A DNA stretch of 64,000 nucleotides from Bacteroidales bacterium (lineage in GTDB: Bacteria > Bacteroidota > Bacteroidia > Bacteroidales > F082): positions 62,001 to 126,000 of the forward strand of contig JAEFAE010000005.1 in NCBI GenBank assembly GCA_016291135.1. The letters are read 5' to 3'. Made by a program: the position numbers and the translations under genes. Shown here in pieces: positions 1-64,000 of this stretch (positions are counted from its first letter, which is position 1; every line of letters starts with the position of its first letter). A model generated the notes under the pieces. The model was not told the origin of the DNA. It saw only the letters and a list, made by a program, of their open reading frames with translations, and searched no databases.

Positions 1-1318
1 GCGCTATGCGGCCCATGCCGTGGTGCTGGCCACCGGCGGCTATGGCAACCTCTATTACCTCTCTACCAATGCCATGAACAGCAACGGCAGCGCCGCCTGG
101 GTATGCCACCGCAAGGGCGCGGCCTTTGCCAACCCCTGCTATGTGCAGATCCACCCCACCTGCATCCCCGTACACGGCGACTACCAAAGCAAGCTCACCC
201 TGATGAGCGAGAGCCTCCGCAACGACGGTCGCATCTGGGTACCTAAGAAGAAAGAAGACGCCGAGGCCATCCGTGTCGGTAAGCTGAAAGCCAATGATAT
301 TGCGGAAGACGACCGCGACTATTACCTGGAGCGCCGTTACCCTGCCTTCGGCAACCTGGTGCCCCGCGACGTGGCCAGCCGTGCCGCCAAGGAACGCTGC
401 GATGCCGGCTATGGCGTAGGCACGGGCTATGCCGTCTATCTCGACTTTGCCGATGCCATCCGACGCATGGGGAAAGAAGCCATCGAGGAAAAATACGGCA
501 ACCTCTTCCAGATGTACCAGAAGATCACGGATGAGAACCCCTACGAGACCCCGATGATGATCTATCCCGCCATCCACTACACCATGGGCGGCCTCTGGGT
601 CGATTACGAACTCCAAACCACCATCCCGGGTCTCTTTGCCGCCGGCGAGGCCAACTTCAGCGACCACGGTGCCAACCGACTCGGCGCCTCCGCCCTGATG
701 CAGGGACTCGCCGACGGGTATTTCGTGCTTCCCTATACCTTGCAAAACTACCTCGCCGACCAGATCAGCGTAGCCAAGCCCTCTGTGACGGCCCCCGAGT
801 TCGACGAAGCGGAAGCGGCCGTACGACAACGCATGGACCGTTTCATGGAGATCGGGAAAGCCCTAGGGAAAGGACAGACGACCTCGCTGCATACGGTAGA
901 CGACTTCCACAAACGGCTGGGTAAGATCATGTGGGAATACTGCGGCATGGCACGCAACAGCGAGAGCCTTACCACCGCCAAGCGACTGGTGAAGGAGCTC
1001 GAAGACGATTTCTGGAAATCGGTCTTCGTCCCTGGCAACGCCAACGAGATGAACCCCGAGCTGGAAAAAGCCTGTCGGCTGGAAGACTATTTCGAGTTGG
1101 CGCAACTGGTCATCGACGACGCCCAGCATCGTGAGGAATCCTGCGGCGGCCATTTCCGTACGGAACACCAGACCGCCGACGGCGAGACGCTCCGCGACGA
1201 CGAACACTTCATGTATGTGGCCGTCTGGGAATACCAAGGCCACGGACAGCCCGAGACCATGGAGAAAGAGCCGTTGGTCTATGAACACATCAAGATTGCG
1301 AATCGAAACTATAAATAG
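1..1318 (+). CDS. sdhA: Fumarate reductase/succinate dehydrogenase flavoprotein subunit (5' end outside window)
   Basis: C-terminal part of the flavoprotein subunit of complex II, which interconverts fumarate and succinate on the cytoplasmic face of the inner membrane. The reading frame is open from base 2, so the gene begins upstream; the GTG at 20 is an internal Val. Visible family landmarks are HPTCIP (substrate-site His), VPRDVASR (Arg region), [11 protein letters not shown] (second His and FAD contact), [19 protein letters not shown] and the C-terminal helical domain. The N-terminal FAD-linking region is not in the window. The iron-sulfur subunit gene follows after 24 bp. In Bacteroidota the enzyme usually works as a fumarate reductase producing succinate; the direction of use here is inferred. 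Confidence 0.95.
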
Positions 1319-1342
1319 CCAACCAACGCCCACTGAACAACC

Positions 1343-2134
1343 ATGAACTTCACCCTCCATATCTGGCGACAGGAATGCGCCCAAGCCAAAGGCCACTTCG
1401 AGACCTACAAGATTGAAAACATCAGTCCCGACTGCTCGTTTCTCGAAATGCTTGACATCCTGAATGAGCAACTCATCTCCGGCGCTCCTCACGACACACA
1501 ACCCTCCACACCCAACGCTCCCATCGCCCATCCCGTGTGCTTCGACAACGACTGCCGCGAGGGCATCTGCGGCATGTGCGGGCTCTACATCAACGGCCGT
1601 CCGCATGGCAACGACGACGGCATCACCACCTGTCAGCTCCACATGCGGAAGTTCAAGGACGGCGACGACATCTGGATCGAGCCCTGGCGGGCCAAGGCCT
1701 TCCCCGTCATCCGCGACCTGGTGGTGGACCGTTCCGCCTTCGACAAGATCATCCAGGCAGGCGGCTACATCAGCACCACCACGGGCGGGGTACCCGATGC
1801 CAATACCATCCCCATCCCGAAACACGACGCCGACATGGCCATGGACGCCGCCTCGTGCATCGGCTGCGGCGCCTGCGTGGCGGCCTGCAAGAACGCCAGC
1901 GCCATGCTGTTTGTGGGCGCCAAGGTCACCCACCTGGCCTTGTTGCCACAAGGCCAGGTGGAGGCCGCCGACCGGGTCCATAAGATGGTTGCCAAGATGG
2001 ATGAGCTGGGCTTCGGCAGCTGCACCAACACCTACGCCTGCGAAGCCGAGTGCCCCAAAGGCATCAAGCGACAGAGCATCGCGCGGCTCAACCGACAGTG
2101 GATCGGATCGCTGCTGGGACGGGACGGGCGATAA
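1343..2134 (+). CDS. sdhB: Fumarate reductase/succinate dehydrogenase iron-sulfur subunit
   Basis: 263-residue electron-transfer subunit of complex II that passes electrons between the flavoprotein and the membrane quinone site. An N-terminal plant-type [2Fe-2S] domain has Cys71, Cys76, Cys79 and Cys97. The C-terminal ferredoxin-like domain carries [11 protein letters not shown] (Cys172/175/178/182) and a second set in [14 protein letters not shown] (Cys227/233/237), enough for the [4Fe-4S] and [3Fe-4S] clusters. The ATG start lies 24 bp after the flavoprotein stop, so the two are probably cotranscribed; the cytochrome b subunit is expected upstream, outside the window. Convergent with the comM-like gene, 32 bp away. 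Confidence 0.96.
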
Positions 2135-2166
2135 GTTTCGAGAAAAAACACGGATGGGCTTAACAC

Positions 2167-3699
2167 TTAACTCCCCCAGTTATCTCGGTCGAGACTCCTA
2201 TAATTAATAGCTTCCGCAAGGTGTTCCGATTGGATGCGGTCGCTGCCCTCCAAATCGGCGATGGTGCGGGCCACCTTCAGGATACGGTCGTAGGCCCGGG
2301 CGGAGAGCCCCAGCCGGTGCATGGCGTTACGCAAGGTCTCTTGGCTGGGCGCATCAAGTACACAGCAACGTTGCAACAGTTTCGGCGTCATCTGTGCGTT
2401 GGCATGGATGCCCGGATACCGTTGGAATCGCTCCTCCTGGATCTTCCGTGCCTTCACCACCCGCTCCCGAATGGCGGCACTCGATTCTCCACATCGGGTG
2501 TCGGCCAGCTGTTCGTAAGGCACCGGCTGCACCTCCACGTGCAAGTCGATGCGGTCCATCAACGGCCCTGAGATCTTGTTCAGATAGCGTTGCACCTCGG
2601 ACTGGGTGCAGACACAGGCCCGTTCCGGGTGGTTGTAGTAACCGCAAGGACAGGGGTTCATCGCCGCCACCAGCATGAAATTGGCCGGATACTGCACCGT
2701 CATCTTGGCCCGCGAGAGGGTGATGAGGCGGTCTTCCAAAGGCTGCCTGAGGATCTCCAAGGTATGCCGCTGCATCTCAGGCACCTCGTCCAGAAAAAGC
2801 ACCCCGTTGTGGGCCAGCGAGATCTCTCCGGGTTGGGGGATGGAGCCGCCGCCGCACAATCCCGCGTCGGAGATGGAATGATGCGGACTGCGGAACGGCC
2901 GGGACACCATCAAGGTTTTGTTGCCGCCCATGAGCCCTGCCACGGAGTGGATCTTGGTCGTTTCCAACGCCTCCGCCATCGTCATGGGCGGCAAGATGCT
3001 GGGCAGCCGCTTGGCCAGCATGGTCTTCCCACTGCCTGGGCTCCCGATGAGCAACACGTTATGGGATCCAGCAGCTGCGATCTCCAAGGCACGCTTGATG
3101 TTCTCTTGGCCCCGGACGTCCTGGAAATCGAACAGGCACGACTCCTCTTGGGCCATCGATTGCAGATCCACACGCTCCGGCTCAATGACACGCTCCCCAT
3201 TCAGAAACTCCACCACCTCCGTCAGGTTGCTCGCTCCGATTACCTCCAGTCCTCCCACAACAGCCGCCTCCTTGGCGTTTTCCTTTGGGATGACGATGCC
3301 CTGAAAGCCCGCTTCCCGCGCCTTGAGGGCCATGGGCAACACGCCTCGGACGGGATTCAACGAACCGTCCAAGGAAAGCTCCCCCATGGTGACATAGCCC
3401 TCCAACAGGTCTTGCCTGACCTGTTCGGAGACCGACATGATGCCCAAGGCCAAGGGCAAGTCGTAAGCGGAGCCCTCTTTTTTGATGTCAGCGGGAGCCA
3501 TGTTGACCGTGATGCGTTTCTTTGGAAAGCGGTAGCCCAAGTTGGAGAAGGAGGCGAAGATGCGCTGATAGCTCTCCTTGACGGCGCTGTCGGGCAGCCC
3601 CACCATGAAAAACTGAATCCCTTTGTCGGAGTTCACCTCAATGGTGACGATGGTGGCGTTGATGCCAATGATGGCACAGCCGAAGGTCTTTACTAACAT
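2167..3699 (-). CDS. comM: ComM/YifB family Mg-chelatase-like AAA+ ATPase
   Basis: 510-residue protein of the YifB/ComM family; characterised ComM is a hexameric helicase that promotes branch migration during natural transformation. The N-terminal Lon-protease-like ChlI domain spans about residues 20-145. The AAA+ module has Walker A GSPGSGKT at 219-226 and Walker B LFLDE at 301-305, with a Cys-rich loop (NPCPCGYYNHPERACVC) around 348-366. The C-terminal Mg-chelatase domain includes SARAYDRILKVARTIADL. Length is typical. A TATCTTTG -7 box sits about 23 bp upstream of the ATG. No other competence gene is nearby, so a role in DNA uptake here is family knowledge only. Confidence 0.93.
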   Translation of the reverse strand: MLVKTFGCAIIGINATIVTIEVNSDKGIQFFMVGLPDSAVKESYQRIFASFSNLGYRFPKKRITVNMAPADIKKEGSAYDLPLALGIMSVSEQVRQDLLEGYVTMGELSLDGSLNPVRGVLPMALKAREAGFQGIVIPKENAKEAAVVGGLEVIGASNLTEVVEFLNGERVIEPERVDLQSMAQEESCLFDFQDVRGQENIKRALEIAAAGSHNVLLIGSPGSGKTMLAKRLPSILPPMTMAEALETTKIHSVAGLMGGNKTLMVSRPFRSPHHSISDAGLCGGGSIPQPGEISLAHNGVLFLDEVPEMQRHTLEILRQPLEDRLITLSRAKMTVQYPANFMLVAAMNPCPCGYYNHPERACVCTQSEVQRYLNKISGPLMDRIDLHVEVQPVPYEQLADTRCGESSAAIRERVVKARKIQEERFQRYPGIHANAQMTPKLLQRCCVLDAPSQETLRNAMHRLGLSARAYDRILKVARTIADLEGSDRIQSEHLAEAINYRSLDRDNWGS

Positions 3700-3722
3700 A
3701 TCCTTATTTTCTAATCACGCAA

Positions 3723-3751
3723 CAAAGATATATAATAATTTAATATATCAA
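3723..3751 (-). promoter_or_regulatory. Promoter of the comM-like gene
   Basis: On the minus strand a TATCTTTG -7 box (3723-3730) follows a TTG (3749-3751) at 18 bp, matching the Bacteroidota primary sigma consensus. The rest of 3700-3801 is AT-rich with no gene seen. Confidence 0.6.
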
Positions 3752-3801
3752 TGCTGTTGTAATTAAAAAATACCAATATTAATAAGGTATATGAAACTAT
3801 G

Positions 3802-4812
3802 TCATTTTTTTGGCTTATAGCCTGAATCGAGGAAGAGCCCCTGCAGGTCGCGGGTTTGCATCAGTTCCTGCAGGGTGGTCTCGTTCTTTCCGAAATAGGA
3901 ACGGACAATGCGCAAGCCCAAGAACTCGCCCAGCCGGGCCGGCGCATCGTAGCTGTATTCATTGGTAAAGGGACCGTCGGCGAAAAACGTCCGGAACACG
4001 TCGAAATCACTTGAATAGAGCAGCTGATTGCCCACGACATCCGCCCACAGGTTTCCTTCGTTCTCAACCGTCCACTGCAGCTGCTCCTTGGAATAGCCCA
4101 GCAAGGCTTCCTCCGTGATGGAAGGATACAGCGCCTCCACAAAGAAGTCGCGCCGGCCTTGTTCCACCATCTCCTCCAAGAGGTTGGTCTGCCTGCGGTC
4201 TGGGGCAATGTAGGCATCATAGAGCTGCTGCCCCACCTCCTTCACCAAGCTGAGCCCGTCAGTTCGTGCCGAACGGTATTGGGGCATGCCGATGCGCTCA
4301 TATACCTCGTCTCCGTCGAGAAACCAGTCCAACGAAACCACCAAGGCTCCGTCGAGAACCAACACGGGAGGCACTTCAGGGTTAAGCCCCGAAACACAGG
4401 TATAGACCTTTTTGATCGGATCAAACTCCGGATAATAGGCCTGGAAACGACCCAGCACCTCTCGCAGCGGCTTCTCCACCGCCTTCAGGTCGGGATAATG
4501 CTCCTTCACCTTGTCATACAACATCTTGGCAGTCTCATCCACGGCAAAGTCCTTCAGGTAGCGGACCGCCTCGGGATCAGACAGGTCGCCCGCCAAAAAA
4601 GGCAGATAGTCTTGCTGGATGGCCTTCAACTCCTCTTGGAAACGTGCCGTGTCGAGATGGAACAGCACCTCCTCATAACGGTCAAATACGACATCCGGAG
4701 TGGGAACGGCCTCCACATCCAGTTTGCGGCGGTAACCCGCCTCGTCGTGATGGCACGCCACAAACCCCAAGGCACAACCGGCAAAAAAGGCCACGATTCG
4801 AATTAATCTCAT
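3802..4812 (-). CDS. gldB: GldB-like lipoprotein
   Basis: 336-residue lipoprotein with an N-terminal hydrophobic segment and a lipobox ending at Cys20 (GFVAC). It resembles GldB, a gliding-motility lipoprotein of Bacteroidota related in fold to DUF2268 proteases. Matching landmarks are an FDRYEEVLFHLDT-like opening, a mid-region LDWFLDGDEVYERIGMPQY, a C-terminal WTVENEGNLWADVVGNQLLY block and FLGLRIVRSYFGKNETTLQE. I see no HExxH metal site, as expected for GldB. T9SS-secreted proteins occur later in the window, but no other gld/por gene is near. A second-best reading is a generic DUF2268-like lipoprotein. Confidence 0.8.
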   Translation of the reverse strand: MRLIRIVAFFAGCALGFVACHHDEAGYRRKLDVEAVPTPDVVFDRYEEVLFHLDTARFQEELKAIQQDYLPFLAGDLSDPEAVRYLKDFAVDETAKMLYDKVKEHYPDLKAVEKPLREVLGRFQAYYPEFDPIKKVYTCVSGLNPEVPPVLVLDGALVVSLDWFLDGDEVYERIGMPQYRSARTDGLSLVKEVGQQLYDAYIAPDRRQTNLLEEMVEQGRRDFFVEALYPSITEEALLGYSKEQLQWTVENEGNLWADVVGNQLLYSSDFDVFRTFFADGPFTNEYSYDAPARLGEFLGLRIVRSYFGKNETTLQELMQTRDLQGLFLDSGYKPKK

Positions 4813-4832
4813 GGTACTAAACGATTTTTCGG

Positions 4833-4871
4833 CAAAATTACCGAATTGTTCTATTAATTGTTGTATTTTTG
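4833..4871. promoter_or_regulatory. Divergent promoters for the gldB-like and nucleoside phosphorylase genes
   Basis: TAATTTTG on the minus strand (4833-4840) faces the gldB-like gene. TATTTTTG on the plus strand (4864-4871) lies 32 bp before the phosphorylase ATG. Upstream -33 elements are weak for both. Confidence 0.5.
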
Positions 4872-4903
4872 CAGTTTATTTCATCTGAAAAGACATCACT
4901 ACT

Positions 4904-5785
4904 ATGAATCAAGCCATTCCCGCATCACAGTTGGTCCTCAACAACGAAGGCACCGTGTACCACCTTGCCCTTCATCCGGAAGAGTTGGCCGACGACGTGA
5001 TTTTGGTAGGCGACCCGGGCCGCGCTGACATGATTGCCGCTTTCTTCGACAAGATCGAAGTCAAGCGCCAAAACCGCGAACTCTGGAGCCGCACCGGTTA
5101 TTACAACGGAAAAAGGGTCACGGTATTGTCCACCGGTATGGGCACGGACAACCTGGATATCGTCATGAACGAGTTGGACACCCTGGCCAACATCGACCTG
5201 AAGACCCGCATGCCCAAGGAGACGCATCGCACGCTGAACCTGATTCGGCTGGGTACCTCTGGAGCGCTGCAAGCCGACATCCCGGTGGAAGACAGCTATG
5301 TGGCCACCCGCTATGCCATCGGCCTTGACGGACTGCTCTACTTCTACGAAAAGAACAAGGAGGTGAACGAGATTGCCATGCGCGACGCCTTCATCGAGCA
5401 GATGGACTACCCCAAGGACCTTCCGATGCCATACGTGGTGGAAGGATCACGCACCCTGTTCGACCGGCTGGCACAAGGTTACTTCGAGGGCATGACCGCC
5501 ACCGCCCCCGGATTCTACGGGCCTCAAGGACGCACCCTTCGCATGAAGCTGGCGTACCCTGAAAACAACCATAAGATGGAGGCCTTCCGTTACCAAGGCT
5601 GGCGGCTCTGCAATTTTGAAATGGAGTCATCGGCCCTTTACGGTTTAGGCAAAATGATGGGACACAACTGCCTCACCATCTGTGCGGTAATCGCCAACCG
5701 AGTCAGTGAAAAGTTCTGCATCGACTACCATCCTTACGTCGAAAAGCTGGTGAAAAACACGCTCGACCGCCTCTCTGCAAGTTAA
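4904..5785 (+). CDS. udp: Nucleoside phosphorylase, uridine phosphorylase type
   Basis: 293-residue member of the PNP/UDP phosphorylase family, which cleaves nucleosides with phosphate to free base and ribose-1-phosphate for salvage. The phosphate-binding opening VGDPGRADMIA is at about residues 31-41, STGMGTDNLDIVMNE follows, and the nucleoside-binding NFEMESSALYGLG motif lies near residue 240. Uridine specificity is inferred from overall similarity to the UP branch, including the GTSGALQADIPV segment; purine use cannot be excluded. It is monocistronic, with its own -7 box and a promoter region after it for the OmpA genes. Confidence 0.87.
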   Translation: MNQAIPASQLVLNNEGTVYHLALHPEELADDVILVGDPGRADMIAAFFDKIEVKRQNRELWSRTGYYNGKRVTVLSTGMGTDNLDIVMNELDTLANIDLKTRMPKETHRTLNLIRLGTSGALQADIPVEDSYVATRYAIGLDGLLYFYEKNKEVNEIAMRDAFIEQMDYPKDLPMPYVVEGSRTLFDRLAQGYFEGMTATAPGFYGPQGRTLRMKLAYPENNHKMEAFRYQGWRLCNFEMESSALYGLGKMMGHNCLTICAVIANRVSEKFCIDYHPYVEKLVKNTLDRLSAS

Positions 5786-5816
5786 AAAGACGGTTTTTTG
5801 TAGTTTTTTTCTCAAT

Positions 5817-5850
5817 TTTGACGAACGTGTAGATAAAATGCTTAATTTTG
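5817..5850 (+). promoter_or_regulatory. Promoter of the OmpA-family pair
   Basis: TTTG at 5817-5820 and a TAATTTTG -7 box at 5843-5850, followed by an 82-bp A-rich leader before the ATG at 5933. Long A-rich leaders are common for strongly expressed Bacteroidota porins. No other feature was seen in 5786-5932. Confidence 0.55.
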
Positions 5851-5932
5851 CACGCAATTTTGTTGCAATACGTTATTAAAAAATAATAATAAAGAAAAAG
5901 AACTAAATGTCAAATCCTAAACAATAAAACAA

Positions 5933-7081
5933 ATGAAAAAAGCAATTGTAACCCTTAGTGTTATTTTGTTGACCGCCATGACGGCCATGGCTGGTGGTGA
6001 CAACAACCGTTACCTCACTGCCAAGTTCTCACAAAACTGGTTTATCGACGCCGCCGGTTCCATCAACGCTTGGCAAGGCAGCAACAGAAGCCAACTGATT
6101 GACTTCAACACCATGTATTTCAAGAACACTCAGGACAAGCTGATGTTCGGTGGTTCCTTGAGAGTGGGCAAGTGGGTCTCCCCCGCCCTCGGTGTCAGAG
6201 TCGCTGTTGACATGAACCAAGCCACCAACCGCTTTGGCGACTTCGTGTTCGAAGCTGCCCACGCCGATCTGATGCTGAACCTCTGCGACTGGTTCGGCGG
6301 CTACAGAGAGGACAGAATCTACAGCCTCGTTCCTTACGTTGGCTTCGGTGTTGCCGGCCATGGTGACAAGTTCTTCCAAGTGAAGGGCCTCAACAAGGAA
6401 TACTGCGGTGTGTTCGGTCTCATGAACAACTTCAGACTTGGCAAGTACTTTGCCCTGCATCTGGACGCTCAAGCCACGGCCCCGAAATGGAGCATCGAAA
6501 GCATGCACGCTCCTTATGACAACCGCCTCGTCCACTTCGACTTCGCCGGTATGCTGGGTCTGACCTGGAACATCGGTGGCCGTCACTTCGACGTCTGCGA
6601 ACCCTGCCCGGAAGTCAACTGCCCCGAAGCAACTGACTGCACCAAGCAAGACAACAGAATCAAGGAACTCGAAGCCAGAATCGCTGAGCTCCAAGCCGCC
6701 CAGGGTGGTGGTGTGGCCCAGCCTTGCGACACCATCGTGAAGTTCATCGAAGGTGCCAACGCCGAGTATCCGTTCTCCATCTTCTTCGACAGAGACTCCT
6801 ATCAGATCAGAGACTCAAGAGACCTCATCAACCTCGCTGAGTTTGCCAAGATCGCCAAAGACAAAGGCTACAAGATCAACCTGAGAGGTACCTGCGACAG
6901 CGCCACCGCCACCAAGGAATACAACCAGAAGCTGGCTGAGAACCGCTGCAAGAAAGTCAAGGACGAACTCGTCAAATTGGGTGTCGCCGAAAAGGACATC
7001 ATCATGAACCCCGTCGGTGGTGTGAAGGAACTCAATCCGACCGAATACGACCGCCGCGTGCTCATCCACTTCGAGAAATAA
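5933..7081 (+). CDS. OmpA-family outer membrane protein (paralogue 1)
   Basis: 382-residue porin-like protein. A signal peptide (about residues 1-20, ending AMAGG) is followed by a beta-barrel domain to about residue 210. Next come a Cys/Pro-rich linker with CEPCPEVNCPEATDC, a short coiled coil (RIKELEARIAELQAA) and a C-terminal OmpA peptidoglycan-binding domain (about 275-382) with DRDSYQIRD, the peptidoglycan-contact Asp in CDSATATKEYNQ, and NRCKKV. The expected product anchors the outer membrane to peptidoglycan. Arginine is written mostly as AGA, unlike the CGC/CGT-rich neighbours, which suggests high expression. Forms a probable operon with its paralogue 49 bp downstream. Confidence 0.92.
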   Translation: MKKAIVTLSVILLTAMTAMAGGDNNRYLTAKFSQNWFIDAAGSINAWQGSNRSQLIDFNTMYFKNTQDKLMFGGSLRVGKWVSPALGVRVAVDMNQATNRFGDFVFEAAHADLMLNLCDWFGGYREDRIYSLVPYVGFGVAGHGDKFFQVKGLNKEYCGVFGLMNNFRLGKYFALHLDAQATAPKWSIESMHAPYDNRLVHFDFAGMLGLTWNIGGRHFDVCEPCPEVNCPEATDCTKQDNRIKELEARIAELQAAQGGGVAQPCDTIVKFIEGANAEYPFSIFFDRDSYQIRDSRDLINLAEFAKIAKDKGYKINLRGTCDSATATKEYNQKLAENRCKKVKDELVKLGVAEKDIIMNPVGGVKELNPTEYDRRVLIHFEK

Positions 7082-7130
7082 TCATTCGAAATCATCCATT
7101 TTAATAACCCACAAAAACGAATCCAACAAA

Positions 7131-8390
7131 ATGAAAAAAATCGTATTTGCCTTGAGCTTTATGTTCCTCGCATCTTCCGTGTTTGCGGGTGGGCGTATCG
7201 ACTCGGTACGCTATCTGACTTCCAAGTTTAATCAAAACTGGTTCATCACCGTCGACGGTTCGGTGAACTGGTGGCAGGGATCTGACCGTAACCCTGCCGG
7301 TAACTACACCACCGTGAATGGCCCGTCCTTTGGCGGTAGCTTGGCCCTTGGCAAATGGATCAACCATAACTTTGGTGTGAGACTGGCCTACGACGTCAAC
7401 CAAGGAAAGAGCTACATCGACAATCGTTATGTGAACCTGGGATTCCTGTTCCTTACCGATAACATCGATAACAACCAACCGCTTCATCCTGGCGATGCAA
7501 AGCCTTACTACAAGACCAAATTCATGTACCACAACCTGCATGCGGATGTGATGGTGAGCCCCATCGACTTCTTCCAAGGTTACTACAACCCCAACAGAGT
7601 CTATACTCCCGTCCTGTTCGCCGGTGCTGGTATCGCTTGCGTGTCTGAACATCTGTTCGTCACACAGTCCCTCCTCAAAAAGGAAAGCCGTAACTTTGAA
7701 CCTTCAGCGGAAGTCGGTCTGATCAACAACTTCAGACTGAACAACAGCCTGGATGTCAACCTTACCGCGGTCTGTGCTGCCCAAAGATGGAACATCGACA
7801 CCTGGTTCAATGAGTATGGCAATGCTGGCGACAGCCCGAGACCAAGAGTGGTTGACTTCAACTACTCCGCTCAGCTGGGTCTGACCTGGTACATCGGTGG
7901 CCGCATCTATGAACTCCCGTACAACTACGAAAAGGAGATGAAGGAATTCAGAGAGCGCATCAAGTATCTGGAAGACGAACTGGGCAAGAAACCCACCGAG
8001 ATTCACGACACGGTGTTCCAATTCATCAACACCGAGACCGAAGGCGAAATCGTCAGCTTCCCGCTGTCCATCTTCTTCAACAGAGACTCTTATCAGCTGA
8101 TGTCGAAGAGAGACCTGGTGAACCTGAGAGAGATTGCCAACGTGGCCCTCGAAAAAGGTTGGAAGATCCGTCTGAGAGGCTCCTGCGACAGTGCCACCGC
8201 CACGCCGGAATACAACCAGCGCTTGTCGGAGAACCGTTGCCGCAAGATCCAGATGGAACTCGAAGAAATGGGCGTCCCGGCCGATCAAATGATCCTCGTC
8301 CCCGTGGGCGGTGTCAAAGAGCTTGACCCGACCGAATTCGACCGTCGTGTCTTGATCGAGCTCGTGAAAGAAGTGAAATCGCAAGAGTAA
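7131..8390 (+). CDS. OmpA-family outer membrane protein (paralogue 2)
   Basis: 419-residue paralogue of the preceding protein, sharing the opening R-Y-L-T-S/A-K-F-x-Q-N-W-F-I after the signal peptide (ending VFAGG), the barrel motif GLTWYIGGRIYE and the whole C-terminal OmpA domain (SIFFNRDSYQLM, CDSATATPEYNQ, PVGGVKELDPTEFDRRVLIEL). It lacks the Cys-rich linker and instead has a KEMKEFRERIKYLEDELGKK coiled coil. Frequent AGA arginine codons again suggest strong expression. A strong bidirectional hairpin ends the transcript. Tandem OmpA genes of this type are typical of Bacteroidales. Confidence 0.92.
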   Translation: MKKIVFALSFMFLASSVFAGGRIDSVRYLTSKFNQNWFITVDGSVNWWQGSDRNPAGNYTTVNGPSFGGSLALGKWINHNFGVRLAYDVNQGKSYIDNRYVNLGFLFLTDNIDNNQPLHPGDAKPYYKTKFMYHNLHADVMVSPIDFFQGYYNPNRVYTPVLFAGAGIACVSEHLFVTQSLLKKESRNFEPSAEVGLINNFRLNNSLDVNLTAVCAAQRWNIDTWFNEYGNAGDSPRPRVVDFNYSAQLGLTWYIGGRIYELPYNYEKEMKEFRERIKYLEDELGKKPTEIHDTVFQFINTETEGEIVSFPLSIFFNRDSYQLMSKRDLVNLREIANVALEKGWKIRLRGSCDSATATPEYNQRLSENRCRKIQMELEEMGVPADQMILVPVGGVKELDPTEFDRRVLIELVKEVKSQE

Positions 8391-8412
8391 GCTTCGAACA
8401 CAGGCATCAAAC

Positions 8413-8451
8413 AAAAAATAGGCTGGTGGGTTTCCACCAGCCTATTTTTTT
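8413..8451. terminator. Bidirectional rho-independent terminator
   Basis: A perfect 17-bp stem (A-rich start, core TAGGCTGGTGG) with a GTTT loop at 8430-8433, flanked by A and T runs so it can act on both strands. It lies between the convergent second OmpA gene and the NAD synthase gene. Confidence 0.9.
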
Positions 8452-8465
8452 GGTCATCCAGCTTC

Positions 8466-10097
8466 TTACAGCTTGGCAACGATGGGCAGCACCCGCTCGT
8501 TGCCGAAGGCACGGGGCGACACCCGAAGGATCGGGGCGACCTGCTTGCGCTTGAACTCGTTGCGGTTCACCATGCGAATCACCCGGCGTACCGTAGCTTC
8601 GTCGAAACCCTGAGCGATGATCTCCTCGGCCGAGCAGGCCTCTTCGATATACTGGAAAAGAATGCGGTCCAAGAGGTCATACTCGGGCAGGCTGTCCGTA
8701 TCCTTCTGATCGGGCCGGAGCTCCGCCGAAGGCGCCTTGGTGATGGTGTTCCAAGGGATGATCTCCTCCTCCTTATTAATATAACGCGCCAGCGCGTATG
8801 CTTCTGTCTTGTAGACGTCGCCGATCACCGAGAGTCCACCGCACATGTCACCATACAAGGTGCCATAGCCCACGGCGGCCTCGGACTTGTTGCTGGTGTT
8901 CAACAACACATTGCCGAACTTGTTGCTCACCGCCATCAGGATGACACCCCGGATGCGGGCCTGGAGATTCTCTTCCGTAACGTCGAAGGGACGTCCGGCA
9001 AACACGGGCTGCAGCGAAGCCATAAAGCTGTCGTAGATCGGTTTGATCGGCACCGTGTCGTAAACGATGTCCAGCTTCTTGGCCAGATCCACCGCGTCCT
9101 TGACGGAATGGTCGGTCGAGAACTGGGAAGGCAACAGCACCACACGGACGTGCTCCTTCCCCAACGCCTGGACGGCAAAATAGGTCACCAAGGCCGAGTC
9201 CAAGCCTCCGGAGAGGCCGATGACTGCATCCTTGAATCCCATCTTGTGGAAGTAGTCGTGAACCCCCGTCACCAGGGCGTCGTGGATAAGCGCCATCTTC
9301 TCGGGAATCTCCAGCCGGTCTTCCGCCGTACGGAAGAAACACAAGGTGTCGGTGTCCACCAAACGGACAGCCTCCTCGAAGAACGGGAGCGCCGTATCGA
9401 CATGGCCATTGCTGGCAAAAGCCATCGAGCCGCCATCGAAGATCAGGTGCGAATGCGCCCCCACCTGGTTGACCATCACCAAAGGCAACTCGTGTTTGAG
9501 TACCGTCTGGCGCAGGATGTCGCAACGGCGACGTGGCATGGTATAGTCAAAGGCCGAGGCCGCCAAGGCAATCACCAGATCAGGCTGCATGCCCACAAGA
9601 GCGTCCATGCGGTTCTCCATCAGGATCGGGTCGGGCCCCTGGTTGCGAAGGTCGTCGCCTACCATGACGGCGATGCGATGGCCGCCCCATTCAAGAAGGC
9701 GGTCGTCATCAGCCGGTTGGAAGTACTTCCGCTCGTCGAAGAGGGGATTGGCACCGATGTGTTTCTTGCAGAACACCTGTCGCTGGCCGTGGTCGAGCAG
9801 CACCGCCGCATTGTACAGAGGCTTCTGTCCCTCGTTGGTATTGGGGACAGGACAACCCACCAGCACCGCAATGTCGTGGCATCGGGTCGCAATCACGTCG
9901 AGGGCGTGGGCACATTTTCCAAGAAAGTCGGAAAACTCCAGGCAGTCGAACGGAAAATACCCGCATACCGCCAATTCCGAAAAGACCACCAGGTCCGCTC
10001 CTTCCGACTGGGCGTGAAGGGCCGCCTCGACGATCTTGTCGGTGTTCCGCTCAAAATCGCCGATACAATAGTTCAGTTGTGCTAATGCTATTTTCAT
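8466..10097 (-). CDS. nadE: NAD+ synthase, two-domain, with degenerate glutaminase site
   Basis: 543-residue enzyme making NAD+ from deamido-NAD+ and ATP. The N-terminal nitrilase-like domain (about 1-265) normally releases ammonia from glutamine using a Glu-Lys-Cys triad. Glu41 (SELAVCGY) and Lys111 (FCKKHIG) are present, but the nucleophile position in RIAVMVGDDL is Gly147 (codon GGC at 9657-9659) instead of Cys. The C-terminal synthetase domain keeps the PP-loop SGGLDS at 296-301 and the GDVYKTEAYALARY and KAPSAELRPDQKD segments. The ATG at 10097 gives the family start MKIALAQLNY; longer starts add an unrelated extension and would lie across the promoter. It probably works with free ammonia or a separate glutaminase. 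Confidence 0.93.
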   Translation of the reverse strand: MKIALAQLNYCIGDFERNTDKIVEAALHAQSEGADLVVFSELAVCGYFPFDCLEFSDFLGKCAHALDVIATRCHDIAVLVGCPVPNTNEGQKPLYNAAVLLDHGQRQVFCKKHIGANPLFDERKYFQPADDDRLLEWGGHRIAVMVGDDLRNQGPDPILMENRMDALVGMQPDLVIALAASAFDYTMPRRRCDILRQTVLKHELPLVMVNQVGAHSHLIFDGGSMAFASNGHVDTALPFFEEAVRLVDTDTLCFFRTAEDRLEIPEKMALIHDALVTGVHDYFHKMGFKDAVIGLSGGLDSALVTYFAVQALGKEHVRVVLLPSQFSTDHSVKDAVDLAKKLDIVYDTVPIKPIYDSFMASLQPVFAGRPFDVTEENLQARIRGVILMAVSNKFGNVLLNTSNKSEAAVGYGTLYGDMCGGLSVIGDVYKTEAYALARYINKEEEIIPWNTITKAPSAELRPDQKDTDSLPEYDLLDRILFQYIEEACSAEEIIAQGFDEATVRRVIRMVNRNEFKRKQVAPILRVSPRAFGNERVLPIVAKL

Positions 10098-10136
10098 AGG
10101 AATCCAAATGATACGATAGAAAGTGAATGAAAATAG

Positions 10137-10194
10137 CAAAGATAAAATATTTCGAGGATTGAATCGTTTTTTTTGTGTCAATTTGTTATCTTTG
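10137..10194. promoter_or_regulatory. Divergent promoters, nadE and outer-membrane barrel gene
   Basis: TATCTTTG on the minus strand (10137-10144) is 39 bp from the nadE start. TATCTTTG on the plus strand (10187-10194) is 19 bp from the barrel gene start. -33 elements are not well spaced. Confidence 0.55.
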
Positions 10195-10213
10195 CCCTAA
10201 TCCTCAGAAAACC

Positions 10214-10930
10214 ATGACGATGAAAAGAGTGCTCCTTGCGGTTTGTATCTTGTTTCTTTGTGTCGGTTCCACCCAGGCCGCCCGGAGAATCCGTCATGCC
10301 ATCGGTCCGATGCTAGGCTACCAGACCGCCCAGCTCTCCTATTTCAGAGGCAACATCCAGTCCGACTTCTCCCAGAACTTCACCGCCGGGGTCTTTGCCC
10401 GCTTCTATCGGGGCAAGGTGTACATCCAGCCTGAGTTGCTCTATTTCAACACCTCCAACCTCTTCGATGTCACCCTCTCCAGCAGCGGATTCCACTATGA
10501 GAGCCAATATGTGCCCCCGCAAGCCCAGATGGAGGTCACCTTGAATTCCATGAACCTGCAACTCCCCCTTTTGGTCGGATGCAACCTCATCAACCTGCAC
10601 CTGCTCCGTCTCCGCGCCCATGCGGGCCCCACGGCCAATTACATCATCAGCTCCAAGGTCTTCCTGTCTTACACGGCGGGTGGCTCCCTCCAAGCCACCA
10701 AGCCCCTCACGGAACAGTTCAACCCCCGTAACATCGCTTGGGGATTCCAGGCCGGCCTTGGGCTCGACCTCCTCAACAGGATCTATCTCGATGTCAATTA
10801 CAACTTCGGGCTGACGGCCATGTACAGGCACCTCTGCGAGACCCAGCTGGGCGAGCACTTCGATTTCAGCAACCTGGAGGAGACCCGGCTCAACATGTTC
10901 ATGGTCACCTTGGGCGTGAAACTGTTCTAG
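10214..10930 (+). CDS. Small outer-membrane beta-barrel protein
   Basis: 238 residues from the ATG at 10214, or 236 from the ATG at 10220, which gives a cleaner signal peptide MKRVLLAVCILFLCVGSTQAA. After cleavage the protein alternates polar and hydrophobic residues in short strands (GPMLGYQTAQLSY, VFARFYRGKVYIQPELLYF, LQLPLLVGC, GFQAGLGLDLLNRIYLDVNYNFGL) and ends in VTLGVKLF, a typical C-terminal barrel strand. This fits the PorT/OMP_b-brl family. PorT itself is a T9SS component, but the similarity is too general to assign that role. A terminator follows 20 bp after the stop. Confidence 0.8.
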   Translation: MTMKRVLLAVCILFLCVGSTQAARRIRHAIGPMLGYQTAQLSYFRGNIQSDFSQNFTAGVFARFYRGKVYIQPELLYFNTSNLFDVTLSSSGFHYESQYVPPQAQMEVTLNSMNLQLPLLVGCNLINLHLLRLRAHAGPTANYIISSKVFLSYTAGGSLQATKPLTEQFNPRNIAWGFQAGLGLDLLNRIYLDVNYNFGLTAMYRHLCETQLGEHFDFSNLEETRLNMFMVTLGVKLF

Positions 10931-10950
10931 CAAAAAATGCCATAAAAAAA

Positions 10951-10977
10951 ACAGGGATCGGAAGCACCGGTCCCTGT
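10951..10977. terminator. Hairpin terminator between convergent barrel genes
   Basis: An 11-bp stem (ACAGGGATCGG with CCGGTCCCTGT, one G-T wobble) and a 5-nt loop, preceded by an A run, which gives a U-tract for the minus strand. It separates two convergent outer-membrane protein genes. Confidence 0.75.
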
Positions 10978-11000
10978 TGTTGTTTTACCTCGAAAGGTCC

Positions 11001-11762
11001 TTAGAAGAGGATACCCACTTCCACGCCAAAGACGTTCTGGCGGAAGTCGAGCGTCTCGGGACGCTTCATGTCGTCCTGCTTGATACCGGCATAGTATTCG
11101 CGATATCTGCCTTCGCTGCCGATGCCATTCTTGACACCGTTCAGGATGTCGCGGCTATAGAAGAAGTCGGCAAAGGCACGGGTCGAGCCCTTGATGTTGA
11201 AATGGGCACCCAAGGCGGCGTTCAGGCCGACATGGAAAGGATTGTATTGCGACCGGACCGACACATAGTCGTCGTCTTCATACTTGATGTTGGCATCTTC
11301 CTTGGCGACGAAAACGTCTTTGGCCAAGTCCTTGCGGGAATAGCCCACCGAGGCACCCACTTGGGCGAAGAAGCTGAAGGGACCGAATTCCTCCGTGACC
11401 ATCTTCAGGGCAATCGGGATCTCAAAGGTGGTGCCTTTGTAGTAGCGGTCCACATCGCCCAGCATATACACCGAAAGGGTGTCGACCGGGAAGGCGCGCA
11501 TATCATCATAGCTGAAATGGTTGCGAAGGTAGTTGACGTTCAAGCCCGTGGTGATGGCATAGTTCTCAGCAAAGTAGTACTCTCCCATCAAACCCATGCG
11601 GAAGCCCATGCGCGTTCCCTCGTTATGGATGGTGTTGGTCTTTGATCCGGCCCAGTCAAAAGCGGGACCCAATTTCACGCCAAAGGCGAAACCGTTGTAT
11701 TGTGCCGAAGCGCTCACCGAGAGCACCAGCATCACAATGGCAAGTAAAAAGCTTTTTTTCAT
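11001..11762 (-). CDS. Outer-membrane beta-barrel protein, PorT-like
   Basis: 253-residue secreted protein with a signal peptide (about 1-20, ending SASAQ) followed by strand-like segments: GFAFGVKLGPAFDWAG, MGFRMGLMGEYYFAENYAITTGLNVNYL, FEIPIALKMV, FSFFAQVGASVGYS. It ends in NVFGVEVGILF. The pattern is the porin/PorT family of small Bacteroidota barrels; the mature protein probably sits in the outer membrane. It shares fold but little sequence with the 10214-10930 product. Function unknown. A -7 box lies 34 bp upstream. Confidence 0.82.
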   Translation of the reverse strand: MKKSFLLAIVMLVLSVSASAQYNGFAFGVKLGPAFDWAGSKTNTIHNEGTRMGFRMGLMGEYYFAENYAITTGLNVNYLRNHFSYDDMRAFPVDTLSVYMLGDVDRYYKGTTFEIPIALKMVTEEFGPFSFFAQVGASVGYSRKDLAKDVFVAKEDANIKYEDDDYVSVRSQYNPFHVGLNAALGAHFNIKGSTRAFADFFYSRDILNGVKNGIGSEGRYREYYAGIKQDDMKRPETLDFRQNVFGVEVGILF

Positions 11763-11796
11763 GTTGAATAGTGTTGATTGATTGATGATTTGGAGA

Positions 11797-11855
11797 CAAA
11801 GATAGAAATCTTTTTTGTACCCGCTTCATTCTCACCTTAAAAAAACCTATTTTTG
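11797..11855. promoter_or_regulatory. Divergent promoters for the barrel gene and the M24 peptidase
   Basis: TATCTTTG on the minus strand at 11797-11804 and TATTTTTG on the plus strand at 11848-11855, 21 bp before the peptidase ATG. -33 elements are poor. Confidence 0.5.
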
Positions 11856-11876
11856 TTGTTCTTTAAACATCACGCC

Positions 11877-13169
11877 ATGCAAACCACCCTCCCCAACCGG
11901 CTCTTCATCCGCAACCGAGCCAACCTGGCGGCACAGCTGCCTCCGAAGTCCATCGCCGTCTTTACCGCCAACGAACCCATGCCCCGCAACGGCGACGAGT
12001 TCTATCCCTTCCGCCAACAATCCGACTTCTTCTACCTCACCGGCATCAACGAGGAGAACGCCTTCCTGATCCTGGCCCCCGACTACCCCGACGAGCGGCT
12101 TCGTGAGATCCTCTTCATCGAGCCTTACGACGAGGTGAAGGCCACCTGGCAGGGCGAGATGCTCGATGCCCAACAAGCCACTGGAATCTCGGGCGTGAAG
12201 ACCGTCCAAGGCAGCGACGCCTTCTGGATGACCTTGAACGACATCGTTTATTCCGGCTATGGCGACACGATCTTCCTCAACAGCTACGAGTATCCGAAAT
12301 ACGAATGCGCCGTGGAGACCATCCAGCAACGTTTCGTCAAAGACGTCAAACAACGGTATCCCATGCACCGATATGGCCGCACCGCCCCCATCCTCAACGC
12401 CTTGCGGATGATCAAGTCCGAAGACGAGATCGCCATCACCCGGCATGCCTGCGACATCACCTCCAAGGCCTTCCGACGCTGCTTGGAGACCGTCAAGCCC
12501 GACTTGTACGAATATGAGGTGCAGGCCGAGATCGAATACATCTTCAAACAGAACAACGCCACCGGACACGCCTACGCCCCCATCATCGCGGGTGGGAGGA
12601 ATGCCTGTTGCCTGCATTACTCCAAGAACCAGAGCCAGCTCCACGACGGCGACCTGCTGCTCTTCGACATCGGATGCGAATACAAGAACTATTCCTCCGA
12701 CTTGAGCCGCACCATCCCCGTCAATGGCAAGTTCACCGAACGACAGAAACAGTGTTACAATGCCGTGCTGCGCGTCATGAAGGAGATCACCCAGCTGTAC
12801 CGGCCAGGGGGCTGCATCAACGAGATCAACGAAACCACCCACCGGCTGATGGAACGGGAGATGATCCAACTGGGCCTCTTCACCGAGGAAGACGTGAAAC
12901 GCCAGGATCCCAACAAACCCCTGGAACGCAAGTACCTGATGCACGGCATGTCGCATCACATCGGCTTGGACGTGCACGACAGCATCGACAAGTTCAAGCG
13001 TTTTGAACCCGGGATGATCCTCACCTGCGAGCCAGGCATCTATATCCGTGAGGAAGGCATCGGCATCCGCATCGAAAACGACCTGCTCATCACCGAAGGC
13101 GAGCCGGTCAACCTGTTCGAGGGCTTACCGATCGAGATCGGGGAGATCGAAGCCGCCATGCAGCGATGA
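11877..13169 (+). CDS. pepP: Xaa-Pro aminopeptidase (M24B), first copy
   Basis: 430-residue cytoplasmic metallo-aminopeptidase removing N-terminal residues ahead of proline. The N-terminal AMP_N domain (about 1-170) includes FYPFRQQSDFFYLTGINEENA. The pita-bread M24 domain holds the five metal ligands: the Asp pair in LLFDIGCEYKNYSSDLSRT, His in GMSHHIGLDVHD, Glu in LTCEPGIYI and Glu in GIRIENDLLI. The ATG at 11877 begins the family consensus; an in-frame TTG at 11853 overlaps the -7 box and is unlikely. Its 3' end overlaps the convergent methyltransferase gene by 45 bp. A second M24 enzyme follows at 14837. Confidence 0.94.
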   Translation: MQTTLPNRLFIRNRANLAAQLPPKSIAVFTANEPMPRNGDEFYPFRQQSDFFYLTGINEENAFLILAPDYPDERLREILFIEPYDEVKATWQGEMLDAQQATGISGVKTVQGSDAFWMTLNDIVYSGYGDTIFLNSYEYPKYECAVETIQQRFVKDVKQRYPMHRYGRTAPILNALRMIKSEDEIAITRHACDITSKAFRRCLETVKPDLYEYEVQAEIEYIFKQNNATGHAYAPIIAGGRNACCLHYSKNQSQLHDGDLLLFDIGCEYKNYSSDLSRTIPVNGKFTERQKQCYNAVLRVMKEITQLYRPGGCINEINETTHRLMEREMIQLGLFTEEDVKRQDPNKPLERKYLMHGMSHHIGLDVHDSIDKFKRFEPGMILTCEPGIYIREEGIGIRIENDLLITEGEPVNLFEGLPIEIGEIEAAMQR

Positions 13170-14687
13170 CTCCGTAAAGAGGGGCAGGCACTCCAAGTCG
13201 CCCCGCAACACCTTGTGCGTGTGAAACAACTGTTTGAACAGCCAGTTCGTCAGCGGGCTGTTCATGACTTTTGCCAGTTGCTTGGCCGTCAGCGGGAAGT
13301 CCTTGTCCAACACCAGCATATTGGCACTGTTGAGGATATACCGTTGGCGGGCGTCGCAATAGAACACCAAGTCGCTTGAAATGAAGCGGTACACCAGTTT
13401 TTCAGGGGCATGGTACAAGGCCAGAGGCGCCAGTTGCTGGTATCGTGGAAAGTCGTTGGGGTTGATGTAGTAGTGCGCTGCCGTCAGCCTGCCCGGCAGG
13501 ATGTCTTTGCCCCGATACACCGGCTTCAACCCAGGACGGGGAGAACGCTTGCACATCTTCCCATTGTTGCCGGTCACGATGCCCATACCCCAGGTGGCAT
13601 GCCCCTTGAGGGTCAGGTGGGGGAGCCGCATCAGCGCCTCAATCCGTTGCATCTCGTCCGGCCGTGTCCAGTAGTTGATGTTGCATCGGGGCATGGTCAG
13701 GAACTGGGCTTGCCGACGGGAATAGGGTTGTTGTTTATAATGACATATAACCGTGTTTTTCTCTTCTACTTCTTGCTGGCGCATCACCAAAGAAACGGCC
13801 GAATACATGTTCTTGAACGGCTTGCCGTAGTCCTTGATCTGAAGCAGGGTCTTTTGCAGCACCGTCCGGCGCGCGTCTTCGAACACCGCAATCTTGAAGA
13901 ACGACTCCGGCATCAGCAGACCCGCAATGCCCCCAGGGTTAAGCACGGAAAGCGAAGCCAACAGGAACAGCGAACAGGTGTCGGCGCTGGAACCCGCCCC
14001 ATAACGCTGGGCATAGTCCAACCGCTCCGAGGGGGACAGCTTCTTCCCCCAAGGTGGGTTGGTGAAGACCAAGTCGAAACGCTCTGTCAAGGTGGAACAA
14101 ACCTCGAGGAAGTCGCAACAGACCACATGAGGCGCCTCGGCACCCGTCAGCTCCTTGATGCGCCGCTGGGCGATCCGCACCGCATTGGCATCCGTGTCGA
14201 AGCCATAGAGACGGTCCGGCGAAACTCCTTTTCGCACCGCGCTCACCAGGAAGTTGCCTGTGCCACAGCAAGGATCGAGAAACCGTGTGGAGGCCGCCAC
14301 CGAAACGTCTTTCATCATATCGTCCACAATCGCCTCCGGGGTGTAGAAGATGCCTTCCTTGTTCTTGAACGACTCGGAGAGCATGGCCTGGTAACGCACG
14401 CCCAAGGCATCGTCGAAGGGTCCCGCCTCGAGGGCCTGCAACACGGCCGCCTCCACCTCGGCGGGATCGTGTCCGTCTTTCTGCAGCTTGTTGGCCCGGG
14501 TTTGCAGCTTAGTCTTTCCGGCATGTTTCAACTGAAAGCGCCGTAGGCTCTCCAAGGTGATCCGATGCTGGTCGTCCATCTCGAGCAAGCCCTCGCGCAC
14601 CCAGTTCGACACGGTGGCCGTACTCACTTGGAGTTGCCTCGCCGCCTCGGTCTGGGTCAGGTGTTTCGGATGGACAGGTTGCTTCAT
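13125..14687 (-). CDS. Orphan adenine-specific N-6 DNA methyltransferase with N-terminal HTH
   Basis: 520-residue class I methyltransferase. An N-terminal MerR/excisionase-like helix-turn-helix (LTQTEAARQLQVSTATVSNW, about residues 10-29) precedes a linker. The SAM motif is RFLDPCCGTGNF and the catalytic motif is NPPWG (motif IV, NPPY/F/W class). A C-terminal TaqI-type target-recognition region (about 330-510) contains GIVTGNN and VYRGKDI. No nuclease motif is seen within it and no restriction gene is adjacent, so it looks like a solitary methylase. The ATG at 14687 lies 8 bp past a TATCTTTG box, implying a nearly leaderless mRNA. Its 3' end overlaps the M24 gene. Confidence 0.87.
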   Translation of the reverse strand: MKQPVHPKHLTQTEAARQLQVSTATVSNWVREGLLEMDDQHRITLESLRRFQLKHAGKTKLQTRANKLQKDGHDPAEVEAAVLQALEAGPFDDALGVRYQAMLSESFKNKEGIFYTPEAIVDDMMKDVSVAASTRFLDPCCGTGNFLVSAVRKGVSPDRLYGFDTDANAVRIAQRRIKELTGAEAPHVVCCDFLEVCSTLTERFDLVFTNPPWGKKLSPSERLDYAQRYGAGSSADTCSLFLLASLSVLNPGGIAGLLMPESFFKIAVFEDARRTVLQKTLLQIKDYGKPFKNMYSAVSLVMRQQEVEEKNTVICHYKQQPYSRRQAQFLTMPRCNINYWTRPDEMQRIEALMRLPHLTLKGHATWGMGIVTGNNGKMCKRSPRPGLKPVYRGKDILPGRLTAAHYYINPNDFPRYQQLAPLALYHAPEKLVYRFISSDLVFYCDARQRYILNSANMLVLDKDFPLTAKQLAKVMNSPLTNWLFKQLFHTHKVLRGDLECLPLFTESSLHGGFDLPDLDR

Positions 14688-14695
14688 AACGGGCA

Positions 14696-14797
14696 CAAAG
14701 ATAATACTTTTTACGGCATGCCCGATCCACGGCACGTTTCGATCGGATGAAAATAATGGAAGCTTGCACGCAATAACCACATTTTTAACTATCTTTG
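14696..14797. promoter_or_regulatory. Divergent promoters, methyltransferase and second M24 peptidase
   Basis: TATCTTTG on the minus strand at 14696-14703 almost abuts the methyltransferase ATG. TATCTTTG on the plus strand at 14790-14797, with a TTG at 14764-14766, serves the M24 peptidase 39 bp downstream. Confidence 0.55.
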
Positions 14798-14836
14798 CCT
14801 CAACAATCCAATCATTCAAAAACAAAACACTCAACC

Positions 14837-16258
14837 ATGTTCAACAAAGACGTATATATCGGCCGCAGAGCCGCATTGAAAAAGATGCTCGACAAAGGCA
14901 TCGCTTTCTTCCCCGCCAACAACGAGGCTCCCTTCAACTATCCTGACAACACCTATATCTACCGCCAGGACAGCAACTTCTCCTACTACTTCGGACTGAA
15001 CCATCCCGACCTGGTGGGCGTCATCGACTTCGAGACGGGCGAAGAGCTCCTCTTTGGCGTGGACGTCACCATCGACGACGTGATCTGGTGCGGACCCCTC
15101 CCCTCGCTGCAGGAACAGGGAGACCGCATCGGCATCCAAGACTGCCGCGACTTCAACCGTTTCGGCGACTATGTGCAACAAGCCATGGCCCAGGGACGCA
15201 AGATCCACATCCTGCCCACCTATCGCGCCGACACGAAGATCCAGATGGCGCATTGGCTGAACTGCCACATCAGCCAGGTGGCCGACTACGTCAGCCTCGA
15301 CCTCATCAAGGCCGTCATCGCCATGCGCGAAATCAAGAGCGACATCGAGATCGCAGAGATGGAAAAGGCTGCCAACACCGCCTATTACATGCACACTACC
15401 GCCATGAAGCTGTGCAAGCCGGGTATGGTGGAACAGGAGATCGCCGGCGTGGTCGAGGGACTCTCGCTCTCCGGCGGCGGCCCTGTGTCGTTCCCGGTCA
15501 TCCTGAGCGTGGACGGACAGACGTTGCACAACCACAGCCACCACAACGTCCTGAAGGAAGGGCGCATGATGGTATGCGACGCCGGTGCCGAGACCGAGAA
15601 CTACTATGCCTCCGACTTCACCCGCACCACCCCCGTGGGCGGCAAGTTCAACACACGCCAACGCGAGATCTATGAGATCGTGCTGAAGGCCAACCAACGC
15701 GTAGCCGAGAACACCCGTCCCTACATCCCTTACATGACGATGCACACCCTGGCCTGCCGCACCTTGATCGAAGGCCTCAAAGAGGTGGGTCTGATGAAGG
15801 GCGACATCGACGAGGCGCTGATGGCCGGCGCACACTGGCTATTCATGCCCCACGGCCTGGGACACATGCTCGGCATGGACGTACACGACATGGAAGGCCT
15901 CGGCGAGACCTACGTGGGTTATGACGAGATCACGCCCCGTTCCACCAAGCAAGGCTTCAGCTGCCTGCGTTGCGGCAAGACACTCAAGCCGGGCTTTGTG
16001 GTCACCGATGAGCCGGGCATCTATTTCATCCCCACGCTGATCGACCTCTGGAAGGCCGAGGGCAAACACCAGGAATTCATCAACTACGACAAGCTGGAGT
16101 CTTACAAGGACTTTGGCGGCATCCGCATCGAGGACGACCTGCTCATCACCGAAGACGGCTGTCGCATCCTGGGCCGTCCGATTCCCAAGACGGTGTCGGA
16201 GGTCGAGGACATGTGCGCCCAAGGCCGCGAGTGGATCAAGATGCCGGGATTGTATTGA
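14837..16258 (+). CDS. M24 family aminopeptidase P, second copy
   Basis: 473-residue paralogue of the protein at 11877, with the same AMP_N plus M24 layout. Metal ligands lie in CDAGAETENYYASDFTRTTP (two Asp), MPHGLGHMLGMDVHD (His), VTDEPGIYFIP (Glu) and GIRIEDDLLI (Glu). It carries extra sequence around residues 355-400, including QGFSCLRCGKTLKPGF with a CxxC pair absent from the first copy. Likely a cytoplasmic proline dipeptidase or aminopeptidase acting on peptides imported by this proteolytic bacterium. The ATG at 14837 is preferred over an in-frame codon at 14795, which overlaps the -7 box. Confidence 0.93.
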   Translation: MFNKDVYIGRRAALKKMLDKGIAFFPANNEAPFNYPDNTYIYRQDSNFSYYFGLNHPDLVGVIDFETGEELLFGVDVTIDDVIWCGPLPSLQEQGDRIGIQDCRDFNRFGDYVQQAMAQGRKIHILPTYRADTKIQMAHWLNCHISQVADYVSLDLIKAVIAMREIKSDIEIAEMEKAANTAYYMHTTAMKLCKPGMVEQEIAGVVEGLSLSGGGPVSFPVILSVDGQTLHNHSHHNVLKEGRMMVCDAGAETENYYASDFTRTTPVGGKFNTRQREIYEIVLKANQRVAENTRPYIPYMTMHTLACRTLIEGLKEVGLMKGDIDEALMAGAHWLFMPHGLGHMLGMDVHDMEGLGETYVGYDEITPRSTKQGFSCLRCGKTLKPGFVVTDEPGIYFIPTLIDLWKAEGKHQEFINYDKLESYKDFGGIRIEDDLLITEDGCRILGRPIPKTVSEVEDMCAQGREWIKMPGLY

Positions 16259-16264
16259 CACGGC

Positions 16265-16279
16265 AACCCCGCTGGGGTT
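16265..16279. terminator. Short hairpin between convergent genes
   Basis: AACCCC-GCT-GGGGTT, a perfect 6-bp stem in the 30-bp gap between the M24 gene and the TonB receptor gene. It lacks a clear U-tract. It resembles the C4/G4 palindromes in the 19704-19995 repeat. Confidence 0.4.
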
Positions 16280-16288
16280 ATTAAGGAA

Positions 16289-18808
16289 TCAGAATTCCGT
16301 AACAAGCTTCAGATTTACATACCGTGGCGTCAGGTAGCTGTTGATGCCGTAGGCGTTGTTGTTCACGTCCTTGACCCAGGTGTAGGAGATGGTGTTGTTG
16401 ATATTCAACAGGTTGAACACCTCCAAGCTGACGTACATGTTCTTGACGTAGTTCAGGGGATTGCCCCGGCTGAAGCTGCTTCCCTCGTTGATGAGCTGCT
16501 TCACAAAGCCGATGTCCACACGCCGATAGGGCGGGTACCTGAACCGAGGGTCGTAGAAGTCGGAGGTGTCGTCGTTGGCAGGCATCCCCGTGCCGAAGGT
16601 CAACGTCATGTTGACTTTCCAGGTCGGCGCATTCGGGATGTAGTCTTGGAAGAACATGGAGAAGCTGACCCGCTGGTTGGAAGGACGGTAATGCCAGCCC
16701 AAGGGGATGGTGTCGGCCACGGCTGCATCGGAATGGTTGTAGAAAGGCAGCTTGTTCCCTTCAGCATCCACCAGGTAGTAATCCCCCTCGATGTCCTCGC
16801 GGTTTCTCATCAAGGAGAGGCTGGCCCAGCTGTCGATGCCCTTGACAAACTCGCCGTTGATCTTGAAATCGAGCCCCGTGACATAGCCCTTGGCCCGCTG
16901 GTCGGCATAGTAGCGGATCCGCACGTTGTCCACATCGTAGGGAATGATGTGCTGCAGATATTTGTAATAGGCCTCCGAGGTCAGAATGAAGGGCCGCCCC
17001 CAGGCGCGGAACTTGTAGTCGCTGCCCAAGACGAACTGATAGGAACGCTGGGGCTCGGCATCCAGGTAAAGGGTGCCGTCGCGTTGGCGCAGCTCGCGGT
17101 AGAAAGGTGTCTGGTTGTAGAGGCCTCCGGAGAGCCGGAACACGAGGTCCTTCCCCTCGAGGTTGGGCTTATAGGCGACCCCCAGACGGGGACTGCCGTA
17201 CACCTTGTGGTTATAGCCCCAGTAGTTGCCACGGAGGCCGGCAGTGAGCACCACTTCGCCCTCATTGGGAAGGAGGAAGGTAAGCGACTGTTGGACGAAA
17301 CCGTCCACATTGTGAAGGCCGAGCACGTTGTGCGCCCGATGGGCCATGCTGAGGGTGAGCTCGGGCAGCGCCGACGGCATCGTCCCCATGACATCCGGGA
17401 GGTGCGGAAGGCTGTATCCCGCCGAGTCCACCATGTTCCACTCGCTCACCACGTCGTCCACCCGCTGGTATTGGTAACGCACCCCCCACTTGAGCACGTC
17501 CTGATCGTTGACCTTGGTGCCCTTGTGGTCGAAATTGAACACCTGTGCGTAGAAGGCGTTACGGGCGTGCTTGAGGAAGGCGCCGGTTCCCATGTTGCTG
17601 ATCACGTTGCCCTGCTGCTCGGAGCCGAGCGAAGTCTCCACCTGCCCCAGGTAATACTCGCCGAGGATGTCGTAGGTCTCCCGCTCATAGGCGGAGTAGG
17701 CCGAGGCGATCCACTTCAGGTCGAGATCCTTGTTGGGCTTGAAATCCAGGGTCAGCGCGCCCAGCCCGGTGGTGTAGTCGTCCACCTCCTGGCCTTCCAT
17801 GTAGATGTCGAGACGGTAGACCGCGTTGATGAAACCCGCATCGGCCGTCGAGGACACGGGGGCGAGCGAATACAGGTTCTTGGAGTAATAGCCCAGGAAC
17901 GAAAGCTCCCAACGGTCGTTTAGCCGGTAGTTGAGCAGGGTCTGCACATCGGTGAAGCTGGGCTTGTAGTCGCCCTGGGTGTTCAACATGTTCAAGGCAA
18001 CGGCCGTGTTCTTGTAGCGCGCGCCGAGCAGGTAGCTGAAACGGTCCTTGCCAGCCACGCCCTCCACATGGGCTTCGGCGCCGAGCAGGCTGAGGGCCAG
18101 CGAGGCGCCGAACTCACGGGGTTTCTTATAGGTGACGTCGAGTACCGACGACATCTTGTCGCCATATTCCGCAGCGAAGCCGCCGGCGGAGAACTCGATA
18201 TTGTTGACCAGCCGGGAGTTGACAAAGGAGAGTCCCTCCTGTTGTCCTGAGCCCACCAGGAAAGGCCGGTAGATCTCGATGCCATTGACATAGATCAGGT
18301 TCTCGTCGAAGTTGCCGCCACGCACGGTGTATTGCGAGCTGAGTTCATTGTTGGAGATGACCCCGGGAAGGGTCTTGACCAGGTTCTCGATGCCTCCGCC
18401 GATGGAAGGCAGCAGGGTGGCCTGCCTGGGGTTGAGGCGGGTCAGGCTCGAGGCGTCGATGGCACGGTCGGAGATCACCGCGTCGGGCAGGCTCATGGCC
18501 GTGGCATGCAGCACCAGGTCGAGTTTCCGTTTCTCCCCCTTCGAGAGCCGCACCTGACGTTGGACAGTCTCATAGCCGACGAAGGTGACGCTCAGCGTCA
18601 GGGTGGTGTCGGCCGGAAGATGCAGCTCGTAACGTCCCTTGCCATCGGTCGTGACCCCTTGCGAAAGCGACGCGACAGCCACGTTGGCCAACTCCACCGG
18701 CATGCCCTGCTCATCGATAACCTTGCCGTACAACAGGCCTCTCGTCTCCTTCTGGGCAAAGGAGACCATCGACAAGAACAGCAGCAGGAGGGTCAAAGGG
18801 GTTCGCAT
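16289..18808 (-). CDS. TonB-dependent receptor with CarboxypepD_reg-like N-terminal domain
   Basis: 839-residue outer-membrane transporter. A signal peptide (about 1-18, ending VSFAQ) is followed by a CarboxypepD_reg-like domain (about 24-105, GKVIDEQGMPVELANV). The plug domain (about 120-245) has LPGVISNNELSSQYTVRGG and NGIEIYRPFL. The long beta-barrel ends at LKLVTEF. Energised by TonB-ExbBD, it imports a large or scarce substrate; which one cannot be read from sequence. There is no SusD-like lipoprotein beside it, so it is not a classic glycan utilisation pair and may take up iron complexes, cobalamin or peptides. A putative terminator of rpmB lies just upstream. Confidence 0.92.
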   Translation of the reverse strand: MRTPLTLLLLFLSMVSFAQKETRGLLYGKVIDEQGMPVELANVAVASLSQGVTTDGKGRYELHLPADTTLTLSVTFVGYETVQRQVRLSKGEKRKLDLVLHATAMSLPDAVISDRAIDASSLTRLNPRQATLLPSIGGGIENLVKTLPGVISNNELSSQYTVRGGNFDENLIYVNGIEIYRPFLVGSGQQEGLSFVNSRLVNNIEFSAGGFAAEYGDKMSSVLDVTYKKPREFGASLALSLLGAEAHVEGVAGKDRFSYLLGARYKNTAVALNMLNTQGDYKPSFTDVQTLLNYRLNDRWELSFLGYYSKNLYSLAPVSSTADAGFINAVYRLDIYMEGQEVDDYTTGLGALTLDFKPNKDLDLKWIASAYSAYERETYDILGEYYLGQVETSLGSEQQGNVISNMGTGAFLKHARNAFYAQVFNFDHKGTKVNDQDVLKWGVRYQYQRVDDVVSEWNMVDSAGYSLPHLPDVMGTMPSALPELTLSMAHRAHNVLGLHNVDGFVQQSLTFLLPNEGEVVLTAGLRGNYWGYNHKVYGSPRLGVAYKPNLEGKDLVFRLSGGLYNQTPFYRELRQRDGTLYLDAEPQRSYQFVLGSDYKFRAWGRPFILTSEAYYKYLQHIIPYDVDNVRIRYYADQRAKGYVTGLDFKINGEFVKGIDSWASLSLMRNREDIEGDYYLVDAEGNKLPFYNHSDAAVADTIPLGWHYRPSNQRVSFSMFFQDYIPNAPTWKVNMTLTFGTGMPANDDTSDFYDPRFRYPPYRRVDIGFVKQLINEGSSFSRGNPLNYVKNMYVSLEVFNLLNINNTISYTWVKDVNNNAYGINSYLTPRYVNLKLVTEF

Positions 18809-18848
18809 GAAATCAATAACTCGCTTTCGGGGGTTTTAGTATATCAAA

Positions 18849-18879
18849 CAAAAAAAGCCGCCACGCAAGCGCAGCAGCT
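18849..18879 (-). terminator. Probable terminator of rpmB
   Basis: Reading the minus strand after rpmB, a GC-rich imperfect hairpin (AGCTGC paired with GCGGCT through a wobble, with inner GC pairs) runs directly into seven T residues. Confidence 0.55.
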
Positions 18880-18903
18880 GTATTGTATCAACGGGATTGG
18901 CGA

Positions 18904-19146
18904 TTACCAACGGTTCAAGTTGCCCTTTTCGGCCGCATCCATGATAGCGGCATAGACACCCTTCTTGTTGATGGTGCGAAGACCGGCGGCAGAAACCTTC
19001 AGAACAACCCACTCATCCCACTCCGGAACGTAGAACTTCTTGATTTTCAGATTCGGCTCGAACGTTCTCTTGGTTCTCTTGTTGGAGTGCGAGACATTAT
19101 TACCCGTGATGGTCTTTTTTCCTGTGATTTGACAAACTTTTGACAT
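18904..19146 (-). CDS. rpmB: 50S ribosomal protein L28
   Basis: 80-residue basic ribosomal protein starting [22 protein letters not shown], the standard L28 opening, followed by [17 protein letters not shown] and [16 protein letters not shown]. Length is normal. In many Bacteroidota rpmB is followed by rpmG (L33) and a small DUF4295 gene; here a terminator and a TonB receptor follow instead, so the gene stands alone. A well-formed promoter, interleaved with that of the divergent gtrA-like gene, lies upstream. Confidence 0.97.
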
Positions 19147-19193
19147 AACGCTATTCTTTATTAATTACAATTGTCTTCTCCAAAATGGGACTG

Positions 19194-19242
19194 CAAAAGT
19201 ACAGCTTTTTTTTGAATGCACAACACTTTTTTTCTATTTTTG
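19194..19242. promoter_or_regulatory. Interleaved divergent promoters of rpmB and the gtrA-like gene
   Basis: Minus strand: TACTTTTG at 19194-19201 with TTG at 19221-19223 (19 bp spacer). Plus strand: TTG at 19212-19214 and TATTTTTG at 19235-19242 (20 bp spacer). Each -33 lies between the other promoter's elements, so polymerase can occupy only one direction at a time. Confidence 0.65.
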
Positions 19243-19262
19243 CACCCTCAAAGACGGAAATC

Positions 19263-19658
19263 TTGACCCTACGCAGTATTTATCGGAGCCATCGGCACTT
19301 TTTTCTCTATGCCCTGTTCGGCCTGGTGAGCACCGCTGTGGAATTCGGCTTCTTCGCCCTGTTATGCCGCTGGATGCCCTATCTGTGGGCCAATGTCATC
19401 GCTTTCCACATCGGCATCCTGTGCAGTTTCATCCTGAACCGGAACATCAATTTCCGGAAGGAAGACAAGACCATGCTCCGTTTCGGCCTCTTCTATCTGG
19501 TCCAGATCATCTGTCTGGCACTGAATTCATTGATCCTGTATCTCTGCGTGGATCTCGGCCATTGGAATCCCTTGGTCGCCAAGGGCATTTCCATCGTGTT
19601 GACGGCGCTGCTGCCCTTCTTCCTTAATAAATATATTACCTTCGGTAAGAGAATCTGA
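19263..19658 (+). CDS. GtrA-like membrane protein
   Basis: 131 residues from a TTG start at 19263, chosen because any earlier in-frame start (for example 19185) would precede the -7 box at 19235. Four hydrophobic segments (FFLYALFGLVSTAVEFGFFALL, YLWANVIAFHIGILCSFILN, FGLFYLVQIICLALNSLILYL, VAKGISIVLTALLPFFLNKYI) match the GtrA/DPMS flippase family. The conserved FILNRNINFR loop after helix 2 is present. GtrA proteins are thought to help flip lipid-linked sugars for glycan decoration. No glycosyltransferase neighbour is present, so the partner is unknown. Confidence 0.83.
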   Translation: MTLRSIYRSHRHFFLYALFGLVSTAVEFGFFALLCRWMPYLWANVIAFHIGILCSFILNRNINFRKEDKTMLRFGLFYLVQIICLALNSLILYLCVDLGHWNPLVAKGISIVLTALLPFFLNKYITFGKRI

Positions 19659-19703
19659 TGGTATTTTGTCCCAGGGGTTGCCCTGCGGGCAACCCCGTGG
19701 CTA

Positions 19704-19995
19704 CCGACAGGACACCCCTAACGGGGTGTTTATGAACCCCGTAGGGGTTCGACCTTGGTAGCCAGGGGTACAACCCCTGGAATACGGGAAATCGTATTTT
19801 TTATTCCCTTTTCCACCAATCCCACGGTTCCGACAGGACACCCCTAACGGGGTGTTTATGAACCCCGTAGGGGTTCGACCTTGGTAGCCAGGGGTACAAC
19901 CCCTGGAATACGGAAAATCGTATTTTTTTATTCCCTTTTCCACCAATCCCACGGTTCCGACAGGACACCCCTAACGGGGTGTTTATGAACCCCGT
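19704..19995. repeat. 126/127-bp tandem repeat of nested C4/G4 palindromes (2.3 copies)
   Basis: Unit 1 is 19704-19829, unit 2 is 19830-19956, and a truncated third copy (19957-19995) stops 2 bp before the mscS stop codon. Units are almost identical, differing mainly in a T-run length. Each contains three short palindromes: ACACCCC-TAAC-GGGGTGT, AACCCC-GTA-GGGGTT and CCAGGGGT-ACA-ACCCCTGG. A fourth hairpin, CCAGGGGTTGCCC with GGGCAACCCCGTGG, lies just upstream. The minus strand is open across it, but the reading simply repeats and has no start context, so I do not call a gene. It fills the intergenic region 19659-19997. Confidence 0.92.
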
Positions 19996-19997
19996 TG

Positions 19998-20909
19998 TTA
20001 TTGGGGCATGTGGACCTGGACCTGCGGGAAGGGGAAATTCAAACCTTCCTCGGGAAGCGTCTTATACACCTTCTCGTTCATGGCGAAGAACACCGGCCAG
20101 TAGTCCGGAGACTTGACCCACGCCCGCATCTTGATGTCGACGGAACTGTCGCTGAGCTGGCCGATCTCAACAAAAGGTGCCGGATCCTTGAGGATGCGGG
20201 GCTCCTCGTCGCACAGCCTGAGCAAGGCGGCCTTCGCCTTGTCGTAGTCGTCGCCGTAGGAGATGGAGACCGTCCAATCCACCCGGCGCGTGTCTTCCTT
20301 GGTGAAGATGGTCATCACACCCGTGGACAGGATACCGTTGGGGATGTGGATCACCTTGTTGTCCATGGTCAAGATGATCGTGTTGAAGATCTGAATCTCC
20401 TTGACCACGCCTTCTTGCCCTTGGGCGGCGATGAAGTCGCCCACCTTGAACGGACGGAACAGGATGATGATGACACCTCCCGCAAAGTTCTGCAAGGTGC
20501 CGCTTAGGGCCATGCCGATGGCCAGGCCGGCAGAGGCCAGCAGGGCGACCAAAGAAGAGGTATTTACACCTAATATACTGATTATAAATATAATAAGTAT
20601 AAAATTCAGAATGACCGAGATCAGGTTCGAGAGGAACTTATGCACGGTGGGGTCGCCATGACGGCTCATCAGGCCTTTGGCCATCCAGTTTTTCAACAAT
20701 TTGATGACCCAACGCCCGATGATCAGGACGAGGATGGCCACCAAGATCTTGATGCCCAACGGCACGAGATATTGCTTGACCAGCTGCGGGAGCCATTCGT
20801 TCACGGGCGTCTCCTTGATCTTTTGAAAGGTGTCGGTCATCGCCTGAAGGGTGGAGTCGTTCTGTATCGTGTTGCCTACTTTTTCGGTAAGGGTATCGCT
20901 CTGTAACAT
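19998..20909 (-). CDS. mscS: Small-conductance mechanosensitive channel (MscS family)
   Basis: 303-residue inner-membrane channel that releases solutes on hypo-osmotic shock. Three membrane helices: LVPLGIKILVAILVLIIG, a second (VILNFILIIFIISILGV), and the pore helix with the Gly/Ala pattern ALLASAGLAIGMALSGTLQN. FRPFKVGDFI and the PNGILST loop of the beta domain follow, then an alpha/beta C-terminal domain. The start at 20909 (MLQSDTLTEK) is preferred; an upstream in-frame ATG would precede the -7 box at 20930. The third copy of the tandem repeat reaches almost to the stop codon. Confidence 0.93.
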   Translation of the reverse strand: MLQSDTLTEKVGNTIQNDSTLQAMTDTFQKIKETPVNEWLPQLVKQYLVPLGIKILVAILVLIIGRWVIKLLKNWMAKGLMSRHGDPTVHKFLSNLISVILNFILIIFIISILGVNTSSLVALLASAGLAIGMALSGTLQNFAGGVIIILFRPFKVGDFIAAQGQEGVVKEIQIFNTIILTMDNKVIHIPNGILSTGVMTIFTKEDTRRVDWTVSISYGDDYDKAKAALLRLCDEEPRILKDPAPFVEIGQLSDSSVDIKMRAWVKSPDYWPVFFAMNEKVYKTLPEEGLNFPFPQVQVHMPQ

Positions 20910-20929
20910 GGTCTCAAAGATTTTGTGAG

Positions 20930-20937
20930 CAAAAGTA
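20930..20937 (-). promoter_or_regulatory. -7 box of mscS
   Basis: TACTTTTG on the minus strand, 20 bp ahead of the mscS ATG. No clear -33 element. On the other strand only a weaker TATTATTG is seen before the exosortase gene. Confidence 0.45.
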
Positions 20938-20983
20938 CAACTTTTTTTATTATTATTGCAGCTTGAAACGAGTATAACATCGC

Positions 20984-21616
20984 ATGGGCACGGCATCTTC
21001 TTCCCCGATTGGCCGCCTCAAGGCTTACTGCAACGACCCCAAGAACCGAAGCACGGTCGACGTGGGGCTGTTCATCATTCTCATTCTCAGTTTCCATTTC
21101 CTCTTCCTGGGATGGCAGGCCGTCGGCTACTGGCCCATCAAGGGCGCCATCGACCGGCTGAGCCTCTGGGCGGTCAACCTGCTCTTCGACCAGAGCACCT
21201 GGGTGCTACAACACGTGTTCGGCATCGACATCACCACCCTCACCGACCGCCGTCTCATCGCCGCCCTCGACCACGCAGGCGGCTGGGCCAATGTGGTCGT
21301 CGCACCGGAATGCGCCAGCCTCAAGCAATGGTGCCACTGGCTGTTTCTGATGCTGCTCTTCCCCGGACCCTGGAAGCACAAGGCCTGGTACATCCCCGCC
21401 GGATTGGTCGTCATCGAATGGACCAACGTGGTGCGGATCTGCGGCATCCTGATGATGCAGATACAATGGCCCGGACCCAACACCTTCCACATCGCCCACG
21501 ACTATGTCTTCAAGGCCTTCTTCTACTTCGTCATCTTCCTGATGTGGGTACTCTGGGTCGAGAAGTTCAAGAATAAAGACCTCAAGAATAAGAAACCAGA
21601 AAACAATACACCATGA
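20984..21616 (+). CDS. Exosortase/archaeosortase family transpeptidase-like membrane protein
   Basis: 210-residue multi-pass membrane protein with the exosortase catalytic pattern: Cys110 in APECASLKQW, Arg151 in TNVVRICGI and His172 in HIAHDYVFK, each next to a membrane helix. Hydrophobic segments lie around 28-44, 55-68, 115-130, 136-160 and 175-193. Exosortases are thought to cut C-terminal PEP-CTERM-like signals and transfer the protein to a glycan or lipid. No obvious sorting-signal substrate is beside it. Its stop overlaps the next gene by 4 bp (ATGA), so it is translationally coupled to a ROK kinase, with a GH89 lipoprotein gene after that. The subfamily is not assigned. Confidence 0.8.
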   Translation: MGTASSSPIGRLKAYCNDPKNRSTVDVGLFIILILSFHFLFLGWQAVGYWPIKGAIDRLSLWAVNLLFDQSTWVLQHVFGIDITTLTDRRLIAALDHAGGWANVVVAPECASLKQWCHWLFLMLLFPGPWKHKAWYIPAGLVVIEWTNVVRICGILMMQIQWPGPNTFHIAHDYVFKAFFYFVIFLMWVLWVEKFKNKDLKNKKPENNTP

Positions 21617-22701
21617 ACAGCGACATCATCTTTGTCCTCGACGCCGGCGGAACCGGATTCAAGTTCTCGGCTGTGCAGGACTATCAGGAAATCATAACGC
21701 CCTTCACCATCCCTTCGGCGGCAGACACCCTCGAGGCCGTCTTGCAGAAGCTTCTCGACGGCTTCCACCAGTGCGAGACCCTGTGCGGGAGCAAGGCCAA
21801 GGCCATCAGCTTCAGCTTCCCCGGCCCCGCCGACTATCCCAACGGCATCATCGGCGACCTGCCTAACCTGCCCACCTTTCGCGGGGGCGTGGCTTTGAAG
21901 CAGCTGCTTGAGAACGAATTCGGAGTGCCGGTCTTCATCAACAACGACGGCGACCTCTTCGTCTATGGCGAGGCCCTCGCCGGGCTCCTGCCCGCCGTCA
22001 ACCAGCTGATGGAGCAGCGGGACAACCCCAAGCGCTACAAGAACCTCTTCGGCGTGACCCTCGGCACCGGCTTCGGCGGCGGCATCGTCATCAACAAGGT
22101 GCTCCTCAACGGCGACAACTCCGCCGGCGGCGAGATCTGGTGCTCGCGCAACATCCTCTATCCCGATGCCATCGCCGAGGAGAGCGTCAGCATCCGCGGC
22201 GTGCGCCGGGTGTATGCCCGTGAGGCCGGCCTCGCCTTCGACGAGGCACCCCAGCCTTACGACCTCTATCGCATCGCCCAAGGCGAGCAGGAGGGGAATC
22301 AGGAGGCGGCCCTCAAGGCCTGGGACGAGCTCAGCACCGTCCTGGCCGACGTCATTGGCAACGGACTCCGCTTCACCGACGGCCTGGCGGTCATCGGCGG
22401 CGGCCTTTCGGGCGCCTGGCCGGTGTTCATGCCCATGCTCATCCAAAAGCTCAACCAGCCTTACACCCTCGCCGACGGCAGCACCCTCCCCCGTATGGAG
22501 ACGCAGGCCTACAACCTGGAGGATGCCACCGACTGTATCCGTTTCGCGGAGAAAACGGGTAAGATGGTCACCGTGCCTTTCAGCGACCAACAAGTATGGT
22601 ACGACGCCTCCAAACGCGTCGGGGTGGGCATCACCAAACTCGGCACCTCTTCGGCCGTAGCCATCGGCGCCTACGCTTTCGCCATGAACCAACTTGGATG
22701 A
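21613..22701 (+). CDS. ROK family sugar kinase-like protein
   Basis: 362-residue ASKHA-fold protein. The phosphate-1 motif FVLDAGGTGFKFSAV is at about residues 7-21, SFSFPGPADYPNGIIGDLPN follows, NNDGDLFVYGE contains the catalytic Asp region, GVTLGTGFGGGIVI is the phosphate-2 motif and LAVIGGGLSG is the adenosine motif. The Cys-rich zinc motif (CxCGxxGCxE) of many ROK proteins is absent. Likely a cytoplasmic hexose or N-acetylhexosamine kinase. The neighbouring GH89 lipoprotein suggests N-acetylglucosamine as a candidate substrate, which is inference only. It overlaps the exosortase gene by 4 bp and is followed 27 bp later by the GH89 gene. Confidence 0.88.
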   Translation: MNSDIIFVLDAGGTGFKFSAVQDYQEIITPFTIPSAADTLEAVLQKLLDGFHQCETLCGSKAKAISFSFPGPADYPNGIIGDLPNLPTFRGGVALKQLLENEFGVPVFINNDGDLFVYGEALAGLLPAVNQLMEQRDNPKRYKNLFGVTLGTGFGGGIVINKVLLNGDNSAGGEIWCSRNILYPDAIAEESVSIRGVRRVYAREAGLAFDEAPQPYDLYRIAQGEQEGNQEAALKAWDELSTVLADVIGNGLRFTDGLAVIGGGLSGAWPVFMPMLIQKLNQPYTLADGSTLPRMETQAYNLEDATDCIRFAEKTGKMVTVPFSDQQVWYDASKRVGVGITKLGTSSAVAIGAYAFAMNQLG

Positions 22702-22728
22702 TAAATAATTGACAATCAATATATTATT

Positions 22729-24948
22729 ATGAAGAAAATCTATTTATTGGTCCTTATGGGCCTCATAGTCTTCGTTTCCTGCACCCCCAAGGAAACCGAC
22801 CCCGAAGTCCTCGCCATGCGCGGACTCGTGAACCGTGTGATCCCCGAGTTCTCCGACCAGATCAAGTTGGAGCGGCTCCAAGACACCGTCGACCGCTACG
22901 AGTTTGAAAGCCAAGGGAACAAGATCGTCATCCGAGGCAACAACGCCAACAGCATGGCCGTCGGACTGAACCGTTACCTCAAATATTACTGCCATGCCGA
23001 GTTCCCCTGGTTCATGGAAGAGGCCTTGGAGATGCCCGCCGCCTTGCCTGCCGTCCCCGCCAAGGTGAGCGAGACCGCCCGGGTGCCGGAGCGTTTCTTC
23101 CTCAACTACTGCACCTTCGGCTACACCATGCCCTGGTGGAGCTGGGAGCAATGGGAACACTTCATCGACTGGATGGCCTTGAACGGCATCAACCTGCCTC
23201 TGGCCATCACGGGACAGGAGTCGGTATGGTATGAGGTGTGGAGCGAGCTCGGCCTCACCGACGAGGAGATCCGCAGCTACTTCACCGGCCCCGCCCACCT
23301 GCCTTGGCACCGGATGCAGAACATCGACCGTTGGGGCGGCCCCCTGCCGATGTCGTGGCTCGAGAACCAGAAAGCCCTGCAGCAGAAGATCGTAGCCCGT
23401 GAACGGGAACTCAACATGAAACCGGTGCTGCCCGGCTTCGCCGGGCACGTGCCCCCCTGCATCACACGCCTCTACCCCGAGGCACCCTTGGCCTCGTTGG
23501 GCGACTGGGCCGGCTTCGACAGCACCTGCTGGTGCAAGTTCCTCGACCCGCTCGATCCCCTATACACCGAAATACAACAGAAGTTCATCGCCAAGCAGAC
23601 CGAGTTCTACGGCACCGACCACATCTACGGCATCGACATCTTCAACGAGCTCATCCCACCGAGCTGGGAGCCCGAATACCTCGCGCGCGTAAGCCGTCAG
23701 GTGTATGAGTCGTTGGAAGCCGCCGACCCCGAGGCGCGGTGGCTCGAGATGGCATGGCTCTTCTGGAACGAGCGCCAATATTGGGAAGTGGACAACCGCA
23801 TCGAGGCCTACATCACCTCCATGCCGAAAGACCGTCACATCATGCTCGATTACTACTGCGAGCGGCAGCCCGTGTGGGAGCGTACCGACAGCTACTACGG
23901 CGTGCCTTACATCTGGTGCTACCTCGGCAATTTCGGCGGCAACTCCATGCTCGCAGGCAACCTCGACACCGTCAACGTCCGCATCGAACGTGCCTTCGAG
24001 AAAGGCGGCGACAACTTCGTGGGCATCGGCTCCACCTTGGAAGGCTTCGACTGCAACCCCTTCATGTATGAATATGTGTTCGAGAAGGCCTGGGACAGCC
24101 CGCTCACCCGAGACGTGACCGCCTGGGTGGAGAAACTGGCCGACCAACGCGGCGGCAAGGAGGATCCCGCCATGCGAGCCGCCTGGAAGCTCTTGGCCGA
24201 CAGCGTCTATAATAAGGTGTCGTCGCCCGGGCAGACCGTGCGCATCAACCAACGCCCCACCATGGGCGACATCAACGAATACCGGCAGTATTACGTGGCA
24301 CCGACCTACAAATACAACAATCTCACCCTGTTGCAGGTGCTCGACGCGCTGCTCGCCTCCGACTGCAGCAGCCGCGCCCGCCACTTCGATGTGGTGAACA
24401 TCACCCGTCAGCTGCTGGGCAACTGGTTCAGCGACCTCTATGCCGACTATGTGAAAGCCTATCGCGACAAAGACTATGACAAGCTCCATCGGATCGAAGC
24501 CACAATGACCTCCATCCTCGACGACACCGATGCCATCCTGGCCACAGAGAGCGCTTTCCTGGTAGGTCGTTGGATCAGGGACGCCCGCGCCATCGGCACC
24601 ACCGACGAAGACAAGGACTACTTTGAGCGCAACGCACGCAACCTCATCACCACCTGGGGCGAGGAAGACGCCTTGCTCAACGAATACGCCAGCCGTGGCT
24701 GGGCAGGCCTCACCGCCACCTACTATGCCTACCGCTGGAAGGAGTTCTTCAAGGATGTGAACGCCGCCATCGAGGCGAAGAAGCCCTTCGACGAGAAGGC
24801 CTACCACGACCGCATCTGCAAATACGAAGGACAATGGTGGCGCAAACGCCTAGGCACCTTCCCCGCCGAGCCGCAAGGCGACGGCGTGGCCATGGCTAGG
24901 GAAATCGCTGAAAAATACCGGAAAGACCTGGAGGAACGTTATTCCTAA
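22729..24948 (+). CDS. Alpha-N-acetylglucosaminidase (GH89) lipoprotein
   Basis: 739-residue lipoprotein (lipobox at Cys18, IVFVSC) homologous to NAGLU. A small N-terminal alpha/beta domain (about 25-105) precedes a TIM-barrel catalytic domain (about 115-450) with FGYTMPWWSWEQWEHFIDWM, GQESVWYEVW, GFAGHVPPCI and the DIFNELIPPSWEP acid region. The helical C-terminal domain includes DLYADYVKAY and the final GWAGLTATYYAYRWKEF. The family removes terminal alpha-GlcNAc from host mucin-type glycans or heparan sulfate; secretion as a lipoprotein implies action in the periplasm or on the cell surface. Coding ends overlap the convergent MATE gene by 4 bp. Confidence 0.94.
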   Translation: MKKIYLLVLMGLIVFVSCTPKETDPEVLAMRGLVNRVIPEFSDQIKLERLQDTVDRYEFESQGNKIVIRGNNANSMAVGLNRYLKYYCHAEFPWFMEEALEMPAALPAVPAKVSETARVPERFFLNYCTFGYTMPWWSWEQWEHFIDWMALNGINLPLAITGQESVWYEVWSELGLTDEEIRSYFTGPAHLPWHRMQNIDRWGGPLPMSWLENQKALQQKIVARERELNMKPVLPGFAGHVPPCITRLYPEAPLASLGDWAGFDSTCWCKFLDPLDPLYTEIQQKFIAKQTEFYGTDHIYGIDIFNELIPPSWEPEYLARVSRQVYESLEAADPEARWLEMAWLFWNERQYWEVDNRIEAYITSMPKDRHIMLDYYCERQPVWERTDSYYGVPYIWCYLGNFGGNSMLAGNLDTVNVRIERAFEKGGDNFVGIGSTLEGFDCNPFMYEYVFEKAWDSPLTRDVTAWVEKLADQRGGKEDPAMRAAWKLLADSVYNKVSSPGQTVRINQRPTMGDINEYRQYYVAPTYKYNNLTLLQVLDALLASDCSSRARHFDVVNITRQLLGNWFSDLYADYVKAYRDKDYDKLHRIEATMTSILDDTDAILATESAFLVGRWIRDARAIGTTDEDKDYFERNARNLITTWGEEDALLNEYASRGWAGLTATYYAYRWKEFFKDVNAAIEAKKPFDEKAYHDRICKYEGQWWRKRLGTFPAEPQGDGVAMAREIAEKYRKDLEERYS

Positions 24949-26306
24949 TTCCGGAAAACCTTACGCTGCGTCAGCATCAACACAAAAGCCAGCACCGCAC
25001 CCAGCACATCGGAGATGGTCATGGAAGCCCATACGCCCGTGAGCCCATGGTAACCCATGTTTTCGAACATGGGCGGGACGATGTAGATCATCGGGAGCAG
25101 GAAGAGCACCTGGCGGGAAAGGCTCGTCACGATGGCAATCCAGGGCTTGTCGATGGATTGGAAGAAATTGGAATTGGTAATCGTAAAGCCCACCAAGGCA
25201 AACATCACCAAGATGAAACGCATGGCAGGAACCGCAATGTCGATCAATTCCTGCTCTTTGGTAAAGGCACGTAGCAGGATTTGAGGGATGGCCAAGGCCA
25301 GCACGGCACTCGCCAGGCCGATCGCCACGTTCACCTTCATGGTCAGCGTATAGACCGACTTCAACCGATGCGGATGACCCGCGCCATAGTTGTATCCAGC
25401 GATGGGCTGCATGCCCTGGCACACGCCGAGAATGAGCATCACCGCCAGGCTGGCAAAGGTGTTGATGATGCCGTAGGCACCTACCGCCAGGTCGCCACCG
25501 TAATGGATCAGCTGACGGTTCAGCAACGCCACCACGCCCGAAGCCGCCACATTCATCAGGAAGGGGCTCATGCCGATGAGCAAGATGTTCTTGAAGATGT
25601 AGCCCTTGGGCCGCCAGGCATGACGGCGGAAGCGGATGAAGGCCTTCGGCTGGATGAAATGCAGCACCGCCACGATGGCCGAGCAGGTCATGGAGATGGT
25701 GGTGGCCCAGGCAGCACCGGCGATACCCCAGTCAAGCGCATAGATGAAAACGGCATCCAGGATGATGTTGAGGATGGCACCCCCCGCCAGGATCCACATC
25801 GACTTGGTGGGATAGCCCGAGGCACGGATCAAACCCGTCAGGTTGAAGGTCACCGTGGTCATGAACATCCCGGGAAGCACGATGTCCATGTACTCACGGG
25901 CATAGCCGATGGTCTCCGCCGAAGCGCCGAACGCCTCGAGGATCCGGTCCATGAACACATAACCGCCCGTGACAAAGAGGATGCCCAGAACGAACGTCAG
26001 GATCATGCTGTTGCCCAAGATCTTCTCTGCCCAGTTGATGTCTTTCTTCCCCAGCACGATGGACATCCGCGCCGAAGAGCCGACCCCCACCAGGGAGCCA
26101 AAGGCATGGACGATGTTCATGATCGGCATGGTGATGGCCAGACCCGCAATGGCCAAGGCGCCGACACACTGGCCGAGGAACACCCGGTCGCAGATGTTGT
26201 ACACCGAGGCGATGATCTGGCTCACGATCGAGGGGAGGGCGTACGCCCATAAAAGTTTCTTTATATCTTTGGTTTCCAGCTCTTTAGTTCGATCCAACTG
26301 TTCCAT
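24945..26306 (-). CDS. MATE family efflux transporter
   Basis: 453-residue inner-membrane antiporter with about twelve helices in two pseudo-symmetric halves. Landmarks: LPSIVSQIIASVYNICDRVFLGQ in helix 1, GSSARMSIVLGKKD, the mid-protein GMSPFLMNVAASGVVALLNRQL, and GMQPIAGYNYGAG in the second half. This resembles MepA-type drug/Na+ or H+ antiporters. The ATG at 26306 is preferred over a TTG at 26315. A TAATTTTG box lies 24 bp upstream. It converges on and slightly overlaps the GH89 gene. Confidence 0.93.
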   Translation of the reverse strand: MEQLDRTKELETKDIKKLLWAYALPSIVSQIIASVYNICDRVFLGQCVGALAIAGLAITMPIMNIVHAFGSLVGVGSSARMSIVLGKKDINWAEKILGNSMILTFVLGILFVTGGYVFMDRILEAFGASAETIGYAREYMDIVLPGMFMTTVTFNLTGLIRASGYPTKSMWILAGGAILNIILDAVFIYALDWGIAGAAWATTISMTCSAIVAVLHFIQPKAFIRFRRHAWRPKGYIFKNILLIGMSPFLMNVAASGVVALLNRQLIHYGGDLAVGAYGIINTFASLAVMLILGVCQGMQPIAGYNYGAGHPHRLKSVYTLTMKVNVAIGLASAVLALAIPQILLRAFTKEQELIDIAVPAMRFILVMFALVGFTITNSNFFQSIDKPWIAIVTSLSRQVLFLLPMIYIVPPMFENMGYHGLTGVWASMTISDVLGAVLAFVLMLTQRKVFRN

Positions 26307-26330
26307 TTCGCACAATCAAAAAATGAAGCG

Positions 26331-26358
26331 CAAAATTAGCGTTTTTTTTCTATCTTTG
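26331..26358. promoter_or_regulatory. Divergent -7 boxes, MATE gene and DUF4424-like gene
   Basis: TAATTTTG on the minus strand (26331-26338) and TATCTTTG on the plus strand (26351-26358), the latter 24 bp before the ATG at 26383. Confidence 0.55.
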
Positions 26359-26382
26359 CATCCAAATTCAAAATTGATTAAC

Positions 26383-27546
26383 ATGAGAAAATATTTGTTA
26401 TTCTTCTGTGCTATCCTGTTAAGCAGCCTAGGACGCGCCAACGACGGGGTTTTCTACACCTCGGGCAACCAGCTTATCCCGATCACCGAGACCGAGATCT
26501 CCGTGAAGAAAGAGATCCTCAGCATCACCCGTGAAGACAACAAGATGCTGGTCCATGTCTATTATGAGTTCTTCAATCCCGGCGATGAAAAGACCCTGCT
26601 GGTCGGCTTTGAGGCCATGCCTCCCGGAGGTGCCTGGGGAATGGAGGAAGAAGAATACAAAAAAATCACCAACCATCCTTACATCTACGACTTCACCGTG
26701 AAAATCAACGGCCAGCCGCAGTCTTACCAGGTGGCGCATGTGGAGCGGGAAGGCGAATATTATCAGAACGGCAAGTTCAAGACCCTCAGCAAACAACGCG
26801 AGATGGAACTCGGCCGTGAGATGGAGTTCTCCGAGGCCATCCAATACCTCTTTGTGTATCACTTCAACGCCACGTTCAAAAAAGGACTGAACATCGTGGA
26901 GCACACCTATACCTTCGAGGAGTCGGAATATGTGGGAATCGACTACACCCTCGACTATGTGCTCACCGCCGCCAACCGCTGGGCCAACCACCAGATCGAC
27001 GACTTCACGCTGAACCTCGACATGGGCGACAGGACCTCCTTTGACGTCCAGGAGCGCTTCTTCCGGGGCGAAGGCGGATGGACCATCAACGGCGTTGGCC
27101 GCAAGAACATCGGCAAGCTTTACGACAACAAGGTCCTCCGCTTCCACATCCAACAAGGCACGGTCACCTTCCACAAGACGAACTTCCATCCCGAGGGAGA
27201 GCTCCGTCTGGAACAGACCTTCTACTTCAGCCAAGACGAGGACGACAACATGGACTATTGCCATAGCTTTTACCACAACAACTTCAAGAGATGCTATCCC
27301 AATACCTACATGTGGCATTTCTTCAACATGAACGACGATTGCAAGCCCTTCACCGCCGACATGAAGAAGATCATGCGCAACCTGCCTTTCGCCGTCCGTG
27401 GCTATGTGTTCAAGACCAAGATCATCCAGGATTATTACGAATCCACCGACTGGTACGTGGCCGACCCCAACTATGTCTCCGACATGAAAGGCCTTTCGAA
27501 AGACGAGCAGGAATGGGTGGAGTATTGGACCAAACAACAAAAATAA
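26383..27546 (+). CDS. Secreted protein with DUF4424-like N-terminus
   Basis: 387-residue secreted protein; signal peptide about residues 1-20 (LLFFCAILLSSLGRA), then NDGVFYTSGNQLIPITETEI and a KEILSITREDNKMLVHVYYEFFNPG stretch like the DUF4424 opening, where a conserved set of strands precedes an F-x-M/L-P-P turn (FEAMPPGG). The rest is beta-rich with acidic patches (SQDEDDNMDYCHSFYHNN). No catalytic motif is recognised. It is the first gene of a probable five-gene run, 21 bp before the LysM gene, which suggests a periplasmic or envelope role linked to the downstream O-acylation genes. The family match is tentative. Confidence 0.6.
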   Translation: MRKYLLFFCAILLSSLGRANDGVFYTSGNQLIPITETEISVKKEILSITREDNKMLVHVYYEFFNPGDEKTLLVGFEAMPPGGAWGMEEEEYKKITNHPYIYDFTVKINGQPQSYQVAHVEREGEYYQNGKFKTLSKQREMELGREMEFSEAIQYLFVYHFNATFKKGLNIVEHTYTFEESEYVGIDYTLDYVLTAANRWANHQIDDFTLNLDMGDRTSFDVQERFFRGEGGWTINGVGRKNIGKLYDNKVLRFHIQQGTVTFHKTNFHPEGELRLEQTFYFSQDEDDNMDYCHSFYHNNFKRCYPNTYMWHFFNMNDDCKPFTADMKKIMRNLPFAVRGYVFKTKIIQDYYESTDWYVADPNYVSDMKGLSKDEQEWVEYWTKQQK

Positions 27547-27567
27547 TCCCAAGGCGTTTTGAGGTTT

Positions 27568-28674
27568 ATGAAACGGCATCTTAAGGCAATACTGTTGCTG
27601 GCAGGGATCGTTCTTGCCTTCCATCGGGCTGGGGCCTCGACGCCCGACTCCGTTCAGGTGTGCCGGCGACTCGCATCCATCGAAGGGTCGGTCTCCCTGC
27701 CCTACCATGCTTCGCTACTTGCCGCCATCAAGGAGTTCGCCGCCCGGCCCCTTCCGGCAGAATTCGTCCAATACGACAGCCTCCTCACCGCCGAGATCCA
27801 ACGGCGCGGCCTGCCCCTCGAACTGAAGTACCTGCCCCTCGCCTTGTCGCGGATGAACACCAACCATTACCAGGCCGGACGCGCCGGCGTATGGGACCTG
27901 CCTGTCCTGCTCGCCTTGCGCTACGGACTCACCGTCACCGAGCACCACGACGAACGTTACTCCGTGGAAGCCTCCACCCAAGCCGCCCTGCAGTATCTGA
28001 GTGACTTGCATGCTTCCATGGGCGACTGGTGGGACTGCCTGCTTGCCTACACCAACAGCCCTGCCGCCCTCAACCAGGCCAAGGCACGGCATCCGGGCGT
28101 CCAGATCGGGCCCTGGGGGTATGTGGAACAAGGATGGCTCGCCAACACCGACGTGGTCGGCGACTTCATCGCCTGCGATTACGTGTATAGCGCCGACAAC
28201 AAAGCCGTGGCTTCCACCACCGAGGAAATCGTCACCTGCGGCTTCGACCAGCCTATCTCGGTGGCCGTCCTCTGCAGCCACACCGACCTTCCGAAAAAGA
28301 TCCTCCTCATGCTCAACCCCCTTTTCAGGTCCGATCCCCTCCTCCCCTTGGCGTCCTACGGACTACGGCTCCCCGCCTCGGTGAAGGCACGGTTCGAAGC
28401 CGAAAAAGAGGCCATTTATGCGGAGACCGCACAGCTGAACGAAAAGAAAGCGGAAGAAGCGACGCAACTCGCCGAGCAACAGGAAAAAACACAGCAAGCC
28501 GTCAAGGCTCAGGCCAAGAAAGAACAAAAAAGCATCACCTACGTGGTCAAGTCGGGCGACACCTTGAACAAGATCGCCAAGAAATACCACGTCAAGGTCA
28601 GTGATCTCAAGAAATGGAACAAGCTGAAAGGCGACATGATCCGTGAGAAACAAAAACTGAAGATCTACCAATGA
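27568..28674 (+). CDS. LysM protein with degenerate MltD-like transglycosylase domain
   Basis: 368-residue secreted protein. A signal peptide (about 1-24) is followed by an SLT/MltD-like region (about 65-190) with LTAEIQRRGLPLELKYLP, AGRAGVWDLPVLLALRYGL and GDWWDCLLAYTNSPAALNQA. A Glu/Ala/Lys-rich coiled linker (about 270-318) leads to a C-terminal LysM domain (about 322-368, VVKSGDTLNKIAKKY). In active MltD proteins the segment after LPLELKYLP begins with the catalytic Glu (about 'VIES'); here it is LALS, leaving Leu93 at that position, and the WQF motif is WDL. It probably binds peptidoglycan without cutting it. Its stop overlaps the next start (ATGA). Confidence 0.82.
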   Translation: MKRHLKAILLLAGIVLAFHRAGASTPDSVQVCRRLASIEGSVSLPYHASLLAAIKEFAARPLPAEFVQYDSLLTAEIQRRGLPLELKYLPLALSRMNTNHYQAGRAGVWDLPVLLALRYGLTVTEHHDERYSVEASTQAALQYLSDLHASMGDWWDCLLAYTNSPAALNQAKARHPGVQIGPWGYVEQGWLANTDVVGDFIACDYVYSADNKAVASTTEEIVTCGFDQPISVAVLCSHTDLPKKILLMLNPLFRSDPLLPLASYGLRLPASVKARFEAEKEAIYAETAQLNEKKAEEATQLAEQQEKTQQAVKAQAKKEQKSITYVVKSGDTLNKIAKKYHVKVSDLKKWNKLKGDMIREKQKLKIYQ

Positions 28675-30200
28675 AAGCGTCACGCACCCTACTATTCATC
28701 CTCTCCGTCTTTTTACTGCTGGGCATCGCCTGGTTCGCCTTCCCCGCCGAAGGCGTGGCTTTGGGCAGGCTCGAGCTGCGTTTCCCCTCCTACGCCCAAG
28801 ACAAGATGGGCGAAGAAGAGGGTCCCGACGTAGACGCCATCCTCAACGAGGTCAGCAAGAGTTTCGAGATGACCTGTTCCGAAACGCTGCTCGACAGCCT
28901 GACGTTCTTCCGCGACTACCTCACCCTCAACCCCAACCGCATCTACCTGCCCAACGACGACTACAGCTATTTCGACGACTTGTTCCAGCTTTTGGAACAG
29001 GCTGTCAAACAACATAAGACCTACCGTGTGATGCACTATGGCGACTCGCAAATCGAGATGGACCGCATCACCTCCGTGCTGCGCCAGCGCATGCAAGAAC
29101 GCTTCGGCGGCTCCGGACCGAACATGATCCCCGCCATCCAACGGGTGGCCTCCATGTCCATCTCGCAGAGCTACTCGGGCGGCCTCACCCGCTACACCAT
29201 GTACGGCGACTCCACCACCCGCCGCGCCCCGCACAACCGCTATGGCGTGATGACCCAGTTCTCCCAATCGGGCGGCAGCGCCACCATCTCGTTCACCAAG
29301 ACCCGCCATTCCAAGGCGCTGGAGAACGTCAAGGAGATCTCGAGTGTGTCGGTGCTCATCGGCAACAACAGCGAAGGTTTCAAGGCCACGCTGAAGGCCG
29401 ACACCCTCAAGACGGAGCCTATCGTCTGCGCTGCCAAGAAAGGGGTCTCCCTCATCCACTGGGACCTGCCCGCCCAAGTCGGCAAAGGCACGATCACCCT
29501 GCAGGGCAGCGCCGAAGTGTATGCCGTCCTGCTCGACGGCGACGCGGGCGTCGCCGTCGACAACGTCCCGCTCCGGGGCTGTTCCGGCACCATCTTCACC
29601 CGCGGCAACAAGGAAGTGATGCAGGAGTCGTTCGAGCTGATGGACACCCGCATGATCATCCTGCAGTTCGGCGGCAACCGCATGCCCAGCATCTACAATA
29701 CCAAGTCGGTCACCAACTACATGGCCGAGCTGGAGAAGCAGATCAACTACTTTAAGGAAGTGGCCCCGCAAGCCACGCTGCTCTTCATCGGCCCTGCCGA
29801 CATGGGCAAGAGCTACAATGGCAAGATGGGCACGTGGAAAGGGTTGCCCGAGCTGAACGACTCGCTTCGGTCGATGGCCCTGCACAACGACGTCGCCTAT
29901 TGGGACATGTTCCACGTGATGGGCGGCGAAGGCTCCATGGCCCAATACGTGAAGCACAACCCACCCTTGGCCGGACCCGACTACATCCATTTCACCACGC
30001 TGGGCGCGCAGGAGATCGGCGACGACCTCGCCAAGTCGTTCCTCACCTACTACGACTTCTACAAGCTGCGCCAAGACCTGCCCGATGAGCTTCCTGCCGA
30101 CTCCCTCTACGGGTTCATGCACAAGGACCGCGAACTCATCGAGAAAGAGAAAGCCCTTCGGAGCCGCAAATTCGAACCGACCCAATACTACCTGCCATGA
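28671..30200 (+). CDS. SGNH-fold hydrolase/acyltransferase-like membrane-anchored protein
   Basis: 509 residues with one N-terminal hydrophobic anchor (about 6-26), so it is probably tethered in the periplasm. The SGNH core carries block I HYGDSQIEMDR with Ser126, a glycine/asparagine block FGGNRMP near residue 335 and block V DYIHFT with Asp437 and His440, so a full Ser-Asp-His triad is present. An inserted beta domain (about 180-310) separates blocks I and III. Comparable AlgX/AlgJ/PatB-type proteins take acetyl groups exported by an MBOAT partner and put them on glycans. The gene sits between the LysM gene and a second SGNH gene with 4-bp overlaps on both sides. Confidence 0.8.
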   Translation: MKASRTLLFILSVFLLLGIAWFAFPAEGVALGRLELRFPSYAQDKMGEEEGPDVDAILNEVSKSFEMTCSETLLDSLTFFRDYLTLNPNRIYLPNDDYSYFDDLFQLLEQAVKQHKTYRVMHYGDSQIEMDRITSVLRQRMQERFGGSGPNMIPAIQRVASMSISQSYSGGLTRYTMYGDSTTRRAPHNRYGVMTQFSQSGGSATISFTKTRHSKALENVKEISSVSVLIGNNSEGFKATLKADTLKTEPIVCAAKKGVSLIHWDLPAQVGKGTITLQGSAEVYAVLLDGDAGVAVDNVPLRGCSGTIFTRGNKEVMQESFELMDTRMIILQFGGNRMPSIYNTKSVTNYMAELEKQINYFKEVAPQATLLFIGPADMGKSYNGKMGTWKGLPELNDSLRSMALHNDVAYWDMFHVMGGEGSMAQYVKHNPPLAGPDYIHFTTLGAQEIGDDLAKSFLTYYDFYKLRQDLPDELPADSLYGFMHKDRELIEKEKALRSRKFEPTQYYLP

Positions 30201-31450
30201 AACGAATCGTCCTCATCATATCCCTGCTGTCGGCCTTGACGCTGGCTTCGCTGCATGCCCAGCATCCGCTGAAAGTCAGCATCCCCGAATATGCCGGCAT
30301 CCGGCTCGACCAAAACCGCCTCCTCTATCCCGGCGACAGCCTGGCCATGGAACGGTTCTTCGACAAGCTCGACGCGCTGCTCTACACCGGGAAGGGCCAT
30401 GTCAACATCATGCACATCGGCGGCTCCCACGTCCAGGCCGGCACGTTCTCCCAACAGATGCGCGACAACCTGCTCCAACTCGACCCGGGCATCACCGCTG
30501 GACGGGGTCTCGTCTTTCCCTATATGAAGACCAACTCGCCCTGCAGCTACCTCATCTCGAGCACCGGTGAATGGAGCTACTGCCGCAACGCCGTACCCTT
30601 CGACACCCGTCTCGGCCTCGCCGGCGCCTCCGTCACCACCTCCGACCCCGACGCCAGCTTCAGCATCGTCACCCGCGAGAAACGTCCCCGCAGCATCACG
30701 CCCAAGTTCGACTTCAACCTGGTGAAGATCCTGGGCTACGGCGACAACGACAGCATCGTCCCCGTGGTGCATTTCCGCAACCAGGCGCTCCAGGGCACCT
30801 ACAACGCGCAGGAGGGCTCCTACACCTTCCAACTCCCCGACTACACCGACTCGCTCTATGTCGATTTCAATCAGGTGGCTGGCACCTTCACCGTCACCGG
30901 CGTCTATCTCGACAACGGCATGCCCGGCATCACCTACCATGGCATCGGCGTCAACGGCGCCCGGGTCGACTCCTACCTCAGCTGCGCCGACCTTGAACGC
31001 GACCTGAAGCTCGTCCAGCCCGACCTTGTCATCTTCGGCATCGGCATCAACGACGCCGCCGGCGACAGCTTCACCAAGGAACGTTTCAAGCGTGACTACA
31101 GCCAGCTGATCGACCTCATCCACAAGGTCAGTCCCGGCTGTGCCCTGCTCTTCGTCACCAACAACGACAGCTACAAGAAAGTCAAGCGGAACAAATACCA
31201 GGTGAACCCCAACGGCGTGGTGGCCGAACAGGCCTTCCTCGAGTTGGGAAAGAAATACAACGCCGCCGTATGGGATTTCTTCGACCTCATGGGCGGGTTG
31301 CATTCCATGGCCGTCTGGGAACACGTCGGCTTGGCACAGAAAGACAAGGTCCACTTCACCCAGCAGGGATACGCCTTGATTGGAGACCTGCTTTATAACG
31401 CATTGATGGACCGCTATATCGAACATCTCAACAACCGCCAACACCAATGA
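30197..31450 (+). CDS. Second SGNH-fold protein of the O-acylation cluster
   Basis: 417-residue secreted protein (signal peptide about 1-21, ending SLHAQ). Block I is HIGGSHVQAGTF with Ser77, where GGS replaces the usual GDS. A GIGVNGAR segment and FGIGINDAAGDSF (block III, Asn) follow, then block V DKVHFTQQGY with Asp383 and His386. Overall layout matches the previous protein, with an inserted beta domain between blocks, but sequence identity is low, so the two likely act on different steps or positions. Overlaps both neighbours by 4 bp, so the LysM, SGNH, SGNH and MBOAT genes should be made in fixed ratio. Confidence 0.82.
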   Translation: MKRIVLIISLLSALTLASLHAQHPLKVSIPEYAGIRLDQNRLLYPGDSLAMERFFDKLDALLYTGKGHVNIMHIGGSHVQAGTFSQQMRDNLLQLDPGITAGRGLVFPYMKTNSPCSYLISSTGEWSYCRNAVPFDTRLGLAGASVTTSDPDASFSIVTREKRPRSITPKFDFNLVKILGYGDNDSIVPVVHFRNQALQGTYNAQEGSYTFQLPDYTDSLYVDFNQVAGTFTVTGVYLDNGMPGITYHGIGVNGARVDSYLSCADLERDLKLVQPDLVIFGIGINDAAGDSFTKERFKRDYSQLIDLIHKVSPGCALLFVTNNDSYKKVKRNKYQVNPNGVVAEQAFLELGKKYNAAVWDFFDLMGGLHSMAVWEHVGLAQKDKVHFTQQGYALIGDLLYNALMDRYIEHLNNRQHQ

Positions 31451-33324
31451 TGAGCTTCACCGACATCGCGCTCGACTTCCTCCAGAAGCTGTTCTCCTTC
31501 GACAAGGCCCATCCCTTGCTGTTCACCCAGTTCTACTTCTGGGCTTTCTTCGGCATCGTGTTCGCGGTGTTCAGCCTCATCAAGAACAAGTGCCTGCTAC
31601 GCAATGCCTTCCTGTTCTTCGTCAGCCTCTTCTTCTACTACAAGACCAGCGGCTTGTTCATCCTGATCCTGATTTTCATCACGATCTACAATTTCTTTGG
31701 AGCCAAATGGCTGAATACCAGAGAAAAAGACAGGAGCCGCAACCTCGTGTTGGCCCTCAGTGTCATCGTCAACCTCTCCATCCTGTGCTACTTCAAGTAC
31801 GCCTATTTCCTCACCGATGTCGTCAACAACCTGTTTAAGACCGATTTCAGGGTGTTCGACGTATTCTCGTGGATGGGCAACCAGATGACGGGCACCAACC
31901 GGTTCAGCGTGGATACCATCCTGCTGCCCGTGGGCATCTCGTTCTACACCTTCCAGGCCATCAGCTACATCATGGACGTATATCGCAAGCGCATCGAGCC
32001 CGTGCGGAACATCCTCGACTTCGGCTTCTACGTAAGCTTCTTCCCCCAGCTGGTGGCCGGCCCCATCGTCCGTGCCAACGAGTTCATCCCGCAGCTGCAC
32101 AAGAAATATTTCCTGAGCCGCCGACAGTTCGGTATCGCCGTGTTCTGGATCATGAACGGTCTGGTGAAGAAGATCGTGCTGAGCGACTACATCGCTGTGA
32201 ATTTCATCGACCGGGTGTTCGAGAACCCGCTCCTGTACTCGGGCTTCGAGAACCTCTGTGCCCTCTTCGGATACTCCCTGCAGGTGTACGCCGACTTCTC
32301 AGGATATACCGACATCGCCATCGGCGTGGCCATGCTGATGGGCTTCTACCTGCCCAAGAACTTCAACTCGCCCTACAAGGCCAAGCACCCGGGTGAGTTC
32401 TGGAAACGCTGGCACATCTCGCTCTCACGCTGGTTGCAGGACTACCTCTACATCCCCTTGGGCGGCAACCGCAACGCCACCTTCGGCTCGTTCTGCATCA
32501 TCGTCATGATTGCCGCCATCGCCGTCTTCCTGAGCGGCAGCTGGTGGGTGGGCCTCGGCGTGCTGGTGCTCGCCCTCGTCATCGCCCTGGTGGCCATTTT
32601 CAAACCCGAGAAGCGGAAGAAGATCACCACCAACATCAACGCCATGGACACCATGCTGCTGGGCGGCCTGTGGCACGGTGCCTCGTGGAACTTCATGATC
32701 TGGGGTGGCTTGAACGGCATCGGCATGATCTTCTACAAGTTTTGGCGCGACTGGAGCAACACCACCCGCACCCTGTTCATCCTGGTGGTCACCGTTGCCT
32801 TGAGGCTGCTCAGCCTCTATGTGCCGCAGCCCGTGTTCAGCATGTTCTTCGTGTGGTGCTTCATCATCTTGATCGGCAATGTCATCCGACTGCTTTATCA
32901 CCTGATTTTCAAGAAGAAAGCCTCCACCGATGCCTTCCAATGGCTGGCCGATGCCTGGGCGGTCTTCCAGACCTTCACCTTCATCACCTTCACCCGTTTG
33001 TTCTTCCGAAGCGGCTCCAACCTCGACCCCGCCGAGGCCAACGAGACGGCTTGGAACACCGCCAAAAACATGGTCAACCAGATCGGGAGCCATTGGGACC
33101 TCAGCAAGATCGGCGACATGGCCTGGCAATACCGCAACGTGTTCCTGATGATTGTCTTAGGTATGGTCATCCACTGGCTGCCTGAGAACTTCAAGCGCCG
33201 TTATCGCATCTGGTTTGCCAAGATGCCGTTGGCTTTGATGGTCGTCGTCTGTTTCCTGATCGTCTTTGTGATCTACCAGTTCATCACCGCCGACCTGCAG
33301 TCCTTCATCTACTTCCAATTCTAA
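31447..33324 (+). CDS. MBOAT family O-acyltransferase (AlgI/DltB-like)
   Basis: 625-residue polytopic inner-membrane protein. Family landmarks: LPVGISFYTFQAISYIMDVYR, FFPQLVAGPIVRANEFIPQ, QVYADFSGYTDIAIGVA, FWKRWHISLSRWLQDYLYIPLGG and GGLWHGASWNFMIWGG with the invariant His410. A non-standard insert of about 60 residues (FCIIVMIAAIAVFLSGSWWV to KKITTNINAMD) sits before the His motif. MBOAT proteins such as AlgI, PatA and DltB move acyl groups across the membrane for periplasmic glycan acylation. With the two SGNH proteins and the LysM protein it suggests acetylation of peptidoglycan or another cell-envelope glycan; the target is not shown by sequence. It ends the coupled run. Confidence 0.92.
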   Translation: MMSFTDIALDFLQKLFSFDKAHPLLFTQFYFWAFFGIVFAVFSLIKNKCLLRNAFLFFVSLFFYYKTSGLFILILIFITIYNFFGAKWLNTREKDRSRNLVLALSVIVNLSILCYFKYAYFLTDVVNNLFKTDFRVFDVFSWMGNQMTGTNRFSVDTILLPVGISFYTFQAISYIMDVYRKRIEPVRNILDFGFYVSFFPQLVAGPIVRANEFIPQLHKKYFLSRRQFGIAVFWIMNGLVKKIVLSDYIAVNFIDRVFENPLLYSGFENLCALFGYSLQVYADFSGYTDIAIGVAMLMGFYLPKNFNSPYKAKHPGEFWKRWHISLSRWLQDYLYIPLGGNRNATFGSFCIIVMIAAIAVFLSGSWWVGLGVLVLALVIALVAIFKPEKRKKITTNINAMDTMLLGGLWHGASWNFMIWGGLNGIGMIFYKFWRDWSNTTRTLFILVVTVALRLLSLYVPQPVFSMFFVWCFIILIGNVIRLLYHLIFKKKASTDAFQWLADAWAVFQTFTFITFTRLFFRSGSNLDPAEANETAWNTAKNMVNQIGSHWDLSKIGDMAWQYRNVFLMIVLGMVIHWLPENFKRRYRIWFAKMPLALMVVVCFLIVFVIYQFITADLQSFIYFQF

Positions 33325-33407
33325 CCGCCCAGAGGCCAAGACGAGCCCTGGCCAGGTTATCGTGCATCCCTAAAATACAACATTCCACCCTAAAAAGCAA
33401 AACCTGC

Positions 33408-34031
33408 TCACGAAAAACGACAGGCACGGTCGTAGAACCGTCGGCGCAGCCGTGCGTCGATGGGATAGCAGTCGAAGGCTCCCGTCTGGAGGTCACAGTC
33501 GAAAAAAGTGTCGATCTGGGAGATGTAGAGATGGTCGTAGTGGACGGTCTTGCTTTGCTGGGCGTCCATCATGAAACCGATGATCTCATCGACCTCCTCG
33601 GCCACGAGGTCGTATTTGGTGAAGACATAGAGCCCGAACTCCTTGAAGTCGCCATAGAAGCCGTTGTTGATCTTCCACATCTTGCTTTCGAGGATCCGCT
33701 TCATGGGGAGGGCCAGTGCCCAGTAGTTGTATTCGTTGGAGCCCACGGCATAGTTCATGTCGAGACCGTAGGAGTAGCCGCTCTCCTGGATCTTCAGCAG
33801 GTCCTCGTTGACTTCTTTGACCGGTCGCCCCGCCATCTCGTTGATGAGCGAGTTCGCCACATTCTTGTCTTCGGTGATGGCACGGGTCACCTCGATGCCG
33901 AGCCCTTGTGCCGCATCCTGCAGGTCTGGTCGGTCGGCGTTCACCAGATGGGCATAGCGGTTGCCGAGCAGCGATCGCAGCGAGCACATCGCGTACCGTT
34001 CAAAGAAGCAGGTGTCGAATTTCGGGTTCAT
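33408..34031 (-). CDS. Uncharacterised protein, possible PD-(D/E)XK-type fold
   Basis: 207-residue soluble protein with no signal peptide or membrane helix. I do not recognise a named family. The segment DLQDAAQGLGIEVTRAI (about residues 35-51) has the Asp...hydrophobic-Glu-hydrophobic spacing seen in restriction-endonuclease-like folds of uncharacterised Bacteroidota proteins. Other conserved-looking stretches are YWALALPMKRILESKMWKIN and EFGLYVFTKYDL. Start: the ATG at 34031; an in-frame TTG at 34055 overlaps the -7 box (TAACTTTG, 34053-34060). It is monocistronic, divergent from the GH106-like gene and convergent with the MBOAT gene, with an 83-bp gap holding nothing else I can name. Confidence 0.7.
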   Translation of the reverse strand: MNPKFDTCFFERYAMCSLRSLLGNRYAHLVNADRPDLQDAAQGLGIEVTRAITEDKNVANSLINEMAGRPVKEVNEDLLKIQESGYSYGLDMNYAVGSNEYNYWALALPMKRILESKMWKINNGFYGDFKEFGLYVFTKYDLVAEEVDEIIGFMMDAQQSKTVHYDHLYISQIDTFFDCDLQTGAFDCYPIDARLRRRFYDRACRFS

Positions 34032-34052
34032 GGCATGCCGGAATGATGAAGG

Positions 34053-34124
34053 CAAAGTTATAAATAATCTTCATTCCGTCCACCATTCCGCCAAAAGCAT
34101 TCTTAACATTTTTTCATACATTTG
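34053..34124. promoter_or_regulatory. Divergent -7 boxes, hypothetical gene and GH106-like gene
   Basis: TAACTTTG on the minus strand (34053-34060) and TACATTTG on the plus strand (34117-34124). The plus-strand box ends 5 bp before the GH106-like ATG, implying an mRNA with almost no leader. Confidence 0.5.
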
Positions 34125-34129
34125 CATTC

Positions 34130-37096
34130 ATGAAAAAACTGCTGATTTGGGTTGGGCTGCTCTTCTTTTGCCAATGTGCGCCCCGTCATGACGTGACGAC
34201 GACGGAACAGCTTTATGAGGCATTCCGACAGCCGGCTTCGGCGTACCGTCCCTTTGTGCGTTGGTGGTGGAACGGCGACAAGGTGGAAGCCGACGAGCTG
34301 GTGCGCGAGCTGCGGCTGTTGAAGGAAGCCGGCATCGGCGGCGTGGAGATCAACCCCATCGCCTTCCCCTCCTATTGCGACAGCCTCGGCAAGCCTTCGC
34401 TGCCATGGCTCAGTCCCGAATGGATCGACCTGCTCAAGGTGTGTTTCGACGAAGCCGATTCGTTGGACATGACTTGCGATCTGCTGGTAGGCTCGGGATG
34501 GCCTTTCGGTGCCGAGTTCCTGAATGAAGACGAGCGGGCCCAGATCGTGGTCAACTACGCGGAACCCGTGACGGGACCTGCCACCTTGACCATGGTTCGT
34601 GACAGCCTCTGCGCCCGTGCGATGCCCCAGGTGAGCTCGCCCTATGCCGGCAACACCAAGGAACTGATGCTGCTGCGGTTGTATCCCAACCCGGCCTCGA
34701 GCGTGGACGAAGGCATTGATGTTTTGCAGCATGATAGTATTTTTACTATTGAAATTCCTGAAGGAGACTATACCCTGGCCGCCCTGGTCAAGATCAACGG
34801 TTTCCTTGAAGTCATCAACGGGGCACCGGGGGCGGCCGGACCCGTGCTCGATCACTTCAATACCGAGGCAGTCCATCGGTATCTCAACAACATGTCCGAT
34901 AAGATTGAAAACCAGATCGGTCCGTTGCAGGGTCGCATCCGTGCCCTGTTCACCGACAGCATGGAGTTGGAAGGCGCCAACTGGACCTCCGACATGGCCG
35001 AGACGTTCCAAGGGCGCTATGGCTACGACATCACCGAATGGCTGCCCTTTGTTTTGTTCAAGATCGGCTCGATGGGCAGCGCACTCCACTACAACCCTGT
35101 GGTTCCTGTGACGGATGATTTCAAGGCATTGGTGGAACGTGCCCGCTACGATTTTGAGGACTTCAAAGCCCAACTGATGCAAGAGCGGTTTACCTCGACC
35201 TATCTGGAATGGTGCCACGGTTTGGGCGTGAAAGCCCGTGCCCAAGCCTACGGTCGGGGCTTCTATCCTTTGGAAAACGCCATGGGCTACGATATCCCCG
35301 AAGGAGAATCTTGGACCACCAACTGGCTCAAACACAAGCCCGGAGAAGAGTGGTCGGAACAGGATTATCGCCGTGGCCGGGCCTACACCATGGTGAACAA
35401 ATTCGTGTCATCAGCCGCCCATCTCGCCGGCAACCGCAACGTGAGTTGCGAGGAGATGACCAACACCTACACCGTGTTCAACATGACGCTGGAGCAACTG
35501 AAGATCGGCGGCGACCAATCGGCCATCTCGGGGGTGACCCACAGCGTGTTCCACGGCTTCAACTACTCGCCCAACCTCGAGGTGCCGTTCCCTGGATGGG
35601 TGCGCTACGGGGCCTATTACAGCGAGAACAACCCTTGGTGGCCTTATTTCAAATACTACAACGACTACAAGGCCCGTCTTTCCTACGCTTTGCAGCACGG
35701 CACCTATTACGCCGACATCGCCATCCTCAATCCCGAGAACGACATGTGGAGCACCATCGGGATGCAGAACGAGCCCTTCCCCAATACCACCCGAGCCAAA
35801 TACAAAACCTTGATATGGGAAGCCATTAATAAATGCGGCGGCGGTGTAGATTACGTGAGCGAAAACATCATCAACGAAGGCGAGATGAAGCGTGGCGCGT
35901 TTTGTTATGGCGATCGACGCTACAACACATTGATACTCATTGATATAGAAAGTATCCATCCCGAAACCGCCGAACAACTGCTGCGTTTTGTGGAGGCCGG
36001 AGGCAAGTTGCTCTGCATCGACACCCTCCCTTATCAATCCTTGGGTTTGAGCGGTGACATCGCTATGAAAGACGCCATTGTCCAAAACTGTTTCGAGCAG
36101 ATTCGCAGCTTTGAGGACCGTTTCGTCTTGGTGGAACCGCCCCAGGAAGGCTTTATCCATTGGTACGACAGCCTGATGCAAGCCGAACAGCTGCCCCATT
36201 ACCTCGACATCGAGACGCCCAGCCCATTCGTGATGCAGAACCGCTACACCACCGACGACGGCAGCGAGATGCTTTTCTTGATCAATAGCCACCGCTATCA
36301 ATCACACCAAACCAAGATTACCTTCCATCGTGAGCTGACCCATCGCAAATATCCCTGGGTTTGGGACCTGCACACCGGTGAACGGTATCCTTTGACCTTG
36401 AACGAGGATCACAGCTATGATTTCGACTTGGGGCCTGCCGAATCCGTGTTGATCGTGTTTGAGCGAAGCAAACCCTTCGGCGTGCGGGGTGCCCCAACGG
36501 CACTACGCAACTCCCTTCGGTCCGTTGCTGAGGTGCCTTTTGGGGCACCCCGCACACCTATGATTTCTCGTGCTGGCGTCAATATCTCAACCGATTGGGA
36601 TATAGAATTAATCCACGCCCGTTGGGACACCGTTATTCATACCCATTTCGACACCCTATTTGATCTGAAAGACCGTCCCGAAACCCAGCATTTCGCCGGA
36701 ACCATCGTCTATCGGAAGCCGCTGACTTGGGACCCGATCGTTTCAGGAACCACCCTCGGCGACCGGAGGGAGCCGACCTATGCTTCAGGAGCAACCCTCT
36801 TGGACTTGGGCCTCGTGGAAGGTGTCAGCGAAGTTTTCGTCAATGGCCAATCCGCTGGAGTAAGGTACTATGGTCGCCGCCAATACGACATCAGTGACCT
36901 GCTTCATGAAGGCGACAACGAGCTCGAAATTCGCGTCACCACCACCCTGGGAAACTATTTGAAAACCTTCACCAAAGAAGACAATCCCACCGCATGGATC
37001 TATGTGAACCATCCGAAACGTGACCAGCCCTTACAGCCGATGGGAATGATTGGACCCGTCAAATTGTCTATTCAATATAAAGAGAAGTCATTTTAA
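34130..37096 (+). CDS. GH106-like alpha-L-rhamnosidase lipoprotein
   Basis: 988-residue lipoprotein (lipobox LFFCQC, Cys16). After FVRWWWNGDKVEADELVREL the N-terminal TIM-barrel shows GGVEINPIAFPSYC, DMTCDLLVGSGWPFGAEF and FTDSMELEGANW (a candidate acid residue). A large middle region follows with SAAHLAGNRNVSCEEMTN and IGGDQSAISGVTHSVFHGFNYSP. A beta-sandwich near the C-terminus has LVEGVSEVFVNGQSAGVRYYGRRQYDI. The layout matches GH106 rhamnosidases acting on rhamnogalacturonan. GH28 and GH78 genes follow, supporting pectin use. Residues about 785-809 are encoded by a palindromic element (separate entry) that looks like an insertion between domains. Its end overlaps the convergent lipoprotein gene by 29 bp. 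Confidence 0.85.
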   Translation: MKKLLIWVGLLFFCQCAPRHDVTTTEQLYEAFRQPASAYRPFVRWWWNGDKVEADELVRELRLLKEAGIGGVEINPIAFPSYCDSLGKPSLPWLSPEWIDLLKVCFDEADSLDMTCDLLVGSGWPFGAEFLNEDERAQIVVNYAEPVTGPATLTMVRDSLCARAMPQVSSPYAGNTKELMLLRLYPNPASSVDEGIDVLQHDSIFTIEIPEGDYTLAALVKINGFLEVINGAPGAAGPVLDHFNTEAVHRYLNNMSDKIENQIGPLQGRIRALFTDSMELEGANWTSDMAETFQGRYGYDITEWLPFVLFKIGSMGSALHYNPVVPVTDDFKALVERARYDFEDFKAQLMQERFTSTYLEWCHGLGVKARAQAYGRGFYPLENAMGYDIPEGESWTTNWLKHKPGEEWSEQDYRRGRAYTMVNKFVSSAAHLAGNRNVSCEEMTNTYTVFNMTLEQLKIGGDQSAISGVTHSVFHGFNYSPNLEVPFPGWVRYGAYYSENNPWWPYFKYYNDYKARLSYALQHGTYYADIAILNPENDMWSTIGMQNEPFPNTTRAKYKTLIWEAINKCGGGVDYVSENIINEGEMKRGAFCYGDRRYNTLILIDIESIHPETAEQLLRFVEAGGKLLCIDTLPYQSLGLSGDIAMKDAIVQNCFEQIRSFEDRFVLVEPPQEGFIHWYDSLMQAEQLPHYLDIETPSPFVMQNRYTTDDGSEMLFLINSHRYQSHQTKITFHRELTHRKYPWVWDLHTGERYPLTLNEDHSYDFDLGPAESVLIVFERSKPFGVRGAPTALRNSLRSVAEVPFGAPRTPMISRAGVNISTDWDIELIHARWDTVIHTHFDTLFDLKDRPETQHFAGTIVYRKPLTWDPIVSGTTLGDRREPTYASGATLLDLGLVEGVSEVFVNGQSAGVRYYGRRQYDISDLLHEGDNELEIRVTTTLGNYLKTFTKEDNPTAWIYVNHPKRDQPLQPMGMIGPVKLSIQYKEKSF
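36482..36555. repeat. In-frame 74-bp hairpin element inside the GH106-like gene
   Basis: Arms GTGCGGGGTGCCCCA (36482-36496) and TGGGGCACCCCGCAC (36541-36555) are perfect inverted copies. Inside are two further matching arms, GGCAC (36499-36503) with GTGCC (36533-36537) and GCAAC (36507-36511) with GTTGC (36524-36528), leaving a 12-nt loop. The element keeps the frame open and encodes about 25 residues rich in Arg, Ala and Pro, between a beta-sandwich end (LIVFERSKPF) and the next domain. It looks like a mobile palindromic repeat tolerated in a linker. Confidence 0.85.
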
Positions 37097-38153
37097 TTAC
37101 CCAACCTTCCAAGGTCTTCACTATTCTATAAGTCTCCCCTGATGAACTGTGGTATACATTAACTTCGTAACTGCCGTCTTCTTGCTTTTCGAGTGGGGAA
37201 AACCTTGTTCTTTCAAGATCTCCCGGACTAAGCTTGGAGTCTCCAATTTCCTCAGAGGACAAAAAGATGATCCTTCGGGTTTTAGGTTGTATGCTACGAA
37301 TATCAGGATCATCAGTCACAATCATGACAGTTCTGGTTGTGTCGGTACAATAATATGATTCAGCGATCTCTTCCAAAGGAATAGTTAGAGGATCCTCTCG
37401 ATCATAAAAAGGAATCCTTATACTTTCATCGAGAATGACTTCATAAATAATGGTTTTGTCAGTTCTAGGCACGTTGCATCTTGGGTTCAGATCCAAATCA
37501 TCCGGAATGCCATCGTTATCGGTGTCTTTGCTGAACGGATCGGTCCTTAACCTGGCTTCTTCAATATCGGTCAGTCCATCGCAGTCAGAATCTTTCCGTA
37601 GCGTTTCAAGGTCAAAAGTAATCAGCAAACCGTCTTTCACGACAACAGGGGGTGACATCCATCCCCAATGAGAATTTCCGTCCCAATTCATTTGGCAAGC
37701 CTCAATCTGGACATTGCCTTCGGTATCAATCAGTGGATATTTCGAATACCATTTGATATACATGGGAGCACCCTGTGTAAGCCCAGTATAGAAATAATCC
37801 CAAGTGTTACCATTGTTAGAGGAATAGGCTACGAAAATACCCATGTTGAACATGTCATTGTATCGCTTGTTTTCATAAACAATTGCTTCTATTGAACCTT
37901 TGGTCTCGTGTTTTAAGACCATAACCTTGTCAATGCCTCCCACCTTATCTTTTCTCCACGCTTGAGAAGCATCCCATTCTAGAAACAATACCGAATCCAC
38001 ATAAGGAGTCCCATAGGGCGCACTGCCAAAAGGCGAGTAATCCTCGATTTCCTTGTATTGGAAACCGCCGTATTGATGGGTAGGTGTTTTCTTTTGACTA
38101 GAACATCCTGTCAACAATACCACTACCAGTATGAACATCCATAGTTTATTCAT
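37068..38153 (-). CDS. Lipoprotein with calcium-binding thrombospondin type 3-like repeats
   Basis: 361-residue lipoprotein: N-terminal MNKLWMFILVVVLLTGCSS with lipobox Cys17. The first 200 residues are beta-rich with no family recognised (WDASQAWRKDKVGGIDKVMV, YKSG-free sandwich-like strands). A TSP3/dockerin-like Asp-rich stretch follows (DSDCDGLTDIEEARLRTDP, then DTDNDGIPDDLDLNP), which binds calcium in known proteins. The C-terminal part (about 245-361) has short strands. Base composition is visibly more AT-rich than the flanking glycosidase genes. It converges with the GH106-like gene (29-bp overlap) and shares an interlocked divergent promoter with the GH28 gene. Function unknown. Confidence 0.75.
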   Translation of the reverse strand: MNKLWMFILVVVLLTGCSSQKKTPTHQYGGFQYKEIEDYSPFGSAPYGTPYVDSVLFLEWDASQAWRKDKVGGIDKVMVLKHETKGSIEAIVYENKRYNDMFNMGIFVAYSSNNGNTWDYFYTGLTQGAPMYIKWYSKYPLIDTEGNVQIEACQMNWDGNSHWGWMSPPVVVKDGLLITFDLETLRKDSDCDGLTDIEEARLRTDPFSKDTDNDGIPDDLDLNPRCNVPRTDKTIIYEVILDESIRIPFYDREDPLTIPLEEIAESYYCTDTTRTVMIVTDDPDIRSIQPKTRRIIFLSSEEIGDSKLSPGDLERTRFSPLEKQEDGSYEVNVYHSSSGETYRIVKTLEGWVIKMTSLYIE

Positions 38154-38168
38154 CGTTTTATTCCGTTT

Positions 38169-38202
38169 TTGCAAAGATACACGCATTTTATTATTTTTGC
38201 AA
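38169..38202. promoter_or_regulatory. Fully interlocked divergent promoters, TSP3 lipoprotein and GH28 genes
   Basis: Plus strand: TTG at 38169-38171, 20-bp spacer, TATTTTTG at 38192-38199. Minus strand: TTG (CAA at 38200-38202), 20-bp spacer, TATCTTTG at 38172-38179. Each -7 box abuts the -33 of the opposite promoter, so the two cannot be used simultaneously. Confidence 0.7.
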
Positions 38203-38213
38203 AAAATGACCCT

Positions 38214-39686
38214 ATGAAAAAGCCTATCCTCCTCTTATTATTGTTGTTAACGTTAGCAGCATCACAGGCCCAAGAAGCCAAACCCGTCTATAACGCCTCG
38301 AAATTCGGCATCCGTAGCGACGGGGTGACCATGAACACCCGCAGCATCCAGTTCGCCATCGACTGGATCGCCGAACAAGGCGGCGGCACCCTTCGTTTCT
38401 GGGTAGGCCGATACCTCACGGGAAGCATCCACCTGAAGTCGAACGTCACCATCGAACTGATGGAAGGCGCCGTGCTTGTCGGTAGCACCAATCCCTTCGA
38501 CTACGACCGCCTTGTCGCCACCAGCGACCATGCCCTCATCATGGCGGAAGGCGTCGAAAACATCAAGCTACTCGGCATTTACAACAGCGGCGGCTGCATC
38601 GAAGGCCAGGGAAGGGAACTGGGCAACAACTGCACCGATCTGGTCCACAAAGGCCTGATGAAAGACAAGCTCAGCAACGACCGTGTGGGCGAAGGCTTCC
38701 GCCCAAGGCTGCTGCTGTTCAGGGAATGCAAGAATGTGGAGGTGGACAACGTCACCTTCCGCGACGCCGCCAACTGGGTGTGCATGTACGACCAGTGCGA
38801 GAACGTGAAGGTGAACAACGTACGGGTGCAAAGCACGGCCTTCTGGAACAACGACGGCATCGACATCGTGGACTGTGACGGTTTCCTGCTCACCAACAGC
38901 TACATCAATGCCAGCGACGATGCCATCTGTTTGAAGTCGCACAGCGCCAAGAAGCTGTGCCAAAACATCGAAGTTCGCAACTGCACTGCCAGAAGCTCAG
39001 CCAGCGGCATCAAGTTCGGCACCATGGGCGCAGGAGGATTCAAGAACGTGAAAATCATCAACAACGTGGTGTACGACACCTACCGCAGCGCCATCACCAT
39101 CCAGAGCGTGGACGGCGGCATCTGCGAGAACATCCTGGTGGACTCCCTCCATGCCACCAACGTGGGCAACGCCATCTATCTGAACATCGGCGCCCGCCGC
39201 GACAAGCAGAGTTTCATGGACGGCATCACCCTCCGCAACCTCTATGCCGAGGTGGCCGCCACCAAACCCGATGCCGGCTACGAATACGAAGGCCCTGTCG
39301 AAGACCTGCCCCGCAACATCTCGCCCTGTGGCATCATCGGACTGAAAGACAGCAAGATCAAGAACGTCACCTTGGAGCACATTGAGATCGTGTTTCCCGG
39401 CGGCGGCGATCCGCACTATGCCCATGTCGGCCTCGACGAACTCGACAAGGTACCCGAGATGCCCAAGGCCTATCCCGAGTTCTCGCAACATGAGGAGCTC
39501 CCCGCCTGGGGCTTCTTCATCCGCCATGTCGACGGGTTGACCATGCGCGACATCAAACTGACCGCCTTGAAGAAAGACTACCGCACCGCCATCGTGATGG
39601 ACGACGTCAACAGCCACGATATCAGCGGATTAGTCGTAGAAGAACCTGAACAAGGAGCCAAGGAACCCGTTTTTGAGCGAAAATGA
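38214..39686 (+). CDS. Glycoside hydrolase family 28 (polygalacturonase-like)
   Basis: 490-residue secreted beta-helix enzyme; signal peptide about 1-20 (LLLLLTLAASQAQ). The opening NASKFGIRSDGVTMNTRSIQFAIDWI is the standard pectate-helix start. The catalytic Asp residues are Asp214 in NNDGIDIVDC and Asp235/Asp236 in SDDAICLKS. The usual GHG active-site His motif appears as SGIKFG, a variant I associate with exo-acting or rhamnogalacturonan-type GH28 proteins, so polygalacturonan may not be the substrate. The start at 38214 is preferred, as an earlier in-frame codon lies inside the promoter. The GH78 gene follows within 45 bp, so the two likely form an operon. Confidence 0.92.
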   Translation: MKKPILLLLLLLTLAASQAQEAKPVYNASKFGIRSDGVTMNTRSIQFAIDWIAEQGGGTLRFWVGRYLTGSIHLKSNVTIELMEGAVLVGSTNPFDYDRLVATSDHALIMAEGVENIKLLGIYNSGGCIEGQGRELGNNCTDLVHKGLMKDKLSNDRVGEGFRPRLLLFRECKNVEVDNVTFRDAANWVCMYDQCENVKVNNVRVQSTAFWNNDGIDIVDCDGFLLTNSYINASDDAICLKSHSAKKLCQNIEVRNCTARSSASGIKFGTMGAGGFKNVKIINNVVYDTYRSAITIQSVDGGICENILVDSLHATNVGNAIYLNIGARRDKQSFMDGITLRNLYAEVAATKPDAGYEYEGPVEDLPRNISPCGIIGLKDSKIKNVTLEHIEIVFPGGGDPHYAHVGLDELDKVPEMPKAYPEFSQHEELPAWGFFIRHVDGLTMRDIKLTALKKDYRTAIVMDDVNSHDISGLVVEEPEQGAKEPVFERK

Positions 39687-39730
39687 CCGCTCGCTGGAGA
39701 AACAAACTGCAACCCTGTAATCGGACGACC

Positions 39731-42469
39731 ATGAAATACGCTACCAAACGACTGGCTTTCATTTTTTCGGCGCTCATCACCCTGGCCTCCTGCCACGAAA
39801 AGCAGCCCGTCGCCATCACGCACCCCAACGTGGAACAACAGGCCCAGCCGCAAGCCCTGGCCACCAACGAGCCCCGCTTCAGCTGGCAATACGAAAGCAG
39901 CGAGAACGAGGTCCTGCAGCTCGATTACCGCATCGTCGTCGCCTCCAGCGAACGGTTGGCGAAGAAAGGCGTGGGCGACCTCTGGGACTCCGGAACGATC
40001 CCGTCGAGCCGGATGCTCCTCATTCCCTACCAAGGCAAACCCTTGGACAGCCGCGACCGGGCCTATTGGAAGGTGGTCGCCACCGTAAGTTGTGGAGATC
40101 GGAGCATGACGGTGGAGAGTCAAGTCAACACATTCGAAATCAGCTTATTGCATCCAGAAGACTGGGAAGCCCAGTGGATCGGTCGCGAGTTCAACGATGA
40201 CGTGATGGTGGGGCACACCCGCCTGGCCGCCCGTTACCTGCGCAAGACCTTCAAGACCCAAGGCGCCGTCAAGGAAGCCCGGCTCTACGTCAGTGGACTC
40301 GGGGTGTACAGCGCCTTCCTCAACGGCCAGGAGGTCGCTCCCGAGGAGCTGCTCAAGCCCGCCCTCTCCGACTATGACAAGCGGGTGTATTTCAATGCCT
40401 ACGATGTCACCTCGCTCCTCAAGCGAGGCGAGAACGCCTTGGGCGTCGTCCTCGAAGGGGGACGTTATACGGCCGTGCGTTACACGCCCGGCGCCCTCTG
40501 GGGCGGGCTCAGCCACACCATGCACTATGGCGTGCCCAGGCTTCTGCTCCAGCTGGAGATCACCTACCGCGACGGCCGCCGACAGTGCATCGTCAGCGAC
40601 CCCAGCTGGAAGATGACCAACAAAGGCCCTATCCGCACCGCCAACGAGTTCGACGGCGAGACCTACGACGAACACTACGCGCTCGGCGACTGGACCCGGG
40701 CCGGCTACGACGACGGGGACTGGCTCGAAGCACAGCTCATGGAAGCTCCCAAGGGCGTCCTCACACCCCAACCCAATCCCAACATCAAGGTGCAGGAGGT
40801 GTTACGGCCCGTCGCCCTCTTCCAGCACGGCGACGCCTGGTACCTCGACATGGGCCAGAACATGGTGGGCGTACTGGGCATCCACCTCTCCGGACAACAG
40901 CCTGGCGACACCCTCACCTTGCGCTTTGCCGAACTGCTCGCCGACGACAGCACCCTCTACACGGCCAACCTCCGTGGCGTGGAAGCCACCGACCGCTACA
41001 TCGTTGCCAGCACCGATCCCTTCCATTGGCATCCCAGCTTCACCTACCACGGCTTCCGTTACGTGGAGCTCAAGGGACTGCGTGCGACGCCTTCCCTCGA
41101 CGATTTCGAAGGCAGGGTGTTCTACGACGAGATGGCCACCACCGGTTCGTTCGAGACCTCCAACGAGATCCTCAATGCCGTATACCGCAACGCCTATTGG
41201 GGCATCCGTGGCAACTACCGCTCCATGCCCACCGACTGTCCCCAACGCGACGAGCGCATGGGCTGGACGGGTGACCGCACCACCGGCGTCTATGGCGAGT
41301 CGTATCTCTTCGACAACCACCGGCTCTATGCGAAGTGGCTCACCGACGGCGAAGACGCCCAACGCCCGAACGGCTCCATTCCGGACGTCTTTCCCGCCTA
41401 TTGGGTCCGCTATTCCGACAACATGACCTGGCCCGGGGCCTTTGTCACCGTGGCCGACATGCTCTACACCCGTTTCGGCGACGACCGCCCCATCCGGCAA
41501 CACTACGAGGCCATGAAACGCTGGATGGTCCACATGCGGGACCGCTATTGCACCGACGGCATCCTCACCCAAGACACCTATGGCGACTGGTGCATGCCTC
41601 CCGAGTCGCTGGAGCTGATCCATTCCCGCGATCCCCAACGCATCACCGGGCCCGAGGCCATCTCCACCCCCTTCTACTGCTATCTGGCCGGCAAGATGGT
41701 CCGGTTTGCCGAGCTGATGGGACGACCCGACGACGTACAGTATTTCGAGGAGGCCATCGCCCGTTCCACCGATGCCTACAATGCCCGGTTCCTGGATCCG
41801 AAGACGGGGCGTTACGCCAACAACACCGTCACCGCCAACCTCCTGCCCTTGTGGTTCGGGATGGTACCCGACTCGCTTCAGGACCAGGTGTTTGCCAACA
41901 TCGTGGACAAGACCGAACACGAATGTGGAGGCCATGTCTCTACCGGTGTCATCGGCATCCAACAGCTGATGCGCACCCTCACCGAACATGGACGCGGCGA
42001 CCTCGCCCTGAAGATCGCAGCCAACGACACCTACCCCAGCTGGGGCTACATGGTTCGCAACGGCGCCACCACCATCTGGGAACTCTGGAACGGCAACACC
42101 GCCGACCCTGCCATGAACAGCGGCAACCACGTCATGCTCCTCGGCGACCTTCTCCTTTGGGAATACGAATACCTGGCTGGCATCCGCGTCAACTTGTCGG
42201 TTCCCCCAGCCTGCAATGCGCAACAGCCAACCCCTGCTACGCGCTTCACCCTCAAGCCCTATCCCCTCGACGGCCTGGACTCCGTGAACGGCACCTATGA
42301 ATCCGTGTTGGGTCGCATCGAGAGCCGTTGGCGGCGCGACGGAGACCGTTTCGAATGGGACATCGTGATTCCCGCCAACACCACGGCCGAGGTTTGGCTG
42401 CCTACCGCAAACGGATATGAAACAAAGACTTACAGCAGCGGCAAGCATCATCTTTCGTCAAGACTGTAA
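39731..42469 (+). CDS. Alpha-L-rhamnosidase (GH78) lipoprotein
   Basis: 912 residues from the ATG at 39731, which gives a proper lipobox (LITLASC); an ATG at 39683 overlapping the GH28 stop would add 16 residues ahead of the signal and is less likely. Bac_rhamnosid domains: an N-terminal beta sandwich, a second one (ARLYVSGLGVYSAFLNGQ), and the (alpha/alpha)6 barrel with DCPQRDERMGWTGD (general acid Glu508 in DERMGW), TQDTYGDWCMP and GATTIWELWNG. A C-terminal sandwich closes the protein. It removes terminal rhamnose from pectin side chains or the RG-I backbone, complementing the neighbouring GH106-like and GH28 enzymes. Confidence 0.94.
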   Translation: MKYATKRLAFIFSALITLASCHEKQPVAITHPNVEQQAQPQALATNEPRFSWQYESSENEVLQLDYRIVVASSERLAKKGVGDLWDSGTIPSSRMLLIPYQGKPLDSRDRAYWKVVATVSCGDRSMTVESQVNTFEISLLHPEDWEAQWIGREFNDDVMVGHTRLAARYLRKTFKTQGAVKEARLYVSGLGVYSAFLNGQEVAPEELLKPALSDYDKRVYFNAYDVTSLLKRGENALGVVLEGGRYTAVRYTPGALWGGLSHTMHYGVPRLLLQLEITYRDGRRQCIVSDPSWKMTNKGPIRTANEFDGETYDEHYALGDWTRAGYDDGDWLEAQLMEAPKGVLTPQPNPNIKVQEVLRPVALFQHGDAWYLDMGQNMVGVLGIHLSGQQPGDTLTLRFAELLADDSTLYTANLRGVEATDRYIVASTDPFHWHPSFTYHGFRYVELKGLRATPSLDDFEGRVFYDEMATTGSFETSNEILNAVYRNAYWGIRGNYRSMPTDCPQRDERMGWTGDRTTGVYGESYLFDNHRLYAKWLTDGEDAQRPNGSIPDVFPAYWVRYSDNMTWPGAFVTVADMLYTRFGDDRPIRQHYEAMKRWMVHMRDRYCTDGILTQDTYGDWCMPPESLELIHSRDPQRITGPEAISTPFYCYLAGKMVRFAELMGRPDDVQYFEEAIARSTDAYNARFLDPKTGRYANNTVTANLLPLWFGMVPDSLQDQVFANIVDKTEHECGGHVSTGVIGIQQLMRTLTEHGRGDLALKIAANDTYPSWGYMVRNGATTIWELWNGNTADPAMNSGNHVMLLGDLLLWEYEYLAGIRVNLSVPPACNAQQPTPATRFTLKPYPLDGLDSVNGTYESVLGRIESRWRRDGDRFEWDIVIPANTTAEVWLPTANGYETKTYSSGKHHLSSRL

Positions 42470-42544
42470 GGCCATGAACCCCTCCGCCTTGGAATGGTTT
42501 TTGCTTGGTATGCTCTTTTGTCTAACCACGAAAAACAACGAAAA

Positions 42545-42961
42545 ATGAAAGCAATTCGCATTCTGATTCTTGCCATCCTCTTCATGATGGCGTCAGCCGC
42601 CTCCGCCCAAGCCGTCTACAACAGCAGCGGCTCACGCTGTGGAACCATTGAGAGCGGGGGCACTGTGCGCAACTCCAGCGGCTCCAGCGTCGGCAAGTTC
42701 GACAGCGACGGCACCATCCGCAATTCCTCCGGTTCGAGCATCGGAAAGATCGACCGGGACGGCACCATCCGCAACAGCTCCGGTTCCAGCATCGGCAAGG
42801 TCAACAGTGACGGCACGGTGCGCAACAGCTCCGGCTCCAGCATGGGCAAGGTCGAGAGCGACGGTACCGTACGCAACAGCTCCGGCTCCAGCATCGGCAG
42901 GGCCCAAGGCATCCCCCGTGAATGGGTCGCCGCCTATTTCTTCTTCTTTCCGTTCTATTAG
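42545..42961 (+). CDS. Small secreted protein made of 17-residue repeats
   Basis: 138 residues: signal peptide (about 1-22, ASAASAQA), then one degenerate and five near-identical 17-residue units of consensus GTVRNSSGSSIGKVDSD, ending in a hydrophobic aromatic tail (VAAYFFFFPFY). Regular polar repeats with periodic Gly and Asp suggest a short beta-solenoid or extended surface segment; the aromatic tail resembles the terminal strand of an outer-membrane protein. I know no characterised homologue. ATG at 42545; the promoter is not evident. The gene ends just before a strong terminator. It probably evolves by unit gain and loss. Confidence 0.7.
   Translation: MKAIRILILAILFMMASAASAQAVYNSSGSRCGTIESGGTVRNSSGSSVGKFDSDGTIRNSSGSSIGKIDRDGTIRNSSGSSIGKVNSDGTVRNSSGSSMGKVESDGTVRNSSGSSIGRAQGIPREWVAAYFFFFPFY
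42659..42910 (+). repeat. 51-bp coding tandem repeat, five units
   Basis: Five 51-bp units encode residues 39-122 of the small secreted protein. They differ mostly at third codon positions, so protein sequence is conserved better than DNA. A sixth, degenerate copy lies upstream. Confidence 0.85.
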
Positions 42962-43005
42962 TATAGGCGACTTCCTCACTTGAAGCTCAAAAGAAAACAA
43001 TCTCG

Positions 43006-43039
43006 CCACCTTCTCCCTCCAAGAGAAGGTGGTTTTTTT
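43006..43039 (+). terminator. Rho-independent terminator
   Basis: A perfect 10-bp stem CCACCTTCTC/GAGAAGGTGG with a 7-nt loop followed by seven T residues. It ends the repeat-protein transcript. Confidence 0.92.
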
Positions 43040-43064
43040 GTCCATTAAAAAAGTCACTTTTTTC

Positions 43065-43093
43065 TTGCACAAACCAAAAGATTTGTATTTTTG
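43065..43093 (+). promoter_or_regulatory. Promoter of the AbrB-acyltransferase pair
   Basis: TTG at 43065-43067, 18-bp spacer, TATTTTTG at 43086-43093, 37 bp before the ATG at 43131. Confidence 0.6.
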
Positions 43094-43130
43094 CTGAAAA
43101 ATATGAATTTTCATACAAAACATACAAATC

Positions 43131-43334
43131 ATGTTAGAAGAACAAGGCAAATACATCTTCGGGATCGTCAAAGTAGGCGACCGCGGACAAATCGTCATCC
43201 CGAAGGATGCGCGTGAACTCTACGGCATTAAGGCAGGCGACAGCTTATTGGTACTCGGCGACAAAAAAGGCATGGCCTTGCTGAAAACCGAGATCTTTCA
43301 AGACAAAATCAACGAGGTATTAAACGAAGACTGA
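43131..43334 (+). CDS. AbrB/MazE/SpoVT-type DNA-binding protein
   Basis: 67-residue swapped-hairpin protein: VKVGDRGQIVIPKDARELYGIKAGDSLLVLGDKKGMALLK holds the conserved GQIVIPK and the following loop, the DNA-contact strand of AbrB-like transcription factors and antitoxins. No toxin gene is next to it; the following gene, 2 bp later, encodes a membrane acyltransferase, so it probably acts as an autoregulator of the pair. It forms dimers in the family. Confidence 0.88.
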   Translation: MLEEQGKYIFGIVKVGDRGQIVIPKDARELYGIKAGDSLLVLGDKKGMALLKTEIFQDKINEVLNED

Positions 43335-43336
43335 CC

Positions 43337-44455
43337 ATGGAACGCAAACATTATCTGGACAACCTCCGCTGGGTGACGGTGCTTTTGGTGCTGTTTTACC
43401 ACGTCTTTTATTTCTACAACAACAAGGGGGTCTTCGGTGGCATCGGCGGGTTTGGCGAATATCCTCAATACCCACAGTACCAAGACATCGTGATGTACAT
43501 CCTCTACCCCTGGTTCATGCCCATCCTCTTTTTGTTGGCAGGCATCAGTTCCCGTTATGCCTTGGAGAAGCAGTCGGCCAAGGAGTGGTTCAAGGCCCGT
43601 ACCCGCAAACTCCTGGTGCCCGGCACAATCGGCCTCTTTGTGTTCCATTGGATGGTCGGCTATTTCAATACCGTCGTGGCGTCCAGACAAGGCGTGTTCG
43701 ACGGCGTCCCGGCCATAGCAAAGTATTTCATGATGGCCTTCAGCGGCACAGGACCGCTGTGGTTCATCCAAGTGTTGTGGTTGCTAAGTCTGGTCTTGTT
43801 GCTCGTTCGGGCGCTCGACCGGAAGGACCGCTTCTACCACTGGTGCGGCAAGGCCAATTACGTGGTCATCCTCCTGTTGGGCGTGCTGTTCTGGGTGGGC
43901 GAGCAAACCCTCGTCAAAGATCCCCGTCCCGCAAGCCTCGACGGCCTTTTGAACCTCTACAAGCCCTGCTTCTACCTGTTCCCCTACTTGCTGGGCTATT
44001 TTGTGTTCGCCCACGACGCGGTACAGGAGAAACTGGAGAAAGCCTGGATCCCGCTGATGGCCGGTGCCGTCGCTGCCGGCACGGTGCTGGTGGTCACCAC
44101 CTTCGGCCAGGACAACACCTCACCGCAGTATCTGGGCCGTCCGCTCAATAGCCTCTATGGTTGGCTGATGTGTTTGGCGATGATCGGCTGGTTCAAGGCG
44201 AAGTTCAACCGCACGGGCGCTTTCGCGGGATACATGACCCGTTCCAGCTATGGGATCTATATCGTTCACTATCTGGTGATTGCATCGCTTGGTTACATGA
44301 TGAAGATGTATACCAGCCTGGCCCCCTGGATGATGTATGCCATCCTCTTCGTGGCCGTGATGTTGCTCTCACCAGCGCTTTACGAAATCATCAGGCGCAT
44401 CCCCTTGATCCGATGGTGTGTGCTGGGAATCAAGAAAAAACCGGCAAAGGCGTAA
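43337..44455 (+). CDS. Acyltransferase family 3 membrane protein
   Basis: 372-residue inner-membrane protein with about ten helices, starting with ERKHYLDNLRWVTVLLVLFYHVFYFYNN, the standard acyltransferase-3 opening with its conserved His in the first helix. Later blocks include the Trp/Arg-rich loop after helix 2 and GPLWFIQVLWLLSLVLLLVRALDRK. The family transfers acyl groups, often acetyl, to sugars or lipids of the envelope. It is coupled to the AbrB-like gene and ends 33 bp before the convergent TrkH gene. The substrate is unknown. Confidence 0.88.
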   Translation: MERKHYLDNLRWVTVLLVLFYHVFYFYNNKGVFGGIGGFGEYPQYPQYQDIVMYILYPWFMPILFLLAGISSRYALEKQSAKEWFKARTRKLLVPGTIGLFVFHWMVGYFNTVVASRQGVFDGVPAIAKYFMMAFSGTGPLWFIQVLWLLSLVLLLVRALDRKDRFYHWCGKANYVVILLLGVLFWVGEQTLVKDPRPASLDGLLNLYKPCFYLFPYLLGYFVFAHDAVQEKLEKAWIPLMAGAVAAGTVLVVTTFGQDNTSPQYLGRPLNSLYGWLMCLAMIGWFKAKFNRTGAFAGYMTRSSYGIYIVHYLVIASLGYMMKMYTSLAPWMMYAILFVAVMLLSPALYEIIRRIPLIRWCVLGIKKKPAKA

Positions 44456-44488
44456 AGAAGTGCACCCTGGCTTGCTGAGGCCGGCCTA

Positions 44489-45949
44489 TCAGTTTTTCCT
44501 GAAAACACTGCCGATCACGATCAGAATCGGATAGATCTCAAGACGTCCGAACAGCATCAAGACGGTGCTGAAGAGCTTCATGAAGTCGGACAGTCCGGCG
44601 TAATTGCCCATCGAACCGACTTCGCCGAAGCCCGGACCCACGTTGCCGATACAGGCAATGGAGGCCGACAAGCCGGTTTGGAAATCCATGCCTCCAGCCG
44701 TGTAGACCACCATGCCGAGGCCAACGATCAGGATATACAACATGATGAAAGTCATCACCGATGCCACCTCCCCCTCTGTCTTGGTGCTTCCATCCATTCT
44801 CACATAGCCGTATTTGTAGGGGTGCATTAGGGTCTTGAACATCTCCGAGGATCCCTTCATGGCCATCCACACCCGGTCGATCTTGATGCCACCCGAGGTC
44901 GATCCCGAGCATCCGCACACCAGCGATCCAATCAGGATGATTGCCTTGCAGAAGCCAGGCCACAGGTTGGTATCGGCCGTGGCAAAGCCCGTGGTGGTGG
45001 AGATGGAGCACATCTGGAACGAAGCAACCCGGAACGCTTCACGGAACGTGCCATAGGTGCCAAACCACAGCAAGTATAGCGTCATGCACAGGATTCCGAT
45101 GAGGACCGCACCAAGGAACACCCGCACGATCTTGGTGTTGAACAGGTTCTTGCGATTGGAAACGCTGGGCCAGAAAGTAGCAAAGATCAGGCTGAAATTG
45201 ATGCCCGCCAACAACATCGAGACCGAGAGGATGGCCTCAATGGCCTCGCTGTCGAAGGCGGCGATGCTGAGGTTCTTCGTGCTGAAGCCGCAGGTGCTGC
45301 AGGCCGACATGGCGTGGGTGATGGCGTCGAACCAGGTCATGCCTGCCAAATGCAAGCCAATCGACGAAGCCAAGGTCAGGCCCACATAGACCGCAAGAAG
45401 GCGGTAGACGAACTGTTTCCGACGGCCTCGGTAATACTCCTTGGCGATGGACGACAGCTCCATGCCGGCCAACTGGGCCTGCTTGTCGTTACGGGTGGAG
45501 ATCACGATCGAGATCAGCGACACCACGCCAACGCCACCGATCCAGGCCGTGGCGATCCGCCAAAACAGCAAACCTTTCGGAACCGCCTCGATGTCGTTTA
45601 GGATGGAGGCACCCGAGGTGGTGAACCCCGAGACGCTCTCGAACAAGGCGTTGACGAAAGTGAACTCCCGCCCATACAACACAAAGGGCAACGCCCCAAA
45701 CAGGCAGGCGGCCAACCAACAAAACGTTACGATAAAATAACCTGCCTTACGGTCGATCCGCTGCCTCGCTTTGGTAGACAGGAGGCAAGCCAATCCAGCG
45801 GCCAAGGTGACACCCGAGGAGATCAGAAGCGGAAAGAGGCTGGCGTCCCGGTGATCCACAAAGGCGATCAAGGCTGAAAAGGCAATCAGCAAGAAGAGGC
45901 CCAAGAGCGTAAAACCGACAAACCGTATGGTGATCTTAAAGATGTCCAT
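44489..45949 (-). CDS. trkH: TrkH family potassium uptake membrane subunit
   Basis: 486-residue pore-forming potassium transporter. The four half-loops carry the selectivity-filter glycines: TTSGAS, STCGFST, TTTGFAT and GNVGPGF, with helices between them. The start at 45949 (MDIFKITIRFVGFTLL) is preferred over an upstream TTG-type codon. A regulatory TrkA gene is not in the window. An interlocked promoter divergent to the OxyR-like gene lies upstream. The loop GCSGSTSGGIKIDR is typical of the family. Confidence 0.94.
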   Translation of the reverse strand: MDIFKITIRFVGFTLLGLFLLIAFSALIAFVDHRDASLFPLLISSGVTLAAGLACLLSTKARQRIDRKAGYFIVTFCWLAACLFGALPFVLYGREFTFVNALFESVSGFTTSGASILNDIEAVPKGLLFWRIATAWIGGVGVVSLISIVISTRNDKQAQLAGMELSSIAKEYYRGRRKQFVYRLLAVYVGLTLASSIGLHLAGMTWFDAITHAMSACSTCGFSTKNLSIAAFDSEAIEAILSVSMLLAGINFSLIFATFWPSVSNRKNLFNTKIVRVFLGAVLIGILCMTLYLLWFGTYGTFREAFRVASFQMCSISTTTGFATADTNLWPGFCKAIILIGSLVCGCSGSTSGGIKIDRVWMAMKGSSEMFKTLMHPYKYGYVRMDGSTKTEGEVASVMTFIMLYILIVGLGMVVYTAGGMDFQTGLSASIACIGNVGPGFGEVGSMGNYAGLSDFMKLFSTVLMLFGRLEIYPILIVIGSVFRKN

Positions 45950-45967
45950 TCCATTTTTTAGAAAAAG

Positions 45968-46018
45968 CAAAAATATTTTTCAGAATTCTATTGGGCAATA
46001 CAATATTGTTTATCTTTG
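45968..46018. promoter_or_regulatory. Overlapping divergent promoters, trkH and the OxyR-like gene
   Basis: Minus strand: TTG (CAA at 45996-45998), 20-bp spacer, TATTTTTG at 45968-45975. Plus strand: TTG at 45991-45993 and TATCTTTG at 46011-46018, with a 17-bp spacer. The two -33 boxes almost coincide. Confidence 0.6.
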
Positions 46019-46039
46019 TATTGATAATAATCAATAAAG

Positions 46040-46966
46040 ATGACCCTACAACAGTTGGAATACATCGTGGCCGTGGACGAACACCGCTATTTTGTGAAAG
46101 CAGCGGAGGCCTGCGGAGTGACCCAATCGACCTTGAGCCTGATGATCAAAAAGCTGGAAGAGGAATGGGACGTCACGATCTTCCGTCGCAACACCCATCC
46201 CGTTGAGGCGACGGAGACCGGCAGGAAACTCATCGAGGAAGCCAAGATGGTGCTCTACCACACCAAACAGTTGGTCGAGCTGACCCAGTCGGAGAAAGAA
46301 CTCGCCTCAGGTCCTTTGCGCGTCGGCATGATCTCGACCGTAGCCCCCGTGCTGATGCCCAAGACGTTCGGTTACCTAAGCGCCTTCTATCCCGACATCA
46401 AGCTCCAAGCCCTCGAGATGCGCTCTGCCGCCATCGTCGAAAGCCTGAAAAAAGCGGAGATCGACATGGGCGTCCTCACCTCGCCCATCAACGACAAGGA
46501 GCTGCTTGAGCTACCCTTATACCACGAACGGTTCTTCGCCTACATCGTTGACGAGGACATTTTGGACACCCACGAGTCCATCGAACGCAGCCACCTGAAG
46601 GACTACCCCCTTTGGGTGATGAAAGACGGCATCCGGTTGTTCGACCAAAAAGACCTCTCTCAACAGCGCCAAAACACCTACGAGGAACTGTACGAAGGCG
46701 GCCGCGTCGGCATTTTGATCCAGATCGCCAACGAGAACGGAGGCATGACCATCCTTCCCGAAACCCACCTGAACCTATTGGACGAGCAGGCCCAACAAAG
46801 GATGCGCCCCATCGTCGGGTCCACCATCTCACGCGTAATCAGCCTCGTCATGCGAAAGGACTACATCCACGAAAAGATGATGAACATCTTCGTCAAGGCC
46901 ATCAAGTCGTGCATCTCGCCGGATCTTTACGAACATGCCATCAAAAGCGACTATATCAAACTGTAA
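46040..46966 (+). CDS. OxyR-like LysR family regulator lacking redox cysteines
   Basis: 308-residue LysR-type transcription factor. The N-terminal winged helix has LQQLEYIVAVDEHRYFVKAAEACGVTQSTLSLMIKKLEEE, very close to OxyR, and the effector domain follows. In OxyR the disulfide pair lies in a segment like 'EEGHCLRDQ...C'; here that stretch is MKDGIRLFDQKDLSQQ, without either Cys. The only cysteines are Cys20 in the DNA-binding helix (EACG) and one near the C-terminus (KSCIS). It may respond to another signal. The AlkD-like gene follows by 6 bp. Confidence 0.85.
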   Translation: MTLQQLEYIVAVDEHRYFVKAAEACGVTQSTLSLMIKKLEEEWDVTIFRRNTHPVEATETGRKLIEEAKMVLYHTKQLVELTQSEKELASGPLRVGMISTVAPVLMPKTFGYLSAFYPDIKLQALEMRSAAIVESLKKAEIDMGVLTSPINDKELLELPLYHERFFAYIVDEDILDTHESIERSHLKDYPLWVMKDGIRLFDQKDLSQQRQNTYEELYEGGRVGILIQIANENGGMTILPETHLNLLDEQAQQRMRPIVGSTISRVISLVMRKDYIHEKMMNIFVKAIKSCISPDLYEHAIKSDYIKL

Positions 46967-46972
46967 CGAAAT

Positions 46973-47692
46973 ATGACAACGAACCCGCTATACGACGCCG
47001 TCCTCGCCCACCGCGATCCTTCGCAGGTGGAAGGCCTGATGCGTTTTTTCAAGACCGGCAAGGGCCAGTACGGCGAAGGCGACCGGTTTCTCGGCATCAA
47101 GGTGCCTGTCACCCGCGAGGTGGTGAAACACTGCTGGCAAACGACCTCCTTTGACGACCTCGAGACCTGCATCCGCTCCGAATACCATGAGATCAGGCTG
47201 GCCGCCCTACTGACGTTGGTGCAACAGTTCAAACACGCCAAGAAAGATCCCGCATTGCAGCAACGCTGTGTCGATTTCTACCTGTCCCACACTGCGTTTA
47301 TCAACAACTGGGACCTGGTCGATCTCTCTTGCTACGAGCTACTCGGCACCTGGCTTCTTGACAAAGACCGCACCCTGCTCTACGACCTGGCCCGCGACGG
47401 CAAGACCCTCTGGGAGCAACGTATCGGAATCGTCAGCACCATGCAGTTTCTCCGCCACGGTGAGTTGGACGATACCTACGCCATTGCTGAAATCTATTTG
47501 TCGAAGCCCCAACCCTTGCACGACCTTTTGCAGAAAGCTGGCGGTTGGCTGCTTCGCGAGGCGGGCAAACGCGATGAACAACGACTAAAAGCTTGGCTCA
47601 GTGACCGTTACAAGACCCTGCCTCGCACCATGTTGCGGTATGCCATCGAGAAGTTCACGGAAGAAGAACGCAAAAACTATTTAAAATCATGA
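46973..47692 (+). CDS. AlkD-like DNA alkylation repair protein
   Basis: 239-residue all-helical HEAT-like repeat protein. Landmarks: YGEGDRFLGIKVPVTREVVKHCWQ, SEYHEIRLAALLTLVQQF, TAFINNWDLVDLSCYELLGTWL (catalytic Asp region) and GWLLREAGKRDEQRLKAWL. The AlkD family excises positively charged alkylated bases such as 3-methyladenine and 7-methylguanine. It is cotranscribed with the OxyR-like regulator (6-bp gap), hinting at a DNA damage or stress role. Confidence 0.9.
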   Translation: MTTNPLYDAVLAHRDPSQVEGLMRFFKTGKGQYGEGDRFLGIKVPVTREVVKHCWQTTSFDDLETCIRSEYHEIRLAALLTLVQQFKHAKKDPALQQRCVDFYLSHTAFINNWDLVDLSCYELLGTWLLDKDRTLLYDLARDGKTLWEQRIGIVSTMQFLRHGELDDTYAIAEIYLSKPQPLHDLLQKAGGWLLREAGKRDEQRLKAWLSDRYKTLPRTMLRYAIEKFTEEERKNYLKS

Positions 47693-47722
47693 CGATCCGA
47701 CTCGTCCAAAACCAGTTGAACG

Positions 47723-48217
47723 ATGAAATACGATATCAGAAAAGCAAATCCGAAAGACCTGCCAACCATTCTCAACCTTCGCGACCAAGCTCGTGAGATC
47801 ATGCGCAGCTACGGCAACACGTTCCAGTGGCCCGACGGCTATCCCTACGATGAGAAGTTCATCCATGACATTGAACAAGGCTGCAGCTATGTGATGGCTG
47901 ACCAAACTGGCGCCATCGTTGGCACCTTCGCCCTCATTCCCGGCCCCGACATCACCTATAAAGTCATCTACGACGGCCAGTGGCTCGACGATGAGCCCTA
48001 CCATGTCATCCACCGCATTGCCAGCACGCCGCAATCCCATGGCATCCTTGACGCCGTGCTCGACTTCAGCGAATCCATCGCCAAAAACATCCGTATCGAC
48101 ACCCACGAGGCGAACATCATCATGCGCAAAGGTTTGGAAAAACACGGATACCAGTATTGCGGCATCATCCATCTATTAAATGGCGACGAACGGATGGCAT
48201 TTCAGAAAAAAGCTTAA
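47723..48217 (+). CDS. GNAT family acetyltransferase
   Basis: 164-residue protein starting MKYDIRKANPKDLPTILNLRDQAREIMR, the GNAT beta-1/alpha-1 opening. A central IVGTFALIPGPDITYKVI strand pair follows, then HVIHRIASTPQSHGILDAVLDFSESIAKN, where Q/R-x-x-G/A-like contacts with acetyl-CoA are expected (SHGI), and a C-terminal LEKHGYQYCGIIH. The substrate is unknown. It follows the AlkD-like gene by 30 bp. Its stop codon overlaps the -7 box of the next gene. Confidence 0.82.
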   Translation: MKYDIRKANPKDLPTILNLRDQAREIMRSYGNTFQWPDGYPYDEKFIHDIEQGCSYVMADQTGAIVGTFALIPGPDITYKVIYDGQWLDDEPYHVIHRIASTPQSHGILDAVLDFSESIAKNIRIDTHEANIIMRKGLEKHGYQYCGIIHLLNGDERMAFQKKA

Positions 48218-48222
48218 CTTTG
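48215..48222 (+). promoter_or_regulatory. -7 box of the next gene
   Basis: TAACTTTG overlapping the GNAT stop codon and 42 bp before the next ATG at 48265. Confidence 0.45.
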
Positions 48223-48264
48223 CGATACTAAACGTTGCGCCCGACACGGACCAGGGCTTTACCC

Positions 48265-49026
48265 ATGAAAAAGCTCTTGATTGTTTGCATCCTGTTACTT
48301 CCCATCGCAGGAACCCTAAAGGCACAAGACATCATCGTCACTAAAGAAGGCAAGGACATCCAAGCCAAAGTCCTTGAAATTACCGAAACCGAAATCAAAT
48401 ATCTGGATTTCGAGAATCAGGAAGGTCCAACATACGTGTTGAACAAAACCAATGTCCTCCTCATACGGTATCAAAACGGCAAAAACGAAGTATTTTCCGT
48501 CGATTCCACCCCAACTGGAGAACCTTACAAACCCCAACCATACGTCTCTGAAGGAATGCGTTACAGGGATTACAAAACACTCTACAACTACCGCAATTAT
48601 ACCAAGCAATTTGGTGATCCTTATAACCCAACATTGTCCGGCGTGGCATCGTGGCTGATTCCAGGCCTTGGTCAAGGAATATGCGATGAATGGGGACGGG
48701 GCGCAGCGATCTTTGGAGGATACATCCTGGGGTCAATGGCATGGGCGGTGTCTATCGTAGGGACATCACACGTTGGCCCTAATGGCTCCGATTCTTTCTA
48801 TCCAGACCCTACAGTTGTTTTGCTAAGTACTACGCTATTGGCTGCTTACAACGTCTGGAATATCGTCGATGCGGTCCATGTCGCTAAGATCAAAAACATG
48901 TACTATCGGGATATTCGGGGACGGCAAACAAGCCTCCAGATGAACATTTCTCCCAGCTTCACCTATATTCACACCCCCGAAACCAGCGCTCCCGTGATGG
49001 GCCTATCGATGCATATCGGTTTTTGA
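48265..49026 (+). CDS. Secreted or membrane protein of unknown function
   Basis: 253 residues: signal peptide (about 1-21, GTLKAQ) and an N-terminal domain (DIIVTKEGKDIQAKVLEITETEIKY, FENQEGPTYVLNKTNVLLIRYQNG) widespread in secreted Bacteroidota proteins. Two hydrophobic segments follow (ASWLIPGLGQGICDEWGRGAAIFGGYILGSMAW and VVLLSTTLLAAYNVWNIVDAV), with a C-terminal strand-like tail ending SMHIGF. Loop GLGQGICDEWGRG resembles the DUF5683/TM2-like turn. The gene is more AT-rich than its neighbours. The omega-amidase gene follows in 3 bp. Confidence 0.68.
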   Translation: MKKLLIVCILLLPIAGTLKAQDIIVTKEGKDIQAKVLEITETEIKYLDFENQEGPTYVLNKTNVLLIRYQNGKNEVFSVDSTPTGEPYKPQPYVSEGMRYRDYKTLYNYRNYTKQFGDPYNPTLSGVASWLIPGLGQGICDEWGRGAAIFGGYILGSMAWAVSIVGTSHVGPNGSDSFYPDPTVVLLSTTLLAAYNVWNIVDAVHVAKIKNMYYRDIRGRQTSLQMNISPSFTYIHTPETSAPVMGLSMHIGF

Positions 49027-49029
49027 TCT

Positions 49030-49857
49030 ATGAGTGAGCTGCGAATCTCTCTTATCCAAGCCGATCTCCGTTGGGAAGACCCTGACGGTAACCGCACGCA
49101 TTTCGATCAGCTATTGAAAGAAGTGCCCGCTGGTGCAGATCTGGTGTTGCTTCCCGAGACCTTCAACACGGGGTTTCCAGTGGATCCTCTAAAGTTTGCC
49201 GAAACACAGGACGGCCCTACCATGAACTGGCTGAGCAACAAAGCCCAGGAGTTGAATGCCGTGATTTGTGGCACTATGCTTCTTAATATAGATGGCCATT
49301 ACCATAACAGCTTGGTGTGGATGCGTCCCGATGGCAGCTATGCGTTGTATCACAAACGGCACACCTTTGCGATGGGCGGGGAAAAGGAGCCCATTGAACC
49401 CGGTAAAGCACCCCTGGTTGTTGAGCTCAAAGGCTGGAAAATCAAGCCGATGATCTGCTATGACATTCGTTTCCCTTTATGGGCTAGGAACCACTATCAG
49501 AATGGAGTTTACGATTACGATTTGGGCATCTATCTGGCGAACTTCCCCGAATCGAGGATCGAGGTATGGAATACGCTGCTGAAGGCCCGAGCCATCGAGA
49601 ACCAGACCTATTATATCGGCGTGAACCGCATCGGCGACGATCCCGAAGGCGTGCATTATAACGGCAAGTCGCAGATGATCAACGCCCGGGGTGAGATCCT
49701 TTGCCTAGCCGAGCCCGACCAAGAAACCGTGCTTTCTTTTACCCTCAATTATGAAGCACTCCAGCACTTCCGCGAGAAATTCCCCGTTGGAAAAGATTGG
49801 GATTCGTTTTGCACCCATACAAATCATTTTAATCATGAAAAAAACCCTCTTTCTTAG
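49030..49857 (+). CDS. Carbon-nitrogen hydrolase, omega-amidase type
   Basis: 275-residue cytoplasmic nitrilase-fold amidase. Catalytic Glu43 (LLPETFNTGF), Lys109 (LYHKRHTF) and Cys143 (MICYDIRFPLWARN) are present. The loop NTGFPVDP and the final EKFPVGKDWDSF match YafV/omega-amidase, which deaminates alpha-ketoglutaramate or alpha-ketosuccinamate. It is the last cytoplasmic gene before the secreted peptidase, whose start codon lies 22 bp inside its 3' end in another frame. Confidence 0.9.
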   Translation: MSELRISLIQADLRWEDPDGNRTHFDQLLKEVPAGADLVLLPETFNTGFPVDPLKFAETQDGPTMNWLSNKAQELNAVICGTMLLNIDGHYHNSLVWMRPDGSYALYHKRHTFAMGGEKEPIEPGKAPLVVELKGWKIKPMICYDIRFPLWARNHYQNGVYDYDLGIYLANFPESRIEVWNTLLKARAIENQTYYIGVNRIGDDPEGVHYNGKSQMINARGEILCLAEPDQETVLSFTLNYEALQHFREKFPVGKDWDSFCTHTNHFNHEKNPLS

Positions 49858-51790
49858 CATTCTCTTGATTGCCGCCTCCACCATGAAGGCGCAATTCCAT
49901 TGGGAACCCATCGATCACCAAGGCAATCGGGCACAGACCTATCCCAAAGTCACTGAAATCAACCCCGAAATCCAAGCCATGATTGACCAAGTGGACACCA
50001 TCAACCTTTACAATAGCATCGCGTGGATGCAACAATTCATCCGAGAGGCCTATTCTCCCGAAGCGTTGCTGACGCAGAACTGGCTTGTTGAACAATACGA
50101 GGAACTGGGGTTGGAAACATCGGTCCATTACTTTGTTGACGAAGAGAACAATTGGCTTGAAGCGGGCAATGTTGTCGCCATTCAACCCGGAACGGTATAT
50201 CCTGACGAATACATCGTCATCTCCTCGCATTATGACCATCCAAGCGGTCCAGGTGCCGACGACAACGCCTCTGGCACCGCCGGCGTACTTGAAGCAGCAC
50301 GTATCTTAAGCCAATATGCATTGGATCGATCCATCATTTACATCAATTTCAACAATGAGGAATATGGACTCATAGGAAGCATGGGATATGCCAAAGAATG
50401 TGCCCGTCAGGACAAGAGCATCCTTGGCGTCTTCAATCTCGACATGATCGGATGGTATCCTCCGGAACTCGACACCGTGAAGATGTTCACTGCATGCTAT
50501 CATCTCAACAGAAAATTATACGATTATTATTACTCTGTAGCCAATCTGTATCTGCCCGAGACGCCAACATGCTGGAGAACAGGAGGAGAAACCACTAGGG
50601 GTGACCACATTCGGTTTTGCTCCTACCAGTATCCCGCCCTTTATCTTGGCGACACTGAGTATCTCTCTCAACATCCATGCTACCACAGTCCTTGTGACAC
50701 CATCGGAAGCGGCGTGAACAACTTCATTCTTGCAGGTGCTTTTGTAAAAGCCACCATTGCGGCCACAGCCGAACTAGCGAACGGAGACCTCCCACCCCAA
50801 CATTTTGCAGCCACCTGCGACAGTGCTGCCATTTACCTTCGATGGGATGAGACTGATAATGCAACACAATACCGGCTGTTTAGGGATCAGCAGCTGATAG
50901 CCGAATTAACCGAACCCTATTATGAAGACCATGACGCTAACGATGGTGAAATGCATGACTATCATGTTGTTTCAGTAAAGTCAGACGGAACAGAAAACAA
51001 CGAATCCAACCACGAGAAAATGATGGTCTCGCCTGCATTATCCCTTCCATTCCACAATGACTTCAACGACAATCTCAATGGGTTCAGGTTGTTGACAGAC
51101 ACTTGGCAACGCAATAAGAAATCCCAAAACGATTATTATCTCGGAGCAAAATCATACGTGAAAGACAGAGAAAACTTATTATCCATAGCAGAAACAGCGT
51201 GGTTCTCCATCCCCTCAGAAGTTTCCAATGCCACCCTTTGCTTTGATTTCATTACCATTGCCAGTTTTGATTACGAGATTAACAACTCCTCTTTCGCTCG
51301 TTTCAATATCGAAGTTACCACCGACCGAGTCCATTGGCATTTGTTGGATGCCATCCATTCACGCTACAAATGGCAACATATTGATCTTTCATTGAACGAT
51401 TATATCGGCCAGCCCTTTGTGCAGGTACGGATTCTCGTAGAAGATGCAAACTACTATAATCACGACAAAACAGGCCCCAAAAAGGCATACTTGTATGGAA
51501 TTGACAACTTTTCGATCCATTTCTCACCTGCAAGCATCCCCGAGACTCAAAACGACGGGTTCTTCTCACTTGAAATCTGCCCCAATCCGTCAAATTCCCA
51601 GATCGAAATCCATACCGATTTGAACGATACCTATCGATTGACCGTTTACAATATCACGGGAATCAAAGTAATGGAACAAACCGATTTTCATGACGGAATC
51701 CTTGACATCACAACCTTACCTGCTGGATTGTATTTCATCAAAGCCACACAAGGCAACAAATCCATCGCAAAAAGAATCCTGAAAAAATAA
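49835..51790 (+). CDS. M28 family metallopeptidase exported by T9SS
   Basis: 651-residue secreted aminopeptidase. Signal peptide about 1-20 (STMKAQ). The M28 domain (about 60-330) has the zinc ligands His132 and Asp142 (HYDHPSGPGADDNASG), Glu175/Glu176 (NNEEYG), Asp203 (LDMIGW) and the later CYHSPCD. An Fn3/jelly-roll-like domain (about 335-545) follows. The C-terminal 75 residues form a T9SS type A sorting domain (ICPNPSNSQIEIH, LTVYNITGIKVMEQ, LPAGLYFIKATQGNK). The start codon is the ATG at 49835, with 23 bp overlapping the amidase gene. The middle of the gene is AT-rich compared with the neighbours. Confidence 0.93.
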   Translation: MKKTLFLSILLIAASTMKAQFHWEPIDHQGNRAQTYPKVTEINPEIQAMIDQVDTINLYNSIAWMQQFIREAYSPEALLTQNWLVEQYEELGLETSVHYFVDEENNWLEAGNVVAIQPGTVYPDEYIVISSHYDHPSGPGADDNASGTAGVLEAARILSQYALDRSIIYINFNNEEYGLIGSMGYAKECARQDKSILGVFNLDMIGWYPPELDTVKMFTACYHLNRKLYDYYYSVANLYLPETPTCWRTGGETTRGDHIRFCSYQYPALYLGDTEYLSQHPCYHSPCDTIGSGVNNFILAGAFVKATIAATAELANGDLPPQHFAATCDSAAIYLRWDETDNATQYRLFRDQQLIAELTEPYYEDHDANDGEMHDYHVVSVKSDGTENNESNHEKMMVSPALSLPFHNDFNDNLNGFRLLTDTWQRNKKSQNDYYLGAKSYVKDRENLLSIAETAWFSIPSEVSNATLCFDFITIASFDYEINNSSFARFNIEVTTDRVHWHLLDAIHSRYKWQHIDLSLNDYIGQPFVQVRILVEDANYYNHDKTGPKKAYLYGIDNFSIHFSPASIPETQNDGFFSLEICPNPSNSQIEIHTDLNDTYRLTVYNITGIKVMEQTDFHDGILDITTLPAGLYFIKATQGNKSIAKRILKK

Positions 51791-51796
51791 CCTTTT

Positions 51797-52240
51797 ATGC
51801 CAATTTCCGTTTTCTCCGACGAATACTATATGAAACAGGCCTTCAAAGAGGCCGAACTGGCCCTGGAAGCCGAAGAAATCCCCATTGGGGCTGTGGTAGT
51901 ATGCAATGACAAAATCATCGCCCGGGCCCATAACCAGACCGAGATGCTCAACGACGTGACCGCCCATGCCGAGATGCTCGCCATCACCGCAGCAGCCAAT
52001 GCCCTTGGTGCCAAATACCTCGACGAGTGCACCCTCTACGTCACCTTGGAGCCCTGCCCCATGTGTGCCGGCGCCCTTGCCCATAGCCACATCGGCAAGG
52101 TGGTCTATGCCGCCGACGATCCCAAAAACGGGTTCTCCAAATACGGGAACATGCTGCATCCCAAAACCAAAATCGTCGCCGATGTGATGAAGGATGAGTG
52201 TCTCGCCCTACTTACCAGTTTTTTCAAGAAGAAAAGATAG
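51797..52240 (+). CDS. tadA: tRNA-specific adenosine deaminase (TadA)
   Basis: 147-residue zinc deaminase making inosine at the tRNA wobble position of tRNA-Arg. The HAE motif (His57, Glu59) and PCPMC (Cys87, Cys90) are the zinc and proton-shuttle residues. Length matches the family. The gene begins 6 bp after the peptidase stop; it is a housekeeping gene whose linkage to a secreted peptidase is probably coincidental. A TTTTGCGCAAAA palindrome lies 5 bp after the stop. Confidence 0.96.
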   Translation: MPISVFSDEYYMKQAFKEAELALEAEEIPIGAVVVCNDKIIARAHNQTEMLNDVTAHAEMLAITAAANALGAKYLDECTLYVTLEPCPMCAGALAHSHIGKVVYAADDPKNGFSKYGNMLHPKTKIVADVMKDECLALLTSFFKKKR

Positions 52241-52247
52241 AAGATTT

Positions 52248-52316
52248 TGCGCAAAATGAGCGTTTCTGCGCAAGCGCTTTCGCCGTATTTTGCCAAGATA
52301 GTGCTATTTTTGCGCA
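52248..52316. promoter_or_regulatory. TGCGCA cluster and -7 box before the AraC gene
   Basis: Three TGCGCA hexamers (52248-52253 within TTTTGCGCAAAA, 52267-52272, 52311-52316) surround a TATTTTTG -7 box at 52305-52312. Two more copies lie at the far end of the adjacent membrane-protein gene (53659, 53678). This is consistent with repeated operator sites for the AraC product, but the binding is inferred. Confidence 0.45.
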
Positions 52317-52336
52317 TTGTTGTTAGAAACAAAGCC

Positions 52337-52981
52337 ATGACCGGACCCCAACAACTTATCGTAGCCGTCATCGTTGTATTCGTGATCGCCTTCGCCATCA
52401 CAATGATTGTGTTGAACAAACATGCGAATAACATGATTTCGACCAATAAGAAATTGGTGGAAAACCAAAACGCCCTACTGGAACAAAACACGCAACACAA
52501 GATCAACTTGGAAAAACGCATCGATGAGTTGGAAGAGGAGCTAAAACACCACATCGTTGATGAAGTCACGCTACTGCAAGAACAGACCCGCCAACATCGT
52601 GAACATTTTGAGCTGACCGCCAACATGAGCGACGAAGAGCTGATGAACTGGATCGACCAAGAGATGGATGAAAAGCGGCTCTACACCGATAGTAACCTGA
52701 CACTGAAAACGATGGCCAAGGCGCTGGGACTGACGCAAAAACGATTGTGCACACTTTTCAAAAACAACGAAAAATACACCAGTTTGGGCGACTATCTGAA
52801 CGAGAAACGCCTGCTCTTGGCTTGCCGTCTGTTGCGCGAGAATCCCAATTGGACCATCGAAGCCGTGGGGACGGAGGCCGGATTCGGAAGCCGCCGCACT
52901 TTCCAGATGGAGATGAAACGCCGACTCGGCATCACACCTTTACAATACCGGCAAAGTACGGAAAGCGTCATTTCCCAATAA
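52337..52981 (+). CDS. Membrane-anchored AraC family regulator
   Basis: 214 residues. One N-terminal membrane helix (LIVAVIVVFVIAFAITMIVL, about 7-26) leads to a coiled coil (about 40-85, LEKRIDELEEELKHH) and a C-terminal AraC double helix-turn-helix (about 105-210: TLKTMAKALGLTQKRLCTLF and IEAVGTEAGFGSRRTFQMEMKRRLGITPLQYR). This layout, without a sensor domain, resembles the cytoplasmic part of Bacteroidota hybrid regulators. The ATG at 52337 is the first after the -7 box. It overlaps the convergent membrane-protein gene by 14 bp. The target is probably the neighbouring surface protein cluster. Confidence 0.87.
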   Translation: MTGPQQLIVAVIVVFVIAFAITMIVLNKHANNMISTNKKLVENQNALLEQNTQHKINLEKRIDELEEELKHHIVDEVTLLQEQTRQHREHFELTANMSDEELMNWIDQEMDEKRLYTDSNLTLKTMAKALGLTQKRLCTLFKNNEKYTSLGDYLNEKRLLLACRLLRENPNWTIEAVGTEAGFGSRRTFQMEMKRRLGITPLQYRQSTESVISQ

Positions 52982-53582
52982 GCACCCGCCGTTGCACCCA
53001 AGCGTACACCACGATGACAGCGATGGTGGGAATCTCCATCGGCAGGTTGGCCAACCCCGACTCAGGACCGACGATCAGGAAAGAGACCACGGGTAAAATG
53101 CTGGAAACCAAAATATAAAGCACCATCCAAAGCCCCACTTGCCACAGCCTCCCACGATAGTTATACATCAAGAGACAACCCAAAGGAACATAAACCAACA
53201 TCAACGACACCGCCAGAGGAAGCCCTACACTGAACATGATGGCAGGAATCATCCCTGTCACAAATCCAGCAAGGTTCAGCGCAATGACCACCCACCACCA
53301 TATCTTGAACGGACGATACAGCGGCTTCATGCCTCGCATCAAACCCACATACATCACCACAGGTCCTAATGTCTGAACGATCGCACTCACCCAAGAGAGG
53401 TGGGCGTCGTTGAACCAATGCATCAGCGGCGACCAATTAAGAACGGCCTGAAACAGATAGCAAACAAACGCTGCCTCAATAAGCCAACGAGGCAAACCAG
53501 CGTCCAGGTGATTTACCGTGCATTGGTCCTCGATACTGACCGCATCCTCAACAATCGCTTGCTGTTGCTCTTTCGTTTTCAT
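52968..53582 (-). CDS. Integral membrane protein of unknown function
   Basis: 204 residues with about six membrane helices (LIEAAFVCYLFQAVLNW, WVSAIVQTLGPVVMYVGLM, WWWVVIALNLAGFVTGMIP, IMFSVGLPLAVSLMLVYVP, VGLWMVLYILVSSILPVVSFL, IPTIAVIVVYAWV). The N-terminus is cytoplasmic and polar. No family is recognised. A TATCTTTG -7 box at 53588-53595 ends 5 bp before the ATG, so the mRNA would have almost no leader. Convergent with, and overlapping, the AraC gene; the pair is flanked by TGCGCA sites on both sides. Confidence 0.78.
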   Translation of the reverse strand: MKTKEQQQAIVEDAVSIEDQCTVNHLDAGLPRWLIEAAFVCYLFQAVLNWSPLMHWFNDAHLSWVSAIVQTLGPVVMYVGLMRGMKPLYRPFKIWWWVVIALNLAGFVTGMIPAIMFSVGLPLAVSLMLVYVPLGCLLMYNYRGRLWQVGLWMVLYILVSSILPVVSFLIVGPESGLANLPMEIPTIAVIVVYAWVQRRVLIGK

Positions 53583-53587
53583 GACTG

Positions 53588-53732
53588 CAAAGATACGTTA
53601 TTATCACTTTGTGGAGCGCGATGTTCTCGTTGGTGGACGGCGCAAAGAAATGCATTTCTGCGCAAAGCAGGATTATCTGCGCAACAAGCCAAAAAAAGTC
53701 CCATCAGATGTCATTCCCTTAGTATATTTTTG
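53588..53732. promoter_or_regulatory. Intergenic control region with two TGCGCA sites
   Basis: Minus-strand TATCTTTG (53588-53595) serves the membrane-protein gene. Plus-strand TATTTTTG (53725-53732) serves the downstream lipoprotein cluster, with no good -33. TGCGCA palindromes at 53659-53664 and 53678-53683 lie about 40-65 bp upstream of the plus-strand box, a typical activator distance. Confidence 0.5.
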
Positions 53733-53783
53733 TTTTTTTAAATAAGAAAAGCGACGGATTTATCACATCGCATCAGAACGCAA

Positions 53784-54893
53784 ATGTCTTTTTGCTGCAA
53801 AAATAGGAACCGATTTGTCCGCATGATTTTATGTGGATGGATGTTGTTGGCGATCATGGTGGGCTGCACCAAGGATCCCATCATCCTGCCGAATCCCGAC
53901 GAAGAACAACCCAGCGGAGCGCCGCTAGTCATTGTCATCTATGGCCCCAACTCGTTAGGCGATCGTTCCTATTGCGACATGATTTACACCGGCGTGGAAA
54001 AGGCCGCCCAACAACACGGTTTGCGCACTTTACAGTTCTCGCCTGAGAGCGAAGAGGAAGGACTGGCCTACTTGGAGACCATCATCAGCGAGATGGAACA
54101 AGCCTCTGACACGGTGCGCCGACTGCTCATCACCCCCGGCGTGGGCTACGACGCCTACCTCCGCGCCAACAGCCACCGTCTGGAATCCAACCCCCGCGCC
54201 GACTTGCTCTATCTGGAAACCTCCACGCCGCTCGAAAGCAAAGGCTCAACACTCTACATCAACTACTACGGTGCGATGTACATGGGTGGTTGCATGGTGC
54301 ATTACACTACTTACAACTACACCGACAAAGAAGTGGTGTCGTTGGTGTTGGCCAACCCTTACACGGAATCGGTGCGCGAGGCGGGTGAGGGTTTTGTGGC
54401 GGGCTTCAACGACACGCAGGGCCTTGAACCCTTGGAACTGCACATCCGTTACTTGAGTCAGGAACCCGCCGGTGGATTCACGCTGAGCGACACGGCCGCC
54501 ATCCGCATCATCAGAGAGGAAAGCACCTGCCCTGGCGATTTTTCAGAAAGCATTACGCTGGTACCCGTTTGTGGCGGCGCCATGCATAGCCTGATACGTG
54601 CCATCCGAGGAACCCTACTGTTTGCCATGAACCAATACATAGGCATCGACGGCGACATGAATGCCGACAACTTGTCATGCCCCTTCTCCATCGTGAAACA
54701 TGTCGATAGGGTGATGGAAGACTATGTCGGGATGTGGCTTGAGGGTACGATGCCCAAGCACCAAACCCTCGGCCTGGCCGATGGAGCCACAGGGGTCATC
54801 GTCGGCAACTTTTTTGTACCCAACGATTTGAATCTCATTGATATAGATAGTTTGTGGCAAGTGGCGGTAGAGAAAGAGAAAAGAAGACTTTAG
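53784..54893 (+). CDS. Lipoprotein, BMP/PnrA-like periplasmic-binding fold
   Basis: 369 residues (356 from an in-frame ATG at 53823, which starts just before the hydrophobic segment). Lipobox IMVGC. The mature domain resembles the basic membrane protein/PnrA family of substrate-binding proteins: VIYGPNSLGDRSYCDMIYTGVEKAAQQHG, a mid domain with YGAMYMGGCMVHYT and VVSLVLANPYTESVREAGEGFVAGF, and YIGIDGDMNADN near the hinge. No ABC transporter gene is present, so it probably binds a ligand or acts as a surface receptor rather than feeding a permease. It is the first gene of a cluster continuing to the window end. Confidence 0.72.
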   Translation: MSFCCKNRNRFVRMILCGWMLLAIMVGCTKDPIILPNPDEEQPSGAPLVIVIYGPNSLGDRSYCDMIYTGVEKAAQQHGLRTLQFSPESEEEGLAYLETIISEMEQASDTVRRLLITPGVGYDAYLRANSHRLESNPRADLLYLETSTPLESKGSTLYINYYGAMYMGGCMVHYTTYNYTDKEVVSLVLANPYTESVREAGEGFVAGFNDTQGLEPLELHIRYLSQEPAGGFTLSDTAAIRIIREESTCPGDFSESITLVPVCGGAMHSLIRAIRGTLLFAMNQYIGIDGDMNADNLSCPFSIVKHVDRVMEDYVGMWLEGTMPKHQTLGLADGATGVIVGNFFVPNDLNLIDIDSLWQVAVEKEKRRL

Positions 54894-54916
54894 AATTTAG
54901 AATTTAGAATATAGAG
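54889..54916. repeat. 7-bp tandem repeat spacer
   Basis: Four heptads, TTTAGAA three times and TATAGAG, running from inside the stop codon of the preceding gene to the base before the next gene's TTG start. The same heptad in the opposite orientation (CTAAATT) occurs within the coding sequence at 62164-62191. Confidence 0.8.
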
Positions 54917-57220
54917 TTGGAAAATAAGAAATATAATTGGGTTGCTTTTTTCTTCTTCATCCTTTGCTTGACGGGATGTCATAAGGAAGATGAATACATC
55001 TACCAGGACAGTCGTAGATGGGTGGAGAAGACGGTGGCGGTAGTGGCACCGACCTCCGACCCCATCATGAAGGCCCGTCTGGAACGTACGGCTGACTGGA
55101 TGTTGCAAAACCTGCACAACGCCCAACTGCACGACACGCTCTGCATCGACCTGAAACTGGAATGGTATGATGAAGACGCCGAGGACATGGCTGCTTTAGG
55201 CGAGGAGTTGGCCTCACGCGACGATGTGATGGCCGTCATCGGGCCCTTCAACAACGACCGCGCCAACCGCTTTGCTCCCTATTGCCAACGGACCAACAAG
55301 CCGCTCATCCTGCCCACCGCCACCAGCGAGTCGCTCATCCGCCGTTTCGCCATCACCAGCACCGGCGACGGCCAACGGCCTTTCCTGTGGTCGCTTACCG
55401 AGACCGACATCTCACAGTCGGAGGTGATGCTCAGCCTCTGTGCCACCTACCTGCAACAATATCCCGACGTAGTGATCAGCGAAATGTCCTCGTTAGCCGC
55501 CCTCTTCACGCCCAACAACAGCTATGGGCAGACTTTCTATGACTGGGCGCCCTTCCAGGCCACCGAGTTAGGCATCAACTTCAATTGGTGCGAGAAGTAC
55601 CAAAACGACGATCAGTTCTACCAGCGTCTGCAAAGCTACTATGACGAAATAGGAGCATACTTTTTTAGTTTATACATTCCCTCCTTAATTGTAACCGAAA
55701 ATGCGGAGCAACTCTACCAGATCGCCCGTATGCGTAGCCTGTGGTTGGAAATCGACCCCGACGACCCTGCGGGCGACAACGATGAAGAGGCCTATCTCCG
55801 CGTGGTTTATGCCCCCGTCTATCTTGCCCTGTCTAACCTCACCGATGAGGCCATCGAAGCCCTTGGTCCCCGTGGTGTGGCACTCACCAGCGGCTATAAA
55901 GGCTATTCACCCTACGCCGACCCCACCACTGGCTTTGAGATGAGCTACGAGAGCCTTTTCGGCGTGAAGCCCACCTTCGCCGAATGCAAGTTCTACGATG
56001 CCCTGCTGCTCTCCGCCTTCGCGGCAAGCTATATGGAACACCAACACACCGACAACCTGAACGATGCCATCATCGCCATCACCACCACCGACAACCTCCT
56101 CAACGGTGCCGCCTGGAGCGAGATGGGCATGGAACTCTACCTGACCAGCCTCGAACGGGGCAAGTTGATCGGATTCAAAGGCGCCTGCGGTGCCGTACAA
56201 TTCGACAAGGATTGCTATACCGCCGCACTCAACACCACCTACGTCAACTGGGTTATTATTGACGGCCGTGTGCAGCATCAGGGCTATTACAGCACCTCAG
56301 GGAGCGTGCAAACGGGCGAGGCCTTGGCTTCGTGGAACTGGATCGCCAGCAATGCCGCCGCTGCCTTCGACGCGCAATATGGCGGCTCGTCCGACCTCAC
56401 CTACCCGGCCATGACCGACCAGTACGCCGTATTGGTGCAAGGCAGCAACGGCTGGAGCAACTACCGTCACGAGGCCGACGTGCTCAACGTGTATCAGATG
56501 CTGAAAGCCGGCGGCTACGACGACGACCATATCATCATGGTTTTGGCCGACGAAGTGGCTACTGCACCCGAGAACACCGACTATGGCGCTGTCCGCACCG
56601 ACCCCAACGGTCCCAACCTGCGCGAAGGCGCCGTCATCGACTACCGCAGTGTTGACCTCACCCCGCAAGACATCGTCAACATCTTGCAAGGCACCCCCAC
56701 CAGCCGTACGCCTGTGGTGCTGCCTGGCGGCTCGGGACACAACGTCTTCTTCTTCTGGAGCGGACACGGCCGTAGCGTGCCTGCCGGTGGCGTGAACGAG
56801 ATGACATGGCGCGACCAGCCCGCTGGCAACGGCATGACCGCTGAGCTCCTTGCCCAGACCCTCTCGCAGATGGCCGCGCAAGGGCGTTTCCGCCAGATGC
56901 TCATCTGCCTCGAACCCTGTTTCTCGTCCAACATGGGCAAAGCCCTGGAAGGGATTCCCGGCCTGTTGGCCATCTGCGCCGCCGGACCCTACGAGCAGTC
57001 GTTTGCCGACTCGTGGAGCAACGAGTTGGGCATCTGGATGTGCGACCGCTTCAGTCGCAACCTCGTGGGCCACGCCACCACCCACCCCAACGGCACCTAC
57101 CGCGACCTCTACCTCTACTGCGCCCAACACACCCTCGGCTCGCACGTCAGTATCTTCAACCACAATAACTTCGGTAATCTTTATACCTTACAAACCCGTG
57201 ACTTTTTTATGAATGAATAA
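54917..57220 (+). CDS. Lipoprotein: Leu/Ile/Val-binding-type domain fused to C13 legumain-like protease
   Basis: 767 residues from a TTG start (no ATG is available before the signal), with lipobox ILCLTGC (Cys21). Residues about 36-440 form a type 1 periplasmic-binding fold like branched-chain amino acid receptors: VAVVAPTSDPIMKARLERTA, VMAVIGPFNNDRANRFAPYCQ, PLILPTATSESLIRRF and LFTPNNSYGQTFYDWA. A linker leads to a C13 peptidase-like domain (about 510-740): YAVLVQGSNGWSNYRHEADV, DDDHIIMVLADEV, catalytic His617 in FFFWSGHGRS and Cys668 in LICLEPCFSSNM. Legumain relatives cut after Asn or Asp or act as transamidases. The joining of the two folds in one lipoprotein is unusual. Spacer before it is a 7-bp repeat. 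Confidence 0.83.
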   Translation: MENKKYNWVAFFFFILCLTGCHKEDEYIYQDSRRWVEKTVAVVAPTSDPIMKARLERTADWMLQNLHNAQLHDTLCIDLKLEWYDEDAEDMAALGEELASRDDVMAVIGPFNNDRANRFAPYCQRTNKPLILPTATSESLIRRFAITSTGDGQRPFLWSLTETDISQSEVMLSLCATYLQQYPDVVISEMSSLAALFTPNNSYGQTFYDWAPFQATELGINFNWCEKYQNDDQFYQRLQSYYDEIGAYFFSLYIPSLIVTENAEQLYQIARMRSLWLEIDPDDPAGDNDEEAYLRVVYAPVYLALSNLTDEAIEALGPRGVALTSGYKGYSPYADPTTGFEMSYESLFGVKPTFAECKFYDALLLSAFAASYMEHQHTDNLNDAIIAITTTDNLLNGAAWSEMGMELYLTSLERGKLIGFKGACGAVQFDKDCYTAALNTTYVNWVIIDGRVQHQGYYSTSGSVQTGEALASWNWIASNAAAAFDAQYGGSSDLTYPAMTDQYAVLVQGSNGWSNYRHEADVLNVYQMLKAGGYDDDHIIMVLADEVATAPENTDYGAVRTDPNGPNLREGAVIDYRSVDLTPQDIVNILQGTPTSRTPVVLPGGSGHNVFFFWSGHGRSVPAGGVNEMTWRDQPAGNGMTAELLAQTLSQMAAQGRFRQMLICLEPCFSSNMGKALEGIPGLLAICAAGPYEQSFADSWSNELGIWMCDRFSRNLVGHATTHPNGTYRDLYLYCAQHTLGSHVSIFNHNNFGNLYTLQTRDFFMNE

Positions 57221-57273
57221 ACAATTAAAAAACATAAACAATTAATAATCAATTATTTAAAAACATTCTAAAA

Positions 57274-57882
57274 ATGAAACGTAACATTTTATTGACCCTG
57301 GCCGCCGTCGTGGTTTGCGGCCTGGCAGTGACCCTGTTCACCCAATGTAAAAAAGAAAACAAGAACCCTGAGGTGAAGATGATGTACTATGTCTCCGTCA
57401 GTCCCGACGTGCTCAACGTGGCCGACGTGGAAATCAACTACCTCGACGCTACCGGTGCCAAACAGAAAGAAGTCTTGACCGACTCCGTCTGGCGTAAACC
57501 CATGACGACCAACACCCTGCCTCTCACCGAGGGCGTCTGGGCCAAACTCACCCCCAAGGCTTCCATCGCCGAGGGCAACTACCAACTGCGCATTCACACT
57601 GTCGCCGCCTACGACATCACCCTAACCGACGGCACAAATGCGCATGGTGGTTGGGAAAACAGTGACAGCGACATCACTATTGTCCAAAACTCAGAAGAAG
57701 TGTCCGCCTGGTGTGCCCAAAGCCCCGCAATAGCCTGCATCATCGATAAGGAGGGCAATTCCGAAAATACCCAGATTGATTTTGGTGGCAACTCTTATTA
57801 TGATAAGTTTAAAGACTTGGGTTGTGTTTTCTGGTGCTGGCTTTTTGGAAATGACCCAGAAGAGTGCTGCGATACGTGGTAA
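57274..57882 (+). CDS. Small lipoprotein with Cys-rich C-terminus
   Basis: 202 residues: N-terminal hydrophobic segment and possible lipobox TLFTQC (Cys25). The middle is beta-rich (MMYYVSVSPDVLNVADVEINYLDATG, ANYQLR-like strands in GNYQLRIHTVAAYDITL). The C-terminal end is very unusual, GCVFWCWLFGNDPEECCDTW, with four Cys and three Trp in twenty residues. No family recognised. It lies 53 bp after the C13 gene and 47 bp before the next lipoprotein, so it is likely cotranscribed; it could be a partner, substrate or disulfide-linked tail. Confidence 0.62.
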   Translation: MKRNILLTLAAVVVCGLAVTLFTQCKKENKNPEVKMMYYVSVSPDVLNVADVEINYLDATGAKQKEVLTDSVWRKPMTTNTLPLTEGVWAKLTPKASIAEGNYQLRIHTVAAYDITLTDGTNAHGGWENSDSDITIVQNSEEVSAWCAQSPAIACIIDKEGNSENTQIDFGGNSYYDKFKDLGCVFWCWLFGNDPEECCDTW

Positions 57883-57929
57883 CGTATTGTGATAAACTGA
57901 AAAAGCAAACCTCTAAATAACGATACACA

Positions 57930-58709
57930 ATGAAGAAAATATTGGCATTACTGGTCCTTGCGACCATCGTCTTCGCAGGCTGCACCAAAGACAAAGTCAA
58001 CAACCTCGAAGAGCAGATCATCGGCAAATGGATGACAGCCGACATCAACGGCCAGCCCGCACCGACTAACGAGAAGGTGGTGCTCACCTTCATCTCGGAT
58101 ACCAAGGCAACCATGAGCGCTTCCATCGACCATCAGGAAGGTGGTTCTCCTTGGGATGTTTTGGCTGAAGAAAAAGTCTCCATCAATGGCAACACGGTCA
58201 CACTAACCGGCCAGCCCGACGAAAACAGGACGATCGTGGACGAAAACAACATCACTGCCATCAATGACAGGGAGTTTACCACGAATCGTACCATAACCAT
58301 TACAATGGATGGCTCTGAGGTGGTCACCAGACAATTTGTCGACCGCTTCGTCAAGGTTAACGACGACTACAAGCAGGCCGTCCTCGGCACCTGGGAAGGC
58401 CATGTCACCAGCGATCAGTCGGAATATGACGACTACCTCGAGCACCGCTGGCAGTACAACGCCGACGGCACTTACGTTTACTACAACAAGGACGGCAACA
58501 ACTGGATCCCCAATCCCCTCAACACCCTCAACGAATACTTCGTGGACGGCAACCTGCTCTGCATGCGCTGGATCAACAACGGCGCCGAGTACCGCGAATG
58601 GTGGGAGGTTGCCTCCATCGAGGACAACGTCATGAGCTGGACCGCCCTCCGCAAAAAAGCCGACGGCACCACCTACACCGCCAGCTTCAGCATGGTGAAG
58701 GTACAATAA
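57930..58709 (+). CDS. Lipoprotein with two lipocalin-like domains
   Basis: 259 residues; lipobox ATIVFAGC (Cys18). Two similar units each begin with a G-x-W signature: IIGKWMTADINGQPA (about 30-44) and VLGTWEGHVTSDQ (about 150-162). Each has strand-rich repeats with TxxxADGTYxYY-like features, the Bacteroidota lipocalin-like (DUF4923/5004) style. Probably a surface or periplasmic binding lipoprotein; ligand unknown. It sits 47 bp after the Cys-rich lipoprotein and 55 bp before the T9SS protein. Confidence 0.72.
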   Translation: MKKILALLVLATIVFAGCTKDKVNNLEEQIIGKWMTADINGQPAPTNEKVVLTFISDTKATMSASIDHQEGGSPWDVLAEEKVSINGNTVTLTGQPDENRTIVDENNITAINDREFTTNRTITITMDGSEVVTRQFVDRFVKVNDDYKQAVLGTWEGHVTSDQSEYDDYLEHRWQYNADGTYVYYNKDGNNWIPNPLNTLNEYFVDGNLLCMRWINNGAEYREWWEVASIEDNVMSWTALRKKADGTTYTASFSMVKVQ

Positions 58710-58764
58710 ATAATAATCCAATAGAAACAATCTGATAACCAATAAATTAACACACAAATAGGAG

Positions 58765-61700
58765 ATGAAAAGAAAAACACTCCTTTTCTTGATGCTGATG
58801 GCGATGTTCTCGCCTTTGGCATTGAACGCACAAATAGTGCTTTTGTCTGAGAACTTCGACGACATGACAGGGAACTTCAGCGACAACTATTCTGCCGATG
58901 GATGGTTTGCTTACAATGCGGGTAACGGCCACAACTGGAGCCTTAACACCTATTCCAATTATGCGCACAGCGGATCAAAAAGCGCGGAGTATTTTTATAC
59001 TCAAAGCAATGGGGCAAACTGCTATCTGGTATCTGCTCCGTTTGACGTAAATGCCAATGCGTCTGAACTCAGCGTAAGCCTGTGGGAGAGGGTTCGTAAT
59101 TCGAATAATGCCGAAACGTTTAGTGTGTTCTTCGTAAAGGCAAGTGATGTACCCACAGCAGCTGCTGTTGCTTCCGCAACGCGGTATAGCGCTATTGCAT
59201 CTGCTTCCTATACCAACAATACCTTTGTCGAGAGGTCTGGTTCCGTCACGAGTGCCGCGCTTGCCGGCCAAAGCGTTAGAGTAGTTGTTCACTGCACTTC
59301 TCCTGCTAACCGGTATGCGCTCTACATTGACGACATTACCGTCACGGAAACGATAACAACTGACCCCTATATCACACTCGAGCCTGCTACCGCAACGATA
59401 AGCTATGGATTCACGGAAACCCTTACCGCTACATACCACAATGTAAGCGGCACACCCACCATCACATACAGTTCAAGCAATACCAGCGTGGCCACAGTGA
59501 GCGGCAGCGGCACCACGGCCACTGTGACTGGCGTGGCCCCTGGCACTGCTACCATTACCGCAATCATGATAATTGACGAAAGTGATTACACCGCCACTTG
59601 CACCATCACCGTTACAGAACCAAGCTATTGCACACCTTATTATTCTAATTCCGACGCCGATTACATCTATATCGCTGGTTTCAGCACTGAGGATGGCGAG
59701 ACCAATATCAGCAACACGGGCACTTCGTTATCCTCTGGCGGTTACTTCGACTACTTCAACTCCCATTCCGCATCAGCAGAGGCTGGACAAACCATCGGAT
59801 TCACCGTCACCCCTGGAAGCTTCGTCCCTACGATGAAATACGGCATGTGGATTGACTGGAATCAGGACTATGATTTCAATGATGTTGGCGAAAATGTGGC
59901 TATTCAGAACAGCGGCATCCAAACCAATTGGACTGGCATCATCTCCATTCCTATCACCACGCTCCCCGGAAGCTATCGCGTACGTATTGAGGGAATGTAC
60001 TCTGGAGATGTTGATTTAAACCCATGTGTTGATGGACATAATGGGGAAGCGGAAGACTACCAGCTTATTGTGCTTCCGGCTTCATCCTGCCCCAAGCCCA
60101 GCAACGTCCAACTATCTGCTTCAGACGACATAGTAACCGTCACATGGAGCGGCTATGCCTCCTCTTATAATATCAATATCAACGGTACCGTGACCAACAA
60201 CGTCACCAGCCCTTATGTCTTCACGGGTGAATTATCAACCACCTACACCATCATGCTTCAAGCCAACTGCGAAGGTAATGAAACCAGCGATTGGAGCAAC
60301 CCTAAAAACATCACAATAGACTGCTTAGAGGAAGACAAATGCGCCGTTACCGTTACCTTTACCGACTTATGGGGTGAAGCCTCTGGATATATGTATGTGG
60401 CAGATGCCAACACGAACACTATTTTGGCTGAGATCACACTCAATAATAACTCAGAGACGATCCAAATCTATGTTTGCGACGGCACTGAACTTGATTTCTA
60501 TTACTACGCCCAAGACTATTACGCATACCAAAACGGTTATATCATCACGGCCCCCACGGGTGAAGTGATCGCTGAGCATGAGGGCTGCGAAGACCCATTT
60601 GATGAATGCTCAGCACCTAATGATGGCATTGTCGCCTCTTACACCATGAACTGCCCTCATGATTGCACAACACCGTCTGAGCTACAAGCCGAAGTCACGG
60701 GTAACACTGCCAAACTTCGCTGGTCAAGTAACCAAGAAAGCTACAATGTACAATACCGTAAAGTGCTCTTCTACGAAGACTTCGAAAATGGCTTGCCTGA
60801 TACTTGGACCACCATCGACAACAATGGTGATGGTTACGACTGGTATGTTGACAATAATATCGAAATAGCCCATGGTGGCACACACATAGCTGCTTCTGCA
60901 AGTTACGTTTACGACAACGATGTTCACAACATCTCTCCCGACAACTGGCTGATTACGCCCCAGGTTGAACTCAATGGCACCATGAGCGTGTGGTTGCGCA
61001 GCGCACTATATTGGCAACCCGATAATTTCGCCATCTATGTCTCTACGAATGGCAATTCCGTTGAAGACTTCAACACCATTTTGGTTGCAGAAAATATAGC
61101 AGGAGGAGAATACACGGAATATACTGCTGATTTGAGCAGCTATAACGGACAAGCAGGTTACATTGCTATCCGCCATTTCAACTCCGAAGGTATGCGCTTG
61201 CTTCTTGACGACTTCCGCATCTACGACAACGACATACAAAGCGCAACCGCTACTTCAGGATCCTTAACCATCAACGATTTGGATTCTAATTCCTCCTATG
61301 AGTGGCAAGTGCAGGGCATCAACCAAGACTGCGACGGAGGCACTACTGAATGGAGTGAATGTGCTTTCTTCACCACGCCTATCGCATACACCCTCTTCAT
61401 CGGCGGCTATGAAGAAGACTTTGAAGATCCCGATGGCGGCTACTACCTCATCGCTTCGCCTGTCACCGTGAATCCTGCCGATGCGATCGATTCCTATACG
61501 CAACAAAGCATGATCGATGGCAAATTCGACCTCTACTACTTCGACCAAAGCCAAGACCTTGAGTGGATCAACTACAAAGGCAACAATGGCAACTTCAACC
61601 TCGAGCCTGGCAAGGGCTACCTCTACGCCCACAATACTTTTGGCATGTTCACCCTCACCGGCACGCCTTACAGCGGCAATGGCGTCATTGAGCTGGATTA

Positions 61701-62526
61701 TGACAGCAATGCCGCCGAGTTCGCTGGCTGGAACCTCCTGGGTAACCCTTACAACTACCAAGTCTCCGTTAACAAAGCTTTTTATGTCATGAACGAAGAA
61801 GGTACGGAAATAATCTCTGCCGACGAAACCAAGCCAATTGCGCCGATGCAAGGCTTCTTTGTGGTGGCTACTGGAGAAGGCCAAACGGTTACCTTCTCGG
61901 AGTGGCACGCTCCTTATGTACCCCTTGACAAGTTAGTCATGAACCTGACCAACAAACGTGGTGCCACCATCGACCGCGCCATCGTGCGTTTCGACGAAGG
62001 CCGCCAGCTGCCCAAGTTCCAACTCAACAAGCACCACACGAAGGTCTATATCCCGCAGGACGGCAAGGACTACGCCATCGTCAACGCCGAGAACCAAGGC
62101 GAGCTGCCCATCAACTTCAAGGCTGAAAAGGACGGCACCTACACCCTTTCAGTCTCAGAATCTCTAAATTCCAAATTCTTAATTCTCAATTTAATCGACA
62201 ACCTCACCGGCACCGACGTTGACCTCCTCGCCAACCCGAGCTACCGCTTCGAGGCCAAGACCACCGACTACGAGAGCCGCTTCAAACTGGTCTTCGCCAC
62301 TGGCAACGCCACCGACGACCACTTCGCCTACATCAGCAACGGCACCCTTATCGTCAACGGCGAAGGCACCTTGCAAGTCATCGACATACTGGGCCACATC
62401 CTTCTTAGCCAAGAAGTCCATGCTGACTCCTGTCATCTGTCTTCTGACTTCCTCACCAGTGGTGTTTACGTGCTCCAACTCGTCAACGGCGATCAAGTGA
62501 AGACACAAAAGATCGTGGTTAAGTAA
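58765..62526 (+). CDS. Large T9SS-exported multidomain surface protein
   Basis: 1253 residues. Signal peptide about 1-23 (FSPLALNAQ). Domains in order: choice-of-anchor J/MAM-like (about 27-195, LSENFDDMTGNFSDNYSADG), bacterial Ig-like Big_2 (about 200-285, SSSNTSVATVSGSGTTATVT), GEVED domain (about 290-435, IDWNQDYDFNDVGENV), Fn3 (about 440-520), an insert with SYNVQY Fn3 start and a second MAM-like jelly roll (about 660-840, LFYEDFENGLPDTW). Next come a region around 870-1040 (FIGGYEEDFEDPDGGYYLIASP) and a T9SS sorting domain at the end (QVIDILGHILLSQ, LTSGVYVLQLVNGDQVKTQKI). Likely a cell-surface adhesin or binding protein. A heptad repeat lies inside its 3' coding region. Confidence 0.9.
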   Translation: MKRKTLLFLMLMAMFSPLALNAQIVLLSENFDDMTGNFSDNYSADGWFAYNAGNGHNWSLNTYSNYAHSGSKSAEYFYTQSNGANCYLVSAPFDVNANASELSVSLWERVRNSNNAETFSVFFVKASDVPTAAAVASATRYSAIASASYTNNTFVERSGSVTSAALAGQSVRVVVHCTSPANRYALYIDDITVTETITTDPYITLEPATATISYGFTETLTATYHNVSGTPTITYSSSNTSVATVSGSGTTATVTGVAPGTATITAIMIIDESDYTATCTITVTEPSYCTPYYSNSDADYIYIAGFSTEDGETNISNTGTSLSSGGYFDYFNSHSASAEAGQTIGFTVTPGSFVPTMKYGMWIDWNQDYDFNDVGENVAIQNSGIQTNWTGIISIPITTLPGSYRVRIEGMYSGDVDLNPCVDGHNGEAEDYQLIVLPASSCPKPSNVQLSASDDIVTVTWSGYASSYNININGTVTNNVTSPYVFTGELSTTYTIMLQANCEGNETSDWSNPKNITIDCLEEDKCAVTVTFTDLWGEASGYMYVADANTNTILAEITLNNNSETIQIYVCDGTELDFYYYAQDYYAYQNGYIITAPTGEVIAEHEGCEDPFDECSAPNDGIVASYTMNCPHDCTTPSELQAEVTGNTAKLRWSSNQESYNVQYRKVLFYEDFENGLPDTWTTIDNNGDGYDWYVDNNIEIAHGGTHIAASASYVYDNDVHNISPDNWLITPQVELNGTMSVWLRSALYWQPDNFAIYVSTNGNSVEDFNTILVAENIAGGEYTEYTADLSSYNGQAGYIAIRHFNSEGMRLLLDDFRIYDNDIQSATATSGSLTINDLDSNSSYEWQVQGINQDCDGGTTEWSECAFFTTPIAYTLFIGGYEEDFEDPDGGYYLIASPVTVNPADAIDSYTQQSMIDGKFDLYYFDQSQDLEWINYKGNNGNFNLEPGKGYLYAHNTFGMFTLTGTPYSGNGVIELDYDSNAAEFAGWNLLGNPYNYQVSVNKAFYVMNEEGTEIISADETKPIAPMQGFFVVATGEGQTVTFSEWHAPYVPLDKLVMNLTNKRGATIDRAIVRFDEGRQLPKFQLNKHHTKVYIPQDGKDYAIVNAENQGELPINFKAEKDGTYTLSVSESLNSKFLILNLIDNLTGTDVDLLANPSYRFEAKTTDYESRFKLVFATGNATDDHFAYISNGTLIVNGEGTLQVIDILGHILLSQEVHADSCHLSSDFLTSGVYVLQLVNGDQVKTQKIVVK
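62164..62191 (+). repeat. In-frame 7-bp tandem repeat inside the T9SS protein gene
   Basis: CTAAATT, CCAAATT, CTTAATT and CTCAATT follow one another, encoding LNSKFLILNL in an otherwise GC-balanced region. Related T9SS proteins typically carry a segment ending in 'YLHLIDN' before TGxDVDLL; here LNSKFLILNLIDN stands in its place. It is the reverse complement of the spacer heptads at 54889-54916. Confidence 0.75.
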
Positions 62527-62560
62527 TTAATAAAACAAAAATTATAATCATCTACTAACA

Positions 62561-64000
62561 ATGAAAAACATTAAAAGAAACACACTCCTTTTCATGATGC
62601 TTATGGCGATGTTCTCGCCTCTGGCATTGAACGCACAAGACTTGGCTGATTACACCTATACCACGGGTGTTGATGCCAATCGATGGATTACCCTGGACGA
62701 CCCACAAACTGCCATGTCTAGCGGTCACGACGATGATGCCTCCAGCCTTCTCCCCATGGGAACCGACTTCTCTTTCCACTTCGGAAACGGCACCTATACC
62801 CAGTTCTGGGTAAATTCCAATGGTATGTTCTCATTCTCCACTGAACCTTTGGGAATTGATAGGTTCTGGTCCGACTCGCGCTTCCCCAAAATATGTGGTA
62901 TTTCCGCAGATCTTAAGACAGGCGAGGTGGGTTACATCAACTATCAGTTGACCGGCACCGCACCCAACCGTGTTTTCGTGTGTGAATTTGTGATGGACCC
63001 AAACCAACTACAGAGCAGTTACTCCGATGTGAAATGGCAAATCCAACTCTTTGAGGCGGACTCAAAAGTGGTCATCATCTACGGCTCAGCACCTTATACG
63101 AATCCTAGATATTACCAGAGCGGTATTGGCCAGTCGGCCAACGACATCTGGCTTATGGACCCACAATCCCATGCCGCTACTCACTACACCTCTATTCCTG
63201 AAGGAAGATCAATAGGCTGGCACGGAGGATATCGCTACTACGAGTTCAACCCACCGGTTTGCTTCTACTCCACCACGGGTCTTGCTGTTGTTGAAAACAG
63301 CCTCACCACCCGTGGCGTAACCATGCAATGGGATGCCGAGGTTGGCGACATGTTCGACTATGCCATTGAATTGGGCACCGACATCGACCCCCAAGCCGTG
63401 ACCTACGCTGGACCGATCACTGCTACCGAAACGACTTGCAGCATGACCTGGGACAACCTGATTCCCAACAGCGACTACACCGTCTTCATCCGCAGCAACT
63501 GCGGAAACGGTGCATTTGGCCAACCTGCAACCAAGGTCATCCACACTGAAGTCGCCTTCAGCACTCTCTCCAACCTCACCGCTACGGCCAACGGAAGAAC
63601 CGCCACCGTGACTTGGGAAGGCGATGCGGATTCATACGAAATCGCATGGTCTGTCGATCCTGACGCCGACCCCGACCAAAACATCGATTCAGATTTCCAA
63701 ATCAGCGGTACTACGGGTTCGAAAGAATTCACGACAATCGACACCAGGTACTACTTCTGGGTGCGCGCCTACGATAGTGAAGATGGCTATAGTCTTTGGG
63801 AAGGCCCTGTGGAAACCTATATCGGCTATTGCAGGCCGAATCCCTGGACAATGGACGGAAGCGGTATCTACCAATTCCTCTTTGAGGGCACAAAGACGAC
63901 AGCCAACCACGACAGACCCAGAGAATTTCCTTATTATGGTTACTACATCGACAAAATCTGCGAAATGAATGAGACAGCTATCGTGTCTATCCTTTATGAA
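62561..64000 (+). CDS. Second large T9SS-type surface protein (3' end outside window)
   Basis: 480 codons visible, open to the window edge. The signal peptide (about 1-26, LMAMFSPLALNAQ) is nearly the same as in the preceding gene, with about 55 bp at the start almost identical in DNA. After it the protein is beta-rich: YTYTTGVDANRWITLDD, DFSFHFGNGTYTQFWVNSNG, then Fn3-like modules (TTRGVTMQWDAEVGDMFDYAIEL and LSNLTATANGRTATVTWEGDADSYEIAW). No catalytic motif is visible. The 3' part, where a T9SS sorting domain would lie, is off the window. It continues the surface-protein cluster 34 bp after its neighbour. Confidence 0.85.
   Translation, partial: MKNIKRNTLLFMMLMAMFSPLALNAQDLADYTYTTGVDANRWITLDDPQTAMSSGHDDDASSLLPMGTDFSFHFGNGTYTQFWVNSNGMFSFSTEPLGIDRFWSDSRFPKICGISADLKTGEVGYINYQLTGTAPNRVFVCEFVMDPNQLQSSYSDVKWQIQLFEADSKVVIIYGSAPYTNPRYYQSGIGQSANDIWLMDPQSHAATHYTSIPEGRSIGWHGGYRYYEFNPPVCFYSTTGLAVVENSLTTRGVTMQWDAEVGDMFDYAIELGTDIDPQAVTYAGPITATETTCSMTWDNLIPNSDYTVFIRSNCGNGAFGQPATKVIHTEVAFSTLSNLTATANGRTATVTWEGDADSYEIAWSVDPDADPDQNIDSDFQISGTTGSKEFTTIDTRYYFWVRAYDSEDGYSLWEGPVETYIGYCRPNPWTMDGSGIYQFLFEGTKTTANHDRPREFPYYGYYIDKICEMNETAIVSILYE

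Follow-up and report, generated by a model that had tools for sequence, protein, structure and literature searches.

The locus considered here raises the question of what would be done by a lipoprotein that combines a binding-protein fold and a legumain-type (C13) protease in one chain. Its gene, from a gut bacterium, lies on the forward strand at 54917..57220 of the window, by which the whole 64,000-nucleotide stretch analysed is meant. The assignment of the 767-aa product as an SBP-C13 fusion lipoprotein is based on the open reading frame, Pfam, fold and family evidence. The partner genes point to a function more than the fusion architecture alone does. The reading favoured below, to which slightly less than an even chance is given, is that of a sensor or ligand-holding surface Asn-protease that would work with a Bmp-like partner and process co-encoded lipoproteins, here those of the GGN type.

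Layout and active site of the fusion protein

The chain begins with a signal peptide, the lipobox Cys21 and the acidic stretch HKEDE, which by its sequence resembles a surface-export signal (54917..54994). A type 1 binding-protein fold follows at residues 36-457 (55022..56287), and the C13 (legumain) catalytic domain occupies residues 499-767 (56411..57217); all of these are on the forward strand. Peptidase_C13 of Pfam scored 143.8 bits, above the curated cut-off of 22.8, and the Pfam models of type 1 binding proteins stayed below theirs (27.4 vs 31.7 and 20.8 vs 25.4). Searches of PHROGs and NCBIfam gave no match for the protein. A structure model and a fold search assigned the two-lobe type 1 (LivJ/LivK) fold to the N-terminal domain and the legumain/GPI8 fold to the C-terminal one; both folds named in a preliminary description of this DNA were thereby confirmed, the second also by Pfam. 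The active-site loops (residues 512-515 and 691-710) were modelled poorly, with pLDDT < 50. In a profile alignment, the PTATSE loop of the binding domain coincides with the PSAT loop of LivJ and marks a candidate pocket.

The lipoprotein anchor proposed earlier agrees with the retention of Cys21 in 199 of 203 relatives. When the four sequences lacking it are left out, at least two D/E residues are found at positions +3 to +6 in 193 of 199; the fusion itself reads CHKEDE. A surface-export signal of the acidic type is described in PMC5080379. Because a stretch resembling such a signal follows the lipobox Cys, the fusion is probably an outer-membrane lipoprotein exposed on the surface. It differs from LivJ/LivK in being joined to a protease, in its probable position on the cell surface and in that no permease was recognised beside it in the window.

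The His617-Cys668 dyad, pointed out before, was aligned to legumain; the codons of the catalytic His617 (SGHG) and Cys668 (EPC) are at 56765..56767 and 56918..56920 of the forward strand. Both residues are kept in 82 of 83 loci proteins and in 119 of 120 listed database relatives, the exceptions being a frameshifted gene (L099) and a fragment (P0008). The phmmer alignment places Asn515, Arg517, His518, His617, Glu666, Cys668, Ser695 and Asp710 of the fusion on legumain counterparts, presumably numbered 42, 44, 45, 148, 187, 189, 216 and 231 in the same order. Arg44, Glu187 and Asp231 are taken by us to be the S1 residues of legumain, corresponding to Arg517, Glu666 and Asp710. Among the loci proteins, Arg517 was present in 83/83, Glu666 in 82/83 and Asp710 in 77/83, with Asn in four. 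Since the dyad and the S1 residues are kept, catalytic activity directed at Asn is predicted for the fusion.

Sequence, fold, His-Cys dyad and the S1 Arg/Glu/Asp are thus common to the fusion and legumain (C13). Members of the animal and plant legumain subfamily possess a C-terminal activation peptide and a prodomain. The fusion differs in ending at residue 767 together with its catalytic domain: the C-terminal prodomain is absent, and an N-terminal binding-protein domain with a lipobox is found instead. In a distant paralogue (L154:5344-7557, genome G342), the dyad residues are replaced by Asn and Ser, and on this ground it should be catalytically dead. It has no Bmp gene and sits downstream of an ORF resembling an outer-membrane receptor.

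Spread of the family and its binding-protein-like partner

The preliminary description had treated the fusion as a single-protein curiosity. It is instead a conserved family with recurrent partners, mostly accompanied by a second binding-protein-like lipoprotein. The protein search gave 874 matches; of the 120 listed, all carry C13 and 21 also a binding-protein domain of Pfam. Xylanibacter ruminicola, a cultivable species, appears by name among these matches. A search from distant members gave 620 matches, and each of the 120 listed carries both domain types, the binding domain being PF01094, so that the domain pair was found in other genomes, where the preliminary description had advised looking for it. 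A chance or assembly join as the origin of the fusion was rejected on the same result and because 119 of 120 listed relatives span 98-100% of its length.

A genome scan yielded 114 loci, 80 of which were kept. Names of Bacteroidia, Bacteroidales or Prevotella type apply to 77 of these (exceptions L084, L086 and L091), and many come from ruminant samples. L091 (JAFPFL010000073.1) is labelled Oscillospiraceae and shows a locus of Bacteroidales type; the label is probably a binning error. An intact fusion occurs in five of the 149 genomes related to that of the window, all five within the genus of the window's genome, to which up to 90 of the 149 belong. In three other families of the order, distant homologues were detected, in 4 of 18, 7 of 56 and 1 of 13 genomes, respectively. 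Some relatives are named C13 peptidase, GPI8 or branched-chain binding protein by the database sources, and the architecture is already familiar to annotation pipelines; the open-licence PMC literature searched yielded no paper on such a bacterial legumain.

In the window, the first gene of the conserved pair encodes a PnrA/Bmp-like lipoprotein of 369 aa (53784..54893, forward strand) and is separated from the fusion gene by 23 bases. The Bmp match of this copy in Pfam is weak (E 0.19); its relative in L156 passes PF02608 (Bmp/PnrA) with 35.3 bits vs a cut-off of 24.1. A search of PDB with the Bmp profile gave two weak matches (E 0.0065 and 0.011). Cys28 is invariant among 19 aligned sequences. 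By clustering, the Bmp-like gene is present in 69 of 81 loci and is adjacent to the fusion on the same strand in 69/69. The two genes overlap in 65 of these pairs, in 32 by 11 bases, in a count that took the first start codon of each ORF. Adjacency was seen in 60 of the 67 fusion cases in which the upstream sequence extended for 1.5 kb or more. Fourteen distant loci (L152-L156 and L180-L188) contain the gene in 11 cases and lack it in L154, L155 and L180; these loci are partly dependent, as L181, L182 and L185 look near-identical and L186 and L188 share one genome.

The Bmp and fusion pair of L181, L182 and L185 (genomes G545, G510 and G506, of two genera) appears near-identical from the same ends and scores, not from a computed identity. 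It adjoins ORFs resembling transposases and may be mobile. The fusion of G506 is broken into two overlapping frames.

The window's locus contains two binding-protein-like lipoproteins and no recognised permease. The earlier statement that no permease lies nearby holds for 48000-64000, where neither a permease nor an ATPase was recognised among the ORFs scanned. Directly 3' of the fusion in L044 (at L044:12436) and in L066 lies an ABC-ATPase-like ORF, presumably resembling an LptB-type ATPase, and for this reason a transport link is possible in some loci.

The gene content bears on an alternative reading, nutrient scavenging, in which a surface asparaginyl peptidase would cut dietary or host proteins, the binding domain would capture the amino acids or peptides set free and the GGN lipoproteins would be unrelated cargo of the locus. 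The LivK-type fold, the export-like signal and the distribution of the loci (77/80 of Bacteroidia, Bacteroidales or Prevotella type, many from ruminants) are consistent with it. However, no importer was recognised beside the fusion in the window, the conserved neighbour is a second binding-type lipoprotein and not a permease, and the GGN lipoprotein co-occurs with the fusion in the 149 relatives. Scavenging is considered unlikely.

The GGN-tail lipoprotein as candidate substrate

In the favoured reading, that of a surface Asn-protease processing lipoproteins of its own cluster, the proposed substrate is the 202-aa GGN-tail lipoprotein (family A2) encoded at 57274..57882 of the forward strand. 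The family HMM detects it in 28 of 81 loci with 37 ORFs; all 36 ORFs having the Asn are on the same strand as the fusion, and up to four copies occur per locus (L031). No match was found in Pfam, NCBIfam or PHROGs, and the model had no PDB match at E <= 0.001, which does not imply a new fold. The AlphaFold2 model (pLDDT 84.2) places the motif FGGN, residues 170-173 (57781..57792, forward strand), at the end of a beta-domain. Behind it the confidence dips (mean 65 for residues 171-180), and a short helical tail follows. This hypervariable, Cys-bearing tail covers residues 174-202 (57793..57879, forward strand), and the cut is proposed after Asn173.

The motif was followed in 157 sequences, namely the 37 locus ORFs and 120 listed of 583 database relatives, some of them possibly duplicate. 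[FW]GGN is present in 155 (139 with F and 16 with W), and Asp directly precedes it in 142 family members. The motif is lacking in two members, of which one has GDN and the other is a distant ORF on the antisense strand. Tails after the motif comprise 20-37 residues and contain Cys in 137 cases. One subfamily, 16 of 155 sequences and probably under-represented among those listed, has a Cys-free tail; this GAT/GAS-tail class and the Cys-bearing class have the motif in common and not the tails. The 136 Cys-type members include 103 distinct tails and 129 distinct cores.

Variability was profiled in 2687 pairs from 121 sequences, each pair being 80-99% identical across the 60 residues that end with the Asn. 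FGGN and the preceding Asp have an ungapped identity of 1.00, which then falls to 0.56, 0.44 and 0.19 and later lies at 0.11-0.32; the members were selected by the motif, so the value at FGGN is 1.00 by construction and the family-wide figure is 155/157. With gaps allowed (1500 of the 2687 pairs), the median identity was 0.89 for the 28 residues before the proposed cut vs 0.43 for the tails. The controls gave 0.86 for another core stretch, 0.29 for tails of random pairs and 0.20 for a shuffled tail. The tails of close relatives retain some likeness, far below that of the core. GGN is proposed as the cut site because the motif puts the Asn exactly where the variability starts.

Full-length members of the GGN family were found in 5/5 genomes with the fusion and in 0/144 without it among the 149 relatives (Fisher 1.7e-9, uncorrected for descent). 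Since the two genes are neighbours, this co-occurrence is partly shared descent. One fusion-free genome, G045, has a partial match with an internal stop, and the matches in other fusion-free genomes are short and weak. A count in 48 genomes, covering 50 of the 80 fusion loci, gave 32 with a GGN match at E <= 1e-20 and 16 without; several of the matches are on contigs other than that of the fusion.

Which partner accompanies the fusion depends on the clade: a GGN-tail lipoprotein, another lipoprotein or a MACPF protein. Among the fusion genes of at least 50% identity (n=49), 26 have a GGN gene within 6 kb and three a lipoprotein of about 790 aa. Below 50% (n=34), a GGN gene is near in one case and the ~790-aa family in 17. 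The two were never both near one fusion gene. When only fusion genes flanked by 4 kb or more of upstream and 3 kb or more of downstream sequence were counted, there were 12 GGN and one ~790-aa in 22 genes of the first group, and one and 10, respectively, in 17 of the second.

The ~790-aa lipoprotein of L070:12353-16227 and of similar divergent loci has a BACON-like N-terminus; a second lipoprotein in the divergent loci shows discoidin or DUF4972 matches in some. Pfam gave BACON in 6 of 11 such proteins, BACON_2 in two and five other families with one member each. The idea that they are hidden MACPF proteins was dropped, as Pfam returned no MACPF among the 11 at E up to 10. Comparison with MACPF profiles matched only the N-terminal columns 15-141 at a probability of 71% and left it unsupported.

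For the window's clade, the favoured reading can be detailed as follows. The LivK-like N-terminal domain would sense or hold a small ligand, and the legumain-type C-terminal domain would be an active Asn-directed cysteine protease. Acting together with the upstream PnrA/Bmp-like lipoprotein, the fusion would process surface lipoproteins encoded by its own cluster, the likely substrate being the GGN-tail lipoprotein. A cut behind the Asn of [FW]GGN would release or take off its tail, which is short, highly variable and in most cases Cys-bearing, and the binding domain and the Bmp-like partner may set the timing of the protease activity; a switch by ligand binding, as suggested in the preliminary description, would be a hypothetical form of such control. 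For a bacterial legumain with its own binding domain, a candidate substrate in the neighbouring gene and a predicted cut site, such a role is open to direct test.

Several other explanations of the GGN motif have to be weighed. It might be the mere end of the beta-domain, where the model indeed places it, and the uncut tail a diversifying binding or antigenic tip, the cluster having no enzyme-substrate link. GGN copies on contigs other than that of the fusion agree with this. However, the retention of the Asn across two tail types and the co-occurrence in the 149 relatives would be left unexplained, and this explanation is rated as quite improbable.

A transamidase or ligase would also cut after GGN and then link the Asn exposed by the cut to an amine of a different surface molecule. 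GPI8 and plant asparaginyl ligases perform such joining. The catalytic-domain fold of GPI8/PIG-K matches the fusion at a Z equal to that of legumain (8imx_K, 28.8); the comparison covers this catalytic fold, which does not distinguish a hydrolase from a ligase. To our knowledge, neither the other transamidase subunits nor a GPI acceptor are to be expected in these bacteria. The lipoproteins already carry an N-terminal lipobox, and the ligase reading is held to be very unlikely.

In cystatin-type legumain inhibitors, an Asn docks in the S1 pocket. The GGN lipoproteins as dedicated inhibitors or regulators, with tails varying for other reasons, are the least probable explanation: the near-invariant Asn at a domain boundary, the linkage with the fusion and the presence of the legumain-cystatin complex 4n6o among its fold matches agree with it, but hypervariability right after the Asn resembles a cut site or domain boundary more than a reactive loop, and four copies in one locus (L031) also speak against it.

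The GGN lipoproteins show a pattern of conserved front, fixed motif and hypervariable C-terminus like that of polymorphic toxins; they may or may not be toxic, and no consistent immunity gene was seen. An extension of the Asn-protease reading, which is regarded as rather unlikely, is that a sensor-gated legumain frees hypervariable disulphide-loop peptides for polymorphic signalling or antagonism of ruminant-gut Bacteroidales, with MACPF proteins as alternative cargo. The Asn-protease reading itself, if true, would provide a new source of variable Cys-loop peptides.

MACPF-linked relatives and other neighbouring genes

MACPF-domain genes are clustered with the fusion in loci of three other families of Bacteroidales: two in L152, three in L155, two in L156 and three in L180. 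L186 has one and a contig-end fragment near the fusion. Outside the genus, a whole-genome search, which left out the genomes of Prevotella-type loci, covered 12 genomes with the fusion; MACPF was present in five and gave no match in the other seven. All five have at least one MACPF gene within 7 kb of the fusion, and 11 of their 13 MACPF genes overall lie within this distance. The cluster genes are all that were found in G196 (2), G412 (2), G376 (3) and G541 (3), and one of three in G491. No MACPF match was obtained in 5/5 fusion-bearing genomes tested within the genus, and PF01823 (MACPF) had no match in the window's genome (83% complete) or among the scanned window proteins. As a control, 56 genomes of the family of G376 contained nine MACPF genes in five genomes; six were beside the fusion and three occurred singly in fusion-free genomes.

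The MACPF-linked fusions of L152, L155 and L156 have Asn in place of Asp231 (3/3 aligned), and those of L155 and L156 have Asp in place of Glu187. Their specificity may be different, since S1 positions are substituted. In these other families, the fusion may mature the neighbouring MACPF pore-formers instead.

C11 and C13 proteases belong to the same clan, and we know of no C11 surface protease with a binding-protein domain. The C11 proteases fragipain and DpnA/DpnB of Bacteroidales are, like the fusion, surface lipoprotein cysteine proteases, and are described as toxin-maturing in PMC9308784, PMC11169675 and PMC12853789. They differ in their family (C11), in being Arg/Lys-directed and in being reportedly active beyond toxin-producing strains. 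The toxins BcpT and CDCL are reported there to be activated through cleavage by surface C11 proteases of Bacteroidales (PMC9308784, PMC11169675). If the favoured reading is true, the toxin-maturing C11 proteases of Bacteroidales would have in the fusion a counterpart that acts at Asn.

The BSAP toxins of Bacteroidales are described as MACPF-containing lipoproteins of the cell surface in PMC12853789, in the main text of which the word "legumain" is absent. They resemble the MACPF lipoproteins encoded beside some distant fusion relatives and have no counterpart in the window's own genome at its 83% completeness. The MACPF protein perforin-2 is trimmed by animal legumain, the cut being dispensable for pore formation in vitro according to PMC7614779. 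The MACPF link, if true, would be a bacterial echo of this trimming.

Further genes were noted around the module. The protein encoded upstream at 52247-52981 is of the AraC HTH type and has a hydrophobic segment at its N-terminus; its cluster is present in 10 of 81 loci, and it may or may not be a regulator of the module. A second GGN gene of the window's genome lies about 9 kb downstream of the first and 3 kb past the window end (L141:10412-11829, contig C22 of G000). It has a different tail and is again followed by a relative of the lipoprotein at 57930-58709. The large secreted protein encoded in between is tandemly duplicated (58765-62526 of the window and L141:6062-10354), the window copy having Cleaved_Adhesin and GEVED domains and a T9SS sorting tail. 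In Prevotella loci (L036:7764-14585, L044:1376-8149 and others), proteins of about 2260 aa are found beside the Trp-type GGN lipoproteins; that of L036, the only one scanned, is a BspA-type leucine-rich-repeat protein.
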